Below the pieces are notes generated by a model that did no database searches, had not been told where the DNA came from, and saw nothing but the letters and a program-made list of their open reading frames with translations. Position numbers and translations under genes: made by a program. DNA of 50,334 nt, taken from assembly GCA_001767495.1 (NCBI GenBank), contig MELA01000120.1, positions 1 to 50,334 on the forward strand, in the 5' to 3' direction. This stretch comes from Acidobacteria bacterium RIFCSPLOWO2_12_FULL_65_11 (lineage in GTDB: Bacteria > Acidobacteriota > Vicinamibacteria > Vicinamibacterales > CAVVIG01). How positions within the stretch are numbered: the first letter of the stretch is position 1; every line of letters starts with the position of its first letter. Shown piece after piece: positions 1 through 50,334 of this stretch.

Positions 1-510
1 CTGACAGAGGTCGGCCTTGAGGGCGGCGGCGAGCGCGATGGCCGTCAGGTCCGAGCCGCCGCGGCCGAGCGTCGTAATGTGTCCTCCCGGCGTCTGACCC
101 TGGAAGCCGGCGACGATGACGACGTTGCCCGCATCGAGGAGCCGGTGGGTTTCTTTCGGCGTGATGTTCTTGATCTTGGCCTTCGTGTGGACGCCATCGG
201 TGACGATGCCCGCCTGGGCGCCGGTGAGCGACACGGCCGGCATGCCGATCGCGTGCAGGGCCATGGCCGTGAGCGCGATCGCCATCTGCTCGCCCGTCGC
301 CAGCAGCACGTCCATTTCGCGCTCGGGCGGGTCAGAGGTGATCTTCTTGGCGAGGCTGATCAGCTCGTCGGTCACACCGCTCATGGCCGACACGACGACC
401 ACAATCTGGTGGCCCTGCTTTCGGCTTTCGCTCACTCGCCGAGCGACGTTCTTGATCCGTTCCGCGTCGCCGACCGAGGTGCCGCCGTACTTCTGAACGA
501 TGAGTGCCAT
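1..510 (-). CDS. lysC: Aspartate kinase, N-terminal part (cut by window edge)
   Basis: This is the amino-acid kinase domain of aspartokinase, which phosphorylates L-aspartate in the first step of lysine, threonine and methionine synthesis in the cytosol. The reading frame starts at an ATG at 510 and is open to base 1, giving 170 residues. It opens with [14 protein letters not shown], the KYGGTS nucleotide-binding signature, followed by [14 protein letters not shown] near residues 37-50 and [10 protein letters not shown] near residues 149-158, which are family hallmarks. The regulatory ACT domains lie outside the window. The gene stands alone here: the upstream transporter gene ends about 200 bp away, with repeats between. 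Identity is nearly certain from the motifs. Confidence 0.96.
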
Positions 511-605
511 GTGGGCCGAATGATCCTATTACAGGTGCTCAGTGCCAGGTGCCAGGTGCTGAATGCAGGTGCCGAATGCTACAGCGCTTTTCCCAGCGCC
601 GTGGT

Positions 606-666
606 ACGTAGTGTCTGGCTTTAGCCAGACCGGCACGCGGTCCGCCTGAAGGCGGACACTACAGCG
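606..666. repeat. Dispersed palindromic repeat, two hairpins
   Basis: Two perfect inverted repeats lie side by side: TCTGGCT/AGCCAGA at 614-629 and GTCCGCC/GGCGGAC at 640-657, followed by ACTACAG. They belong to the GTCCGNCTGAAGNCGGACACTAC family seen at four more places in this window. This copy is intergenic, between the yfcC-like gene and lysC. The neighbouring bases 534-580 hold imprecise tandem copies of CAGGTGC, another low-complexity stretch. Confidence 0.8.
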
Positions 667-683
667 TTGTGAAAAACGCTGTA
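660..683 (-). terminator. Possible terminator hairpin after the YfcC-like gene
   Basis: TACAGCGTT and AACGCTGTA form a perfect 9-bp stem with a 6-nt loop (GTGAAA), 23 bp beyond the stop codon of the minus-strand transporter gene. No T-tract follows it, so it may be a repeat-derived hairpin rather than a working terminator. Confidence 0.3.
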
Positions 684-706
684 GGTGCGGGGTGCCGGGT
701 GCGCGG

Positions 707-2095
707 TCAGACCAAGAGAAGGCTGACCACGCCCACGACCGCGAGGAGGAGCACGCCGCCGATCGCGAAGCGAATCCAGCGCGTGAACGGCACGCCTGCT
801 GCGAGCAGGATCGCCATCAGCGCGCCATTGGTGGGCGTGGCCAGTTCCGTCAGGCCCGCGCCCGTCTGGTAGGCCAGCACCGGCACCTGACGCGACAGCC
901 CGAGCACGTCGGCCAGCGGCACGAAGAGCGGCATCGTCAGCACGGCGTGCCCGCTCACGCTCGGCACGACGACGTGAATGAGCGCGTGAAACGGGACCAT
1001 CAGCACGGAGGCGGCCATGGGCGGCACGCCGGCGAGCGGCGTCACCAGGCCGTTGAGGATGGTGTCCACGATCCGGCCGTCCTCGAGCACCACCGTGATG
1101 CTGCGCGCGATGCCGACCATGAGCGCCGCCGAGAGGAGGCTCTGCATCCCCTCGAGATAAGCCGTCACCGTTCCCGTCAGGCCGAGCCCACCGATCAGAC
1201 CCGCGGCGAGGCCGCCAATCACAAATGCGGCCGACAGCTCATTGAATCCCCAGCCAAGTCGAAGCGCGCCGTAGACGTACGCCGCCATCGGCGCGAGCAC
1301 GAGGGCGAGGATCAGAACGTGGCGGCCACTTGTCGTGTCCGCCTTCAGGCGGACATCGAGGTTCGACTGAAGCCGTACGTCGATGTCCGGCTGAAGCCGG
1401 ACACTACGTACGTCTCGTACGTCTCGTACGTCTCGCGACGCCTCACGCGTGCGCGCCGCATACCTCATCGTCCAGCCAATCCACAGACCCAGACCGACGA
1501 TGAACATGCCCAGCCGAAGACCGCCGGCGGAGAGCGGCGGCAACTGCGCCAGCTTGAGGGCGATCCCGGCTTGAAATGGATTGGTCGGACCGAAGGCGCT
1601 TCCGACCATCGCCGCTCCCGCGCTCATCGCCACCACCACGACGGCGTCAACGCCCAGGCCGCGCCCGAGCACGAGGAGGGCCGGCACGAGTGGAATGATT
1701 TCCTCCTGCATGTTCTCGAGCGCGCCCATCGTCCCGAAAAAGAGCGACATGATCGGCACGATCCACAGGCCTCGCCCGGCAAACGCAGAAACGAGCGCCG
1801 CGACCACCGCGGGCAGCGTGCCGAGGCGATCGACGACGACCCACGCGCCCCCGACGAGGATCACGACGGCGATCACGTCGGCCGCCGCGACGAACCCTCG
1901 CGGAATAGCCACGATGGCCGCAAACGGTCCGACCGGCGCGGCATCGGTTCGATGGTAGGTGCCCGCCACGACGATGCGCCGCCCGGTTGCCGGGTCGTCA
2001 CGCCTGTCGTACTGGCCGGCCGGCAGGATCCAGGTCATCGCGGCGGAGACGAGGACCGCCCCGCCAAGCAGCACAATCGGATGCGGAACACGCAC
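707..2095 (-). CDS. DcuC/YfcC-type membrane transporter
   Basis: A 462-residue multi-spanning inner-membrane protein. It opens with a hydrophobic helix and the WILPAGQYDRR segment that is typical of the YfcC/ArcD-like branch of the DcuC family (C4-dicarboxylate or basic amino-acid carriers), and has GTMGALENMQEEIIPLVP and GSAFGPTNPFQAGIA as conserved re-entrant type loops. The substrate cannot be told from sequence. The start is a GTG at 2095; a TATAAT lies only 6 bp upstream (2102-2107), so the message could be nearly leaderless. Residues about 221-253 are hydrophilic and encoded by the dispersed palindrome plus a 9-bp tandem repeat; they sit in the loop between two membrane segments, so the protein is probably still functional. 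Confidence 0.85.
   Translation of the reverse strand: MRVPHPIVLLGGAVLVSAAMTWILPAGQYDRRDDPATGRRIVVAGTYHRTDAAPVGPFAAIVAIPRGFVAAADVIAVVILVGGAWVVVDRLGTLPAVVAALVSAFAGRGLWIVPIMSLFFGTMGALENMQEEIIPLVPALLVLGRGLGVDAVVVVAMSAGAAMVGSAFGPTNPFQAGIALKLAQLPPLSAGGLRLGMFIVGLGLWIGWTMRYAARTREASRDVRDVRDVRSVRLQPDIDVRLQSNLDVRLKADTTSGRHVLILALVLAPMAAYVYGALRLGWGFNELSAAFVIGGLAAGLIGGLGLTGTVTAYLEGMQSLLSAALMVGIARSITVVLEDGRIVDTILNGLVTPLAGVPPMAASVLMVPFHALIHVVVPSVSGHAVLTMPLFVPLADVLGLSRQVPVLAYQTGAGLTELATPTNGALMAILLAAGVPFTRWIRFAIGGVLLLAVVGVVSLLLV
1337..1434. repeat. Palindromic repeat and 9-bp tandem repeat inside the transporter gene
   Basis: Three palindromic units (GTCCGCC/GGCGGAC at 1337-1354, a degenerate unit, and GTCCGGCTGAAGCCGGAC ending near 1400) are followed by three perfect copies of GTACGTCTC at 1408-1434. 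The block keeps the reading frame of the minus-strand gene and is translated as RDVRDVRDVR, SVRLQPD, VRLQSN and VRLKADTT. It looks like an in-frame insertion into a surface loop of a membrane protein. Confidence 0.8.
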
Positions 2096-2202
2096 GCACT
2101 GATTATATGGGTGCAGCGCCTGCGGCCCGAGCGAGCGCGAAGGCGCGAGTGAGAGCGAGCGGGGGTGGGGCCCCGCGAGCAGTGATTAAAGGTGCGAGGG
2201 CT

Positions 2203-2616
2203 TCAGTGCGCCGACAAGGCTGGCGGCGTCACGACCAAGGTTTGCACGATCGCGAGCAGATCTTCGAGCCAGAGGGGCTTGAATCGCAGTTCGGCCCCCA
2301 GCGAGCGAAGCTGGTCCGACACCGCGTCGTCGATGAAATAGTCACCAGTGACAATGGCCACCGGCGGCTTTCGCTCCGTATCCCGGGCCCGCAGGCGCCG
2401 GAGGAACTCGACGCCATCGACGAGCGGCATGCGCAGGTCGAGGATGATGGCGTCGGGAGGGCTCAGGCTCGCCTCCTTCAGGCCGGCTTCGGCGTTGTTG
2501 GCCGTCCGCACCTGATAGCCTTCGAGCTTGAGCAGTCGGGCAAACGTCTCGGTCACTCCCAAGTCGTCATCGACAATGAGGACCGTTCGCGACGCAATCG
2601 CAGGCATCAGATCCAT
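2203..2616 (-). CDS. Single-domain response regulator
   Basis: A 137-residue stand-alone receiver domain. The acidic pocket is D16-D18, the phosphoacceptor is D60 in AIILDLRMP, T90 is the switch threonine in VAIVTGD and K113 in FKPL is the conserved lysine. There is no output domain, so it would act through protein partners. The start at 2616 lies 4 bp after the stop of the upstream small gene, so the two are probably co-transcribed; a start at the ATG at 2607 is an alternative. No kinase gene is adjacent; the nearest is the hybrid kinase at 7-10 kb. Confidence 0.9.
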   Translation of the reverse strand: MDLMPAIASRTVLIVDDDLGVTETFARLLKLEGYQVRTANNAEAGLKEASLSPPDAIILDLRMPLVDGVEFLRRLRARDTERKPPVAIVTGDYFIDDAVSDQLRSLGAELRFKPLWLEDLLAIVQTLVVTPPALSAH

Positions 2617-2620
2617 GCCG

Positions 2621-2881
2621 TTAGTTGTGATTCGCAGCCGCCGTCACACTCGAGGCGCGACCGATCCGCAGTCCGAGCGAAGACGAGGCGACCGGATGGG
2701 GCTGAGTGAGAACCGCCTCGATGTCGGCCTCTCGGAGCAAGGCAGCTGTGGGGTCATCAAAGTACTCGACAACCGTTCCAGCGGGGCCGAGGTTGATGGA
2801 GAGTCTGTACGGGCCGCTGGGAGCCACGGCTGCGATCTCCCATCGAACACGTTCTGGACCAAGCATGAAGAAGTTGGACAT
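2621..2881 (-). CDS. Small conserved-looking protein of unknown function
   Basis: I do not recognise this 86-residue protein. It has a balanced composition (MSNFFMLGPERVRWEIA, then YRLSINLGPAGTVVEYF and a DDPTAALLREADIEAVL helix) that looks like a small folded beta/alpha domain rather than a shadow frame, and codon use is GC-rich at third positions. The ATG at 2881 is preferred; the frame remains open to a GTG at 2905. It ends 4 bp before the response regulator start, which suggests a two-gene operon and perhaps a shared regulatory role. No signal peptide or membrane segment is seen. Confidence 0.55.
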   Translation of the reverse strand: MSNFFMLGPERVRWEIAAVAPSGPYRLSINLGPAGTVVEYFDDPTAALLREADIEAVLTQPHPVASSSLGLRIGRASSVTAAANHN

Positions 2882-3199
2882 GGCGCTAGTGGCCCCGCAA
2901 GCCACGGGCCATCGAGAGTAATTTCAACGAAGGCGCTTAGAACCAGTGACTTATGGGTGAATCTGCTTCTTCACGTCGAACGAGTCTTTTATCGTTGTGT
3001 TCATGAGAGAAGTACGAACTGCACATAACGGCACCGTTCATTGGTCGTAATCTCAAACAAACAAATGGTTTACTGGTAAGTGTCTAGTTATGTAACAAAT
3101 AGTCGCAAATGGAACCTCGCTGGCCCCGTGAAGCGTCTCGCCGAGTTCGGTCCCGATCGTTCACAGATGAACCCAGGTAAGTTTGCTAGAGTTGGCGCT
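2882..3199. other. Intergenic region between divergent genes
   Basis: About 320 bp between the minus-strand small gene and the plus-strand M16 peptidase. The part from 2985 to 3110 is clearly richer in A+T than its surroundings and probably carries divergent promoters, but I could not single out a convincing -35/-10 pair. I see no gene or RNA in it. Confidence 0.5.
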
Positions 3200-6046
3200 A
3201 TGAAACACAAACGCTCTCGCCTTGCCGCTCTGGTCGCCCTCGTCCTTGCCGCCGGCACCGCCATGCTCGCCCAGCAGCCGCGGGCGCAGCAGGCGCCAGC
3301 GCAGCAAACGCTCAACCTGCAGGACACCATCCCGTTTGATGCCGCCGTGCGCACGGCGACGCTTCCCAACGGCATCAAGGTCTACGTCCGGGGGAACGAG
3401 CGGCCGGCCAAGCGCGTCTCGATGCGCCTGGCCGTCAAAGCGGGATCGATCAACGAGGCCGACGATCAGCAGGGGCTCGCGCACCTGGTCGAGCACATGG
3501 CGTTCAACGGCAGCGCGCACTTCAGGCCCGGCGAGCTCGTCTCGTACTTCGAGCGGGTCGGCTCGCGGTTGGGTCCGCACGTCAACGCCTACACGAGCTT
3601 CGACGAAACGGTCTACATGCTCGAGCTGCCGAGCGACCGGCCCGACGTCGTGTCGCAGGGTCTGACGGCGCTCGCCGATTTCGGCGGCGGGTTGACGCTC
3701 GATCCAGCCGAGATCGAGAAGGAACGCGGCGTCGTCATCGAGGAGTGGCGCGGCGGGCTCGGCGCCAACTCACGCATTCGCGACAAACAGTTGCCCGTCC
3801 TTTTCTTCAACTCGCACTACGCGGAGCGGCTTCCCATCGGCAAGCCCGAGATCCTCCGCAGCGCGCCGCCAGCGCGGCTGCGCGCGTTTTACGACACCTG
3901 GTATCGCCCCGACAATCTAGCGGTCGTCGTCGTCGGCGACATCGACGCCCAGCAGATCGAACAGTCCGTCCGATCGAGCTTCGGGCCGCTCGCCGCCCGC
4001 GCGCCGGCCGCTCCCGAGCCCAACAAGACGGTTCCGCTACAGCGACAGATGCTGACCAGCGCAGCCGCCGATCCTGAGCTCACGCGATCGACAGTGGAGA
4101 TCGTCTGGAAGCGGGCACACGAGGGCGGGCCGCGCGTCGTCGATTACCGGCAGGACCTGCTGGATCGGTTCGTCGCTCGAATGATCGACGAGCGGTTCGC
4201 GGAGCTTGCGCAGAGGCCCGATGCGAAATTCCTCGGGGCCGGCGCGGGGAGCGACGCGCTCAGCCGAACCGTCGACACCTTCAGCTTGGGTGCGGCCGTG
4301 CCGGATGGAAGGATTCAGGAGGGGCTGTCCGCGCTCGCCATCGAGGCCAAGCGGCTCCGCCAGTTCGGATTTGCCGCCTCGGAGCTGGATCGGGCAAAGC
4401 GCTCGATGACCGCGTTCTACGACCGTGCGCTGGCCGAGCGCGACAGGACCGAAAGCGGGTCGTTCGCGCGGGAGTACGTCAGCCACTTCCTGGAGGGTGA
4501 GCCCTCGCCAGGTATCCAGTACGAGCACCAGCTCGTCCAGCAGGTGCTGCCCGGCATCACGGCGGCCGAGGCGTCAGCGCGCATCCGGGCGCTGCTCGCC
4601 GACGAGGGCCGCGTCGTGCTGGCCGTGTCGCCCCAGAAGGCAGGTGTGAGCGCGCCGTCTGAGGCGAGCCTGCAAGCGACGCTTGCGGCTGCCGAGGCGG
4701 TCGCGGTCACGGCGTGGGCCGACACGACGACGACACGAGCGCTGATGGAAGCGCCGCCGCCAGTGGCCGCGGTCAGCTCGCGCCGCGAGCTGCAGAACAT
4801 CGGCGTCACCGTCGTGCGATTCGCCAACGGCGTCGAGGCCTGGCTCAAGCCGACCGACTTCAAGAACGACCAGATCGTGTTTGCGATGGAAGCGCAGGGC
4901 GGCGCCTCGCTCGCTCCACCGGCCGACTATTTCGAGGCGACGCTCGCAACGGCCTACGTCAACCTCGCAGGCGTTGGCGGCATCAAGCCGCTCGACCTGC
5001 AGAAGCTGCTAGCCGGAAAGCTCGCCGGGGCTTCGCCGTTCATCGGGCTCTCGACGCATGGGTTCAACGGCAACGCGGCGCCCGCCGATCTCGAGACCGC
5101 GCTGCAGCTCCTCTACCAGGAGTTCAACTCGCCCAACGACGACGCGGAATCGTTCGCGCTGCTGCAGCGGCAGTTGGCGGCGGCAGTCGCCAACCGCGGC
5201 CAGTCGCCGCAGCAGGTCTTCGGCGAGCGTCTGAACCAGGTGAACACCTCCAATCACTACACCGCGCAGCCGCTGACGCCCGAGCGCGTGGCCGCGCTCG
5301 ATCGCGTAAAGATGGCGGCGTTTTATCGGCAGCGTTTCTCGAACGCCACCGACTTCACCTTCTTTATGGTCGGCGCGTTCAAGGTGGAGGAAGCGATTCC
5401 GCTCCTCGCGCGATATGTCGGATCGCTGCCTTCGACCGGCCGGGCCACTTCGCGCTTCACCGACGTGGCGCTTCGCTTCCCGTCCACGACCCAGCGCGAG
5501 CAGGTCGTCAAGGGGCGTGAGCCCAGGGGGCAGACCGCCATCAGCTTCTTCGCCGACCCCTCGGCGGCGCCGCTCGACCAGGAGTACGTCATCGCGGCGA
5601 ACACCGTGCTGAACACCGCGCTCAGAGACATCCTGCGCGAAGAGCTCGGCCAGACGTACACGGTTGGTGTGGGGTTGAACCAGCAGCTGCCGCAGCGGGG
5701 CGCCGGCCGCATTCAGATCGCTTTCGGCGCGGCGCCGGCGAACCTTGCATCGATGACAGACCGCGTGCTGCGAGAGGTCAAGCGCCTGCAGGACGAAGGG
5801 CCGTCGCTCGACCTCACGAACCGCGCGAAGGAATCGGCGCGCCGCACCTACGAGGAGTCGCTGAAGGACAACGCCTACTGGCTGGGTCGGCTCCGCAACG
5901 TGCACCTGCACGGTACCGATCCGGGAGTGATTGTGACGCGCACCGAACGCATCGACTCGGTGACGCCGCAGATTCTTCAGGACACGTTTCGGCGCTACTT
6001 TCCGGCCGATCGCTATACGGTGGTCACGCTCACTCCCGAACAGTGA
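3200..6046 (+). CDS. Secreted M16 (insulinase/pitrilysin) zinc peptidase
   Basis: A 948-residue metallopeptidase with two M16 half-molecules. The start at the ATG at 3200 gives a clean signal peptide (MKHKRSRLAALVALVLAAG, cleavage near TAMLA-QQ); the frame is open further upstream but that stretch has no signal character. The inverted zinc motif HLVEH is at residues 95-99 and the third ligand is probably E175 in KERGVVIEEW. The second half (from about residue 500, ELQNIGVTVVRFANGVEAWL) lacks the motif, as usual, and keeps the C-terminal R/Y region GQTYTVGVGLNQQ. It should degrade peptides in the periplasm. Length matches the PqqL-like family. It is apparently monocistronic. Confidence 0.95.
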   Translation: MKHKRSRLAALVALVLAAGTAMLAQQPRAQQAPAQQTLNLQDTIPFDAAVRTATLPNGIKVYVRGNERPAKRVSMRLAVKAGSINEADDQQGLAHLVEHMAFNGSAHFRPGELVSYFERVGSRLGPHVNAYTSFDETVYMLELPSDRPDVVSQGLTALADFGGGLTLDPAEIEKERGVVIEEWRGGLGANSRIRDKQLPVLFFNSHYAERLPIGKPEILRSAPPARLRAFYDTWYRPDNLAVVVVGDIDAQQIEQSVRSSFGPLAARAPAAPEPNKTVPLQRQMLTSAAADPELTRSTVEIVWKRAHEGGPRVVDYRQDLLDRFVARMIDERFAELAQRPDAKFLGAGAGSDALSRTVDTFSLGAAVPDGRIQEGLSALAIEAKRLRQFGFAASELDRAKRSMTAFYDRALAERDRTESGSFAREYVSHFLEGEPSPGIQYEHQLVQQVLPGITAAEASARIRALLADEGRVVLAVSPQKAGVSAPSEASLQATLAAAEAVAVTAWADTTTTRALMEAPPPVAAVSSRRELQNIGVTVVRFANGVEAWLKPTDFKNDQIVFAMEAQGGASLAPPADYFEATLATAYVNLAGVGGIKPLDLQKLLAGKLAGASPFIGLSTHGFNGNAAPADLETALQLLYQEFNSPNDDAESFALLQRQLAAAVANRGQSPQQVFGERLNQVNTSNHYTAQPLTPERVAALDRVKMAAFYRQRFSNATDFTFFMVGAFKVEEAIPLLARYVGSLPSTGRATSRFTDVALRFPSTTQREQVVKGREPRGQTAISFFADPSAAPLDQEYVIAANTVLNTALRDILREELGQTYTVGVGLNQQLPQRGAGRIQIAFGAAPANLASMTDRVLREVKRLQDEGPSLDLTNRAKESARRTYEESLKDNAYWLGRLRNVHLHGTDPGVIVTRTERIDSVTPQILQDTFRRYFPADRYTVVTLTPEQ

Positions 6047-6083
6047 CGTGAGATTGCAGGATGGCAGAATGGCAGGATTCGTG

Positions 6084-6686
6084 TCAGGTCAGCCCGTCGA
6101 GCTGTGCCTTCAGCCCTTCATAGCAGCTCGGGCAGATCCCGTGGCTGAACTGCACGGCCGAGTGTTCGGCAAGGTAGCCTTCGACCTGCTGCCAGTACTG
6201 ATCGTCGCCGCGAATGCGCTTGCAGTAGCTGCAGATGGGCAGGAGCCCTTGGAGCTGTTTGACGCTTGTGAGCGCCGTCTGCAGCTCGGCGACGCGATCG
6301 GCCAGCTTCTCCTGCAGCGACAGTACTCTGATGCCAACCGCGATCCTGGCGCGCAGCTCCTCTGCATCGAACGGCTTGATCACGTAATCGTCTGCGCCCG
6401 CGTCGAGGCCCGCGACGACATCACTACGGCCTTCGCGCGCCGTGACGAGCAGCAGGTACATATTCGCGAGCGGCAGCTCCGCGCGCACGCGTCGGCAGAT
6501 TTCCGGGCCGGCCATGCCCGGCATCATCCAGTCGAGAATCGCCAGGGTGGCGGCCTGTGCGGCCCGGAGCCGTTCGAACGCGTCGGCGCCGTCGCCGACG
6601 ACGGTCGTGTCGTGACCCCAGCGCTCAAGCGTACGCGCCAGAATCTCCGCCGTCACGCGGTCATCGTCCGCTATCAGCACTTGCAT
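6084..6686 (-). CDS. Response regulator with a C-terminal CxxC/CxxC domain
   Basis: A 200-residue protein. Residues 1-120 are a receiver domain with acidic residues D7-D9, phosphoacceptor D52 (LAILDWMMPGM), and K104 (YVIKPF). A coiled-coil linker (about residues 115-145, LQEKLADRVAELQTAL) leads to a short cysteine domain: LLPICSYCKRIR and, some 34 residues on, HGICPSCY, which together could hold one zinc. This tail is common in response regulators of phyla such as Acidobacteriota and Deltaproteobacteria and its target is unknown. No DNA-binding or enzymatic output domain is present. It is convergent with the M16 peptidase gene. Confidence 0.88.
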   Translation of the reverse strand: MQVLIADDDRVTAEILARTLERWGHDTTVVGDGADAFERLRAAQAATLAILDWMMPGMAGPEICRRVRAELPLANMYLLLVTAREGRSDVVAGLDAGADDYVIKPFDAEELRARIAVGIRVLSLQEKLADRVAELQTALTSVKQLQGLLPICSYCKRIRGDDQYWQQVEGYLAEHSAVQFSHGICPSCYEGLKAQLDGLT

Positions 6687-6790
6687 GGGGCGGCCTCGCC
6701 GCTCATCTTAGCAAAGCTCCCTGGCCGCGCGAGACGTTCTCGCGCTAAACTTGGGGTCGTCTTTGACGCCAATCCGCTCCGAGTAGGTAT

Positions 6791-6866
6791 GGTGGGCGTA
6801 GTTCAGGGGTAGAACGCCGGTCTGTGGCACCGGAGGTCGCGGGTTCGAAACCCGTCGCCCACCCCA
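6791..6866 (+). tRNA. tRNA-His (anticodon GTG)
   Basis: A complete cloverleaf: acceptor GTGGGCG/CGCCCAC with the extra G-1 typical of tRNA-His opposite C73, D-arm GTTC/GAAC, anticodon stem CCGGT/ACCGG with loop CTGTGGC (GTG at 6824-6826), and T-arm GCGGG-TTCGAAA-CCCGT. The 3' CCA is encoded (6864-6866). Confidence 0.97.
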
Positions 6867-6884
6867 TTTCTCAGAAGAAACATC

Positions 6885-6920
6885 GGACCGCTGCGGGTTC
6901 GATTCCCGTCACGCACCCCA
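6885..6920 (+). pseudogene. 3' remnant of a tRNA gene
   Basis: Shortly after tRNA-His lies a T-arm (GCGGG-TTCGATT-CCCGT) followed by CACGCAC and CCCCA, i.e. the 3' third of a tRNA with an encoded CCA. No matching 5' acceptor strand (GTGCGTG) or anticodon arm precedes it, so it cannot fold as a tRNA. Such 3' remnants are what an integrating element leaves at an attachment site, or a relic of a deleted tRNA gene. Confidence 0.6.
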
Positions 6921-7131
6921 TCCAGATGCTTGCATTGCTGATTGTCGATGGCTGATTGTTGAATGGCGTGTAGCCAGGTCGGCGAACCCACGGCGTCGAG
7001 TGTGCGCTGTGAGCGATCGCCGCACAGTGAGCGCCCACCGGCAGACCTTGTTTGCCGGCCAAAGCACGCAATTTTGCTGGGAGATTCCGGACGGCCTCTG
7101 GAACGGAAGGTGCACCGGTACAGTTCCAGAC

Positions 7132-10100
7132 ATGAGAAGACACCTGTTCCGTCTCGGCGTCGCCCTGCTCGCAGGGGCGGCCGGGCTGGCCGTCAACCTT
7201 CTGCCCTTTGACGGGCTCGCCCGGCTGTGGCCGGGACGCATCCTCACGCTTCCGATTGCGGCGCTCTTCGGCACGTGGTACGGCGTACTGTCGGCCGCTC
7301 TTGGCGCGGCGGCGTTCGCTCCTCAGACTCCGGTGTGGCTCGCCATCTTCGGCTTCGAAGGCCTGCTCCTCGGAGCCCTCGCACGCCGGGGCACGTCGCT
7401 GCTTCTGACCGGCGTCGTGATGTCTGTCTCCTACGGACTGACGTTCGCGCTCGTTCCGGGCGCGTCCGGCATCCCGGGGCAATCACTTGTCGGGGCGCTC
7501 GCGTTGCAGCAGGTGCTCAACGCGATGGTCGCGCTCGTCGTCTCGGATTTCATCGCCCTCATCATTTCGGCCCGCCGGCTGTTCCGCGAGGGAGCGCCCG
7601 GCAGCCAACAGCACCTTCGCGCGTATGCGTTTCATGCGTTCGTGCTCGCCGCCGTTCTCCCGGTCCTGCTGCTCAGCACGGCTGCCGGGCAGACGTTCGC
7701 GGCGAAGCAAGAGGCCGAGGGAGGCGCGCGCCTGCACGATGTGGCCACTGCGCTGCGCGATCACATCGACGACTACCTGAAGACCCACCTCCAGGCCACC
7801 GAAGCTCTGGCCTTGACGATCGGCCAGACCGGAGGCGATCCAGCCCGACGCGTGGGGTTGCTGGCGCACTACGCCCGGATCTACGACGGGTTCACGGCGC
7901 TCCGGATTGTGGATCCGTCAGGAAGGGTGCACGAGTCAGTGCCGCCGATCGAGAACGACGCCACACCGTTCTACGTGGGCGACCGCCAGTTTTTCATCGA
8001 TGCCGTGCGAACCCGCCAGTCGATCGTCTCCCCAGTGCTCACCGGGCGAATGTCACGGGTGCCGCTGGTGGTTATCGCTGTCCCGTTCTACGCCGAGGAC
8101 GCCAGCATCACCGGCGTGCTGCACACGGTCCTCAACCTGTCGAGCTTCGAAGGCGTCGTCGAGGCCTACCAGACTGTGCCCGAGGCGAGCGCAGTCATCC
8201 TCGATCAACAGTACAGCGTCATTTACGCCAGCCCCGGCTCAGGCTACTCGGTTCAGCAGGATCTGGCGGCAGACGCCATGGTCCGTGCAAGCGGTCAAAC
8301 GCTGGACGGGATTTTCCAGTACTCGCCGGACGTCTCCGACAGGCCCGGCAGCAGGCAACTCGCGGCTTGGACTCCCGCCGGCGTCGCCGGCTGGCAGGTA
8401 TTCGTCAGGCAGCCGCTCGTCAGCCTGCAGCTGCAGACACCCGAGTATTACGCATTGACGCTTGGACTCATTCTGCTGGCGCTCGGCACCGCGATTCTTG
8501 GCGCTCACACGTTCGCCGAGAGGGTCACACGGCCGCTCGAGGAACTGGTGGCGATTGTGCGCAACGTCTCGGCCCACGAGACCTCGCAGCCGGCCGCGAT
8601 CGCCTCCAATCCCCCAGCGGAGATCGCGACGCTCCTCGAACACGTCAACGGCATGCAAGCGCGCCTGGCCGAGTCGTACGGCCAGCTCAAGGCGTTTTCA
8701 CACGAGTTGGATCAGAAGGTCCGCGAGCGAACGGCCGAGCTGGCGGAAGCCAAGCGCGTGGCCGAGGACGCGAGTCAGGCCAAGGGCGAATTCCTCGCCA
8801 ACATGAGCCACGAGATCCGGACGCCGATGAACGGCATCATCGGCATGACCGAGCTCGCGCTCGACACCGATCCGACGCCGGAGCAGCGCGAGTACCTGTC
8901 GATGGTCAAGAGCTCGGCCGACTCGCTGCTCACCATCCTGAACGACGTCCTCGACTTCTCAAAGATCGAGAGCCGGCAGCTCGAGCTCGAAGCCATTCCA
9001 TTCTCGCTTCGCGATCACCTGGCGGAGACTCTGAAGCCGCTCGCCCTGCGCGCCGAGCAGAAGCGCCTCGACCTGATCTGCCACGTGGCGCCGGACGTGC
9101 CGCGCGTGGTGCTCGGCGATCCGGGACGCCTGCGCCAGGTGCTGTTGAATCTGCTCGGCAATGCCATCAAGTTCACCGCGCGTGGTCAGATTCTGGTGCA
9201 GGTCGAGCGCGCCGCGCCGCCGGCCGGTCCTGCCGATCCTCACTCCGCTCAGGGCCACGTCGAATTACATTTTTCCGTGAGCGACAGCGGGATCGGGATC
9301 CCTCGCGACAAACAGCGGGAGATCTTCCAGCCGTTTCGGCAGGCAGACGGATCGACCACGCGACGCTTCGGCGGCACGGGACTTGGGCTGGCGATCTCGT
9401 CGACCTTGGTCGGGCTGATGGGCGGGCGAATCTGGGTCGAGAGCACCTCTCAGGAAGGCAGTACCTTCCATTTCACGGCGCGTCTGGGGTTCACCAACGC
9501 CCGCCCCGCCGTCGATGGCACGCTGGCGCGCGGTCCCTTCACACGTCCTGCCTTACCCAAGGCCATGCTGCCAACCGACCCGCCGGCGCGGCGGTTGGAG
9601 ATCCTGCTGGCTGAAGACAACGCGGTCAATCAGCGGCTGGCTGTTGGTGTCCTGCAACGCCGAGGGCACCGCGTCACCACTGTCGGGAACGGCCGCCAGG
9701 CCGTTGCCGCCGTCGAGCGTCGCGTCTTCGATGTCGTCCTGATGGACGTGCAAATGCCGGAGATGAGCGGGCTTGAAGCCACCTCAGCCATCCGCGAGCG
9801 AGAGCGCCGGACGTCGGGGCATCTGCCAATCGTGGCGATGACGGCGCACGCACTCAAAGGCGATCGCGAGCGGTGCCTTCAGGCGGGAATGGACGACTAC
9901 CTGACCAAACCGCTCGACCCCAGGCGGCTCTGCGCCACGGTAGAACGCGTGAGCGAGGGCTCCTCGGCTGCCTCAACGACCACCGACGCGGCGCCGCCGG
10001 CTCACCTCGATGCCGCCGTCCTGGCACGCCTCGGTGACGATGCGCAGCTGGTGGCGGACATCAGCCGGCTGTTCATCGAAGACGCGCCCGCGCATCTGCG

Positions 10101-10347
10101 ACAGATTCGGGCCGCGCTCGACCTGCGCGATGGCGAAAAGCTGACACGTGCCGCACATGCGTTCAAAGGCGCCATCGCCAACTTCGGTGCCCGCGCCGCG
10201 GTCGAGGCGGCACGGACGCTGGAGGACATCGGCCGGCGCGGTGAGTTTGTCGATCACGAAGAGGTCTGGAGCACGCTGACGGCCGAGACCGAACGCCTCA
10301 CGCACACGCTTCACAGCTACGCTGAAGCAGTGCCGCAAGCTTCTTAG
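7132..10347 (+). CDS. Membrane hybrid histidine kinase (sensor, HisKA, HATPase, REC, HPt)
   Basis: A 1071-residue hybrid sensor kinase. The ATG at 7132 is chosen because it begins directly with hydrophobic segments ([19 protein letters not shown]). About five membrane helices (residues 1-165) are followed by a further helix, a periplasmic Cache-like sensor region (about 200-440), a helix, a HAMP-like linker and coiled coil. The H-box is [15 protein letters not shown] with H560; the N-box NLLGNAIKF and G-boxes SDSGIGIP and GGTGLGLAI show an active ATPase domain. A receiver follows (LAEDNAVNQ, phosphoacceptor D872 in [10 protein letters not shown]), then an HPt domain with H1009 in AHAFKGAI. 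The phosphate can thus pass His-Asp-His to a separate regulator; no such regulator is adjacent. Confidence 0.94.
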
Positions 10348-10349
10348 AG

Positions 10350-11618
10350 CTATCGCGGGCCTGGTGGGGCCGCCGGCTGCGCCTCCCATTCGATGAGCGC
10401 CCGCTCGATGTCGTCGCGGAAGACCCACACGGCCGCGGCCGCCCCGACAAGCAAGAACACCACGAGCGCGAGCAGCATCGACACCGCCCGAACCGCCGAT
10501 CGGACGCCAGATCGGGGCATGGGCAGACCCAGATGGTCGGCGGCCGTCTCGACAAGTGTCTTGTCGATCCGGCCGACCGGGATCTGGTGGCCCTCCGCCA
10601 GCGCTCTGTCGGCCACCAGATTGATGACTCGCGGAATGCCCCGGGAACACGCGTACATCGCAGTGGCGGCGCCCTGGTCGAACGCGATCCGGGCGTTGGG
10701 CCCGGCGACCGCAATGCGATGCGCCAGGTAGTCGGCCACTTCATCTGCCATGAGCGCATCAAGCCGGCAGCGAGTCCTCACGCGCCGATTCAGCCCTCGA
10801 AGCCCACGGTGCCGGAGCAGCCTGAGGAGCTCCGGCTCCCCCGCCAACACGATCTGCAGCCGTTCTCCTCCGCGGCCGCCCTCCGACAAGCGATACAGCT
10901 GCTCAAGCACTTCGATCGACAGTCGCTGCGCCTCGTCGATAACGACCACGGCCGATCCCTGAACCGCCTCGAACAATTCCCGCACCGACGCCGGTGGATC
11001 GGTCAGCAAGGATGGTCGCGTCGCGCCGCCGATCTGGCCGACGAGAGAGAGGCAGAGCGTGGTCTTGCCCGTCCCGTTCTCGCCGGTCACCACCATGACG
11101 CCTTCGCGACGGTCGATCGCGTCCATGAGATCCTGCGTGGCGCGGTCGAACGAGACGCTACGGTAGATGAACTTCAGGTCCGATGAAGGGCCGAACGGTT
11201 GCTCCTCAAAGCCGTAGAACAGATCGTAGGTCAGGCTCGCGTCGGCGAGAGATCGCTTCTGGCGGCTCGGTGCAAGCGAGGGAGCGGGCGCATCGCCAAT
11301 CGAGGGCCCTCGCGCGCGTTCGCCCACCTCCGGTGCCTGGGGCACGAGATCGCGCGCCAGCGAACCGGCGGCAATCGGTGTGCGCCACGGCCGGCGCCTT
11401 GGTGCCAGCGAGCCGAAGGACGCGATCGGCAGCTCGGAGGGACTGGGTGCTTCCGCAGGTTCGGGCCGCGCCGGCGCCTTGGCGAGAGGACGCGTCGGAT
11501 GCTCGTCGGCTGGATCCCGAACGCCCAACCCCCGATCGAGTTCCAGCAAACGATCGCGGAACTTCTCGTCGTCGGCGAGCGACGGCTTCTGCTGGTCGCT
11601 GTCCACTTTCAGGCCCAT
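10350..11618 (-). CDS. ExeA/GspA-like AAA ATPase with C-terminal membrane helix
   Basis: A 422-residue ATPase of the type linked to type II secretion, type IV pili or exopolysaccharide export. Residues 1-125 are a Pro/Ala-rich disordered region. The core starts with YDLFYGFEEQPFGPSSDLKF, the usual ExeA opening (Y..ff.f...PF....d..f). Walker A is GENGTGKTT at 179-187, Walker B VVVIDEA at 224-230, and RGIPRVINLVADRAL is the sensor-2 region. A single membrane helix spans about 379-400, leaving a short C-terminal tail. The N-terminal extension is unusual for the family. It is convergent with the hybrid kinase, with 2 bp between the stops. Which envelope system it serves cannot be told here. Confidence 0.88.
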   Translation of the reverse strand: MGLKVDSDQQKPSLADDEKFRDRLLELDRGLGVRDPADEHPTRPLAKAPARPEPAEAPSPSELPIASFGSLAPRRRPWRTPIAAGSLARDLVPQAPEVGERARGPSIGDAPAPSLAPSRQKRSLADASLTYDLFYGFEEQPFGPSSDLKFIYRSVSFDRATQDLMDAIDRREGVMVVTGENGTGKTTLCLSLVGQIGGATRPSLLTDPPASVRELFEAVQGSAVVVIDEAQRLSIEVLEQLYRLSEGGRGGERLQIVLAGEPELLRLLRHRGLRGLNRRVRTRCRLDALMADEVADYLAHRIAVAGPNARIAFDQGAATAMYACSRGIPRVINLVADRALAEGHQIPVGRIDKTLVETAADHLGLPMPRSGVRSAVRAVSMLLALVVFLLVGAAAAVWVFRDDIERALIEWEAQPAAPPGPR

Positions 11619-11934
11619 TTATACTCGCAATCGCAACGAAGTACAACCCGATCTGCGTTGCAATTGCCCCGAAGCAGCACATGTGTTCCAAATAGCGTCA
11701 CGATTTCTGTAACTACCGATAATCAAAGCAGTCCTGAGGAGATAAATAGTCTCTTATTGACTGTATTGTCATGTATACGAACATATATTAGGCTTCTCAA
11801 TTGGTTTCATGTATATCAAATAGACTCTTTATTATCAGTATCTTACGCTGATTAAGCAGAGGTTGGCGACAGTGTTGCTGTACCGCAGCGGAACAGCTGC
11901 CCTGTAACTGCGTGGTGGCCCAAAATGAATCTCT
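11619..11934. other. AT-rich intergenic region between divergent genes
   Basis: No gene is visible. Bases 11690-11850 are strikingly AT-rich in an otherwise very GC-rich window and contain many TATA-like strings. It lies between the divergent ATPase and acetyltransferase genes, so it probably holds their promoters, and might bind nucleoid proteins. I cannot assign a defined promoter. Confidence 0.45.
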
Positions 11935-12546
11935 ATGGCACTTGACCCCTCTATCACCGGCTCGTCTGATTGGCGAACGGAACTGCCCACGTTGACCGCG
12001 CGCACGGTCACGCTTCGCGAGCCGATGGCGCAGGATCTCGGCTCGCTTGTCGATTTGCTGTCGATTGGCGACGCGGCCCGCTTCGGGCTCGACGAGCCGG
12101 TCACCGACGTGGCCGTGCAGCAGTTCATCGAGCGCGCGGCGCACGAGCGCGCGGCCGGGCTGGCGTTCACCTACGCGGTGACGAGCGGGGCGGCTCGGAC
12201 CGTTGTCGGCCTCCTTCAAGTGCGTCAACTCGATCCCGGCTTCGAAGTGGCCGAGTGGGAATGCACGCTCGTGCCGTCGGTGCGCGGCAGCGGCATCTTC
12301 ATCGAAGCGGCGCGGCTCGTCGGATCGTTCACGTTCAGCACGGTCGGCGCCAGACGACTCGAAGCGCGCGTGCTCCTGCAGAACGGCCGCGGTAACGGAG
12401 CGCTCAAGAAACTAGGGGCGGTCCAGGAAGGCATCCTGCGGCGGTCGGTACGCCGCAGCGGAGCGTATCTCGATCAGGTGCTCTGGTCGATCCTCAAGGA
12501 AGACTGGGGCGACCACTGGATGTCGACCGCTCCCCGCGTCCACTGA
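11935..12546 (+). CDS. GNAT family N-acetyltransferase (RimJ/RimL-like)
   Basis: A 203-residue acetyl-CoA-dependent acyltransferase. It begins with the SSDWRTELPTLTARTVTLREP entry strand of RimJ/RimL-type GNATs and has WECTLVPSVRGSGIFIEAARLV, the acetyl-CoA pyrophosphate-binding region (V.G.G.), and the closing segment NGRGNGALKKLGAVQEGILR. The substrate is unknown; this class often modifies protein N-termini or amino acids. The gene ends 6 bp before the HD-GYP gene, suggesting an operon. It is a paralogue of the GNAT at 43517-44104, which shares DWRT.LP at the start and the same N..GN.AL.KLGA closing motif. Confidence 0.88.
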   Translation: MALDPSITGSSDWRTELPTLTARTVTLREPMAQDLGSLVDLLSIGDAARFGLDEPVTDVAVQQFIERAAHERAAGLAFTYAVTSGAARTVVGLLQVRQLDPGFEVAEWECTLVPSVRGSGIFIEAARLVGSFTFSTVGARRLEARVLLQNGRGNGALKKLGAVQEGILRRSVRRSGAYLDQVLWSILKEDWGDHWMSTAPRVH

Positions 12547-12552
12547 GGTCTG

Positions 12553-15036
12553 ATGAGCCAGCTTCCCCTTCACGCTCGTCTCTACGTCGGCGCGGTCATC
12601 CTCGCGGGCGCGGGCCTCTTCGCCGGATACCTGTCGCATTTCCGCTTCGAGCAACCGGTGCTCTTCGCGGCGCTACTGGTGCTCTCGTCGGTCAGCGCTG
12701 CGCTCAAAGTGACCTTGCCGCTGACAAAGAGCGGCTCGACCATGTCGGTCTCGTATGCGGGGGATTTCGCGTCCCTGCTGCTGCTCGGTCCCAATGAGAC
12801 GATGCTGGTGGCCGCCGGAAGCGCGCTCAGCCAGTGCCACGTGAACAGCAAGGATCGCAATCCCCTCTATCGGACGCTGTTCAGCATGGCCTCGCTGATG
12901 ATTACGGTGCAGGGCGCCGGCCTGGCCTTTCACGCGCTCGGAGGCGGATCGCCTGCGATGGGACTTGTGGCGCTGGCACGTCCGCTCGTGGGCGCCGCGA
13001 CGGTGTACTTTCTGCTCAACACGGGCCTGGTGGCGACGGCCATCGCGTTGTCCACCGGGGATCGCGTCTCCACCACGTGGCACATGAATTTTCTCTGGAG
13101 TGCCCCGAGCTATTTCGTCGGCGCCGGAGCGGCGGCGGCCGGCGCGGCGCTCGTCACGAGCGCCGGCTATTGGATCGCTCCGCTCACCTTTGCGCCCCTG
13201 TATCTGACGTACCGCACCTATAAGGTGTACATGGGCCGCATCGAGGACGAACAGCGCCATGTGCGGCAGACCTCCGATCTGCACCTCGCCACGATTGAAG
13301 CGCTGGCGCGCGCGATCGATGCCAAGGATCAGTCGACGCACACGCACATCCGGCGCGTGCAGATGTACGCGGCCGGTCTGGCCAAGGCGGCGGGACTGCC
13401 GGCGGGAGACATTCAAGGCGTGAAGACCGCCGCGCTGCTGCACGATATCGGCAAGCTGGCGGTCCCCGAGCACATCCTCTCGAAGCCAGGGCCGCTCACG
13501 CAGGAGGAATTTCAGAAGATTCGCATCCATCCTGAGGTCGGTGCCGAGATTATCGCCGCGGTGCCGTTTCCTTATCCGGTCGCGCCGATCATCTTGAGCC
13601 ATCACGAGCGATGGGACGGCAAGGGATATCCGCACGGGCTGGCGGGCGACCACATTCCGATTGGCGCGCGCATCTTGACCGTCGTCGACTATTACGATGC
13701 GGTGACCGCCGAACGGCCGTACCACGAGGCGCTCAGCCAGGAGAGCGCGGCCGCGATGCTGAAGCACGAGGCCGGCCGCGCGCTCGATCCGCGGCTGGTC
13801 ACGGCGTTTCTCGGCATCCTGCCGTCCCTCATCGCAGCCTCCAACCTCGAGGAGCGTCGCACCGAAGAAGCGCCGGCCAAACCCGCGCCGATCTCTGCCG
13901 GCACAACGGCGGTCGGGCTGGTGCCGAAGAGCGGCGGCAACGCCTTCGAGAACATCGCACTCGCCCATCGCGAGATCTACGCGTTGTACGAGGTCGCCCA
14001 GGCAATGGGCACGAGCCTCGCGGTCGCGGACACCATGGCACTCATCTCGTCGAAGCTGACGAAGATCGTGCCCTGGTCGGGCTGCGCGCTGTTCCTGTAT
14101 CAACCGGAATCCGAATCGCTCAAGTGCAACTTTGCCGCGGGCGTGGACGCGCCGGCGCTTCTCCACACGACGCTCAACGTCGGTGAAGGGCTCTCGGGTT
14201 GGGTGGCGCGCACTCGGCGGACGATCGTCAACGCGAACCCGCGGGTCACCTTCGAGGCGGCGGGACTGAACGATCCGATTTCCGTTGCGTCGGCGCTCGT
14301 CTGCCCGCTGTACTTCAACGACGCGCTCATCGGCTGCCTCGGCCTGTACCACACGGAGCCAAACTACTACACCGAAGATCACGTCCGACTCCTCGAGCGT
14401 GTTGCCGAGCAGGCGGGCGCTGTGGTCCACAACGCCATCGTCTTCGAACAGACGCAGGAAGATTCGCTGACCGACCCGCTGACGGGCCTGCCCAACCGCC
14501 GGTCGCTGTTCGTCCATCTCTCGCGCGAGCTGGCCCGCGCCGAGCGCCTCAAGAGCGAGATCGCCCTCATCGTTATGGACGTAGACGGCTTCAAGGCGAT
14601 CAACGACGCCTACGGGCATCAGGTTGGCGACCACGCGCTCCGCGAAGTCGCCGCCGCGCTTCAGGGCGGGCTGCGGTCCTACGATCTCTGCGTGCGGTAT
14701 GCGGGTGATGAATTCATCATCGTGATTACCGATTGCTCCCGCGAGGCCGCCGATGCCAAGCGACGCGAGCTACAGGACCGCGTCGGGGAGATCGAGATCG
14801 AAGTGCGGCCGGGCCGGCTGATCCGGCTGGCCGTCAGCGCCGGTGCGGCGGTGTTCCCCGAGGACGGCACCACCTACGAGGCGCTGCTCGCCGACGCCGA
14901 CCATCAGATGTATCGCGACAAGGCCGCGCGCCGCGGCCAGCGCACCGCCCCGCAGGCGGCCCATCCCGACGATTTCCTCGCGCCCGCGCTCCTCGAGTCG
15001 ATTCCTGCCGGCCGTCCGACCGCGCGCGTCTCCTAA
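12553..15036 (+). CDS. Membrane HD-GYP / GAF / GGDEF cyclic-di-GMP enzyme
   Basis: An 827-residue protein that could both make and break cyclic di-GMP. An N-terminal block of about eight membrane helices (1-220) resembles MASE-type sensors. The HD-GYP phosphodiesterase domain has H297-D298 (LLHDIGKLAVPEHIL), H350-H351-E (HHERWDGKGYP) and GYP at 358-360. A GAF domain follows (about 470-630), then a GGDEF domain with AGDEF at 717-721, an accepted active variant, and an inhibitory-site RxxD (RSYD, 708-711) five residues upstream. Both catalytic sites look intact, so the net activity is probably set by the membrane or GAF signal. It is likely co-transcribed with the upstream GNAT. Confidence 0.93.
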   Translation: MSQLPLHARLYVGAVILAGAGLFAGYLSHFRFEQPVLFAALLVLSSVSAALKVTLPLTKSGSTMSVSYAGDFASLLLLGPNETMLVAAGSALSQCHVNSKDRNPLYRTLFSMASLMITVQGAGLAFHALGGGSPAMGLVALARPLVGAATVYFLLNTGLVATAIALSTGDRVSTTWHMNFLWSAPSYFVGAGAAAAGAALVTSAGYWIAPLTFAPLYLTYRTYKVYMGRIEDEQRHVRQTSDLHLATIEALARAIDAKDQSTHTHIRRVQMYAAGLAKAAGLPAGDIQGVKTAALLHDIGKLAVPEHILSKPGPLTQEEFQKIRIHPEVGAEIIAAVPFPYPVAPIILSHHERWDGKGYPHGLAGDHIPIGARILTVVDYYDAVTAERPYHEALSQESAAAMLKHEAGRALDPRLVTAFLGILPSLIAASNLEERRTEEAPAKPAPISAGTTAVGLVPKSGGNAFENIALAHREIYALYEVAQAMGTSLAVADTMALISSKLTKIVPWSGCALFLYQPESESLKCNFAAGVDAPALLHTTLNVGEGLSGWVARTRRTIVNANPRVTFEAAGLNDPISVASALVCPLYFNDALIGCLGLYHTEPNYYTEDHVRLLERVAEQAGAVVHNAIVFEQTQEDSLTDPLTGLPNRRSLFVHLSRELARAERLKSEIALIVMDVDGFKAINDAYGHQVGDHALREVAAALQGGLRSYDLCVRYAGDEFIIVITDCSREAADAKRRELQDRVGEIEIEVRPGRLIRLAVSAGAAVFPEDGTTYEALLADADHQMYRDKAARRGQRTAPQAAHPDDFLAPALLESIPAGRPTARVS

Positions 15037-15132
15037 CTCCATCGGTGACGTGCTGTTCTGGATACGCGCGAGCGCCACGGCGCGAGCGCGTCAGGCGCGG
15101 CGGTGGGGCCCCGCGCAAGATAAGATGATGCC

Positions 15133-16976
15133 GTGACCGAGAAGCGAGACTTGGTCCGGTGGCAGCCCATGCTCGCGTCGCTTTCCCCAGGGGCCGATGC
15201 CCCACTCGACGATCCGCAACTCCTGTACGAGCCGAAGTATGACGGTATCCGCGCCATCGCGGAGGTGACACCTCCCGCGGATCGGCCCGTGCGCCTGTGG
15301 TCGCGTCTCGGAAACGAGAAGACCCGTCAGTTCCCCGACGTCGCGGCGGCCCTCACAGACTGGTCGCGGCGTCTGAGGGCGCCGGTGGTGCTCGACGGCG
15401 AGATCGTCGCGCTCGAACGCATCTTCCCTCCGAGGACGCGGGATCGAGGCGCCGGGCCTCGGGTGCTTCGTCTCAGCGAGATCGCGCGCGCCGACGGACG
15501 CGCGCTCTACCAGCACGCACTGACGAGCGGATGGGAAGGGCTCGTCGCCAAGCGTGTCCAGTCGCGGTACGCGTCAGGCAGGCGCACGCCCGACTGGCGC
15601 AAGATCAAGATCGTTCACCAACAGAAATTCGTCGTCGGCGGGTGGACCAAACCGCAAGGCACCCGCTCGCACTTCGGCGCTCTGTTGTTGGGCGTCTATG
15701 CCGCCAGCCACCAGCCACTCGTCATGCCTTGCTGTATGCCGGTCATGTGGGCACGGGCTTCGACGCGCGCGAGCTCGCGCGCGTGATGAAGCGCCTCGAT
15801 CCGTTCGAAACAGACGTCTGCCCGTTCATGACGCGTCCTGCAACCAACGAACGGCCGCATTGGGTGCGGCCGACACTCGTCGCCGAGATCAAGTTCACGG
15901 AGTGGACGGCCGACGGCATGCTGCGGCATCCTGTTTATCTTGGCCTCCGCCACGACAAGAAGCCCCGCGACGTGGTGCGGGAGCCACAACGACATCTGCG
16001 CGCGACGACGGTCCGGCTGAAGCCGGACACTACGCCAAATCGGACGACGGTCCGGCTGAAGCGGGACGCCACGCCAGATCAGCAAACGCACGATGCAACC
16101 GACACCGACGGAGATAAGACCGACGGACAGTACGTGGTGTCCGGCTTCAGCCGGACCCTGATCGATCAACTCAACGCCATCGAAGAGTCCCGCCGCGACG
16201 GCGTTCTGCTGCTCCCCAACGCGGACCGTCCCCTCGTGATGAAGCGCTATCCGAACGGCATCGCCGGCCAGGCCTTCTACCAACACCAGGTGCGGCACGC
16301 GCCCGATGGGGTGCGAGTCGAAACCCCAAGGGTCGCCTCCGGTGTCCCCCAGTTTGTCGGCGGCACTCTGAAGACGCTGCTGCACATGACGCAGCTTGCC
16401 GCCATTTCGCAGGATCCGTGGTTCTCTCGCGTCCAGTCGATCGAAGACGCCGATCACGTGGCGCTCGACCTCGATCCGGCGCCGGGCGTGACATTCGACC
16501 GCGTGCTCGACGTCGCACGGTGGATTCGCGACGAGCTTGACGCGCGAGGCGCGATCGGGCTGCCCAAGACATCGGGCGCCGACGGCCTGCACATCTACGT
16601 CCCGCTGCCGCCCCGCATGCCGTACAAGGTGGGACTGCTGTTCTGTCAAATCATCGCCACCATCGTGACCCAGAAACATCCGAAGGTCGCGACGATCGAA
16701 CGGAGCGTGCAGGTGCGCGGAGCCCGTGTGTACATCGACTACCTGCAGAACATTCTTGGCAAGACGCTGGCGGCCGCGTACAGCGCACGTGCCAGCGACT
16801 ACGCGGGGGCCTCAGCGCCGCTCTCGTGGCGGGAAGTCGAGCGGGGGGTCAGGCGCGAAGACTTCACCATCCGGACGGTGCCGGCGCGGATCGAGAAGGT
16901 AGGCGATCTGTGGGCCGCGCTACGCACAGCCAAGGGCGTCGATTGGTCTCGCGTGACGGGTAAGAAGGCGCGCTAG
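15133..16976 (+). pseudogene. ligD: Decayed LigD (ATP-dependent DNA ligase plus polymerase domain)
   Basis: The first frame (15133-15786) encodes ligase motif I as EPKYDGIRA, LWSRLGNEKT and motif III LDGEIVAL, then jumps almost at once (about 15420-15465) to VLRLSEIAR, motif IV WEGLVAKR and motif V DWRKIKI; the roughly 80 residues with motif IIIa are missing. Around 15700-15735 the homology shifts frame: LLYAGHVGTGFDARELARVMKRL and the rest continue in the frame that ends at 16976. The linker is filled by dispersed repeats (16011-16157). The polymerase domain keeps its catalytic LDLDPAPG, SGADGLHIYVPL and YIDYLQN motifs but lacks about 35-40 residues normally found between GVLLLP and ADRPLVMKRYPNG. 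With two in-frame deletions and a frameshift it is most likely a pseudogene of an end-joining enzyme; a polymerase-only product from an internal start is possible. No Ku gene is nearby. Confidence 0.8.
16011..16157. repeat. Palindromic repeats inside the ligD linker
   Basis: Two head-to-tail units (GTCCGGCTGAAGCCGGAC near 16011 and a copy with one mismatch near 16047) and one inverted unit (GTGTCCGGCTTCAGCCGGAC near 16138) sit where the ligase-polymerase linker should be. The reading frame is kept, so they are read as [20 protein letters not shown] and VVSGFSRT. Confidence 0.8.
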
Positions 16977-17041
16977 ATTGCTCCTCCCGTTGTTGCGCCG
17001 CGCGACCACGACCAGCTACACTCAGGTTTCTTGTGCCGTGT

Positions 17042-17115
17042 GCGCCCGTAGCTCAGTTGGATAGAGCGACAGGCTTCGAACCTGTAGGCCGGGGGTTCGA
17101 TTCCCTCCGGGCGCA
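17042..17115 (+). tRNA. tRNA-Arg (anticodon TCG)
   Basis: Acceptor GCGCCCG/CGGGCGC, D-arm GCTC/GAGC, anticodon stem ACAGG/CCTGT with loop CTTCGAA giving TCG, T-arm GGGGG-TTCGATT-CCCTC, discriminator A. The CCA is not encoded. Confidence 0.95.
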
Positions 17116-17133
17116 ATTCACGATCGCCGTTTG

Positions 17134-17210
17134 GCGCCCGTAGCTCAGCTGGATAGAGCGACGGCCTCCGGAGCCGTAGGCCACAGGTTCGAATCCTGTC
17201 GGGCGCACCA
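17134..17210 (+). tRNA. tRNA-Arg (anticodon CCG)
   Basis: Acceptor GCGCCCG/CGGGCGC, anticodon stem ACGGC/GCCGT with loop CTCCGGA giving CCG, T-arm ACAGG-TTCGAAT-CCTGT, discriminator A and encoded CCA. The 5' half is nearly identical to the preceding tRNA-Arg, suggesting tandem duplication and divergence. Confidence 0.96.
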
Positions 17211-17248
17211 TTTCCGTTGCGAGACGCGCGGCACATGCGTCCACACGT

Positions 17249-17324
17249 GGGCCAGTAGCTCAATTGGTAGAGCAGCAGACTCTTAATCTGCGGGTTGACG
17301 GTTCGATTCCGTCCTGGCTCACCA
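17249..17324 (+). tRNA. tRNA-Lys (anticodon CTT)
   Basis: Acceptor GGGCCAG/CTGGCTC with one G-T pair, anticodon stem GCAGA/TCTGC with loop CTCTTAA giving CTT, T-arm GACGG-TTCGATT-CCGTC, discriminator A and encoded CCA. A phage-type integrase frame runs into it from the right on the other strand, so it is the likely integration target of the island at 17.3-21.9 kb. Confidence 0.96.
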
Positions 17325-18082
17325 TTCCTCCCCAACGACTTACGCGTCGTTCCTCGCCGACCGCAAGTGCGTCTGGTTGCGCGGGGGTTGCAGATGGTTG
17401 CAGCGTGTCCAGACGATCAACGCCCCGTTCTCGCATCGGCTCCGGCAGCCAGTGCGCGTAGACGCGCAAGGTGATCGACGGATCCTTGTGGCCGAGCTGC
17501 CGGCTCACATACGTGATGGGGACGCCGGCCTGCAGCAACAACGAGGCGAACGTGTGCCGCATCTGATGCGGCCCTCGCCGATGCAACTCCGCCTTGTCGA
17601 GGAGCTGATTGAACACCTTCCTAGCATTCGACCCGTCAAGGGCCGAACCGACGATCGAGGAGAACACCCACGGCGGCAAGGGCTGACCGAGCGCGAGCCA
17701 TCGGGCCCGTTGCTGACGCCGCCACAGCCGCAGCACGCTGCGCAGTTGGCCGGAGAGGTCGACACGCCGCGTCTGGTGGTTCTTGGGCGTCGTCAGGGCG
17801 CCGTCCACCAGGTTCCGCTGTATCTGAACGAACCGACCTTGCCAATCAACGTCGCCCCATTGCAGGGCGAGCAGCTCGCCTAATCGCAGCCCCGTCCGGA
17901 GGCCGCACAGCAGCCAGGGATACCACTCGGGCCACCGGATGCGCGCCGTCTCGAGCAGATGCGCGGCCTCCCCTGCCGTCAGGGCGTCGATGGTCGGCTC
18001 AGCCTCATCACCCGCGCGGAGGTAGCGGCCCAAGCGCAGCGCTGGATTCGCCGGCAGGAGCTCGTCCTCGACCGCTTGCGTG
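17260..18082 (-). pseudogene. Tyrosine recombinase (integrase), 5'-truncated, overlapping tRNA-Lys
   Basis: The catalytic domain is complete: arginine I in CGLRTGLRLGELLALQW, lysine region TPKNHQTRRVDL, HxxR box PHQMRHTFASLLLQAG, GHKDPSITLRVYAHW with the nucleophile tyrosine. The N-terminal core-binding domain is missing: homology starts abruptly at about 18078 (VEDELLPANPALRLGRYLR), and upstream lies an unrelated gene fragment in another frame. The frame can be extended to an ATG at 18243, but that stretch reads as meaningless Thr/Ala/Cys-rich sequence. The 3' end runs across tRNA-Lys to a stop at 17260, typical of integrases beside their tRNA attachment site. It is probably inactive without its N-terminus. 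Confidence 0.75.
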
Positions 18083-18226
18083 GCCGCGAGGCAGGTCGAG
18101 GTCGTGCATGAGCCCATCGCGCGGATCGTGGTCGTCCCGGTCGCGTTCGTCGTACACACGCGCCCGGCCGTCATCGAGCTCCCGTCCATCACGGTCGCGC
18201 ACGTCACCCCATCGCGGATCGGACAT
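18083..18226 (-). pseudogene. 5' fragment of an Asp/Arg-rich gene abutting the integrase remnant
   Basis: A perfect Shine-Dalgarno (AGGAGG, at 18236-18241) stands 9 bp before an ATG at 18226. The following 48 codons encode an extremely charged Asp/Arg-rich segment ending in HDLDLPRG, after which the frame turns into an out-of-frame reading of the integrase and stops at 18008. From memory, DLDLPRG after such a charged stretch is the N-terminal part of a family of small regulatory proteins on accessory elements; I am not certain of that. It looks like the remains of a gene whose 3' part was lost by the same deletion that removed the integrase N-terminus. Confidence 0.5.
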
Positions 18227-18584
18227 AGCCGTCCTCCTTGCATGGCGTTGTCGCTTGGTTGTCCGTGAAGGCGGCCCAGGCAGTTTCTGCGTGGGGCAAT
18301 TCAGGGGCGCGCTGGAGCGCTGGGGCTTGTGCCGCAGCGTTCAGTGCGTGATTGTGCGGGAACCTCGGCTCGGGGCCGCTGGGGCGACCGAGCGGTAGGT
18401 TCGGCGCGCCCACTTCCGGGCGCCTGCCAGCAGGAAAACACTCTGCTGTGACTTCATATACCCCAGACCAACGTCGCTGGCAAGGGTGTGACTCGGAAGA
18501 AACGGGGCATTCCTGTGAGTAGGTGTTTTCCCCCAAGTCGAGCGACTGAGGCTGAGCTAGAATTGGCGCGCACAGGCGAGCCCA
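18227..18584. other. Gene-free stretch in the island
   Basis: About 360 bp between the charged gene fragment and the first cargo gene. Apart from the Shine-Dalgarno at 18236-18241, I see no convincing gene: the frames crossing it have atypical composition and no recognisable domain. It should carry the promoter of the plus-strand cargo genes. Confidence 0.4.
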
Positions 18585-19292
18585 ATGCTGCTTCTCCTCG
18601 GGGTTGTGATCGGATACTTGGTCGCTGTCACTGCGGCGAGCAATATTCTGCTTCCCCTGTTCTGGGCGTGGCCGAAGGCTCGTCGCCTCAGTCAAGAGGG
18701 AAAACTTGTCCGAGAAATCCCAGCCGCACGCTTCCTCACCGCGCCTGTCATATGGACGGGGATCCTCGTCCTACTAACGGGAATTGCCTTCTCGCTGTCG
18801 AAGGCAGGACAACTCGGCACCGGCGCCCCGATGGTGCCCGCCTTCGGTCTTGCGGACTCTGGCTTCCGTTACGGCGTGCTTTGTCTAACCATGGTCCATG
18901 TCGTATGCGCGCACAAAATGCGCAACGCAAACGACACACTCACCGAGTGCCTCAAGCACCTCGCGGAGATAGGCGCCAAGCAGAACGCCACGGATGGCTT
19001 CACATTCTTCAATTCACCCGTGACAATCGGACAGGCGTACAAGAGTGGCAACGAGGTCGCGCGACAATTTATGAACGGGTGGTCCGAGTGGATTGATCTC
19101 ACACGGGCCGATTCCGGCAACGCGAGAGCGGGCACGCCTGTGGTCTGTGCGATGCTGAAGAGGACCGAATCGGAATCCTCCTTGACCGAACCAGACCAGC
19201 GGCGTCTGTGGCCTCTTGCATGCTGGTTTGAGGGCTGGATTCCTACAATCGATTCATCCTTTGACCAACTGACGAGCGTGAAGAAGCGGTAG
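18585..19292 (+). CDS. Island membrane protein of unknown function
   Basis: A 235-residue protein I do not recognise. Two or three hydrophobic helices lie at residues 1-30 (MLLLLGVVIGYLVAVTAAS), about 50-72 (FLTAPVIWTGILVLLTGIAF) and about 85-108; the rest is a soluble tail of roughly 125 residues. Codon use is less GC-biased than in the core genes around it, which fits its position in a tRNA-associated island. No motif suggests an enzyme. It could be part of an orphan defence or stress module, but nothing in the sequence proves it. Confidence 0.55.
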   Translation: MLLLLGVVIGYLVAVTAASNILLPLFWAWPKARRLSQEGKLVREIPAARFLTAPVIWTGILVLLTGIAFSLSKAGQLGTGAPMVPAFGLADSGFRYGVLCLTMVHVVCAHKMRNANDTLTECLKHLAEIGAKQNATDGFTFFNSPVTIGQAYKSGNEVARQFMNGWSEWIDLTRADSGNARAGTPVVCAMLKRTESESSLTEPDQRRLWPLACWFEGWIPTIDSSFDQLTSVKKR

Positions 19293-19364
19293 CTCCAGAC
19301 TGCCCCAGGAGACAGTTCGCGTTTCAGGCTGTCTCAATCGGTCAGGCTTTTCTGGGATAGGCAA

Positions 19365-19943
19365 ATGACGACAGCAAGCTTCGTTCTTGAGATCGACCGA
19401 ACGGATCCGGACTACGGGCGACTCGTCGGCTTCGCTGCTCGCCTGAAGAACCTGCTGGACAAGCCAAAGATTCAAGCCGACGCCAACCTTCCAGACGCCC
19501 TCGACGATTTTCTCGGCGCCATCTATGCCCTGGCGCTTGCGAAATCGCTTGGATTTAGCGAAAGACCAGCAGGCACGCGCACTGAGCGCGATAAGGTTCA
19601 GATCCGAGCCGAACAGGTGTCGAATGGCCGGCTTCGCTTGGACGGAAAATGGATGGCCGGCTTCCACTTCAACAGCGGGATACTGCGGCTCTCTGCCGTA
19701 TACCATCGTGTCCTCAGAGTGATCACCGCCGATCATCAAAAGGGTCACATGGTTGCCGACCTCCTGCCGAAGTTGAGTTACACATGGTCCCGTGTGAACA
19801 TCGCGAAGGTGCATGTTGAAGTGAACAAGCTGAAGCACGACAGCGGCGGTCTGGGAAAGGGCCTAGACGCAAAGTTTGGACAGGCGCTCGGCGCCGTCGA
19901 TGAACTCTTGAAGCTTGTCGAGGCGTGTCCAACTTTCCGCTGA
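19365..19943 (+). CDS. Island protein of unknown function
   Basis: A 192-residue soluble, mostly alpha-helical protein without a signal peptide or membrane segment. Features are a helical N-terminal part (DYGRLVGFAARLKNLLDKPK), a middle strand-rich part (LRLDGKWMAGFHFNSGILRL) and a basic helical end. I do not recognise the family. It follows the membrane protein gene at 72 bp in the same direction and has the same intermediate base composition. Confidence 0.55.
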   Translation: MTTASFVLEIDRTDPDYGRLVGFAARLKNLLDKPKIQADANLPDALDDFLGAIYALALAKSLGFSERPAGTRTERDKVQIRAEQVSNGRLRLDGKWMAGFHFNSGILRLSAVYHRVLRVITADHQKGHMVADLLPKLSYTWSRVNIAKVHVEVNKLKHDSGGLGKGLDAKFGQALGAVDELLKLVEACPTFR

Positions 19944-20057
19944 TCAGGTCAGTTGCAGGAGCGACGGGCATTCCCTTTGGGCGGCGACGGATGAGCAGCG
20001 TCGAATCGACGCACAATGTGTCGGTTGCCGCTCGCAAGCGAGCCTGTCAGACGCGCC

Positions 20058-20390
20058 ATGACGATCCCAAACGCTGATCGTGCGATCATCGCTGCGGAGA
20101 AACTGACCGCGTACCTGCTGAACGTGTCACACAAGCGGGGTGCCGCCAAAGCGAGGCTCCTCCTGGGCCTCGGATACCAGACCGCCACGCCGCAGGTGGT
20201 CGAGTCCGATCTTCGCACGCAGCATCTGTCGCTCGACATCACGCGGACCTCGGAGAATCTTTACGGCGTGGTTTACGAGATTGAGGGGCCGATCAAGACG
20301 CCCAGCGGCAAGACCGTGCGGTTCTGCTCGATCTGGCAAGTCGACACTGGCACTGACGTGCCGCGATTCATTACCATGTACCCGAGGTAG
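20058..20390 (+). CDS. DUF6883-like protein
   Basis: A 110-residue protein that starts at the ATG at 20058 (MTIPNADRAIIAAEKLTAYLLN); the frame is open to 20016. The opening IPNAxxAxIxxxKLxxYLLN, followed by HxxGxxKAxxLxxLGY, is the pattern I associate with DUF6883. This domain also occurs at the C-terminus of larger, toxin-like proteins, so a toxin role has been thought possible. It lies 3 bp upstream of the DUF4926-like gene, forming a compact pair. Recognition is from memory. Confidence 0.65.
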   Translation: MTIPNADRAIIAAEKLTAYLLNVSHKRGAAKARLLLGLGYQTATPQVVESDLRTQHLSLDITRTSENLYGVVYEIEGPIKTPSGKTVRFCSIWQVDTGTDVPRFITMYPR

Positions 20391-20393
20391 GAC

Positions 20394-20636
20394 ATGCCCT
20401 TCGACATGTACGGCGACGTGATCCTGACCCGCGACGTCACCGAGCGCGGGCTCCGTGCCGGCGACGTCGGAACGATCGTGGAGCGCCACGTCGTGCCCGG
20501 TGTCCGCGATGAAGGCTACTCGGTCGAGTTCTTCGACATGACCGGCAACACGGTGGCCGTAGTCACGCTGTCGGCGAGTGCCCTGCGCCTGCCCACACCA
20601 GCCGATCGGCCGGCCGTGCGAGCTCTCAGCGCCTGA
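20394..20636 (+). CDS. DUF4926-like protein
   Basis: An 80-residue protein with the pattern D-V-x-L-T-R-D-x-x-E-x-G-L-x-A-G-D-V-G-T-I-V followed by GYSVEFFDMTGNTVAVVTL, which fits DUF4926, a small SH3-like beta domain. The gene begins 3 bp after the DUF6883-like gene and is surely co-transcribed with it. Such two-gene units of a roughly 110-residue and a 75-residue protein resemble toxin-antitoxin or effector-immunity pairs, but the function is not established. Confidence 0.7.
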   Translation: MPFDMYGDVILTRDVTERGLRAGDVGTIVERHVVPGVRDEGYSVEFFDMTGNTVAVVTLSASALRLPTPADRPAVRALSA

Positions 20637-20667
20637 GCGATCGGACTACCCAGGCTTGCAGACCAAG

Positions 20668-21339
20668 ATGTTTCTGAACCTGCCCGCCAGTGAGCGGCAT
20701 GCGTACGTCTATCGAGTCGTTTCGCTTGAACGGCTCCTGGAGTTGTTCTCGACGGCGCGGAACGTACTGGTCAGCCCTGAGCTGTGGGACGATCCGTTCG
20801 AGAACTTCATTCTGAAGAGTCAGCGTGTTTCCCGGCATGGTTGGTATGGCCAGTGTTGGACGCGACAACGTGCGTCAGATGCGATGTGGCGCATCTACTC
20901 GCCAGATTCGACGGGTGTGCGAATGCGATCGACACCGACGCGCCTGCTCGAAGGCCTCAGAGCCACCACCAAAGGGGATGCGTTCATAGGCAAGGTCCGC
21001 TACCTCCCCAATGGCCCGCTGATGCACTTCGCAAGGAAGGCTTTGAAGCGCGGATATCTGACCGTTGCGGCGAACGCGGCGCACACCTTGCTGGTTAAGC
21101 GTCCAGCGTTCCGCCACGAATCTGAGGTCCGGCTCCTCTTGAACAGGCAGAGCGGATTCGGCGGCAAGCTGCTCAATTACGAGGTTGATCCACACACCTT
21201 GGTCGACCAACTTATGCTCGATCCCCGCCTGTCACCAGAAGAAGCCGCGAAGACGAAGACCGAGATTAGGAGCAAGACCGAGTATCGCGGCTCGATCAAA
21301 CGGTCGCTCTTGTACGGCCCGCCACCGCCGCTAACGTGA
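20668..21339 (+). CDS. DUF2971-like protein
   Basis: A 223-residue soluble protein starting at ATG 20668 (MFLNLPASERHAYVYRVVSLERLLELF). The pattern fits the DUF2971 family: YRYxxxxxLLxLFxxxxLxLxxPxxWxDPFE near the N-terminus (here LVSPELWDDPFENFI), a YGQCWT segment with ASDAMWRIYSP, and a late RPAFRHESEVRLL segment. DUF2971 genes are frequent on islands and close to defence genes; the activity is unknown. It starts 31 bp after the DUF4926 gene. Composition is again less GC-rich than the core genome. Confidence 0.75.
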   Translation: MFLNLPASERHAYVYRVVSLERLLELFSTARNVLVSPELWDDPFENFILKSQRVSRHGWYGQCWTRQRASDAMWRIYSPDSTGVRMRSTPTRLLEGLRATTKGDAFIGKVRYLPNGPLMHFARKALKRGYLTVAANAAHTLLVKRPAFRHESEVRLLLNRQSGFGGKLLNYEVDPHTLVDQLMLDPRLSPEEAAKTKTEIRSKTEYRGSIKRSLLYGPPPPLT

Positions 21340-21406
21340 TCCTGGTGCGCAGCGTGCGCTACTGCTGAATGGTCGCGATCGGCGTTGATCCCCTCGCGGA
21401 GGAACG

Positions 21407-21808
21407 ATGAATCCAGACTGGTTCAATCCCAGAAAGGAGAATGCCTACTTTCCGCTGCCCCTCATTGCCTTGTTCATTTTCAACATCGTCATGTTCTTGA
21501 AGATCTTTGGCAGTGTCGGACGGCTGACTCGGTTTGTCCTGTTCTACAGCGTGTGGTGCTGCGCAGTGGGAATCATCTGGTATTCGGGAAGCGCCATGCT
21601 TCGCTACGCCAAGCAACGAATCGACCCAGACCGCAGCGAGCGGCGGTCGCAGCTATACGGTGGGTTGTCTCTAGCGGTGCCCGCGGCGGGTATCTACTTG
21701 GCGTATCAAGCAGCACTATTCCTTGAAAGTCTTTGGTGCTCTGATTGCTCAGAGCATCGCATTGGCTCGGCTGATGGCGCCCGCGCTTTGACCGGCTGGT
21801 GTAGCTAG
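21407..21808 (+). CDS. Small island membrane protein
   Basis: A 133-residue protein with three hydrophobic segments (about residues 17-35, 42-62 and 85-108) and a basic loop between the second and third. It starts at ATG 21407 behind GGAGGAACG, a good ribosome binding site. I do not recognise the family. The C-terminal 20 residues (cysteine- and glycine-rich) may be read-through into unrelated sequence, as the island ends close by. Confidence 0.55.
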   Translation: MNPDWFNPRKENAYFPLPLIALFIFNIVMFLKIFGSVGRLTRFVLFYSVWCCAVGIIWYSGSAMLRYAKQRIDPDRSERRSQLYGGLSLAVPAAGIYLAYQAALFLESLWCSDCSEHRIGSADGARALTGWCS

Positions 21809-21890
21809 GCCGCCCGCCGCAGTCCCTCAACCTGCCGCAGCCACCCGTCCAGCTGGTTCCAACTCGTGAAAATGCGGCTCACCAGCTTTC

Positions 21891-21947
21891 GCGCGCCTCC
21901 GGCGCGCTTCGGCTAGACAAGCCGAGCGCGTCACCTTCAGGCGAAGG
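21891..21947. repeat. Three consecutive hairpins at the right edge of the island
   Basis: GCGCGCC-TCC-GGCGCGC (21891-21907), TCGGCT/AGCCGA (21909-21925) and CCTTC-AGGC-GAAGG (21934-21947) follow each other directly. The last one resembles a degenerate unit of the dispersed palindrome family. They may act as a terminator after the island cargo, though no T-tract follows, or mark an old recombination boundary. Confidence 0.5.
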
Positions 21948-22039
21948 CGGACCAGACCAAAGTTTTTCGTGGCACATGCCGATAGGGGGAATTGGCGGCA
22001 ATCTGCGGGGTTGTGACTGCCATACCTCAGGAGGTGACT

Positions 22040-23476
22040 GTGCGGATCCGAGTTTGTCTCGTGACACTGTTGGCGCTCGTGGCCTGCGCCGGGCGAGGCT
22101 ATGCTCAGGGCTGGAATACTGATGCTCGGAAGATCGCCCTGGGCGGCGTGGGGAGCACCACGAACATCGCGACCCAGATGATCGAGGAGGACCCCAAGTA
22201 CCGCTCGATCGTGGTGCCGCTCGGCTTGCTGCAGATTCTGCGAAATATCGACAAGTTCGACCCGACCTCGAGCGAATTCGATCCCATTCGCGCGATGGAG
22301 TACGTGGCCAACCCGTACCACATCACGTTCGGACGGAACGAGGAGAGTCCTGGCCGAAAGATCATCACGGACATCTTCAACCAGGGGTTGAGTACCGACC
22401 TCAACGCGTACCGGGGATTCATCCCGTCGAGCAACCCCAAGGCCGAGGGCATCGCCTCGTTCGATCTGATCCACAAGACGTTCAAGTTCTCCACCGGCGG
22501 CAGCACGTTCCAGGGCTTTTACCTGGGGATCGGTCCGTACTTCACGCACCGCACGGCGCTCACCATCGATCAGAAGCTCATCGACATTCTGAGCGCCACT
22601 GGCGCACCAGTGACGTTTCCAAACTCCGAGTTCAACATCGCCGTCGATCGATCCACGACCCAAATGGCCGGGGCTCTCACGTTCGGTTACCGGGCGCACG
22701 TTGGACTGCCAGCGGGGCTCCCCGCCGAGGGAACGGACCGCGAAGGCATCTACCTGGCGGTCAACTACCGCTATCTGAGAGGGTTTCACCTGGAAGACGT
22801 TGGTCTGAAGGTGCGCGCCGATACGGATGGGGCCGGCGGCATCACGCTGGATCCCCTCAAGACGCTGGCCCCATGCCCGCTCACCTCACTCAACCCGCTG
22901 CTTCCTCCAACCTTTGGAACGCCGTTCTGCACCGATCGCCAGACCTCGTCGAGCGGCACGGGGCGTTCGGTTGATTTCGGCGTCGCCACAGTCTTCGGTC
23001 CCTGGGATCTGGGCTTCGGCATCAACGGTGTCATCAACGAGATGGAGTGGAGCGATGTGAAGCACAAGTCGTACGCACTCGGGGCGACTGTCGGGCTGAC
23101 CTCAGGAACGTCGGGAGCGAGCATCGAACTGGTGGAGACGAACCTGGGCAACACAGGTGACCTCACCATCAAGCAACCAAAGGACGTCCGCGCCAACGCC
23201 ACGTACCGCGCCAGCATCGCGACGTTCATGGGAGAAATCGCCAACGGCTACCTGGGCACCTCATTCCACGGCGGCGTCGAAAAGACGTTTGGGCCGCTGG
23301 CCGCGCGCGGGGGGATGCGCTACACCAACGAAACCTGGAACCCGACGACGGGTCTGGGACTCAATATCTTCCCGCGTGTCGGCATCGACGTCGCATTCCT
23401 CACGTCGACTGCGAATGCCGAAAAGGATCGCCAGCCGGTCATGGCGGTTTCGATTCGCATCAACGCCGGCTCGTGA
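22040..23476 (+). CDS. Outer-membrane-protein-like protein of unknown function
   Basis: A 478-residue exported protein. The GTG at 22040 is the best start: a perfect AGGAGG lies at 22029-22034, 5 nt upstream, and translation from there gives a signal peptide (VRIRVCLVTLLALVACAGRGYAQ). LVAC could also be a lipobox, so a lipoprotein is an alternative. The mature part has alternating amphipathic strands (for example FQGFYLGIGPYFTHRTAL, GALTFGYRAHVGL, GIYLAVNYRYLRGFHL) and ends with RQPVMAVSIRINAGS, which looks like an outer-membrane beta-barrel of the TraF/FadL/PorV kind. No partner is adjacent except truA 9 bp downstream. Confidence 0.7.
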   Translation: MRIRVCLVTLLALVACAGRGYAQGWNTDARKIALGGVGSTTNIATQMIEEDPKYRSIVVPLGLLQILRNIDKFDPTSSEFDPIRAMEYVANPYHITFGRNEESPGRKIITDIFNQGLSTDLNAYRGFIPSSNPKAEGIASFDLIHKTFKFSTGGSTFQGFYLGIGPYFTHRTALTIDQKLIDILSATGAPVTFPNSEFNIAVDRSTTQMAGALTFGYRAHVGLPAGLPAEGTDREGIYLAVNYRYLRGFHLEDVGLKVRADTDGAGGITLDPLKTLAPCPLTSLNPLLPPTFGTPFCTDRQTSSSGTGRSVDFGVATVFGPWDLGFGINGVINEMEWSDVKHKSYALGATVGLTSGTSGASIELVETNLGNTGDLTIKQPKDVRANATYRASIATFMGEIANGYLGTSFHGGVEKTFGPLAARGGMRYTNETWNPTTGLGLNIFPRVGIDVAFLTSTANAEKDRQPVMAVSIRINAGS

Positions 23477-23485
23477 GCGGGGTGC

Positions 23486-24313
23486 GTGCCGCGCTTCAAG
23501 CTGACCATCGAGTACGCCGGCACGCGGTACAGCGGCTGGCAGATTCAGAAGAACGCGCGGACGATTCAAGGTGAGATCGACCGTGCGGTGCGCTCGGTAA
23601 CGGCCCGAAAAGACTTCGAGCTCTACGGATCGGGCCGCACCGACGCGGGCGTGCACGCCCTCGCCCAGGTGGCGCATCTCGACGCCGCCACCTCACTTCC
23701 CCCCGACACGCTGCGGCAGCGGCTCAACGACGAGTTGCCGAGCGACATCAACATCCTCTCGGCCGTCACCGTCCCCCACCGCTTCCATGCGCGCCACGAT
23801 GCCGTGGCGCGGCGCTATCTCTACCAGGTGTCGAGGCGCCGGACGGCGCTCGCCAAGACGTACGTCTGGTGGGTGAAGGATCCGATCGACGTCGAACGGA
23901 TGCGTCAGGCCGCGACGGCGTTTCTCGGCATGCGGGACTTTCAGTCCTTCGCCGCCTCAGATGCGGCTCGGGAAGAGCGATCCACGCGCGTCCTGGTCGA
24001 CCGACTTGAGATCGTCGAAGACGGCGACCTCGTGCTCATCGCGATCGAGGGATCGCACTTCCTGTGGAAGATGGTCCGGCGGATCGTGGGCGTGCTCGTG
24101 GAGATCGGGCGCGGCGGACTCGATGCGACCACTGCCGGCCGGTTTCTCATTGAGGCTTCTGAGGTACCGGCCCGGCTGACCGCGCCGGCGTCTGGACTGT
24201 TTCTCGAGCGCGTGTACTACCCGAACGACGCGCGTGAGACCACGGTGCGCCCCGCGACGCCCATCCGGCCGGCCCAAGGTCCGCCTGAAGGCGGACACTA
24301 CATCAGGACGTAG
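23486..24313 (+). CDS. truA: tRNA pseudouridine(38-40) synthase TruA
   Basis: TruA converts uridines 38-40 of the tRNA anticodon arm to pseudouridine. The GTG at 23486 starts MPRFKLTIEYAGTRYSGWQ, the canonical TruA opening; the catalytic aspartate is D53 in GSGRTDAGVHA, and RYLYQVSRR and SHFLWKMVRRIVGVLVEIGRG are further signatures. The natural protein would end near RVYYPNDARET; about 22 further residues include PAQGPPEGGHYIRT, which is a reading of the dispersed palindrome that lies across the stop codon. The gene starts 9 bp after the upstream gene and may be co-transcribed with it. Confidence 0.96.
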   Translation: MPRFKLTIEYAGTRYSGWQIQKNARTIQGEIDRAVRSVTARKDFELYGSGRTDAGVHALAQVAHLDAATSLPPDTLRQRLNDELPSDINILSAVTVPHRFHARHDAVARRYLYQVSRRRTALAKTYVWWVKDPIDVERMRQAATAFLGMRDFQSFAASDAAREERSTRVLVDRLEIVEDGDLVLIAIEGSHFLWKMVRRIVGVLVEIGRGGLDATTAGRFLIEASEVPARLTAPASGLFLERVYYPNDARETTVRPATPIRPAQGPPEGGHYIRT

Positions 24314-24364
24314 TGTCCGGCTTGAGCCGGACCTGTAGGCGTCGGCCTGAAGGCGGACACTACG
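24279..24364. repeat. Three palindromic repeat units between truA and the DUF3810 gene
   Basis: Units GTCCGCC/GGCGGAC (from 24279), GTGTCCGG/CCGGAC in inverted orientation (near 24313-24331) and GGCCTGAAGGCGGACACTAC (near 24343) fill the whole gap between two convergent genes and provide the last codons of truA. They could form terminator-like hairpins for both genes. Confidence 0.8.
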
Positions 24365-25420
24365 TTATTCCGATCGTCGCGGCGTCCAGTCCGCGCCGAA
24401 CCGGACACCCAGGACGAGCCGAACAACTTCCCCGTAGCTCTCCGCGCCGGCTTCGATCCGGTTCGCCTTGAGATACGCGTCGTACGCGCGCCGGCTGACC
24501 GCCGCCAGACGCGGGCTGGCGGCGCGCGCGATTCGATTCGCGATCGCCTGCAGATCGTCGGTCGGCCCGCTGCCAAGCCGCCGGGCGAGCTCGTCGCGAT
24601 CGCGTCGGGACACGGCTCGCGCGACCTGCTCGTAGAGGAACAGCCAGCCGCTGTATTGATGGGCCGCCGATCCGTGCACGCACGTCAGCCACCCCAGAAA
24701 GTTCGCCTCCCCTTCGTCTGCAATTCCCGCCAGGTGGCTCCATTCGTGCGCGACCACGAACGGCCGCTCGAATGGCAGCAGATCGTCGATGACCAGCGTC
24801 TCGAGCAGATACGGATCGGTCATGCCGTCGACGGCCGTACGACGGAAATACCAGTTGAGCCACGTCGTCTTGGGCCGGCCGACCAGGACCGTGCCGCCGC
24901 CGATTTGCCGATTCACCCTGACAAACGCGGCAGCGAGCGCCGGATCGATGACGCGCGCGGCGAGAGACGCTTCCGCGTGCGCCGCGTCGTGAAGCGCATT
25001 GAGCCGCGACGTGGCCTCGATCCCAAGCGTTCGCGCCGCGTCGGCCGTGACGGCTCGCCGGTCGTACTCGAGTCGATTCTCCAGGCCGACGCGCCGATAG
25101 TTGAGGCCCCAGGTCAGCAGGAATATCACATACAGCCCGGCCGACCACACCACGGTCCGCAGGCCGATGCGCCCCATCGCCTGCAGCCAGCGTCGCTTAC
25201 TACGCCGGGCGTCACGAACGGCCAACGCCACCCAAGTGACGACGACGCCCGCCACGAGAAGGTCGAACAGGGCGAACGGCACGAGGTTCGAGATCGTGGT
25301 GAGCGCCGGCTGCAGCACGCGATAGATGCCCGCCGAGTAAAACCGTTCGATGGCGCTCGACGGCACTGGTAAGAGCGCCGCGCACAGGGCGACGGCGACG
25401 AGCGCCACGCGCCCCCTCAC
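24365..25420 (-). CDS. DUF3810 family membrane protein, putative zinc peptidase
   Basis: A 351-residue protein with three membrane helices in the first 110 residues and a soluble domain with VVAHEWSHLAGIADEGEANFLGWL. The HExxH-like HEWSH with a downstream E in DEGEANF looks like a gluzincin zinc site, as in DUF3810 proteins, so a membrane-bound peptidase is plausible but unproven. The start is a GTG at 25420, one base after the stop of the dienelactone hydrolase gene, so translation is probably coupled. Confidence 0.8.
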   Translation of the reverse strand: MRGRVALVAVALCAALLPVPSSAIERFYSAGIYRVLQPALTTISNLVPFALFDLLVAGVVVTWVALAVRDARRSKRRWLQAMGRIGLRTVVWSAGLYVIFLLTWGLNYRRVGLENRLEYDRRAVTADAARTLGIEATSRLNALHDAAHAEASLAARVIDPALAAAFVRVNRQIGGGTVLVGRPKTTWLNWYFRRTAVDGMTDPYLLETLVIDDLLPFERPFVVAHEWSHLAGIADEGEANFLGWLTCVHGSAAHQYSGWLFLYEQVARAVSRRDRDELARRLGSGPTDDLQAIANRIARAASPRLAAVSRRAYDAYLKANRIEAGAESYGEVVRLVLGVRFGADWTPRRSE

Positions 25421-25421
25421 G

Positions 25422-26099
25422 TCAAGCCTTCAGCTCGCGGCGGAGGAAGGCGATGGATTTCGCCCACGCGTCGGCGGCGGCCGCCGGGTCGTACACCTCG
25501 GGCCGTTCCTCATTGAAGAACGCGTGCGTCGCGCCCGCATAGGTGTGGAACGTGTGCCGCTTGCCGAGCTGGGTCAGCTGGCTGTCGAGCCCGGCGACCA
25601 TCTGCGGCGTCACGAACGTGTCCTTGCCTGCAAAGATGCCGAGGACGGGCGCTTCGAGCGACTTCAGATCGGGCTGCACGTTGGGGTGCCCGCCGTAGAA
25701 GACGACCGCAGCGCCGACTTCAGGATTGCGGCACGCGGCAAAGAGCGACAGCGCGCCGCCCATGCAGAACCCCATCGTGCCGACCTTGGGCGCGATCACT
25801 TCGGGCAGCGCCGCGAGGTAGTCGATGGCGGCCGCAAGGTCGCGGGCGGCTTCGTCGATCCGCAGGCTCATCATCAGCTTGCCTGCCTGGTCGGGCGACG
25901 TCGTGCTCTGCCCGTGGTAAAGGTCGGGAGCAAGCGCCACGAAGCCTTCCTCCGCCAACCGGTCGGCGACGTGCTCGATCTGGGGCACGAGCCCCCACCA
26001 TTCCTGGATCACGATGACGCCCGGGCCGGGCCGTGCGGGCCGCGCAAGATAGCCCGGCGTCGCCGTGCCGTTGGTCCTGAACATGATGCGGTCTGCCAT
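25422..26099 (-). CDS. Dienelactone hydrolase family protein
   Basis: A 225-residue alpha/beta hydrolase. The start at ATG 26099 (MADRIMFRTNGTATPGYLARP) is preferred over a longer frame from 26135. The triad is visible: nucleophile C112 in GFCMGG, D160 in FAGKDTFV and H192 in GATHAFFNE; E33 in VIQEWWG is the glutamate that activates the cysteine in true dienelactone hydrolases. The natural substrate is uncertain, since many members act on other lactones or esters. It is the first gene of a two-gene unit with the DUF3810 gene. Confidence 0.92.
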   Translation of the reverse strand: MADRIMFRTNGTATPGYLARPARPGPGVIVIQEWWGLVPQIEHVADRLAEEGFVALAPDLYHGQSTTSPDQAGKLMMSLRIDEAARDLAAAIDYLAALPEVIAPKVGTMGFCMGGALSLFAACRNPEVGAAVVFYGGHPNVQPDLKSLEAPVLGIFAGKDTFVTPQMVAGLDSQLTQLGKRHTFHTYAGATHAFFNEERPEVYDPAAAADAWAKSIAFLRRELKA

Positions 26100-26313
26100 A
26101 CGTCTGACCTCATGATATAAGCTGCTATTTATCAATAACTTGAGTGGTCTGAAGCGACGACAGCGCGTGACGGCTCCAACCGCGCATGTCGCCGGATTCG
26201 TGCTTGTTGGGCAAGTTCTGCCGTGTTACCATTTTCGGGTCGTTTGTGTCATATAGAGTCCTACGAACCGCTGTCGCCTCGACCGGGCCAGGCCGATAAA
26301 TACATCGAATTAT

Positions 26314-27117
26314 ATGCGCCGTCGCCTCGTCTGGCTGGCCGCGACTGTCTGGCTGTGCTCCCTCGTCACGTGCAACGTGGTGAGGGCCCGGCGCGGCGCT
26401 GCTGATGCTCCCGTCACGGTCGGCACCGTGGCGCTACTCTCTCCGAGCTCGCAGCCATCGCCCGGCATTCCGGGCGCGCGACTTGCCCAGCAGCCCGCCG
26501 CGCTCGGGACTACGGCGTCGAGTGGAGCCCCGGCGCCCGACTCGCCGTCGCTGAATCCACCGACTGCTGGTGGATCCGCAGTGGCGCCGCTGTCCGCCGC
26601 GCAAACCGCCGCGACGCCGCCTTCGCCGACCGCGCAATCGCTCGCGGAAGGCACCTCCGCGACATCGTCAGGCGCAACGCCAGTCCAGGGATCGGCGGCG
26701 GCCCAGCTCGGCGGCGCCCGGCCGAGCGCCTTCAGCACGATTCAAGGTAACGCGCTGCGTGCCACCGGCGCCGCGCTCGCAAGAGCGACAGTTCGGCTGC
26801 GCGACGCGCGCTTCGGCCGGATTGCCGGCACGCAGACAAGCGACCAGTCGGGCCTGTTCGCCTTCAGCGCCGTCGATCCCGGAGTCTACGTCGTGGAGAT
26901 CGTCGGCGAGGATGGAAGCGTGCTCGCCGCGAGTCAGATGCTCAACGTCACGGCGGGCGACACCGCTTCGACGGCCGTCAGGCTTCCGTTCCGCGCGCTG
27001 CCGCTCGGAGGCGTGTTCGGCGATTCGACGCCGGCGGCGGCGATCGTGGCGGCCGAGGCCGCAGCGGCGGGCGTTTTGACGACCACGACCACCCAGCCGG
27101 TCAGCCCGACCCAGTAG
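26314..27117 (+). CDS. Exported protein with a carboxypeptidase-regulatory-like domain
   Basis: A 267-residue protein preceding the polysaccharide genes. It starts with a signal sequence (MRRRLVWLAATVWLCSLVTC; a lipobox reading of LVTC is weak). Residues 35-140 are a low-complexity Ala/Pro/Ser linker, and about 140-230 form a beta-sandwich of the carboxypeptidase-regulatory/CNA-B type (IQGNALRATGAAL, TSDQSGLFAFSAVDPGVYVVEI). The C-terminus is again Ala/Thr-rich. It ends 6 bp before the BY-kinase gene and is probably in the same operon; it may be a cell-surface accessory of polysaccharide export. No catalytic motif is visible. Confidence 0.65.
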   Translation: MRRRLVWLAATVWLCSLVTCNVVRARRGAADAPVTVGTVALLSPSSQPSPGIPGARLAQQPAALGTTASSGAPAPDSPSLNPPTAGGSAVAPLSAAQTAATPPSPTAQSLAEGTSATSSGATPVQGSAAAQLGGARPSAFSTIQGNALRATGAALARATVRLRDARFGRIAGTQTSDQSGLFAFSAVDPGVYVVEIVGEDGSVLAASQMLNVTAGDTASTAVRLPFRALPLGGVFGDSTPAAAIVAAEAAAAGVLTTTTTQPVSPTQ

Positions 27118-27123
27118 CTGCCA

Positions 27124-29412
27124 ATGTCCGAGTCAGCCTCCGGCGGCGCCCATCGGCCTTCGACGACCTCGGCGTCCGCATCCCATCCGACGGGCACGGC
27201 CGGCCATTCGCCGGCTTCGTCGTACGCGCCTCAGAGCGAAGTCCATCTCCTCGACCGGCTGGTGGTGCTCTATCGATACCGCTGGCTGTGCCTGACGGTG
27301 TTCGTTCTGGTGTCGGGCGCGATGATCATCCAGGGCTATACCACCGTTCGGATGTATCGAGCGCAGGCGCGGCTGCAGATTGATGACGAGCGCTCCACGG
27401 CGATTCCCGGACTGCAGAGCGACCAGAACACGTTCTACGAGGATCCGGAGCCGTACTACCAGACGCAGTACCGGATTCTCAGGGGCCGGGATCTCACGCG
27501 GCGCGTCGTGCAGAGGCTCCGTCTGGACACGGTGCCAGAGTTCAACGGCACGGCCGAGCGGGCACCGACGCCGATCTCGATGTTGCGGGACTTCGAGCGG
27601 CGACTGGTGTCCCTGGTGCGACGCGCGCCGGCGCAGCCGCAAGAGGAACCCCCAAAGCTCGACGAAACGACGGACGAATCGGCGCTGGTCGGCGCGTTTA
27701 TCGGCCGCGTGGGCGTCGAGCCGGTGCGCGGCAGCCGTCTGGTCGATGTGACCTTCCTGTCGGTCGAGCCGAAGTTCGCCGCCGAGGCGGCGAATGCCTT
27801 GGCTGAGGAGTACGTCGAGCAGAACCTGCAGGTCAAGCTGCAGACGGCTCAGAACATGCTGGACTGGCTGGGCAAGGAGCTTGCGACTCAGCAGCAGAAG
27901 GTGGAAGAGAGCGAGCGTTCACTCGCCGAGTATCGCGAGAAAGAGAACGCGTTGTCGCTCGACGACAAGCAAAACATCGTGCTCGCGCGGCTGAACCAGC
28001 TGAACGATCTCGTCACAAAGGCCAAGACCCAGCGAATTCAGCGGGAAGCCCTGTACAACCAGGTGAAGTCGATCGCGGGAGGGGCGGCGCCCGACTCGAT
28101 TCCGATCATCGCGCAAAACCCCAACGTCCAGGCCCTCAAGAACAAGCTGAGCAGCCTCCAGCAGGACAAGGTCCGGCTGCTCGAGCGCTACGGCGACAAA
28201 CACCCGCAGGTCATCGCGGTCAACGCGAGCCTGCAGGACACGCAGAGGCAGCTGGATCAGGAGACCGCCCGCGCGGTGCAGTCGGTTCGCAACGAATTCG
28301 AGACCTCCGTGCTCGAAGAACGCACGCTCTCGCAAAACCTCGAGGCCGCCAAGGTCGAAGCGAGCGATCTCAACCGCAAGGGCATCGGGTACGGCGTCAT
28401 GGAGCGCGAGGCGCAGAGCAACCGTCAAGTCTACGAAGCACTGCTCCAGCGGGAAAAAGAGCTGCGCGTCGCGAGCAACAGTCGAGCGAACAACGTCCGC
28501 CTCGTCGATCGCGCCGAAGTGCCGGGGTCGCCCGTCACGCCCGGCGGACGGCGCACGTGGCTGCTGTCAATTGTCGTCGGGCTGGTGCTGGCCGTCGGGG
28601 TGGCGATGGGCCTCGACTACATGAACGACACGATCAAGACGCCCGAGGACGTGACTAAACGCCTCAGACTCCCGTTTCTGGGACTGGTGCCGTCGGTTCG
28701 CGGCGCCAAACAACAGCCCTTGCTCACCTCGAGCCACGCGCCGGTCGACTTCAGCGAGTCGTTCAGATCGTTGCGGACGACGCTGCTGACTCGGTACAGC
28801 GGCGAAGGCACCAAGCTGATGGCGGTCACAAGCGCGCAGCCGCTCGAAGGCAAGACCACGGCGGCGTGCAATATCGCGATGGCGCTCGCGTACGGCGGCG
28901 CGCGGGTGTTGCTCATCGACGCCGACATGCGCCGGCCCGGGCTCCATCGAACCTTGCGGCTGGCCAACGAACGAGGTCTGTCGCAGGTCCTGGTCGGCCA
29001 GGCCCGCGTGCGCGACGTGATTCAACGCACCGTCGATCCCAACCTGCTGGCGATCACCGCCGGGCGGCCGCCCTCGAACCCCTCGGAGCTGCTCTCCTCG
29101 GAACGGATGAAGACGCTCATCACGAATCTTCGCAGCGGCCCCTTCGACTGGATCGTGATCGACACCCCGCCGGTGCTCGCCGTGACCGACGCGGTCATTC
29201 TGGCGCCGCTCGTCAACGGCGTGACGTTCGTGATCGGTGCCGAGATGACCCGGCGGCGGCTGGCCGAGCGGGCGATCGAGACCATCATGGAGGCGCGCCC
29301 GCGCCAGGTCGGCGTCGTGCTGAACAAGGTCGACTTCGCGAGAAACAAGTACTACTACACGCGGTATTACGGCCATCAGTACAAGAACTACTACGCAGAA
29401 AAGGCGTCCTGA
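27124..29412 (+). CDS. Polysaccharide chain-length regulator and tyrosine autokinase (Wzc/BY-kinase)
   Basis: A 762-residue fusion of a Wzz-like membrane part and a CpsD/CapB-type kinase, controlling export and chain length of exopolysaccharide. The first helix is at about residues 55-75, followed by a long periplasmic coiled coil (about 230-430), a second helix (about 480-500) after the PGSPVTPGGRR motif, and the cytoplasmic kinase: Walker A in QPLEGKTT with K577, Walker A' LLIDADMRRPG (D599, D601) and Walker B WIVIDTPP with D680. The C-terminus is an autophosphorylation cluster of eight tyrosines between residues 743 and 757. Its stop overlaps an ATG (TGATG). Confidence 0.95.
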   Translation: MSESASGGAHRPSTTSASASHPTGTAGHSPASSYAPQSEVHLLDRLVVLYRYRWLCLTVFVLVSGAMIIQGYTTVRMYRAQARLQIDDERSTAIPGLQSDQNTFYEDPEPYYQTQYRILRGRDLTRRVVQRLRLDTVPEFNGTAERAPTPISMLRDFERRLVSLVRRAPAQPQEEPPKLDETTDESALVGAFIGRVGVEPVRGSRLVDVTFLSVEPKFAAEAANALAEEYVEQNLQVKLQTAQNMLDWLGKELATQQQKVEESERSLAEYREKENALSLDDKQNIVLARLNQLNDLVTKAKTQRIQREALYNQVKSIAGGAAPDSIPIIAQNPNVQALKNKLSSLQQDKVRLLERYGDKHPQVIAVNASLQDTQRQLDQETARAVQSVRNEFETSVLEERTLSQNLEAAKVEASDLNRKGIGYGVMEREAQSNRQVYEALLQREKELRVASNSRANNVRLVDRAEVPGSPVTPGGRRTWLLSIVVGLVLAVGVAMGLDYMNDTIKTPEDVTKRLRLPFLGLVPSVRGAKQQPLLTSSHAPVDFSESFRSLRTTLLTRYSGEGTKLMAVTSAQPLEGKTTAACNIAMALAYGGARVLLIDADMRRPGLHRTLRLANERGLSQVLVGQARVRDVIQRTVDPNLLAITAGRPPSNPSELLSSERMKTLITNLRSGPFDWIVIDTPPVLAVTDAVILAPLVNGVTFVIGAEMTRRRLAERAIETIMEARPRQVGVVLNKVDFARNKYYYTRYYGHQYKNYYAEKAS

Positions 29413-29545
29413 TGGCTCGGCCGCGGCCTACCCGCTCGTCCTCCTGATCGGCTGGGTCCTTGTCGCGTTTGCCGGCTCGTACGGCTGGACCACGGTTCCT
29501 TTTTGCCTTGGCGTCGCCCTGCTCTGCGCCATCGAGCAGCCGAGC

Positions 29546-30775
29546 GTGGCCGAAGGACGAACGCGCCTCCTCGATGGGGCGCTGATGATCTGTCTGGGGA
29601 TTGTCGCCGCTCAGCTCATCCCCCTCTCTCTCGCAGCGCGGCAGACGCTGTCGCCCGCAAGCATCGACGTTGACCGCGCGCTGCGCTTCACCGCCGCCGA
29701 CGGTCCACTGGCGCAGCCCCTCCAAGCCCTCTCGCTCGATGCCGACTCCACGGCGTGGGCGCTCGCGCTGGCCGCGGGCTGCATCGGGCTGTTCTGGTGC
29801 GCGCGCCATGCGTTCGCCCGTGGCGGCGTACGCGTGGTTGCACGCGCGGTCGCCTGGATGGGTCTCGCCTTGACCACGCTCGTTATCGTGCAGCGGGCCA
29901 CCGAGCCTACGCTCTTGTACTGGTACTGGCGGCCCCTGACCGCGGGCGCGGCACCGTACGGTCCCTTTGTGAACCGGAACAGTTTCGCCACCTGGCTCGT
30001 GATGGCCATTCCGTTGGTGGTCGGCTACACCATCGCACGGAGTCGGTCTCGTTCGATCGTCGCGACGAGCTTCGCCCAACGCGTCTCGACCCTTGACGCC
30101 ACCGACCTGTGGCTTGCGGCGTCGGCATGCCTGATGACGGGGGGCTTGCTCGGTTCGTTGTCGCGCGCGGGGATCGTTGCAGGTGCGGCTGGTCTGGCGG
30201 CGTTCGTCTGTCTCTCCTCAAGCCGTGTCTCCGGGAGACGGCGTGTCGCAGGCTTCGTCTTCGTTCTGGGGCTCATGGTTGCGACCGCGACGATGTTCGC
30301 CAATCTGGGCGCGCTCGCCACGCGCATGAACCGGGCGCTCGAGCTTGGCGCTGCAGGACGCCGCGCGATTTGGAGCGACACGTGGCGGATGGCCGGAGAC
30401 TTCTGGCTGACCGGTGTCGGCTCGGGAGCCTACGAACGCGGCATGCTGGTGTACCAGCAAGGATCGCGGCAGTATTTCTATAATCACGCCCATAACGAGT
30501 ACCTGCAGATCCTCGCCGAAGGAGGCGCGCTGCTGGCCGTGCCTGCAGCGGTTGCGCTCGTGGCGGGCGTCGTCCTCGCCGCCCGCCGGCTTGGCGCCGA
30601 TCGGTCGCCGCTGTTCTGGCTGCGGGCCGGGGCGGCCTCTGGCATGCTCGCCGTGGCGGTACAGAGCATCTGGGATACGGGATTGAGAATTCCCGCTAAC
30701 GGCGCGCTGTTTGCGGTGATGGCGGCCATCGCCACGTACGAACCAGACACCGGAATCGAAAGGAACGCGACGTGA
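29546..30775 (+). CDS. O-antigen ligase / polysaccharide polymerase-like membrane protein (5' end doubtful)
   Basis: A 409-residue multi-spanning protein with about ten helices and the Wzy_C domain features PYGPFVNRNSFATWL, LGSLSRAGIVAG and FYNHAHNEYLQILAEGG, the periplasmic loop of the O-antigen ligase family. It would join or polymerise glycan repeat units. The start is uncertain: the GTG at 29546 lacks a good ribosome binding site, and the same frame upstream (29411-29545) encodes an obvious membrane helix (YPLVLLIGWVLVAFAGSYGW) without a start codon. The ATG at 29412, overlapping the BY-kinase stop, opens another frame that ends after 11 codons. A one-base indel near 29415-29445 would join them. 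The 3' end overlaps the next gene by 4 nt. Confidence 0.82.
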   Translation: MAEGRTRLLDGALMICLGIVAAQLIPLSLAARQTLSPASIDVDRALRFTAADGPLAQPLQALSLDADSTAWALALAAGCIGLFWCARHAFARGGVRVVARAVAWMGLALTTLVIVQRATEPTLLYWYWRPLTAGAAPYGPFVNRNSFATWLVMAIPLVVGYTIARSRSRSIVATSFAQRVSTLDATDLWLAASACLMTGGLLGSLSRAGIVAGAAGLAAFVCLSSSRVSGRRRVAGFVFVLGLMVATATMFANLGALATRMNRALELGAAGRRAIWSDTWRMAGDFWLTGVGSGAYERGMLVYQQGSRQYFYNHAHNEYLQILAEGGALLAVPAAVALVAGVVLAARRLGADRSPLFWLRAGAASGMLAVAVQSIWDTGLRIPANGALFAVMAAIATYEPDTGIERNAT

Positions 30776-31122
30776 GCCCTGTGACCCTCAACGATCGAGT
30801 CGTCGTACCCGACGGTGTGCTCTCTAAGGAAATCGATGGAGAAACTGTTGTGCTGAACCTCGAGAGCGGCGTCTACTTCGGTCTTGACCCGGTTGCGACT
30901 GATATGTGGCGGGGCCTCCAGATCGGCGCGCCGTTGAACGAAGTGGCCAGCGCGTTGGAGACATCGTATGAGGTCGAACCGGCCGTCCTGCGCGCCGACC
31001 TGCTGCAATTGGTGAACGAGCTCGTTGCCAAGGGCCTGGTCAAGGTCGCCGTGCCTGGCGAAACCACTTTGGCAGGCCACGGACCGTCCGGTGCAAATAG
31101 AGAAACGGAAGGGCGAGCTTGA
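30772..31122 (+). CDS. PqqD-like lasso peptide leader-binding protein (B1 / RRE)
   Basis: A 116-residue PqqD-family protein. The fold signature is clear: VLSKEIDGETVVLNLESGVYFGLDPVATDMW, then a winged-helix part (LNEVASALETSYEVEPAVLRADLLQLVNELVAKGLVKV). Such RiPP recognition elements bind the leader peptide and hand it to the processing enzymes; in split lasso systems this is protein B1. Its GTG start overlaps the stop of the polymerase gene (GTGA), so it is translated with the polysaccharide operon, while the other lasso genes lie on the other strand. Its last 18 residues overlap the convergent nucleotidyltransferase gene by 83 bp. Confidence 0.85.
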   Translation: MSPVTLNDRVVVPDGVLSKEIDGETVVLNLESGVYFGLDPVATDMWRGLQIGAPLNEVASALETSYEVEPAVLRADLLQLVNELVAKGLVKVAVPGETTLAGHGPSGANRETEGRA

Positions 31123-32113
31123 GCCTCGTGCCATAGCGTGCGTACATGAACGCAGAGCTTGGGAACAGATGCTCTCGCAGGAGCTGAAGACGCGCCGGCC
31201 ACGTCGGCGTTGCCGCCAGGTCTGATCTCAGGATGTCGACCTGGCGCAGCTCGCCTCCAAGAAACGCGGCGCTGGGCTCGACGGCATCGCTCACTTCAGC
31301 CAGCGATGCGATCCAGTCGACGTCAATGCCGCCGAAGGCCGCCTGGGCCAGGCGAAGCGTCTTTCCGCAGACGGCGCGGACTCGCCGCGCCGAGGCCAGC
31401 TCGCTGAATGCGGCGCGCTGGCGTGGATCGAAGGCCTTGGCGAGGAGGTGCGCGTCGAACAGCCACAGCAGATGTGGGGTATCGCCGTGGTGCGCGACTC
31501 GATGGACGCAGGCGATAAGCAGCGCATGAACGGACGACGGGCACCAGGCGTTGGCACCAAGCGTCGGCACCGGCATCGCGTCGCGCGCCAGCTCCTCGAA
31601 CGTCAACACGTCGGCAAACGCCCGCACGTTCGACACCCGCCAGTGGAGGTCGAGCGCGTGCAGCAGTCCGTTTCGATCGTGCTTCTGAAAATGACACTGA
31701 CCGGTCGCCAAGTCGCCATCGACTTCCGCCAGGCGGCGGTAGCCGAGCGCGACGAGCCCGCGCGCCACCTCCTCGCGGCTCGACCACGGGATCATCATGT
31801 CCACATCAGCGCGTGGACGCAGCTCCGGCCGCCGATAGCAGGTGTGCGCCAGCGAGGCGCCTTTGAGCAGAATCGGCCGCACGGGGACATCCGCCATCTG
31901 TGCGAGCACCGCTCGAAGCTCGTGTTCGCGGACGGCTTCTACGGCGGCCGCGGCCCGTAGCTCGTCGGTCATCACAGGCAGTCGAAGCCGATCGGCCAGG
32001 AGCAGATGCACGCCGTCTAGGCGAGCGGCGGCCATGACCTCCGCCGGCACGCAACCGGCCGGCGGGGCGTCATCTCGCAGATAGGCACACACACGTCGAC
32101 GGACGTCAGTCAT
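31040..32113 (-). CDS. Nucleotidyltransferase family protein (lasso-cluster tailoring type)
   Basis: A 357-residue protein of the PF14907-like (NTP_transf_5) group. The nucleotidyltransferase core is seen as PILLKGASLAHTCYRRPELR followed by RADVDMMIP, with the metal-binding pair D103/D105. Further conserved pieces are LDLHWRVSN and the histidine-rich LLIACVHRVAHHGDTPHLLWLFD. Members occur regularly beside lasso peptide kinases, and in one described Bacillus system the homologue elaborates the phosphate added by the kinase; that is family knowledge, not shown here. It is the last gene of the lasso operon, 21 bp after the methyltransferase. Confidence 0.85.
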   Translation of the reverse strand: MTDVRRRVCAYLRDDAPPAGCVPAEVMAAARLDGVHLLLADRLRLPVMTDELRAAAAVEAVREHELRAVLAQMADVPVRPILLKGASLAHTCYRRPELRPRADVDMMIPWSSREEVARGLVALGYRRLAEVDGDLATGQCHFQKHDRNGLLHALDLHWRVSNVRAFADVLTFEELARDAMPVPTLGANAWCPSSVHALLIACVHRVAHHGDTPHLLWLFDAHLLAKAFDPRQRAAFSELASARRVRAVCGKTLRLAQAAFGGIDVDWIASLAEVSDAVEPSAAFLGGELRQVDILRSDLAATPTWPARLQLLREHLFPSSAFMYARYGTRLKLALPFLYLHRTVRGLPKWFRQARRP

Positions 32114-32134
32114 AACGGGCGTTGTGGCGGCGCG

Positions 32135-33295
32135 CTACTCACTATAGCGATCTGAAAGGTCTCCAACTCTGGTGAGGGCGGCATCCCAGTTCTTGAACGA
32201 GGAAGGGAACGCCGCCAAGATCTGTGTCGCAATCTCCCCCGACGGCATCCGCTGATGCATGAGGTCGAGAATGCACCTGTCGATGCGCGCGGCTTCGTTG
32301 AGGCGTGGCACGAACGTATCCGCCCGCTTGCGCAACAGCTCCCGATTGGGTTGCGCCGCCAGCCAAGACGATTGCCGGTATGCGGCTTTCGCGCGCCCAG
32401 AGGCACCGTCCACTACCTGCGTGTCCCATCCCCACAGGTAGTCATCCTCGATGAGGTCGGCACGCAGATGGATCCGAACTTCATCGCCTGGCAAGAGCGC
32501 AATCGGATCGGGCCAGGCGAAGAACCCTTGCCCGTACACCAGCCGCTCGTGGGAGGCCGGCGAATTGGAAAAGCCGATCCCCGGCGCGGTCTCGGCGTCG
32601 AACCACACGCCGAATCCGTGGCCGACAGCGGCATGTTCGATCGTCCAGTTCATCGGACCGCTGACATTTGGCCCCTGGAGGCTGTCGTAATCCAACACGG
32701 CCCAACACTGCGGCTCGACGAGCAGATCGTCGGCATCCAGTCGCTGCCTGGACCACTGATTGGCTGCCCTGACGCGGACAGCCGAGAGATCGAACCCGTA
32801 TTCGGTGGTCCAGGCCTGAATGATGCGCTTATGGGCCGCGGTCGAGGAAGCCAGCGCGGCCCAGATCGTATCGCGCGCCGGCACGATCCAGCCGCCCGGT
32901 TTGAGCAGTCGCGATCGGGCGTCGACGACAGACACGAGGCTCCTGCCAAAAAGCGGCAGCGTGCCACGGATGTCCGCCACGATCCCATCGACGCGCTCGG
33001 GAAGAACGACGTCGGTCGTGACGGCCTGTACGAACTGGATGCGATCGGTGAATCCGTTGGCTGCCGCTACCTCCCTGGCCACCTGAATCACGTCGTCAGG
33101 CTCGACGGCATAGACGCGCGCGGCACCGGCACGACACGCCAGAAGCGCCAGGAAGCCTGGCCCGGTGCCGATGTCGAGCACGACCGACGAAGGGGTGATT
33201 CTCGCTTCGAGTGCGCGGGCGTAGGCTGAAACCCGCGTCGTGTCGGCGATCATGTCGCCGTAGTCGAGCAAGCCGTACACCGAGCTTCCACTCAC
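32135..33295 (-). CDS. SAM-dependent methyltransferase, PRMT-like
   Basis: A 386-residue class I methyltransferase. The GTG at 33295 overlaps the cyclase stop by 4 nt (GTGA) and gives VSGSSVYGLLDYGDMIADTTRVSAYARAL, the usual entry of the PRMT-like fold; the open frame further upstream is cyclase shadow. The SAM motif is VVLDIGTGPGFLALLA (41-47) with E65 in VYAVEPDD, followed by VDGIVADIRGTLPLF. It lacks the double-E loop of true arginine methyltransferases. The C-terminal half (about 190-386) is beta-rich and less conserved. Being coupled to the cyclase, it is a candidate tailoring enzyme for the lasso peptide, an unusual addition to kinase-type clusters. Confidence 0.82.
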   Translation of the reverse strand: MSGSSVYGLLDYGDMIADTTRVSAYARALEARITPSSVVLDIGTGPGFLALLACRAGAARVYAVEPDDVIQVAREVAAANGFTDRIQFVQAVTTDVVLPERVDGIVADIRGTLPLFGRSLVSVVDARSRLLKPGGWIVPARDTIWAALASSTAAHKRIIQAWTTEYGFDLSAVRVRAANQWSRQRLDADDLLVEPQCWAVLDYDSLQGPNVSGPMNWTIEHAAVGHGFGVWFDAETAPGIGFSNSPASHERLVYGQGFFAWPDPIALLPGDEVRIHLRADLIEDDYLWGWDTQVVDGASGRAKAAYRQSSWLAAQPNRELLRKRADTFVPRLNEAARIDRCILDLMHQRMPSGEIATQILAAFPSSFKNWDAALTRVGDLSDRYSE

Positions 33296-35205
33296 GAGGA
33301 GGATGCTCCGAAAAATCGCCTGAGCCACAGCTCCAGGCCTACCACGTCGCCAATCTGCCACGCCGGAAGCGCCGTATCTGCCCGAGCGATGCGCGTCTCG
33401 AAGGTCGTCAACTCTCTGGCCAGGCGGTCGCCGTCGACCAGGCCCGCCTGAACCGCTAAGGAATCTCGCGTCAGCAAGCGCAGGATAGCTGGATACTCCG
33501 ACACAATCGCCCGGTTGCCGGCGCCGGTAAAATCCGCCTTCCACCGGCGCTGGCGTATCGCGTCGGGCAGAATCCCCTGCATGGCGTGGCGCAACAACGC
33601 TTTAGGAACCCCGTCTCGATTGATCATGTCGCCGGGGATCGCCATCAAGAAGGCCACCAGGTCCCTGTCTCGGAACGGATAGGCGACCTCGAGGCCATGC
33701 ATGAGGCCAGTCGCATTGGACCGGTGGGTCTGCACCTGGCAAAATCCCGACGTCGCATTCCGGTAGAGCTGCTCCGCGTGGCTGCTCGCGAACTTCCGAT
33801 CAAGATTGGGCCGACTGAGCGAGCGCTCGATCGCACGCTCCAGGAACTTCGCGGTGTACCACGCCGGAAGTCTGCGCCTGAATCGCCGGCGCGAGGTTCG
33901 CTTCTTGACGAATCGAAACAGCCACCGAGGCGGTAGTGCCCGCACCAGCCTGCTCCGAAGCTGACGCCCGAAGAGGCCGGGCTCGACATCCGTCATCCAG
34001 GCGTCACACTCACGTAAGTGGCGCCGGACCATCAACCATCGTCCCCGACGAAACAGATCGACCAGATATGCCTGATCGGACAGGATCTGGTCTCCGAAGA
34101 ATCCGTCCAGAACGACGGTACATCCTGACTGCCGCGCGGTCGCCAACAGCACCGACTGAACATCCCACGTCAGGCCGGGCATTTCCATGTGCCAGATAGT
34201 CCGCTCCGCGTCGGTTAACAACCGGAGCGCCGAAACAGCCTGGCGAACGATCGGCAGGCCCGACGCCGTCTCGACCTGGTCCAGATACGCGACCTCGTCA
34301 GCCGCGGCGTTGCCGGGAAATGTCAGGGCGAAGCCGCGTAGCTCAGCCGGTGCGGCACCGCTCGTGATGAGCGCTCTGGCTTGACAGAAGATCGATGAGG
34401 AGTCGAGGCCGCCGCTGACCGACACGGCGACCGGACGATCGCTGCGCAGCCGGCGCCGGACCGACTCTGCAAACAGCGTGCGGAAGCATTGAGCGTAGTC
34501 CTCAAAGGATCGATAGCGAATCTCCCGCGCCGAATCGAAGTCCCAGTGTTGCCGGAGGACTCGCCCATCGGTTGTGACGATGAGGACGTGTCCGGGCGGC
34601 ACGCTGTACACGCCCTGAAAGCACGTCCGCGTGCCGTCGCTGTAGCCGTCGAGGACCAGGTCTGCGAGCGCGTCTTCGTCGGGGCGGGACCTGACCGCGC
34701 GGTGCGCAAGAAGGCTCTTGATTTCTGACGCGAACAACAACGTGCCCGGAAGCGGGCAATAGTACAGCGCGCGGGCGCCCATTCGGTCGCGAGCAAGCAG
34801 GAGGCGTCGGCGTGTCGAATCACACAACGCGAGAGCAAAGTCACCGTTCAGGCGAGCGACAAACGCTTCGCCAAATTGCGAGTAAGCGGCAAGCGCGAGC
34901 GCCGCATCGGAGCACACGGCCTCCGGCCAGCCAACGTTGGAAGGGCATGCATCGAGGACTTCCTGGCGGTTATCGAGGCGGCCGTCGAACGCGACGGCCG
35001 TGCCGGAGGGCGAGGTGAGGGGCTGACGCTCTGTCAGCGACTCGGGTGTGACCCGAGAATGCTGATGACCGATGCCGGCCGTCGAGCCGATCCAATAATC
35101 CTCACCATCGAGTGCGTGATGAGCGGAGGCCGCAGCGAGCCCTTTCAGCTCGGACGGCTCAACCGTGCGACCGTCCAGATTGAAGACACCGACAATACCG
35201 CTCAT
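33292..35205 (-). CDS. Lasso peptide cyclase (asparagine-synthetase-like, protein C)
   Basis: A 637-residue asparagine-synthetase B homologue, as expected for the ATP-dependent enzyme that adenylates the ring Asp/Glu and closes the isopeptide bond to Gly1. Residue 2 is Ser instead of the catalytic Cys of glutaminases (MSGIVGVFNLDG), so it cannot use glutamine, as in lasso cyclases. The PPi-loop SGGLDSS is at 264-270, and the C-terminal synthetase domain contains YPFRDRDLVAFLMAIPGDM and KALLRHAMQGILP, with the lysine in RQRRWKADFTGAG. It starts 46 bp after the precursor gene and is coupled to the methyltransferase. Confidence 0.92.
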   Translation of the reverse strand: MSGIVGVFNLDGRTVEPSELKGLAAASAHHALDGEDYWIGSTAGIGHQHSRVTPESLTERQPLTSPSGTAVAFDGRLDNRQEVLDACPSNVGWPEAVCSDAALALAAYSQFGEAFVARLNGDFALALCDSTRRRLLLARDRMGARALYYCPLPGTLLFASEIKSLLAHRAVRSRPDEDALADLVLDGYSDGTRTCFQGVYSVPPGHVLIVTTDGRVLRQHWDFDSAREIRYRSFEDYAQCFRTLFAESVRRRLRSDRPVAVSVSGGLDSSSIFCQARALITSGAAPAELRGFALTFPGNAAADEVAYLDQVETASGLPIVRQAVSALRLLTDAERTIWHMEMPGLTWDVQSVLLATARQSGCTVVLDGFFGDQILSDQAYLVDLFRRGRWLMVRRHLRECDAWMTDVEPGLFGRQLRSRLVRALPPRWLFRFVKKRTSRRRFRRRLPAWYTAKFLERAIERSLSRPNLDRKFASSHAEQLYRNATSGFCQVQTHRSNATGLMHGLEVAYPFRDRDLVAFLMAIPGDMINRDGVPKALLRHAMQGILPDAIRQRRWKADFTGAGNRAIVSEYPAILRLLTRDSLAVQAGLVDGDRLARELTTFETRIARADTALPAWQIGDVVGLELWLRRFFGASSS

Positions 35206-35251
35206 CTACCCCATTCAAGCACGCAACTGGCGGCGCTGGGGCGGCGCTCCA

Positions 35252-35407
35252 TCAGATCCTTGACATGTTTGTTGCGCCGTCACCCATGACACCGCCGGTT
35301 CCCTGAACGATGTCTTTCACGTGGCCGTAGGAGACCAAGCGGGGCTTGGCATAGGGTTTTCTGGCGCCGGGTGCCCTTCGATCGACCGACTTGTCTGTTG
35401 CACTCAT
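35252..35407 (-). CDS. Lasso peptide precursor (A), 51 residues
   Basis: The ATG at 35407 is preceded by GGAGGATTCG, an excellent ribosome binding site. The 35-residue leader ends with KPYAKPRLVSYGHVKDIVQ, which has the YxxPxLxxxG recognition motif of lasso leaders. The predicted core is GTGGVMGDGATNMSRI: Gly1 can be joined to Asp8, giving an 8-residue ring and an 8-residue tail. The usual Thr at leader position -2 is replaced by Val. The gene lies between the kinase and cyclase genes. It is short and embedded in a longer frame, hence easy to miss. The core borders are inferred, not observed. Confidence 0.85.
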   Translation of the reverse strand: MSATDKSVDRRAPGARKPYAKPRLVSYGHVKDIVQGTGGVMGDGATNMSRI

Positions 35408-35423
35408 CGAATCCTCCGTGCCC

Positions 35424-36416
35424 TCACGCAGTTCTCCTGCAAGGCTCCTTCTCGACAACGGTCTGCCGGACATGCTCGACGATGGCGTTGCGCAACGCCG
35501 GAAGGTGCTGCAGCCCTCCTGGATACCGCAACTCGAAACCGATCGCCTCGGAGGCCACTTGCGTCGCAAACGCGAACTGCCTTGCGAGACGTTCTCTGTG
35601 AAGAATGGTTGTGGTGAAGCTGCTCTTGAGTAGTTCTCTGACCATCGCCACGCGCGATATCGAGCGTATTTCGAACGAGCGAGTACGGTTCCGTTCGTCG
35701 GGTTCCGGCAGGACGAACAGGCGCCGCAGCGGCAGGCTGTCCGGCTGCCGAGCGGCCGCCGTGAGCGGAAACGACCGTTTGGTCGCCGTTGGCGTCAGTG
35801 GGGTGCCGCGCGCGGGACTGTCCCAGAACGTGCCGGCGCTATCCGGCATGAGCTTGACGCGCCCCGACCCAGGATGCGCAACGAGATTCCCACTGCGTCG
35901 CTCAAGTATCAACATGTCGTCGGTGACGACCTGGTGGCCTTCCTGAAGAAAGGCCGCCAGCAGAGTCGATTTTCCGAATCCACAGTCGCCGAGAAACGCC
36001 ACCGCCCAGTCATCCACGCGCACGGCGGCGGCGTGCAGCGGCTCGATCCCCTGCTGGACGAGTGCCACGGCAAGCGCCTGTCCGAACAGGAAGTTCTGCA
36101 GCACCGCGCGGGGGCAGTCGTTGAGCGGCCGATACACGACGCACGAGCCATCCGCGGCGACACGAAATTCGTACAAATGTTCCCAACGCAGGTAGGTGGT
36201 GCCGTCTGCCGGACGTGGACGGACCACCCATTCATCGGCGGACGGCTGCTCGCACGCAGAAGGCTCGAAGTCTTCGGCGGTACCCTCCACGAACTCCACG
36301 TCGGCTAGTAGCTGCTGTCCGTCGTGCGCCCTTGGGAACGCAAACCGATGGTCGCTGGTTACTCGAACGCCGTAGATCGAGTAGTGATACCGCTCGGGAC
36401 ACTGGCGTGGCTTCAT
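35424..36416 (-). CDS. HPr-kinase-like lasso peptide kinase
   Basis: A 330-residue protein; ATG 36416 overlaps the B2 stop (ATGA). Residues 125-170 hold the HPr-kinase core: EPLHAAAVRVDDWAVAFLGD, P-loop GDCGFGKS (143-150, K149), and VVTDDMLIL with D166/D167. The N-terminal HPrK regulatory domain is absent and replaced by about 110 residues typical of the paeninodin-type kinases, which phosphorylate the C-terminal serine of their precursor. In the adjacent precursor the only core serine is the third residue from the end (Ser14), so the site would differ, or another residue is used. It ends 16 bp before the precursor gene. Confidence 0.88.
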   Translation of the reverse strand: MKPRQCPERYHYSIYGVRVTSDHRFAFPRAHDGQQLLADVEFVEGTAEDFEPSACEQPSADEWVVRPRPADGTTYLRWEHLYEFRVAADGSCVVYRPLNDCPRAVLQNFLFGQALAVALVQQGIEPLHAAAVRVDDWAVAFLGDCGFGKSTLLAAFLQEGHQVVTDDMLILERRSGNLVAHPGSGRVKLMPDSAGTFWDSPARGTPLTPTATKRSFPLTAAARQPDSLPLRRLFVLPEPDERNRTRSFEIRSISRVAMVRELLKSSFTTTILHRERLARQFAFATQVASEAIGFELRYPGGLQHLPALRNAIVEHVRQTVVEKEPCRRTA

Positions 36417-36847
36417 GCGAAAAGGCTGTCCCATACCGTCAGTGGCGCGTACTGGTCGGCCGTCGAGCCGCCTATCACAATGCGGTCCCGATCGGCGAGC
36501 CAGGCGTGTGACTGAAGACGACCGCCCGGCTCGTATCTGACGCCGACAGTCAGCCGCAACGGTCGTTCGGGCGATCCCAACGCCAGGTCCGCCACGATCG
36601 CCCTCACGAGACAAGTACTCACGCCCGCGAGCCGGCGGCCGCTGGCTTCGATGGCCCAAATCACCCGCGCCTCAGGCCCACGCAGGATGAAATGCGCGAG
36701 CAACCGCAGCCGCGCTGCCCCTCTACGCAAGGTCGGCAGCGACATGGTCCGGAGGCCGAACGCTGTCAGGACTTGGACAAGGGACGCGGCAATCAAGAGT
36801 CTCCAGTCCGAGGCGGTCAGCGACAGCCAGCGTGTGAATCGGTTCAT
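36413..36847 (-). CDS. Lasso peptide leader peptidase (B2, transglutaminase-like)
   Basis: A 144-residue protein of the lasso B2 family (transglutaminase-like cysteine protease that removes the leader). The catalytic cysteine is C79 in GVSTCLVRAIVADLAL, the histidine H114 in SHAWLADRDRIVIGG, and the aspartate D119 or D121. The N-terminus (WRLLIAASLVQVLTAFGL) is the usual amphipathic or hydrophobic helix. It is the first gene of the minus-strand operon and overlaps the kinase gene by 4 nt. B1 is encoded separately, so this is a split-B system. Confidence 0.9.
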   Translation of the reverse strand: MNRFTRWLSLTASDWRLLIAASLVQVLTAFGLRTMSLPTLRRGAARLRLLAHFILRGPEARVIWAIEASGRRLAGVSTCLVRAIVADLALGSPERPLRLTVGVRYEPGGRLQSHAWLADRDRIVIGGSTADQYAPLTVWDSLFA

Positions 36848-36964
36848 CGTAGAGCTCGGGAGCCCATGGTACGCGCCGGGCGCGCGCGTGTAAAGGCGCC
36901 GGCGTCGCGCCCAGTCGCCGCCCCAGATGCTGCTATGACGCGTGTGGGCGACCTGCTGACCGTC

Positions 36965-37046
36965 GGATTATCGTCCACAAGTCGCCGAGCAGGCGCCGTA
37001 GAACATAGTCCGTGGACCAGCTGCAGCCAAGTCCTCACACTTGGTC
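36965..37046 (+). promoter_or_regulatory. Conserved regulatory region before the second precursor gene
   Basis: Three blocks recur exactly and in the same order and direction upstream of the small ORF at 42886-43008: GGATTATCGTCCACAA (36965-36980, containing the inverted pair GGA/TCC), CATAGTCCGTGGAC (37004-37017, with a possible -10 CATAGT) and AGTCCTCACACT. The last block is the centre of an inverted repeat CCAAGT/ACTTGG (37027-37044) that ends 4 bp before the ATG. The region lies between the divergent B2 operon and the second precursor gene, so it may control both. Function is inferred from conservation only. Confidence 0.65.
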
Positions 37047-37048
37047 TC

Positions 37049-37474
37049 ATGAATCGCCCCAACACGCCAGCCAACTCCGGGCTGCCGACCCAGCGAAAGC
37101 CGTATTCAAAACCGCGCCTGATCTGTTACGGCCACGTGAAGGACATCATTCAAGGTGGCGGAGGCATGATGAATGACGGTGGAGGTGTCATGTCGCGGGG
37201 GTGCTGGATCGCCGAAGCGATCTACGGCGAATCCGACCCACGGACCACGCTGCTTCGCGCCTGGTTGACTCGGGTGTACGACGAGCGGTGCCGGTGGTGG
37301 TTTCTCGTCAGCGTCTACCGGGTCTGTGGGCGCAGGGTGGCCGGCTTGATCCGCAGCGGGTGCGTCCCTCGGGGGCTGTTCGTTCCGCTGTTCGACTATC
37401 TCCTGATCCAGGCGAACGACGACACCGCTCGCCTGCTCAGACGAGGCTCCTACCTGCCTGGCCGTGTTTCCTGA
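37049..37474 (+). CDS. Second lasso-type precursor fused to a CFI-box-like C-terminal domain
   Basis: A 141-residue protein from ATG 37049. Residues 17-35 (KPYSKPRLICYGHVKDIIQ) match 15 of 19 positions of the lasso precursor leader, and the ring region GGGGMMNDGGGVMSRG starts at residue 36, with D43 at ring position 8, exactly as in the other precursor. Instead of stopping after ...MSR it runs on: GCWIAEAIYGESDP, a hydrophobic helical stretch (WFLVSVYRVCGRRVAGLI) and GLFVPLFDYLL. This tail resembles the CFI-box domain (CFIATAAYG followed by an LR.FRD helix). It is divergent from the lasso operon. No Shine-Dalgarno is visible; a hairpin abuts the start. The 3' end overlaps the convergent pilX-like gene by 25 bp. 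Confidence 0.75.
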   Translation: MNRPNTPANSGLPTQRKPYSKPRLICYGHVKDIIQGGGGMMNDGGGVMSRGCWIAEAIYGESDPRTTLLRAWLTRVYDERCRWWFLVSVYRVCGRRVAGLIRSGCVPRGLFVPLFDYLLIQANDDTARLLRRGSYLPGRVS

Positions 37475-40400
37475 GAAAAGCCCAGCGTGTTCAGGTCGCG
37501 AAATACCGGCGTGAGCGGCGGCAGAAGCGCCGGATTGAGAAAGTCGACGTCGAACGAATACGCGCGGGTCGGCGCTCCGTACACCGTCGTGCAGCACTTG
37601 TAGATACCGATGGCCTGCCGGGCGTAGTAGAAGCTGGCCAGCGACCCCCTGTAGTTCAGGGTTCCGCCCTCCTCGAGGAACCGCAGGAAGTTGTGCACGC
37701 CGCCGTCGGTGCCGAAATCGCTCGCGACAGGCGCCCAGGCCGGGAGCTGAAACGACGGATTCTTCCCGGCGATGACCGCTACGCGATAGTAGCTCTGGGC
37801 AGGGCGATCGCGCTGCGTGCGGTCGTACGGATTCGCAAACGAGTACGTCGTGTCGTTCCAGTTGCTGCTGAGCAGCGTCACCGCGTCGGCCGCAACGGAG
37901 GTCGCGACGTGTGGCTGGTTCCACGTGGCGTTCATGCCCAGCGCACGGGCGTTCCAGTTCCCGTGGATGTAGACGGGGGTTTCCGCGACGATCGCCAGAC
38001 CGGGCGCGACGATGTCGGGGATGGCGTCACCATCGTCACCGTTGATGAGCTTGAGCGCCCGCCTGAACAGGATGGCGCGGTTCACCTGCGCCTGGCCGCG
38101 GTTAACCGCCGTCGTCGGCCGGGCGTTGAGATCGAGCGGCGCCGCGGCCCCCGGCGGCACGCTATTGGCCGTGCCGTTGTAGCTTGGCAGCCGCCCGTAC
38201 AGGTCGAGGAGCCCATTCGCGTTGACATCCTCGGGAGAGACTGTTGATGGAGGGACGGGCGGTTCGAGCGCGTTGTCTTCTGCGCCGTTCTGGTTCGCCC
38301 GGTTCATGATGTCTTCCCAGCCGAACTCGCCCGTTTCCAGGCTGTTCGCGTCGCGATTGTTCCGCCGGTCCGAGAAGTAGACGGCGTAGCCCGTCCCGAG
38401 ATTGTTGAGCGCCTGCGTGCCGGTTCCGGCGTTGTAAGGCGCCACGCCGGTGAGCCATCGCGACAGGTTTCTCACGTCGAGCGCGACGTAGTGCATCACG
38501 CCGCCGAGCCTGAGGCCGAGCACGCCCGTACCCGGGCCTGGATTCGTGTCGCGCTGCAGCGCCTCACGTGGATCGAATAGGACGTTGGGCCAGTAGTCTC
38601 TGGAGTCCAGGCTGGTCGTACCCGTGGGTACGCCTGCGACGGTTACCGTGCTGTACGCGCAGCCATTTGCGGGGAAACCCGCGCCGACACCTCCGTTGTC
38701 CTTGAGGCGCTGGATTCGCAGGATCGCATTCAATGTCGGATCGTCACAAATCTGGCCCGCCAGATTCGGTCCACCGATCCCGTAGTTCAGGATCTCCATC
38801 GTCACGTCGGTCCACACGTTGGCGTTGTCCTGCATCTCGATCTTGATGAAGCCGCCAATCGTGCTCGTGCCAGCCGCGGATAGAGAGTTGTTGGTAATTG
38901 TCGAGTTCGCGGCAATTGCCTGCGTGTTGCCCTGACAGTTCAGAAGCTGGTCGTTCAAGGCGGGGGCAGTGGTATAACCGGAGCACGAGATCAATTGCAC
39001 GCGGTTGTTCGCCGCATCGGTCACCCAGAAAGTTGTGGGAGCGAACGCAGCCGTGCTGACCACGCGGAGATCGGCGCTGGCACTCAACACCGTGGCGTTG
39101 GTCGTCGCTGTCGTGGGGGAGTAAGCGGCGTAGAGGGGAGCTGCTGCGGGCAGAGACACGATACTTCCTGCGGCCGATACCGGCGTAATGCAGCCGGTGA
39201 ATCTGTCAGCCAGTCTGCCGGTGCATACCACGTCGACCCCGTTGAGTTTGAGGATGGGCGGGATCTGAAACTCGAGCGGAAGGATGCCGTTGACGGTAAT
39301 CGTGGTCCCGGCTGCCGCCACGAGGGCGTTGACCGTCGTCGTCGCAGGACCCTGCGTCGTCGCAATCGGCGGATGCGTCGCATCAACCGGACCGTACGGC
39401 GTGCCATTGTTCGGTGGCGCGTTGTTCCAGTTGCCGTCGAGTGACACCGGCGGCGTCGCCGTCACCGTCGGCAGATTGGTGATGTCAGCCGCCGCGTCCG
39501 ACAAAAGGATCCGCAGACTCGCCTTGCTGAAGTAGCGCTCGCCGAAGAGCAGCGGATTGACGACGTTCTCGTTGGCGGCCGGCCGGCGCACGATGTCCGG
39601 GTTGGCTCCACCGGAGGTCAGCACGGCCAGGTTCAGGGGTCTGGCGCCAGTCGCACCATTCCGGATGTATCCGTTGTACGACGTAAGCGAAATGTTCGTC
39701 CACGCCGGGTTCGCCGGGCTGCCGAGGAATCCCTGGAGGCTGCCCTCGGTGGCCAGGAGATCCCGGCAGGCGCCGGCAGCGGCAGGGCATCCCGGCGCTC
39801 TGGGGAGACGCACGATCCCATCGTGCGTAGCCGGCAGCGTAATCGCTGCGCTGTTCGACATGTTCTGACGGATGACCTCCCCAACAGCTGTCATCCTGTC
39901 GTTAAACGCCAGGTTAGACGCTGCGGGCCCCGCAAGGAACAGATTGCCGTTGGTGTGCACCCGGCCGCCAAAGTTGAAGTTGGGACCCGGAAAGAAGCTC
40001 AAGTCGGTGTCCGAGAAGACTCCGAACTGGAAGACCGGGATCGCCACGGTCTCGAGACTGCGCCTCAGGTGGACTTCGCCTCCCGAGGCCGTGAGGGCCG
40101 TCGACTCCAGCGTGTACTGCGTGAGGAGCGCAATCAGTCCCTGGTACGGACCGGACGAGATCGTCCGCGCCGTTCCCCGCGGATTGCCGTTGGCATCCGA
40201 CAGCGCCCACGCGACGGCATAGCCGGTGTTCCCAGGGGGAAACGTGACGCTGGGAAGTACCGGCGGGGCGGCCGTCAAGGCGTTGATTTGCGCCGCCGTC
40301 GGGGCGTAGTTGGTCCGAAAGAAGTTGCCCAGATCGGCCGTCAGCTTCTCGAGTCCGGCGTGCGCGGCGTAGAAGGCCTCTTGACGATCGCGGTCGACAC

Positions 40401-40539
40401 TGCGGAACCGCTGATCGCTCATGACCGACGCCGTGAAACCGACAAGGAGCGCCGACACGAGTGCCGTCACCAGCAAGACGGTAATCAGCGCGATGCCGCG
40501 TTCATTGGCTGGACGCATGGGATTTGCCATTCCTTTCAT
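37450..40539 (-). CDS. PilX-like minor pilin assembly protein, very long
   Basis: A 1029-residue protein with a PilX-type N-terminus: ERGIALITVLLVTALVSALLVGFTASV is a class III-like prepilin or membrane-anchor helix, followed by DRQEAFYAAHAGLEKLTADL, the usual PilX_N continuation. Ordinary PilX is about 200 residues; here some 850 residues of beta-rich, Asn/Thr/Gly-rich sequence are added, probably an extracellular adhesive or structural part. It contains paired cysteines (for example QLISCSGY and QLLNCQGN). The start ATG 40539 overlaps the PilW stop (ATGA). It is last in the operon, where pilY1 is often found. Confidence 0.85.
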   Translation of the reverse strand: MKGMANPMRPANERGIALITVLLVTALVSALLVGFTASVMSDQRFRSVDRDRQEAFYAAHAGLEKLTADLGNFFRTNYAPTAAQINALTAAPPVLPSVTFPPGNTGYAVAWALSDANGNPRGTARTISSGPYQGLIALLTQYTLESTALTASGGEVHLRRSLETVAIPVFQFGVFSDTDLSFFPGPNFNFGGRVHTNGNLFLAGPAASNLAFNDRMTAVGEVIRQNMSNSAAITLPATHDGIVRLPRAPGCPAAAGACRDLLATEGSLQGFLGSPANPAWTNISLTSYNGYIRNGATGARPLNLAVLTSGGANPDIVRRPAANENVVNPLLFGERYFSKASLRILLSDAAADITNLPTVTATPPVSLDGNWNNAPPNNGTPYGPVDATHPPIATTQGPATTTVNALVAAAGTTITVNGILPLEFQIPPILKLNGVDVVCTGRLADRFTGCITPVSAAGSIVSLPAAAPLYAAYSPTTATTNATVLSASADLRVVSTAAFAPTTFWVTDAANNRVQLISCSGYTTAPALNDQLLNCQGNTQAIAANSTITNNSLSAAGTSTIGGFIKIEMQDNANVWTDVTMEILNYGIGGPNLAGQICDDPTLNAILRIQRLKDNGGVGAGFPANGCAYSTVTVAGVPTGTTSLDSRDYWPNVLFDPREALQRDTNPGPGTGVLGLRLGGVMHYVALDVRNLSRWLTGVAPYNAGTGTQALNNLGTGYAVYFSDRRNNRDANSLETGEFGWEDIMNRANQNGAEDNALEPPVPPSTVSPEDVNANGLLDLYGRLPSYNGTANSVPPGAAAPLDLNARPTTAVNRGQAQVNRAILFRRALKLINGDDGDAIPDIVAPGLAIVAETPVYIHGNWNARALGMNATWNQPHVATSVAADAVTLLSSNWNDTTYSFANPYDRTQRDRPAQSYYRVAVIAGKNPSFQLPAWAPVASDFGTDGGVHNFLRFLEEGGTLNYRGSLASFYYARQAIGIYKCCTTVYGAPTRAYSFDVDFLNPALLPPLTPVFRDLNTLGFSQETRPGR

Positions 40540-41621
40540 TGGTAGCGATCCACAAACGCGAGACTTCTGATGCTGACGCTGGTCTGCATGTGATTGCGCA
40601 GGAAGTCGTTCGACTGCGTCGACACCACGTCGGAGCGCACGCCGATGTGGAGATTGACTTTACGAACCTGATTGGCCGAGTACGTGACGCCGTTCAACAC
40701 AAAGGGAAACGTCACGACTCCCGTCGGGTTCGTCACGCCGTCGACCAGGTCGTAGGCAATGTCGAGGTCCTCGACGACCCCGGCCAGCGCCTGTGGCGTG
40801 CCGAAGTTCCACACGCGCGTCAGCCGCGGCGTCCCAGGCGCGGTCACCGCGTCAACGTAGTAGGTCAGCATGATCACACGCGTCACCAGGCCCTGCGGCA
40901 TGGGATTGTCGACGATCTGGGTCACCGAGCCCTGGGCGGCGACCGGCTGATTCAGGTTGAACCTGTCAATCGGGTCCGCCACATCGAAGAAGATGGTGTT
41001 GGGATTGGTGCGCGTCACCGTCTGCAGCGTGCTGCCGTTGGCGTTGCTGATCCACAAGAGATTACCTGGCGCGACCGGGAAGACGCCGTTCAGCGGGTCG
41101 CCGGCAAACCACGCGGCGTTCCCACCGATGTTGATGCTCGACCCGTCGGCCGCCAGGGTCGCCTGGCCGGCGAGCCCGGTGTTGATCGACAGCGGCGCGA
41201 GCAGGGGGTCGGTCATCAGGATCGTGATCATGTCGGTCGTCGCGCCAGCGATCACCGGACCCAGCCCCGCCCCCGCGATGAGCGCCGGCAATACGTCCGA
41301 GTTGACGTTGTCGAACGAATAGTTCAGTCCGGGCGGACTGGGACGACTGATCGCCTGCGAGCCGGCGCCGGACGGAATCGGAATGCCGCCGGTCGGGATC
41401 CCGCGCGCGGCCTGCAGCAGGTCGCGAATCAGGAGGTTGGTGCCCGCGCGCAGGTTCTGGTTCGCGTCGACCAGCTGCGTGGTCGCCTGGTTGAGGTTGA
41501 CCGCGCTTATGAAGGCGGACATGGCTCCGCCGAGCGCCATCAGCACGATTGCCGTGCTGATGAGCAACTCCGGGAGCGTAAAGCCCTCCTCGCGCGACAT
41601 GGGTGCCATGACCTGCCTCAT
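40536..41621 (-). CDS. PilW-like minor pilin
   Basis: A 361-residue prepilin. The ATG at 41621 overlaps the PilV stop (ATGA) and yields a short leader ending in SREEG followed by FTLPELLISTAIVLMALGG, with cleavage between G and F and the conserved glutamate at +5. The rest is the globular PilW part, larger than the average. A longer frame to 41675 exists but would put an implausible leader in front. It works in priming type IV pilus assembly together with its neighbours. Confidence 0.9.
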   Translation of the reverse strand: MRQVMAPMSREEGFTLPELLISTAIVLMALGGAMSAFISAVNLNQATTQLVDANQNLRAGTNLLIRDLLQAARGIPTGGIPIPSGAGSQAISRPSPPGLNYSFDNVNSDVLPALIAGAGLGPVIAGATTDMITILMTDPLLAPLSINTGLAGQATLAADGSSINIGGNAAWFAGDPLNGVFPVAPGNLLWISNANGSTLQTVTRTNPNTIFFDVADPIDRFNLNQPVAAQGSVTQIVDNPMPQGLVTRVIMLTYYVDAVTAPGTPRLTRVWNFGTPQALAGVVEDLDIAYDLVDGVTNPTGVVTFPFVLNGVTYSANQVRKVNLHIGVRSDVVSTQSNDFLRNHMQTSVSIRSLAFVDRYQ

Positions 41622-42175
41622 GCGAAATTCGAGACGTAGGTGACCAGCGTGTAGCGGCGCGTGGCTCCGCCCCACTGGAACGTAATTTCGACCGTTATCG
41701 ACCGTAGGTTCGGCTGGATGTCGCGAATCTGGATCTCACGCGTATAGCCGTCGAGCGTGACGGTCTGGTTGTCGAACGGCGTCAGGAGGTTCTGGTCTGG
41801 ACCGGGAAGCTCGACGCTCTCGATCGGCTGCGCGGCGTCGTCGGTGGTGTTGACGAGGGCGTCGGTGCCAGCCAATCTGAGCGGCTGCGGGCCGTCGAGG
41901 AAGATACCGCCGTCCTGGCCGGACGCGCCTGCGACATTGCGGATCTGCGCCCACGTCAGAACGTGTGAATCGCGGGCGGCGAACACGCTCTCGATCGCTT
42001 CGGCGGCCTTTTGTGTCGCGGTGAGATCGCCCGGCGAACTCGAGACGAGCTGCAGACCAACGCCAAGAACGCCGGCGGCACCGAGCACGCAGACCGTCAA
42101 CAGAGAGACAGCGATTAGCGTCTCGACAATCGAAAATCCGCGCTCGGAGCGAAGCAGTACGCGATGTGGTTTCAT
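41618..42175 (-). CDS. PilV-like minor pilin
   Basis: A 185-residue prepilin starting at ATG 42175 (MKPHRVLLRSERG then FSIVETLIAVSLLTVCVLG), with the processing site between G and F and E at +5. The globular part ends in RRYTLVTYVSNFA. The start lies 2 bp downstream of the FimT-like stop. The order FimT-PilV-PilW-PilX is the standard minor pilin operon. Confidence 0.9.
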   Translation of the reverse strand: MKPHRVLLRSERGFSIVETLIAVSLLTVCVLGAAGVLGVGLQLVSSSPGDLTATQKAAEAIESVFAARDSHVLTWAQIRNVAGASGQDGGIFLDGPQPLRLAGTDALVNTTDDAAQPIESVELPGPDQNLLTPFDNQTVTLDGYTREIQIRDIQPNLRSITVEITFQWGGATRRYTLVTYVSNFA

Positions 42176-42177
42176 GG

Positions 42178-42729
42178 CTACACGACGGTCCATTGACCAC
42201 CATCCCACCGGTATGCCCGTACGCGGCCGGTTCCGCCGAGGACGGTGATCGCCCGGAACGACCGAGGCTCGTTCGGAAGCGCAACAAAGATAGTCCCGTT
42301 GAGCGGATTGCCCGACTGATCGATGAGCGTCCCATCGCTGTTGAAGAGGATTCTGAGGGACGCGCCAAAATCGGTCGGCGTGCTGTTGCCAAAATTTAAG
42401 GGCGTGTCGATAACGCCGTTGATGAGCGCGTACTGCACGCCGCCTTCGAAGACGACCATCGACACGACCGTCGCGCCGGCCGGCACCTCCTGCCGGACGA
42501 CTTGCAGCTGATCGGTGCCGATGAACTGCAGCTCCATCTGACGGCGCTGTGTGATCGCCATCTCGCGCGCCAGATTGAGCTGGCCCATGATGACGCGCAT
42601 GGCGCCGTCGCCTGTCATGTAGGGCCGGGCCTGCCCGATCTGGATGACGGCGATGCTGCTCACGACACCGATGATGCCCGCCGTCACGAGCATTTCGAGG
42701 GCGCTGTACCCGGCCTCACCAGATCGCAT
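42178..42729 (-). CDS. GspH/FimT-like pseudopilin
   Basis: A 183-residue prepilin: MRSGEAG then YSALEMLVTAGIIGVVSSIAVIQI, cleaved after G with Tyr rather than Phe at +1 and E at +5. The globular GspH domain shows the conserved helix LNLAREMAITQRRQMELQF and ends with AYRWDGGQWTVV. It is the first gene of the minor pilin operon; the promoter should lie in 42730-42885. Confidence 0.9.
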   Translation of the reverse strand: MRSGEAGYSALEMLVTAGIIGVVSSIAVIQIGQARPYMTGDGAMRVIMGQLNLAREMAITQRRQMELQFIGTDQLQVVRQEVPAGATVVSMVVFEGGVQYALINGVIDTPLNFGNSTPTDFGASLRILFNSDGTLIDQSGNPLNGTIFVALPNEPRSFRAITVLGGTGRVRAYRWDGGQWTVV

Positions 42730-42885
42730 GGCGTAACCTCTCGATGAGGACGATGGTCATCATCCATTCCGTTGCCGTGAATCCGTTGTGGTCTTGAAGG
42801 TGCGCGCGCTGTGCCGTAAGGCTACGGCCGGGATGAACGGGCATCGAAAGCGTCGCGACTCAGACTGCAAAGCCGGAGCCAGCGA

Positions 42886-43008
42886 TCAGGCGCATCGCCA
42901 ACCAAGGCGCGAAACCGACTTCAGGTGAATTACGTCGAACGCAGCTCCGCCCACGTGCTCCAATTCGGGTCGCGCGATTACAGAAGCGTCGGAACGGCGG
43001 GCGTCCAT
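42886..43008 (-). CDS. Small ORF behind the conserved regulatory region, possible degenerate lasso precursor
   Basis: A 40-residue frame starting at ATG 43008. It is placed behind the second copy of the regulatory region just as the second lasso precursor is placed behind the first. It contains RPELEHVG, which fits the PxLxxxG part of lasso leaders, at a similar distance from the start, followed by GAAFDVIHL where the known leaders have HVKDIIQ. No Gly-x(6)-Asp core follows. No ribosome binding site is visible. It may be a decayed paralogue or just chance coding; treat as doubtful. Confidence 0.3.
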   Translation of the reverse strand: MDARRSDASVIARPELEHVGGAAFDVIHLKSVSRLGWRCA

Positions 43009-43020
43009 TTCTTGTTCTGC

Positions 43021-43103
43021 AACGCCCAAGAGTGTGAGGACTGGGGCGTGATTCGTCCACGGACTATGCTCCACGGAAATCTGATGATTGTGGACGATAA
43101 TCC
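43021..43103 (-). promoter_or_regulatory. Second copy of the conserved regulatory region, beside the XRE gene
   Basis: On the minus strand the blocks GGATTATCGTCCACAA (43088-43103), CATAGTCCGTGGAC (about 43057-43070) and AGTCCTCACACT (about 43030-43041) recur with spacings close to those at 36965-37046. The last block again sits in an imperfect inverted repeat with CCCA/TGGG ends. The first block, extended by one base, is TGGA-N6-TCCA and directly touches the -35 box of the XRE gene, as an operator would. Confidence 0.65.
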
Positions 43104-43104
43104 A

Positions 43105-43135
43105 TTGACGATCTGTCCCCGAGGGCCGCTATGAT
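43105..43135 (+). promoter_or_regulatory. Promoter of the XRE regulator gene
   Basis: TTGACG (43105-43110) and TATGAT (43130-43135) with a 19-bp spacer form a good sigma-70-type promoter. Transcription would start near 43142, at the first possible ATG, so either the message is leaderless or translation begins at the ATG at 43163. Confidence 0.6.
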
Positions 43136-43141
43136 TGCGCC

Positions 43142-43504
43142 ATGCGCAGGTCTACTCACCCCATGTTAAGGACGATAGGCGTGACAATCCGATCTTGTCG
43201 GCGTCAGAAAGGGCTGTCGCAGGAGGCGCTTGCGGATCTGGCTCGTATCGATCGCTCGTACATGTCGAGCATCGAGCGCGGGCTTCGGAACGTCTCGGTG
43301 CTCAACGTCGCCCGGATTGCGGTCGCGCTGCAGGTACCGCTCTGCGATCTGCTGCAGGCCAAGAGCACATGGCCACCTCGGGAATCCGATCGGATGAGCG
43401 TCGCCTTTAGGGGACCGGCCGAACGGCCTCGCCTGCGCGGGCATGGGCCGCACCGCGCCGAGGGATTCGACTGGGAGCTAGGCCGGTCCTTGTCGCTCGG
43501 CTAG
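43142..43504 (+). CDS. XRE-family transcription regulator
   Basis: A 120-residue protein (113 from the alternative start at 43163). The helix-turn-helix is typical: IRSCRRQKGLSQEALADLARIDRSYMSSIERG, followed by LNVARIAVALQVPLCDLL. The C-terminal 45 residues are basic and unstructured-looking, with no ligand or peptidase domain. The TGGA-N6-TCCA palindrome immediately upstream of its -35 box is a candidate autoregulatory site, and the same 16-mer occurs before the second lasso precursor gene. It may therefore control the lasso locus; this is inference. Confidence 0.85.
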   Translation: MRRSTHPMLRTIGVTIRSCRRQKGLSQEALADLARIDRSYMSSIERGLRNVSVLNVARIAVALQVPLCDLLQAKSTWPPRESDRMSVAFRGPAERPRLRGHGPHRAEGFDWELGRSLSLG

Positions 43505-43516
43505 TGGACTTCGTCT

Positions 43517-44104
43517 TCAGCGCCCCTCCGCCGGTGAGGGCCGGCCCCAGCGGGTATCGAGGATCGCCCAGAGGTACTGGTCCACGTAGTGGCCGTCTCG
43601 CCAAAAAGCTTCGGTCAGCGTCCCTTCGCGAATGGCGCCGAGCTTGCGTAATGCCGCGTTCCCCCGATCGTTGTCGACGGCGGCGCGCGCTTCAACCCGG
43701 TGAACTTTCACCACGCGGAAAGCGAAATCGAGCACGAGCCGCACGCTGTCGTCAAACACGCCGGTACCCCAGAGCCGAGGCGCGATGACGAAGCCGAGTT
43801 CGCCTCGAAGAAATCCCGGTTGAAGCTGGCGCAGCTCGAACACTCCGCACGCGTGTTGCTCGCCGCGCGGGACCACGCCGTAGCAGATGTACTTGCCAGT
43901 GGCGCGTTCGCCCCGGGCCCATCCGATGAAATGTTCAAACGCCAGCGCGCTCGCGGGTGGCGCCCACATGAAGCGCGTCACCTCGGGCGTGGTCAGTTCC
44001 ACGAACAGCGTGTCCGCGTCGGACTCTCGAAGCTCGCGCAGCGTCAGGCGTTCGCCAATCAGGTCCGGGAGTCCGGTGCGCCAATCAATCGACGGGCTCG
44101 CCAT
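43517..44104 (-). CDS. GNAT family N-acetyltransferase (RimJ/RimL-like)
   Basis: A 195-residue acetyltransferase from ATG 44104 (MASPSIDWRTGLPDLIGERLTLREL). The acetyl-CoA site is ELGFVIAPRLWGTGVFDDSVRLVL and the closing part is NDRGNAALRKLGAIREGTL. The start overlaps the end of the subtilase gene by 20 bp, so expression may be coupled. The frame can be extended upstream, but there it only mirrors the VWG repeats of the subtilase. It is a paralogue of the GNAT at 11935-12546. Substrate unknown. Confidence 0.87.
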   Translation of the reverse strand: MASPSIDWRTGLPDLIGERLTLRELRESDADTLFVELTTPEVTRFMWAPPASALAFEHFIGWARGERATGKYICYGVVPRGEQHACGVFELRQLQPGFLRGELGFVIAPRLWGTGVFDDSVRLVLDFAFRVVKVHRVEARAAVDNDRGNAALRKLGAIREGTLTEAFWRDGHYVDQYLWAILDTRWGRPSPAEGR

Positions 44105-45710
44105 TACCCCAGACGATGGTGTCATCCCACTCGAAGTTGCCCCAGACGATGGTGTCGTCGCCCAAGTCGAAGTTGCCCCACACGATCGTGTCGCTCCAGT
44201 CGATGTTGCCCCATACGATCGTGTCAAGATACTCGTCGGCGCCCCAGACGAAGGTCTGCGACCATTTCCAGCTCTCGCCACCAATCGTCGTCGCTGGCGC
44301 GAGCAGGTCGGCAGGCGACCAGTTCCCCAGCGGCACAGGAAGAGCGACAACCTGCGCCAGCGCAACAGCTCCTGACGCGTTCAAAGCGCCGCGACCCTGC
44401 GTGAGCGGGTCGACGCCGTCCAGCAGCAACGCGGTGTACTGCAGGATCGCCTTGATGGCAGCGGGCGGAAGACCCGTGCCATGAGTCGCGCGGCTCGCTT
44501 CAATCATCAGCGCCACCACACCGCTCGTCACCGCCGCCGACATGCTCGTGCCGCTCAATCGGAAGAACTGCGCCACATTCCCCTTCGCGGTAACCTGCCG
44601 GTCGGGGAACTGCGTAAACAGCGCTCCCGCCGGCGCCGCATCCGACACCAGGTTCTGGCCGGGTGCCACGATGTCCGGCTTGACGAGCCCGTCGTACCAG
44701 CTCGGCCCGCGCGAACTGTACGAGGGAATCGCATCGTCGCCCCGCTTCGTCGTGTTCTTCGTGTCGACGGCGCCGACAGTGATCGCGGAGGGGGCGTTAC
44801 CCGGGCTGAGAATGCCAGCATAGCCAGGCTGTCCTGTGACAACACTGCGTCCGACGTTCCCCGCAGAGACGACGACCACGATGCCCGCACCGACGGCGGC
44901 CTCGACCGCTTGCACCAGCGGATCGCTGCGACCGGGCTCCAGAATTGGGTGGCCGAGCGATAAGTTGATGACGTCGACTCCGAGCGTCTGCCGGTTGGCC
45001 ACCGCAAACTCGATGGCCTCGATGACCGTGCTCGTCAGCCCCCATCCCTGCGCATCGAGCACCTTCAGACTGATGATGCGGGCCCCGGGCGCGATGCCCT
45101 GGTAGGGCGCGCCCGCCGAGTTCTGCGACAGCGCACCCCTGCCCGCAATCAGTCCGCTCACATGGGTCCCGTGCCCATGGTCGTCGTTGGCGTACGGACC
45201 GAATCCGCCGGTGAAATCGTAGATGCTGACGCCGGTGAAGTCTCCGTTCCGGTCGATACCCGAATCGATCACCGCGACGCCAACGCCCCTGCCGGTCAGT
45301 CCGTTCATCGGCAAGCCGAGCGTCGAAAGCAGCGTGTTCTGGACGCTCTCTGCATCGGACGCCTTGTCGGCATTGTGCAGGACGGGGGCGTCGAGCGAGA
45401 TGCTTTCAACATCGGCGTCGTTCTCAAGGACTGAGATCTCGTCGCTTGACACCGAGGCCGTGACGGCCTCGACAATCGCGTGCTTCTTCAAGATGGATCC
45501 GCCGCGCTGCTGGAGCCGGACGGCCAACGAGCCCGAAGCGCCAGGTCGAGTCCGCACGATCACTCTGATCGGTCCGCTCGCGCCGCGACGAAGGGCGGCG
45601 TCCAGCTTGGAATGGTCGGGGGGTTGCGCCGCCCGGCCAGCCGCCTGGGCACCGAGGAAGACAGCAACCGCCGCGATGGCACACGAGACGAACTTCTTAT
45701 TCAACGACAT
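44085..45710 (-). CDS. Secreted subtilisin-like serine protease with C-terminal VWG repeats
   Basis: A 541-residue S8 protease from ATG 45710 (GGAG stands 11 nt upstream; a GTG at 45722 is an alternative). The signal peptide is MSLNKKFVSCAIAAVAVFLGAQAAG. An I9-like propeptide (about 30-110) is followed by the catalytic domain with D149 (VAVIDSGID), H180 (HGHGTHVSG) and S389 (LSGTSMSAA). The end is a run of VWG repeats (four DTIVWGN plus one TFVWG), found in related subtilases of acidobacteria; their role, perhaps in anchoring or secretion, is unknown. A CTATAGTCCGTGG motif lies about 65 bp upstream. Confidence 0.93.
   Translation of the reverse strand: MSLNKKFVSCAIAAVAVFLGAQAAGRAAQPPDHSKLDAALRRGASGPIRVIVRTRPGASGSLAVRLQQRGGSILKKHAIVEAVTASVSSDEISVLENDADVESISLDAPVLHNADKASDAESVQNTLLSTLGLPMNGLTGRGVGVAVIDSGIDRNGDFTGVSIYDFTGGFGPYANDDHGHGTHVSGLIAGRGALSQNSAGAPYQGIAPGARIISLKVLDAQGWGLTSTVIEAIEFAVANRQTLGVDVINLSLGHPILEPGRSDPLVQAVEAAVGAGIVVVVSAGNVGRSVVTGQPGYAGILSPGNAPSAITVGAVDTKNTTKRGDDAIPSYSSRGPSWYDGLVKPDIVAPGQNLVSDAAPAGALFTQFPDRQVTAKGNVAQFFRLSGTSMSAAVTSGVVALMIEASRATHGTGLPPAAIKAILQYTALLLDGVDPLTQGRGALNASGAVALAQVVALPVPLGNWSPADLLAPATTIGGESWKWSQTFVWGADEYLDTIVWGNIDWSDTIVWGNFDLGDDTIVWGNFEWDDTIVWGNGEPVD
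44094..44255 (-). repeat. VWG tandem repeats in the subtilase gene
   Basis: Five units of 11-12 codons, each centred on (D)TIVWGN, with variable acidic or aromatic spacers (IDWS, FDLGD, FEWD). The DNA repeats are imperfect (recurring GACGATGGTGTC and CCCCA on the plus strand), which could allow unit gain and loss. Confidence 0.85.
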
Positions 45711-46030
45711 AACGTTTCGCACTCCATACGTAGGCGTGTGGAGCGGTAATCGTACGGCACGGCCGCCCTTTAACCACGGACTATAGTCAACAGACCCGTT
45801 GTCGCCCTGAGGACAGACTTCTGCTCATGGCTTCTGGATTCCCCGACGGCACACGCCGGCCCTCCTCGCTTCCGTGGCTCTATCTGCAGGGAATGCTAAC
45901 TGGGGCGCCGAAGTGGTTTCGGCTGCGAGGGTGGGCTATCCGAGAGCGTGGCAGGCCGGAGCACCGGCGGGCAGCCCGATGAGCGGGCGGTGTTGGGCGC
46001 AGGTCCGGCGCATCAAGCGCAGCAGAGAAT
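45711..46030. other. Intergenic region upstream of the subtilase
   Basis: About 320 bp without a convincing gene; frames across it are shadows. It holds CTATAGTCCGTGG on the minus strand (45774-45786), identical in 11 positions (ATAGTCCGTGG) to the middle block of the two regulatory regions at 37 and 43 kb and starting like a -10 box (TATAGT). It should contain the subtilase promoter and the end of the flavoprotein transcript comes from the other side. Confidence 0.45.
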
Positions 46031-47200
46031 TCATACGCCGACGAGGGAGCGAAGGAGGAGACGCCGGGAGGGCGGATGTTTGAACAGAGCCCGGATGAGC
46101 GGCCGGTGCTCGTTGAACCGTGCCGTCGCGCGGACGATCGGCATGATGCCGTCGGTGCGGGCAAGCTCGAAGAAGCTGTCGATGCCGCGATCGCTCAATC
46201 GCGTCACGGCGTCGCGCAGCGCGTGCTGAGCCTGGAACTCACCGCCAAGCTCGGTGCGCCACCGGCGCTCGTATACCGACAGGGCTTCCCGATCCAGCCG
46301 ATCTCGGCGCAGGGCGTCGACGGCGACGTCGGCGGCGAGCGACGCGCTCAGAATGCTGTAGTGAATCCCGCCGCCGGTCGTGGGCTTGACGAGCCCCGCG
46401 GCATCGCCAACAGCCAGCAGCCGGTCGCCGTAGGTGCGCTCGATGGCGCCGAGCGGCAGAATCTTCTGGCGCGGCGGAAGGTCTCCGCCCCTGACGCCCC
46501 AGCGATCGGCCACCCGATCGACCATGCGACGGTAGAAGCCGACGGCATCGCTGCTCGTCATCACGCCCACGCGTACATGTGGACCGTCGGGACGGGAGAC
46601 AGGCACCGACCAGGCAAAGCCCGACGGTGCCGCGTCCTGACCGAAGTGCATTTCGAGGCTGGCCGTCCGAGTCACCGGCAGTTCACGCTGCGCCGAATGC
46701 AGATATGTCCGCGGCAGCCCGAGCCCGAACCGGCGCTGGAACGCGTAACTGGCGCCGCAGGCCAGCACGGCGAGGCGCGCCTCGATCATGTCGCGGCCGG
46801 CAATCGCGCGGACGCCCGACGGACCTATGTCGATCGTCGCGACGCGCGTGCCAGACCTCACCTCGGCCCCGGCCGCAACGGCGCGAAACGCGAGCGCCCG
46901 GTCGAACACGGGCCGATCGATGACAATCGCCAGCGGCGTGGGTGTCGAGTATTCGACTGCAATCCCGCCCGGAGAGACAAACCGCGCCGTCGTCAACGTG
47001 TTGAGCGTCGCGTCGGTGGGGAGATTGAACTGCGGGAAGCTGTCAGCCGAGAGAACGCCGGTGCAATGCACCGGGTCGCCGACCGTCTGGTGCTCTTCGC
47101 ACACCAGGGTGCGCACGCCCTGAGCGGCCAGTCGCGCGGCGAGAAACAATCCCGCAGGACCGCCGCCCACGATGAGCACGTCGACCGAATGAGGTTTCAA
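46031..47200 (-). CDS. Geranylgeranyl reductase family FAD-dependent oxidoreductase
   Basis: A 389-residue flavoprotein. The FAD dinucleotide fold is DVLIVGGGPAGLFLAARLA (GGGPAG at 12-17), the second FAD motif is RLLAVGDAAGLVKPTTGGGIHY, and HCTGVLSADSFPQF is typical of the geranylgeranyl reductase family, which saturates isoprenoid chains of lipids, quinones or pigments. The actual substrate here is unknown. The start is a TTG at 47200; an ATG at 47210 is in another frame. The gene points away from the polysaccharide block with 21 bp between, so they may be co-transcribed. Confidence 0.87.
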   Translation of the reverse strand: MKPHSVDVLIVGGGPAGLFLAARLAAQGVRTLVCEEHQTVGDPVHCTGVLSADSFPQFNLPTDATLNTLTTARFVSPGGIAVEYSTPTPLAIVIDRPVFDRALAFRAVAAGAEVRSGTRVATIDIGPSGVRAIAGRDMIEARLAVLACGASYAFQRRFGLGLPRTYLHSAQRELPVTRTASLEMHFGQDAAPSGFAWSVPVSRPDGPHVRVGVMTSSDAVGFYRRMVDRVADRWGVRGGDLPPRQKILPLGAIERTYGDRLLAVGDAAGLVKPTTGGGIHYSILSASLAADVAVDALRRDRLDREALSVYERRWRTELGGEFQAQHALRDAVTRLSDRGIDSFFELARTDGIMPIVRATARFNEHRPLIRALFKHPPSRRLLLRSLVGV

Positions 47201-47221
47201 ACGCGAACATTATAAAGCCGG

Positions 47222-47827
47222 TTACAGATGGCGATTCCGACTTTCCCACTCGCCGCGCCCGGTAATCCAGAACGACAGCAGGATGAGCTTCACGTCCAGC
47301 CAGAAGCCGGCCCGCCGCAGATACAGCCGATCGAGCCGGAACTTGCTCGTCCGCGAGATGTCGCGGGGTGCGTAGACCTGCGTGAGTCCGGTCAGCCCGG
47401 GCCTGACGAGGTGGCGCTCCTCATAGCCGGGCATCTGGTCGAGGTGCACGAGCCGGCCGTCACCTCGGACCTCGACCTCGCCCGGCCGCAGCGGCCGCGG
47501 ACCGACGAAGCTCATGTCACCCCTCAGGATGTTCCAGAGCTGCGGCAGCTCGTCCATCGCGGTCGCGCGCAGCAGCCGCCCGACACGGGTGACCCGCCGA
47601 TCGTCCTCGGCGGCCTGCACGGGTCCAGTCTTCGCTTCGGCGTTCTGAATCATGGACCGAAACTTGAGCGCGCCAAACACCCGCCCACCCCGGCCGACGC
47701 GCGCCTGACGGAAGAGCACCGGCCCCCTATCCTCGATCTTGATGGCGGTGGCGATCGCCACCCACAAGGGGGCCGACGCGAGGAGCCCAACGGAGGCCAC
47801 GCAGATGTCGAAGAGCCGCTTCATCAT
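47222..47827 (-). CDS. Undecaprenyl-phosphate sugar-1-phosphate transferase (WcaJ/WbaP catalytic type)
   Basis: A 201-residue monotopic membrane enzyme that starts glycan synthesis by moving a sugar-1-phosphate to the lipid carrier. The ATG at 47827 overlaps the stop of the glycosyltransferase gene (ATGA). Features are the N-terminal helix [51 protein letters not shown] and a C-terminal [11 protein letters not shown]. It is the short form without the N-terminal CoA-binding-like domain. Confidence 0.93.
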
Positions 47828-49059
47828 GCCGCCCGCGCCGCGCCGGCAAGCTTTTCGAACAAGTCGTGATACGCCTGCACCGCGACGCGCCGATCGAACT
47901 GCGCCGCCGCCCGCCGAGCCTTGATCCCCATCTCTCGCGTGAGGTCCGGGTTGTTGTAGAGGGCGACGATCGCGCCCGCCAGCGCATCGGGATCGCCTGG
48001 CGTGGTCACAATGCCGCAACCCGCGTCCCGCGCAATGACCGCCGCCTCACAACTGGGATCGGTCGCGGCAATGTAGGGACGGCCGGCGGCCAAGATCCCG
48101 TACACCTTGCTCGGCACGATGTAGCCTTCGAGTCCCTGCTTGAGCGACACCAGAAAGGCGTCGGCCGTGCCGAAGGAGTCCGACAGCGACGCTTTCGGCT
48201 GATACGGGAAGAATCGCACGTTGCCGATCTCGCGGGCCGCGACCATCCGCTCGAGCGCGTCGCGTCTGGCACCGTGACCCACAATCGCAATCGTCAGGCG
48301 GTTCTTGCTCCGCAGACGATCCGCGGCCTCGATGAGCACGTCGAGGTCTTGCGCCAGCCCGACGTTGCCCGAGTGCATCAACACGAACCGATCGGTCAGG
48401 CCGTGGGCGCGGGCAAACGGGTTGTCCTTTGAGCCCGGGGCGATCGCCTCGCAATCGGCCCAGTTGCTGATGACGTGCATGCGAGCGGGATCGGCGCCCT
48501 TCTCGTCGACGAGCCGGCGCCGCATCCGGTCCCCAACGGCGACCACGGCGTCGGCCTGTCGGAGCAGATACCGGTTCGTGCGCTCGAGCGCGGCGTCAAC
48601 GGATCGGCTGTGGAAGTCTTCGACGAGCGCGGCCACTTCTGGAAAGACGTCCTCGCAGAGAAAGACGAACCGCGCGCCCACGCGGCGCGCCGCCCAGAGC
48701 GCGGCGAGGCCGATAATCGGCGGGTCGGTCAGCGACACGACCACATCGGGCCTGCCGATGCGAAAGCTGGCCGCGGTGGCCGACGCGAAGTACGTGAGGT
48801 AGTTGGCGGCGCGGCCCGCAAATCGGCCGGGCGAGAGCCGCGATCCGTTCGCCCGCACGATGGTCACGCCATGGCGGGACTCTTCGCCAACAAGGCGCCC
48901 ACCAGCCGCCTCGCCTGAGGAGCCGCGCAGCGCGCGCCCGGCCACAACCGAGACACTGCACTCATGCCGGCTCACGAGATCCTGGGCGAGCTCGGTCAGC
49001 AGCTCCCCGGTCGCGGCCTGGTCGGGCCAGTAAGACCGGTTAAAAAAACAGATCTTCAC
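47824..49059 (-). CDS. Glycosyltransferase family 4 (WcaI-like)
   Basis: A 411-residue GT-B transferase. The GTG at 49059 overlaps the stop of the GDP-fucose synthase gene (GTGA) and gives [21 protein letters not shown], the usual start of the WcaI-like subgroup; the longer frame from 49098 is shadow. The acceptor domain has the [14 protein letters not shown]-type segment, and the donor domain [21 protein letters not shown] and [20 protein letters not shown], with the E-x7-E region replaced by the PSKVY variant. It adds a sugar during repeat-unit assembly; donor unknown, GDP-fucose being plausible from its neighbour. Confidence 0.9.
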
Positions 49060-50009
49060 GTGCCGATCGGCGCCCTCGTCCGCGCGTCGCGATACCACAG
49101 AATGGTGCGCCGCAGCCCCTCTCGGAAATCCGTGCTCGCGCTGAAGCCGAACCGATCCCGCGCACGCGTCACGTCGAGCGTACGGCGGGGCTGCCCGTCA
49201 GGCTTGCTGCGATCGAACACGAGCCGACCGGTAAATCCGGTGAAGTCGGCGACGAGCTCGGCCAGCTCACGAATGCTGATTTCGAAACCGGCCCCTATGT
49301 TGACGGGCTCGGGATCGTCGTAGCGCTCGGTGGCGAGCACGATGGCTTCGGCGCAGTCCTCCACGTAGAGGAACTCGCGTGTGGCGTTGCCGCTGCCCCA
49401 GCAGACGACCTCAGACGCCCCGGCATCCACCGCTTCGACACATTTCCGGATGAGAGCCGGTATGACGTGAGACGAGGCAGGCTCGAAGTTGTCATTGGGC
49501 CCGTACAGATTGACCGGGAGCAGGTGGATGGCGTTGAAGCCGTACTGGTCGCGATACGCCTGTCCCTGCACGAGCAGCAGCTTCTTCGCGATGCCGTAGG
49601 GCGCATTGGTCTCTTCTGGATAGCCATTCCACAAGTCGCGCTCGAGAAAGGGAATCGGCGCCAGCTTGGGATACGCGCAGATGGTGCCAATGCCGACGAA
49701 CTTCTCGACGCCCGTCAGTCGCGCATGTTCCATCACCAGGGCGCCGATCATCATGTTCTCGAAAAAGAAACGGCCCGGCGACTCGCGATTGGCGCCGATC
49801 CCGCCGACCACGGCGGCCAGATGGATGACGATGTGCGGCTGGAAGTCGGCATACATCCGCTCCACGTTGGGCTCGTGCCGCAAGTCGTACTGGGCCTTCC
49901 GCGGCACGAGCACGTCGCGGCACCCGTGACGTGCAAGCGCCGCCACAACGTGGCGACCCAGAAAGCCGCTGCCGCCCGTCACGACGACCCGCTTATCGGA
50001 AAGTGTCAA
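49056..50009 (-). CDS. fcl: GDP-L-fucose synthase
   Basis: A 317-residue short-chain dehydrogenase-type epimerase/reductase that makes GDP-L-fucose from GDP-4-keto-6-deoxymannose. NADP binding is [13 protein letters not shown] (GxxGxxG from G12), the active site contains Y138 and K142 (APYGIAKK), and [31 protein letters not shown] and [17 protein letters not shown] are signatures of this enzyme. The gene is coupled to the glycosyltransferase, which implies fucose in the polysaccharide. Confidence 0.94.
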
Positions 50010-50030
50010 CGTTGATGCTCCTCGCTGGCA

Positions 50031-50183
50031 GTCCGGCTAAAGCCGGACACTACGACGGATGGCGTCGCGGCCGGCTTTGGCCGGCCGGAAGTCCGCCTGA
50101 AGCCGGACACTACAGCGAACTGGCGTAGTGTCCGGCTTCAGCCGGACCGTGAACTGGCGTAGTGTCCGGCTTCAGCCGGACCG
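50031..50183. repeat. Cluster of at least five palindromic repeat units
   Basis: Units GTCCGGCTAAAGCCGGAC (50031), GGCCGGCTTTGGCCGGCC (50070-50087), GTCCGCCTGAAGCCGGAC (near 50091) and two inverted copies of GTAGTGTCCGGCTTCAGCCG (from 50125 and 50159) that form a 34-bp direct repeat with GTGAACTGGC between them. The cluster fills the space between fcl and the carbamoyltransferase gene and supplies the latter's stop codon. Confidence 0.85.
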
Positions 50184-50334
50184 TCTTCGATTGCGATGGT
50201 CGGCCGTTCGATCACGTGGTTGCCCATCACCAAGACATCCATATGCGTTCGGAGGAAGCAATCGAGCGCCTGTGCCGGCGTCAGCACAATCGGCTCGTTC
50301 TCGTTGAACGACGTATTGAGCAGCATCGGTACGC
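50138..50334 (-). CDS. Carbamoyltransferase, C-terminal end (cut by window edge)
   Basis: The last 65 codons of a NodU/CmcH-type carbamoyltransferase: MLLNTSFNENEPIVLTPAQA followed by LDCFLRTHMDVLVMGNHVIER is the strongly conserved C-terminus of this family, which transfers a carbamoyl group to sugars or antibiotics. The conserved protein ends about at VIERP; the following PTIAIEDGPAEAGHYASSRSG comes from the dispersed palindrome. It heads the polysaccharide block, so a carbamoylated glycan is likely. Confidence 0.88.
   Translation of the reverse strand, partial: VPMLLNTSFNENEPIVLTPAQALDCFLRTHMDVLVMGNHVIERPTIAIEDGPAEAGHYASSRSG

Follow-up and report, generated by a model that had tools for sequence, protein, structure and literature searches.

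Within a 50,334-nucleotide contig of Acidobacteria bacterium RIFCSPLOWO2_12_FULL_65_11 (the whole stretch analysed, hereafter the window), an intergenic element present in two inverted copies is, as its sequence reads, a divergent promoter with one predicted C-box-type operator per direction. It is probable that this bidirectional promoter is bound by the product of the adjoining XRE gene, a relative of the C proteins of R-M systems, which would activate its own gene, a pilin operon and a subtilase gene, plus a lasso precursor and perhaps the lasso B2 operon. The features concerned are the following.

33292-36847, (-): lasso operon, with B2 (36413-36847), an HprK-like kinase, an unfused precursor (35252-35404) and an asparagine-synthase-type cyclase (33292-35205)
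36866-36894, (-): separate sigma-70-like promoter just before B2, TTTACA-17-TACCAT (9/12 matches; shuffles mean 0.0)
36965-36980, (-): block 1, lasso copy, with operator 1 GGACGATAATCC (36965-36976, read on the minus strand), facing the B2 operon
37000-37018, (+): block 2, lasso copy, with operator 2 AGAACATAGTCC (37000-37011), G and the -35 TGGACC (37013-37018)
37030-37041, (+): block 3, lasso copy, ending in the -10 CACACT (37036-37041) at a distance of 17 nt from the -35; the fused-precursor ATG follows after 7 nt
37049-37474, (+): fused lasso-type precursor, leader/core plus a C-terminal CWIAEAIYG-type domain, convergent with PilX
37450-42729, (-): pilin-type operon (GspH-like, PilV-like, PilW-like and long PilX-like), with weak Pfam/NCBIfam matches, below or near cut-offs
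43031-43042, (-): block 3, XRE copy, ending in the -10 CACACT (43036-43031)
43054-43072, (-): block 2, XRE copy, with operator GGAGCATAGTCC (43072-43061), G and the -35 TGGACG (43059-43054), facing the pilin operon
43088-43110, (+): block 1, XRE copy (43088-43103), with operator GGACGATAATCC (43092-43103), A and the -35 TTGACG (43105-43110)
43130-43135, (+): -10 TATGAT of the XRE gene at a distance of 19 nt from the -35; the ATG follows after 6 nt, a leaderless layout
43142-43504, (+): C-protein-like regulator of the XRE type, 120 aa, with a GLSQE motif and Pfam HTH_3
44085-45722, (-): subtilase (peptidase S8) with C-terminal TIVWGN-type repeats, Pfam PF00082 2.2e-45
45771-45789, (-): third operator, upstream of the subtilase gene, TGACTATAGTCC (45789-45778), G and TGGTTA

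The preliminary description of this DNA reported three identical blocks in the same order at both loci, and all three are indeed exact and collinear: block 1 at 36965-36980 (+) and 43103-43088 (-), block 2 at 37004-37017 (+) and 43068-43055 (-), and block 3 at 37030-37041 (+) and 43042-43031 (-). The outer limits given there, 37046 and 43021, are imprecise, since block 3 stops at 37041 and 43031. Within the window, block 1 with up to three mismatches occurs nowhere else (0.13 in shuffles). It had been allowed that this 16-mer might recur at many unrelated places, and a scan of the 3.55-Mb genome found exact block 1, like the exact 13-nt core of block 2, at the two element copies only, and a dispersed repeat or insertion sequence was rejected on this ground. 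The next-best block 1 matches carry 2 mismatches and lie at three places, all within long ORFs. One shared 16-mer is not rare across 50 kb, and neither block 2 nor block 3 reaches significance in the window by itself when mismatches are permitted. What counts as evidence is the three blocks in collinear order, 42 matched nt in all; in 30 Markov-randomised windows no collinear inverted match exceeded 26 nt. The top collinear inverted match of the real window has 47 nt and may be another repeat. Outside the blocks, identity is at background (4/12 in the spacer between blocks 2 and 3, 17/60 upstream and 14/60 downstream). The identity of block 3 was seen to run 6 nt past the -10. A match of the bipartite pattern in genome G046 was taken as chance, its spacer and flanks being unlike those of the other copies.

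Each block has a recognizable place in the promoter: block 1 holds the operator beside the XRE promoter, block 2 runs from an operator into a -35, and block 3 ends in a -10. The predicted operator is a palindrome with the consensus KGAC-kATm-GTCC, and in every aligned site row the -35 stands one nt past it; block 1, previously described as abutting the TTGACG of the XRE gene, is likewise separated from it by that single nucleotide. From this -35 to the -10 the gap is 17 nt at both pilin promoters and at the fused precursor, and 19 nt at the XRE promoters of the window and of G012, a genome of the same family in which this spacing is the same. G012 has GATACT where block 3 of the XRE copy has CACACT, again at equal spacing. 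By sequence layout, a stretch of 6-7 nt separates the -10 from the start codon in G000, G012 and G121. At the pilin and precursor promoters both hexamers are weak (4/6 at the -35 and 3/6 at the -10), and a general promoter scan recovers none of the pilin, precursor or XRE promoters. The palindrome is followed by GT at the G012 promoters and, in the window, at those of the pilin, precursor and subtilase genes; the XRE promoter of the window has AT there.

The regulator itself is best described as C-protein-like. C.BclI (2.6e-14) and C.AhdI (2.4e-12) were the two best of 27 matches in a PDB search, and helix 2 carries the SQE motif (GLSQEALAD). We do not file it as the C protein of an R-M system, because a PADLOC scan found no REase or MTase among the 31 window ORFs; the neighbours of the XRE gene encode a GNAT protein, the subtilase and pilins. 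Operator-type palindromes stand about 50 nt before the start in 5/5 lineages with the recognition helix RSYMS(S/G)(I/V)ERG(L/V)RN, although the motif was first read off those same upstream sequences and is hence not independent there. XRE relatives in other phyla have related palindromes at the same place. Similar sites precede the genes of its closest relatives, XRE is the best candidate for binding the TGGA-N6-TCCA palindrome, as first proposed, and the predicted sites that join its gene to the lasso region support its suggested role as the likely link between the two loci.

An independent test came from other promoters, which were scanned with the operator motif built from XRE upstream regions. 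The motif found a site upstream of the subtilase gene in 3/3 genomes with this XRE beside a subtilase, an operator (45789-45778 on the minus strand of the window, conserved in three genomes) that the regulon proposed earlier had missed. Among 30 subtilase loci, the site was present in 3/3 with XRE and 0/27 without it, and among 30 GspH loci in 2/2 and 0/28, respectively; G121 has the XRE gene and the subtilase site, and no site at its GspH gene. Genome-wide in G012, motif sites with 0-1 mismatch occur only at the subtilase, XRE and pilin promoters. The sequence directly shows the sites and their spacing to promoter-like hexamers, as well as the fact that they are conserved and occur together with the XRE gene. 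A wider regulon is not claimed, as sites elsewhere in the window's genome with 2 mismatches to block 1 or the operator lie within long ORFs (L003, L004, L005 and L153).

G012 also bears on the place of the pilin genes. The pilin operon, divergent from XRE, has its own predicted operator and -35/-10, and G012 keeps the subtilase-GNAT-XRE-element-pilin synteny with one element copy at the same place; the 34 kb examined there contain no lasso gene. The idea that the pilin operon is a mere bystander within a lasso regulon is not supported by this. Because G012 keeps the synteny without nearby lasso genes, the lasso copy of the element is probably the derived one. A peptide-sized ORF had been described beside both copies; the one at the XRE copy has no convincing counterpart in G012. 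A conserved peptide gene there was rejected, as the two small ORFs had no convincing relative in the G012, G014, G002 and L071 pieces. One weak match (8.8e-4) overlaps the L071 subtilase operator and probably reflects operator DNA; another (8.1e-4) falls elsewhere on the G012 contig.

At the other locus, B2, the cyclase, a PqqD-like B1 and a precursor are found together, as in a lasso cluster. B2 matches lasso_biosyn_B2 above cut-off (5.9e-15); the cyclase and B1 reach the Pfam cut-offs for Asn_synthase and PqqD, and their lasso models stay below the NCBIfam cut-offs. The fused precursor has relatives in G014 and G002 and matches lasso_cyano of NCBIfam only below cut-off; no other searched genome was found to have both a close XRE and the fused precursor. 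For the lasso genes, the XRE control proposed earlier divides into two parts. Control of the fused precursor is plausible, even though the left half-site of operator 2 is eroded and the site, with 3 mismatches to the motif, is no better than dozens of other genome sites. The case for the B2 operon is the weakest part of the model, since no clear -35 follows operator 1 (ACGGTC, 1/6) and a separate promoter-like sequence lies nearer B2.

We suggest the following mechanism. An XRE dimer on the palindrome, one nt upstream of the -35, would most likely recruit sigma-70 RNA polymerase through its SQE helix, activating its own leaderless gene and the divergent pilin operon and, at the third site, the subtilase gene. 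In this genome, the second promoter copy would place the fused precursor, predicted to be leaderless, and perhaps also the B2 operon under XRE. Binding, sign and any lasso-gene response are what we infer from this arrangement. Activation is the likelier sign by analogy, because an operator upstream of the -35 together with SQE is the activating arrangement in studied C proteins, as described in the available parts of PMC4824078, which also treats the role of the SQE motif, and PMC12707154. Self-repression, as initially proposed, is thus disfavoured, yet the same binder may act with the other sign, repressing itself and the other promoters, or activating at low and repressing at high level. The operator abuts the -35, so that a bound dimer could hinder polymerase, and C proteins can both activate and repress, some only repressing, according to the available part of PMC12707154. 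We nevertheless consider this unlikely, given that the operator lies upstream of the -35, that SQE is present and that, in the window, no second operator (OR) overlapping the promoter was recognised.

We are similarly doubtful that only the XRE copy is functional, the lasso copy being left over from a duplication of the promoter and the lasso genes having a promoter of their own. The TTTACA-17-TACCAT sequence before B2, the missing -35 at lasso operator 1 and the eroded left half of lasso operator 2 would fit such a relic, but 42 nt identical in three blocks, against spacers and flanks at background, suggest selection on both copies. That another factor or a special sigma factor recognises the blocks, the XRE gene being merely one target, is improbable: the blocks do include promoter hexamers, but site presence tracks the XRE gene and not the pilin or subtilase genes, and the palindromes of relatives in other phyla stand at the same place. 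Recombination between the copies, flipping the pilin segment as in phase variation, would explain why they are inverted and flank the pilin operon; with a single copy at the same place in G012, a sequence that reads as two promoters and no recombinase gene noticed beside either copy, it is very improbable.

C proteins are known for timing restriction enzymes. The C-box before the C gene consists of two near-palindromes, OL and OR, with a central GT; OL activates, OR represses, and the C transcript is leaderless. Sorokin et al. 2009 reportedly worked on C-protein motifs. The window XRE resembles C.BclI, C.AhdI, C.PvuII and C.Esp1396I in HTH similarity and the SQE motif, and its sequence repeats the near-palindromic operator just upstream of the gene's promoter and, as predicted, a leaderless layout; a GT after the operator is seen at its other predicted promoters. 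It differs in lacking any restriction enzyme or methylase match among the window ORFs (PADLOC), in a palindrome one bp shorter than GACT-tat-AGTC with no OR recognised, in a C-terminal extension of about 45 aa and in its predicted targets, which are subtilase, pilin and lasso genes. HsdC of Mycoplasma gallisepticum is a C-protein homologue that likewise binds promoters outside its own operon (clpB and a tRNA cluster), but in the available part of PMC5282649 it heads a type I R-M operon, uses a direct-repeat site and shows no synteny with the extra targets. BswR of Pseudomonas aeruginosa, an XRE regulator, binds DNA with a fold like that of C proteins, and deleting BswR alters genes of the type IV pilus, flagella and biofilm; as the available part of PMC3985676 presents it, it works via the sRNA rsmZ, has another palindrome and is not a local regulator of adjoining pilin genes. 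With lasso clusters that contain an HprK-like kinase, the window shares B2, the cyclase, the kinase, precursors and the PqqD-like gene; it differs in the second, fused precursor, placed divergently at an XRE-type bidirectional promoter, whereas in the relatives G014 and G002 a single fused precursor lies within the operon. Our searches of the open literature, with subscription papers mostly outside their reach, returned no C protein with pili or regulons and no lasso peptide with an XRE regulator or type IV pili, and a search for C proteins outside R-M systems returned nothing.

A C-protein relative thus appears to run unrelated chromosomal genes, with the lasso target gained via a second copy of the promoter region. 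It is conceivable, and we put it forward tentatively, that an R-M-type controller without linked restriction genes came to act as a self-activating switch of a programme for surface or competition functions (subtilase and pilin operon), and that copying of its whole bidirectional promoter put a lasso peptide under this control, which may be bistable. This would be a compact case of a selfish-element switch rewired to host functions, and it offers a candidate trigger for the lasso cluster, namely supplying one 120-aa protein.

The three blocks that the preliminary description placed in the two intergenic regions are exact at both copies, and its coordinates hold apart from the outer limits of block 3. 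The features concerned are as follows.

33292–36847 (−), lasso operon encoding B2, kinase, unfused precursor and cyclase
36965–37041 (+), lasso copy of the element
37049–37474 (+), fused precursor
37450–42729 (−), pilin operon (GspH, PilV, PilW, PilX)
43103–43031 (−), XRE copy of the element
43142–43504 (+), XRE, a C-protein-like regulator of 120 aa

Block 1 has no further match in the window at up to three mismatches (shuffles average 0.13), and across the whole 3.55-Mb genome exact block 1, like the exact 13-nt core of block 2, occurs only in these two copies. Because 16-mer repeat events are numerous within the window, a lone shared 16-mer in 50 kb would be unremarkable; unlike it, the collinear triple is remarkable, with 42 matched bases versus a maximum of 26 in 30 Markov-randomised windows. 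Spacers and flanks are no more similar between the copies than background, which rules out recent duplication as their source. Elsewhere in the window, 16009–16142 and 50121–50168 have short inverted and repeated sequences in common, possibly a dispersed repeat family.

Read in the XRE direction, block 1 is a palindrome-type site, GGACGATAATCC, 1 nt upstream of TTGACG, and the promoter continues with 19 nt, TATGAT, 6 nt and ATG. The corresponding promoter in G012, a genome of the same family, comprises GGACGATCGTCC, TTGACG, 19 nt, TATGAT, 6 nt and GTG. In the opposite direction, block 2 provides a second site with an ATAGTCC end, followed by G and a −35 box (TGGACC or TGGACG), and CACACT closes block 3 17 nt further on (GATACT in the G012 counterpart). 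From the coordinates, the predicted operators have a centre-to-centre distance of 31 bp at XRE, 35 bp at the lasso copy and 36 bp for the G012 element. As this distance varies while operator-to-promoter spacing is constant, two back-to-back promoters with one operator each would fit better than a single cooperative complex. Between operator 2 and the pilin genes, the window (43025–43042) and G012 (locus piece L010, near 2015) both have a short GCCCAAGAGTG stretch, in opposite orientations.

The best solved relatives of the window XRE are C.BclI and C.AhdI, controllers of restriction-modification systems. The C.PvuII-like C-box, as described in sections of PMC4824078, consists of a pair of GACT-tat-AGTC operators and a central GT; the C transcript is leaderless, OL activates and OR represses, and the SQE motif contacts sigma-70. 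The window XRE has GLSQE, and its gene an OL-like site and a predicted leaderless layout. The palindrome is 1 bp shorter than in the classical C-box. With an operator just upstream of −35, an SQE motif and a second operator of the OR kind not recognised, XRE probably activates rather than represses, by analogy with published C proteins. These can activate at low level and repress at high level, and certain of them act through repression (parts of PMC12707154).

The closest XRE relatives elsewhere carry a palindrome near GGAC-kATm-GTCC ~50 nt upstream of the start. It was found at ≤2 mismatches in 9/91 loci, or six distinct sequences as some loci were fetched twice, a count that is descriptive since the motif was originally derived from five of them; at the same threshold the downstream control segments of the examined loci contained none. 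In five of these six the recognition helix is the same as in the window XRE; that of the sixth, L086, is different. Among neighbouring ORFs of 80 relatives from genome_contigs (71 upstream and 71 downstream), some match DNA methylases or restriction enzymes of the PvuII, DraIII, MamI or ScaI type, and others match integrases, conjugation proteins or transposases; the wider family therefore includes both true C proteins and other members. When 31 window ORFs were scanned with PADLOC, neither a restriction enzyme nor a methylase was detected. The ORF at 20578–21336 matches the PADLOC candidate defence family PDC-S31 at 2e-72, with weaker matches to mad2 and SduA among other window ORFs.

A motif built from XRE upstream regions was scanned on the window and on pieces from G012 and L071 (apparently genome G121), and a site was found 5′ of the subtilase in all three. 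Throughout G012, sites with 0–1 mismatch to KGACKATMGTCCRTKGAC occur only at the subtilase, XRE and pilin promoters; at 1–2 mismatches, the window's genome has them at the same three loci plus one intra-ORF site. The lasso site has three mismatches, equalled by dozens of sites in that genome. Matches to GspH and the subtilase were present in 51/162 and 94/162 genomes of the order, respectively, and the best-scoring 30 loci were sampled for each. The site accompanied GspH in 2/2 loci with XRE and 0/28 others (best 4–7 mismatches), and the subtilase in 3/3 with XRE and 0/27 without (best 4–8 mismatches; upstream sequence was absent for L221, partial for L223 and L230, and just short of complete for L218). 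In G121, which has XRE, GspH lacks the site, which speaks against a fixed regulon.

G012 keeps the order subtilase, GNAT, XRE, element, GspH-PilV-PilW-PilX; the first 34 kb of its 43-kb contig contain no lasso genes, and nothing in this genome matches the fused precursor. In L071, subtilase, GNAT and XRE are grouped, a tRNA-Leu gene precedes XRE, and a GspH relative lies ~7 kb off. Given this synteny, with G012 as the one syntenic genome carrying the whole element, and the lack of lasso genes in the 34 kb of its contig covered, the element is most likely original to the XRE locus and the lasso copy derived. Tandem TIVWGN-type repeats end the subtilase (44085–45722), as in its G012 and L071 relatives.

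In two further genomes, G014 and G002, the fused precursor lies inside the B2-kinase-precursor-cyclase operon as the only form, with no close XRE and no site upstream of B2 or precursor. In the window it is a second, divergent precursor, the unfused one (35252–35404) staying in the operon. The fused form (also L035 and L036) joins a lasso-type leader and core to a conserved C-terminal domain, CWIAEA.YG..., for which Pfam gave no match and NCBIfam none above cut-off. Much of the left half-site of the fused-precursor operator is lost; the promoter retains the block 2–block 3 geometry, with ATG 7 nt past CACACT, which makes control by XRE plausible and, on these sequence features, rather likely. 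The operator facing B2 is intact but is not followed by a −35, and a distinct promoter-like sequence lies closer to B2; control of the B2 operon by XRE is a tentative proposal, somewhat on the doubtful side.

Precedents include HsdC, a C-protein homologue with extra targets (part of PMC5282649), and BswR, a C-protein-like XRE regulator with an effect on pili (part of PMC3985676). Our literature search returned no C-protein-type regulator that is linked to a subtilase–pilin locus and has a copy of its bidirectional promoter at a lasso precursor. In upstream regions of the XRE relatives (L070–L149), recognition helix type tracks conserved operator type: for example, records of Burkholderiales type combine RSYMSSIERGGQN with GGAAGATCGTCCGTGGTG, and those of sphingomonad type combine RSHMGKIERGERN with GGGTCGTAAATACCGTGG. 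It is possible that this pairing represents a recognition code for C-like proteins.

Follow-up and report, generated by a model that had tools for sequence, protein, structure and literature searches.

A 141-residue protein encoded at positions 37049 to 37474 of an acidobacterial contig is probably a genuine two-module lasso precursor, in which a lasso head would be carried by a membrane-directing C-terminal tail. Full-length homologues occur in two other genera of the same family, and these three related soil Acidobacteria suggest that there is a natural lasso peptide attached to a protein.

The tailed precursor and its lasso cluster

The window, i.e., the whole 50,334-nucleotide stretch of DNA analyzed, contains a complete kinase-type lasso cluster on the minus strand upstream of the tailed gene, with B1 on the plus strand. 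The tailed gene is divergent from B2. Features are as follows.

30772..31122, plus strand: B1, PqqD-like leader-binding protein (NF033536, E 5.8e-12; PF05402)
31040..32113, minus strand: nucleotidyltransferase (NTP_transf_5) of phospho-lasso clusters (PF14907, E 1.8e-28)
32135..33544, minus strand: PRMT/PrmA-type methyltransferase ORF, start probably near 33253 (PF06325, PF22528)
33292..35205, minus strand: lasso cyclase (C), Asn synthetase type, 637 aa (NF033535, E 1.3e-103; PF00733)
35252..35407, minus strand: 51-aa short lasso precursor, located between kinase and cyclase (its TGA stop corresponds to the codon for Cys52 in the tailed form)
35424..36416, minus strand: HPr-kinase-related lasso kinase, start MKPRQ, ORF open to 36659 (TIGR04352, E 2.6e-8)
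36413..36847, minus strand: B2 leader peptidase (NF033537 lasso_biosyn_B2, E 5.9e-15; PF13471)
37049..37474, plus strand: tailed lasso precursor, 141 aa, consisting of leader, core, and CFI-box-like tail (ORF translation; architecture shared by homologues P0002 and P0003)
37049..37153, plus strand: leader, residues 1 to 35, with Y19 (-17), P22 (-14), L24 (-12), G28 (-8), and I34 (-2), counted with Gly36 as 1 (motif per PMC10368454; conserved in the alignment of tailed proteins)
37154..37201, plus strand: putative core GGGGMMNDGGGVMSRG, residues 36 to 51, candidate eight-residue ring Gly36-Asp43 (Gly and Asp invariant, the rest hypervariable)
37202..37471, plus strand: CFI-box-like helical tail, residues 52 to 141, starting CWIAEAIYG (CFI_box_CTERM; AlphaFold2; phage relatives)

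The kinase is 52% and 46% identical to the kinases of the two tailed relatives, and the methyltransferase has homologues in many lasso clusters of acidobacteria. The window also encodes, some 7 kb away from the cluster, what by eye is a subtilisin-like protease (44085-45722, minus strand) that ends in DDTIVWGN(F/G) repeats; none was seen in the loci of the tailed relatives.

The B1 recognition motif YxxPxL is present at positions -17, -14, and -12 in the tailed protein of the window (P0001), in P0002 and P0003, and in the short precursor. At position -2, the window tailed protein has Ile34 and the others have Val; the classical Thr is absent. Work on Bradymonas has examined a kinase-type lasso cluster whose precursor has Ile(-2), Gly1, and Asp8 and in which leaders are processed; the same authors also found Ile/Val(-2), validated in that bsf system, in Acidobacteriaceae (PMC10368454). 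The first-pass annotation of the region had called the protein a lasso-type precursor, and the kinase-type leader motif agrees with this, as does a match of the leader to the lasso_cyano profile (E 0.0094 in the window protein and E 0.002 in P0003). Scores against the NCBIfam leader models NF033521 and NF033528 fall under the cutoffs of 19 and 33 bits, both for the tailed proteins (14.9 and 19.1 bits at best) and for the short precursor (17.4 and 17.3 bits).

Gly1 and Asp8, which would delimit a ring of eight, or their equivalents occur in all four precursors, three tailed and one short. The resemblances first noted between the two window precursors held throughout: residues 17 to 35 match the leader of the short precursor at 15 of 19 positions, Gly36 and Asp43 have identical residue numbers in both, and both share MSR at 48 to 50, with the short form stopping one residue later. 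All three tailed proteins lack the C-terminal core usual in short precursors, with approximately 85 to 100 residues following the core, and a short linker rich in Gly, Ser/Thr, or Lys precedes the Cys. Elsewhere, genome G410 encodes tandem near-identical lasso precursors (locus L074, near 7899 and 8178) with cores AVDMMGMADGGGGMMNKT and AVDMNGMADGGGGGMNKT; their MADGGGGMMN stretch is similar to the MNDGGG core of the window, and the cluster is distant.

The two tailed homologues are 51% (G020, QHWB01000036) and 46% (G021, JADGOC010000122) identical to the window protein, with E-values of 3e-35 and 3e-28. Both are encoded on GenBank metagenome-assembled genome (MAG) contigs of Acidobacteria. 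In both relatives, the leader-ring-tail gene lies between kinase and cyclase, which is the canonical precursor slot, and its product is the only precursor found there. The G020 kinase stop overlaps the GTG start of the precursor, and the TGA that ends the tail overlaps the GTG start of the cyclase (GTGA), indicating that the frame encoding the tail is an integral part of the operon. An artefact, be it a frameshift, an assembly error, or a chance fusion of a lasso pseudogene with a CFI-box gene, is therefore very improbable. The MAG origin of the relatives' data is all that speaks for it, and against it stand this overlap and the recurrence of the same fused frame, at about 50% identity, in three independent assemblies from three genera. 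No frameshift or stop separates core from tail in G020 or G021, and the same fusion in two other genera refutes the frameshift and assembly versions outright.

B1, B2, C, and kinase are all present in the window and in G020; in G021, B2, C, and kinase lie at the tailed locus and B1 on another contig. The latter genome carries a second lasso cluster on contig C82 (L091), which encodes a cyclase of its own and a short precursor (...KKARLCL). The sole B1 identified with confidence in G021 lies at this second cluster and so may serve both. The three cyclases of the tailed clusters form one clade with 100/100 support, and the neighbor of this clade is a short-precursor cluster of the same family.

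Tailed precursors were sought with P0001 in 162 genomes of the order, with P0003 in 193 genomes of the class, and with a profile of the tailed alignment in 396 genomes of the phylum, a less sensitive search in which 10 candidates were scored per genome. These searches returned three tailed precursors in total. Approximately 20 other acidobacterial leader matches were short precursors of the ordinary kind, almost all encoded next to a lasso cyclase, and the other CFI matches were non-lasso proteins. A first search of genome contigs with P0001 alone gave no match; a second returned the G020 and G021 contigs again, along with a phage-like locus from a planctomycete. The search of the plasmid collection returned one unrelated CFI-type protein and no tailed precursor.

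The CFI-box-like tail and its phage relatives

The domain following the lasso core had been likened to a CFI box, and profile searches bear this out, weakly in the window protein (CFI_box_CTERM, NF041770, E 0.13) and across the full domain in P0003 (E 2.2e-6, positions 1 to 67 of 69). All scores are below the curated cutoff of 40 bits (27.4 for P0003, 14.2 for P0002, and 12.0 for P0001), and, as judged from sequence, the tail is a related domain that would constitute a divergent subfamily of CFI-box-CTERM. When the lasso tails are aligned with phage domains and CFI-box proteins, the residues C, A, A, R, and Y are invariant, and the bacterial CFIATA proteins are 22 to 31% identical to the tail. 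The nearest sequence relatives are phage domains starting CWIAEA[LI][YF]G, with 26 to 45% identity in the alignment.

AlphaFold2, run with 13 sequences, predicts residues 53 to 131 to be helical, with pLDDT values of 76 to 93 for the block of residues 51 to 130, and the leader and core to be disordered. PDB sequence, Foldseek, and VIA searches yielded no significant match of the tail to a known fold; Foldseek with the tail returned two phage models at high probability but with E-values above 0.001. The tail helices are amphipathic and basic. The best 19-residue mean hydropathy is 1.27, and no tail segment reaches a classical transmembrane score.

In phages, the CWIAEA[LI][YF]G domain is located at the C termini of proteins of 260 to 415 residues that are encoded in virion regions and lack a lasso leader, and its Cys comes after a Gly/Ala-rich stretch. 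The domain recurs in this C-terminal position at loci L057 to L071 (IMG/VR), L028, and L072, and no Pfam or PHROGs family matched it. The gene right after that of the CWIAEA protein in L071 encodes an internal virion protein that carries a transglycosylase/endolysin domain (phrog_342 and phrog_2013), a tail-fiber-type protein is encoded just upstream in L068, and a distant match lies near putative tail fiber genes of the cultured phage HMO-2011 (phage1322_25). We take the gene order at these loci to be reminiscent of T7-like phage ejection proteins. Judging from this phage gene context, by analogy, and from the amphipathic basic helices, directing the lasso to a membrane is the most likely role of the tail.

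The modules of the precursor differ in how they have diverged among the three tailed genes. The leader is the most constrained (dN 0.14 to 0.37), and the core is hypervariable except at Gly1 and Asp8 (dN 0.64 to 1.42). The tail has a dN of 0.43 to 0.51 and a dS of 1.2 to 1.4, giving dN/dS ratios of 0.35 to 0.41 by NG86 that are rough because dS is near saturation. Conservation of leader and tail around a variable core is, on these substitution patterns, the signature expected when a RiPP precursor carries a functional domain at its C terminus.

Five short lasso precursors from acidobacteria of this order end in Cys-Leu (KKKACL, FRKTCL, KQMCL, TGMCL, and ARLCL; loci L097, L098, L009 at ~2270-2330, L075 at ~7990, and L091 at ~445). 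Their Cys is just past the core, where tailed forms carry Cys52, and the C-terminal Cys possibly has a function common to both.

The probably truncated paralogue and the fate of the tail

The short precursor in the window has the sequence MSATDKSVDRRAPGARKPYAKPRLVSYGHVKDIVQGTGGVMGDGATNMSRI, followed by the stop codon, with a putative 16-residue core, GTGGVMGDGATNMSRI. Its TGA aligns with the TGC that encodes Cys52 in the tailed form. From this codon on, 11 of 13 bases are identical (TGATGGAGCGCCG versus TGCTGGATCGCCG), as opposed to 4 of the next 30, and the 13-mer is matched this well at only 6 of 100,642 window positions, both genes included. The joint pattern occurs at these two places only, with 0.01 expected, although this is a post hoc figure for a short stretch with a pattern drawn from both sequences. 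The short gene is most likely a tailed precursor that was truncated by a nonsense mutation at the first tail residue, and the DNA similarity past its stop, together with synteny, indicates the direction, i.e., that the short form derives from a tailed one. This reverses the first-pass view of the tail as an addition to the normal precursor of the cluster, since the tailed form holds the canonical slot in both relatives. Selenocysteine at the short-form TGA was considered and rejected: after a few codons the downstream frame no longer resembles the tail, and the cyclase start lies 46 bases away.

The position of this stop also marks the functional end of the core. The truncated form has a core length of 16, the same as in GGGGMMNDGGGVMSRG and GSHGGMSDGTPGNTKA, and the paralogue cut at the core/tail junction amounts to a natural experiment on where the core ends. 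One precursor copy in the window would have lost its tail at Cys52 through this mutation and would now encode an ordinary lasso core, and the lasso segment proper would comprise the 16 to 19 residues before Cys52.

In the two-module scheme, B1 would bind the leader, B2 would cut before Gly36, and the cyclase would join Gly36 to Asp43 around the chain; because closure proceeds around the chain, a free C terminus is unnecessary. Decoration of the core may fall to the kinase, the nucleotidyltransferase, and the methyltransferase, and the tail would act as a C-terminal membrane-directing module that bears the lasso head. A C-terminal protein had initially been thought to be at odds with threading, but lassos fused C-terminally to green fluorescent protein (GFP) or a leucine zipper are matured in the laboratory, as described for astexin-1 and pandonodin (reviewed in PMC8498205 and PMC13352647), so that lasso topology does not forbid a tail.

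Whether the tail is kept divides the remaining readings. Retention, yielding a lasso-capped protein, is slightly favored because no dedicated protease gene common to the three loci was found. In its full form, the tail is never removed, and the product would be a phage-ejection-type membrane domain with a mechanically interlocked head at its N terminus, either shown on the cell's own envelope or delivered to the membranes of other cells; we offer this form tentatively. Alternatively, though this is rather unlikely, the tail is a removable follower that aids localization or stability of the precursor until a protease encoded outside the cluster cleaves the chain just ahead of Cys52, which would release a free lasso of 16 to 19 residues. 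The short paralogue fits such removal, in that it ends exactly at the junction with the same core length, and a tail-less core is evidently useful to the organism. So do the conservation of the tail while the core varies and the short linker, with its Gly-, Ser/Thr-, or Lys-rich composition, before the Cys. Removal is opposed by the lack of an extra protease gene shared among the three tailed loci and by the CFI and CWIAEA domains elsewhere, which form plain C-terminal protein ends without sign of cleavage.

The lack of a detected ABC transporter in the three tailed loci raised the idea that the tail substitutes for an exporter. This was rejected: among the short-precursor loci, a motif scan detected an ABC ATPase in G073 and G074 alone, and the lack of such a gene is therefore not peculiar to the tailed loci.

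It is also conceivable, but improbable, that no ring forms and that the leader and core-like stretch serve as a docking signal to B1 or the kinase, making the protein a modified accessory, decoy, or immunity factor. The cores are Gly-rich and of low complexity, some copies lack obvious bulky plug residues, and the tailed gene of the window is displaced and divergently oriented, with the short precursor in the normal slot, all of which would suit a docking role. Such a role is difficult to reconcile with the tailed protein being the sole precursor found between kinase and cyclase in G020 and G021, or with the invariance of Gly1 and Asp8 amid otherwise variable core residues. The decoy or immunity partner raised at first pass gained no specific support. 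The companion suggestion, to look for the leader-ring-tail architecture beside lasso cyclases in related genomes, was borne out in G020 and G021, and the two loci contradict the possibility that the tail never co-occurs with lasso leaders.

Comparison with known lasso systems

The cluster resembles those of paeninodin, the Sphingobium SyanK type, and Bradymonas bsf in its split B1/B2, Asn-synthetase-like C, HPr-type kinase, and nucleotidyltransferase. Precursors of the HPr-kinase type share Y-17, P-14, and L-12 and a Gly1-Asp8 ring with those described here, and the Ile/Val at -2 has its counterpart in bsf and in Acidobacteriaceae (PMC10368454). BsfK targets Ser3, which is absent from the tailed cores. 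Known precursors of this type end with the core, whereas the tailed precursors add a predicted folded domain of ~90 residues.

The first-pass annotation knew of no described lasso precursor with such a domain, and the literature searched, which lay mostly outside subscription journals, likewise described no natural lasso precursor that ends in a folded domain and gave no match for the CFI box. CFI-box-CTERM proteins (NF041770) have the motif CFIATA, in contrast to CWIAEA[LI] in the tailed proteins, whose N-terminal part is a lasso precursor. The phage proteins share the Cys-start motif of the tails, but there the domain ends virion-type proteins of 260 to 415 residues that have no lasso leader.

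If the two-module reading is correct, the tailed precursors would provide a first functional handle on a CFI-box/CWIAEA domain that is widespread in bacteria and phages. They would also take lasso biology beyond free peptides to lassos that form the heads of proteins and supply tailored enzymes for making lasso-capped proteins. The enzymes are of known kind; the architecture is new, potentially that of a natural lasso-capped protein. As far as the literature search showed, described lasso precursors end at the core and lasso-protein fusions are otherwise engineered only. The engineered fusions of Zong et al. (2016), as cited in PMC8498205, place a C-terminal protein after the lasso core, as here. 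Those constructs are man-made, whereas the tailed precursors are natural, occur in three genera, and carry a specific domain.
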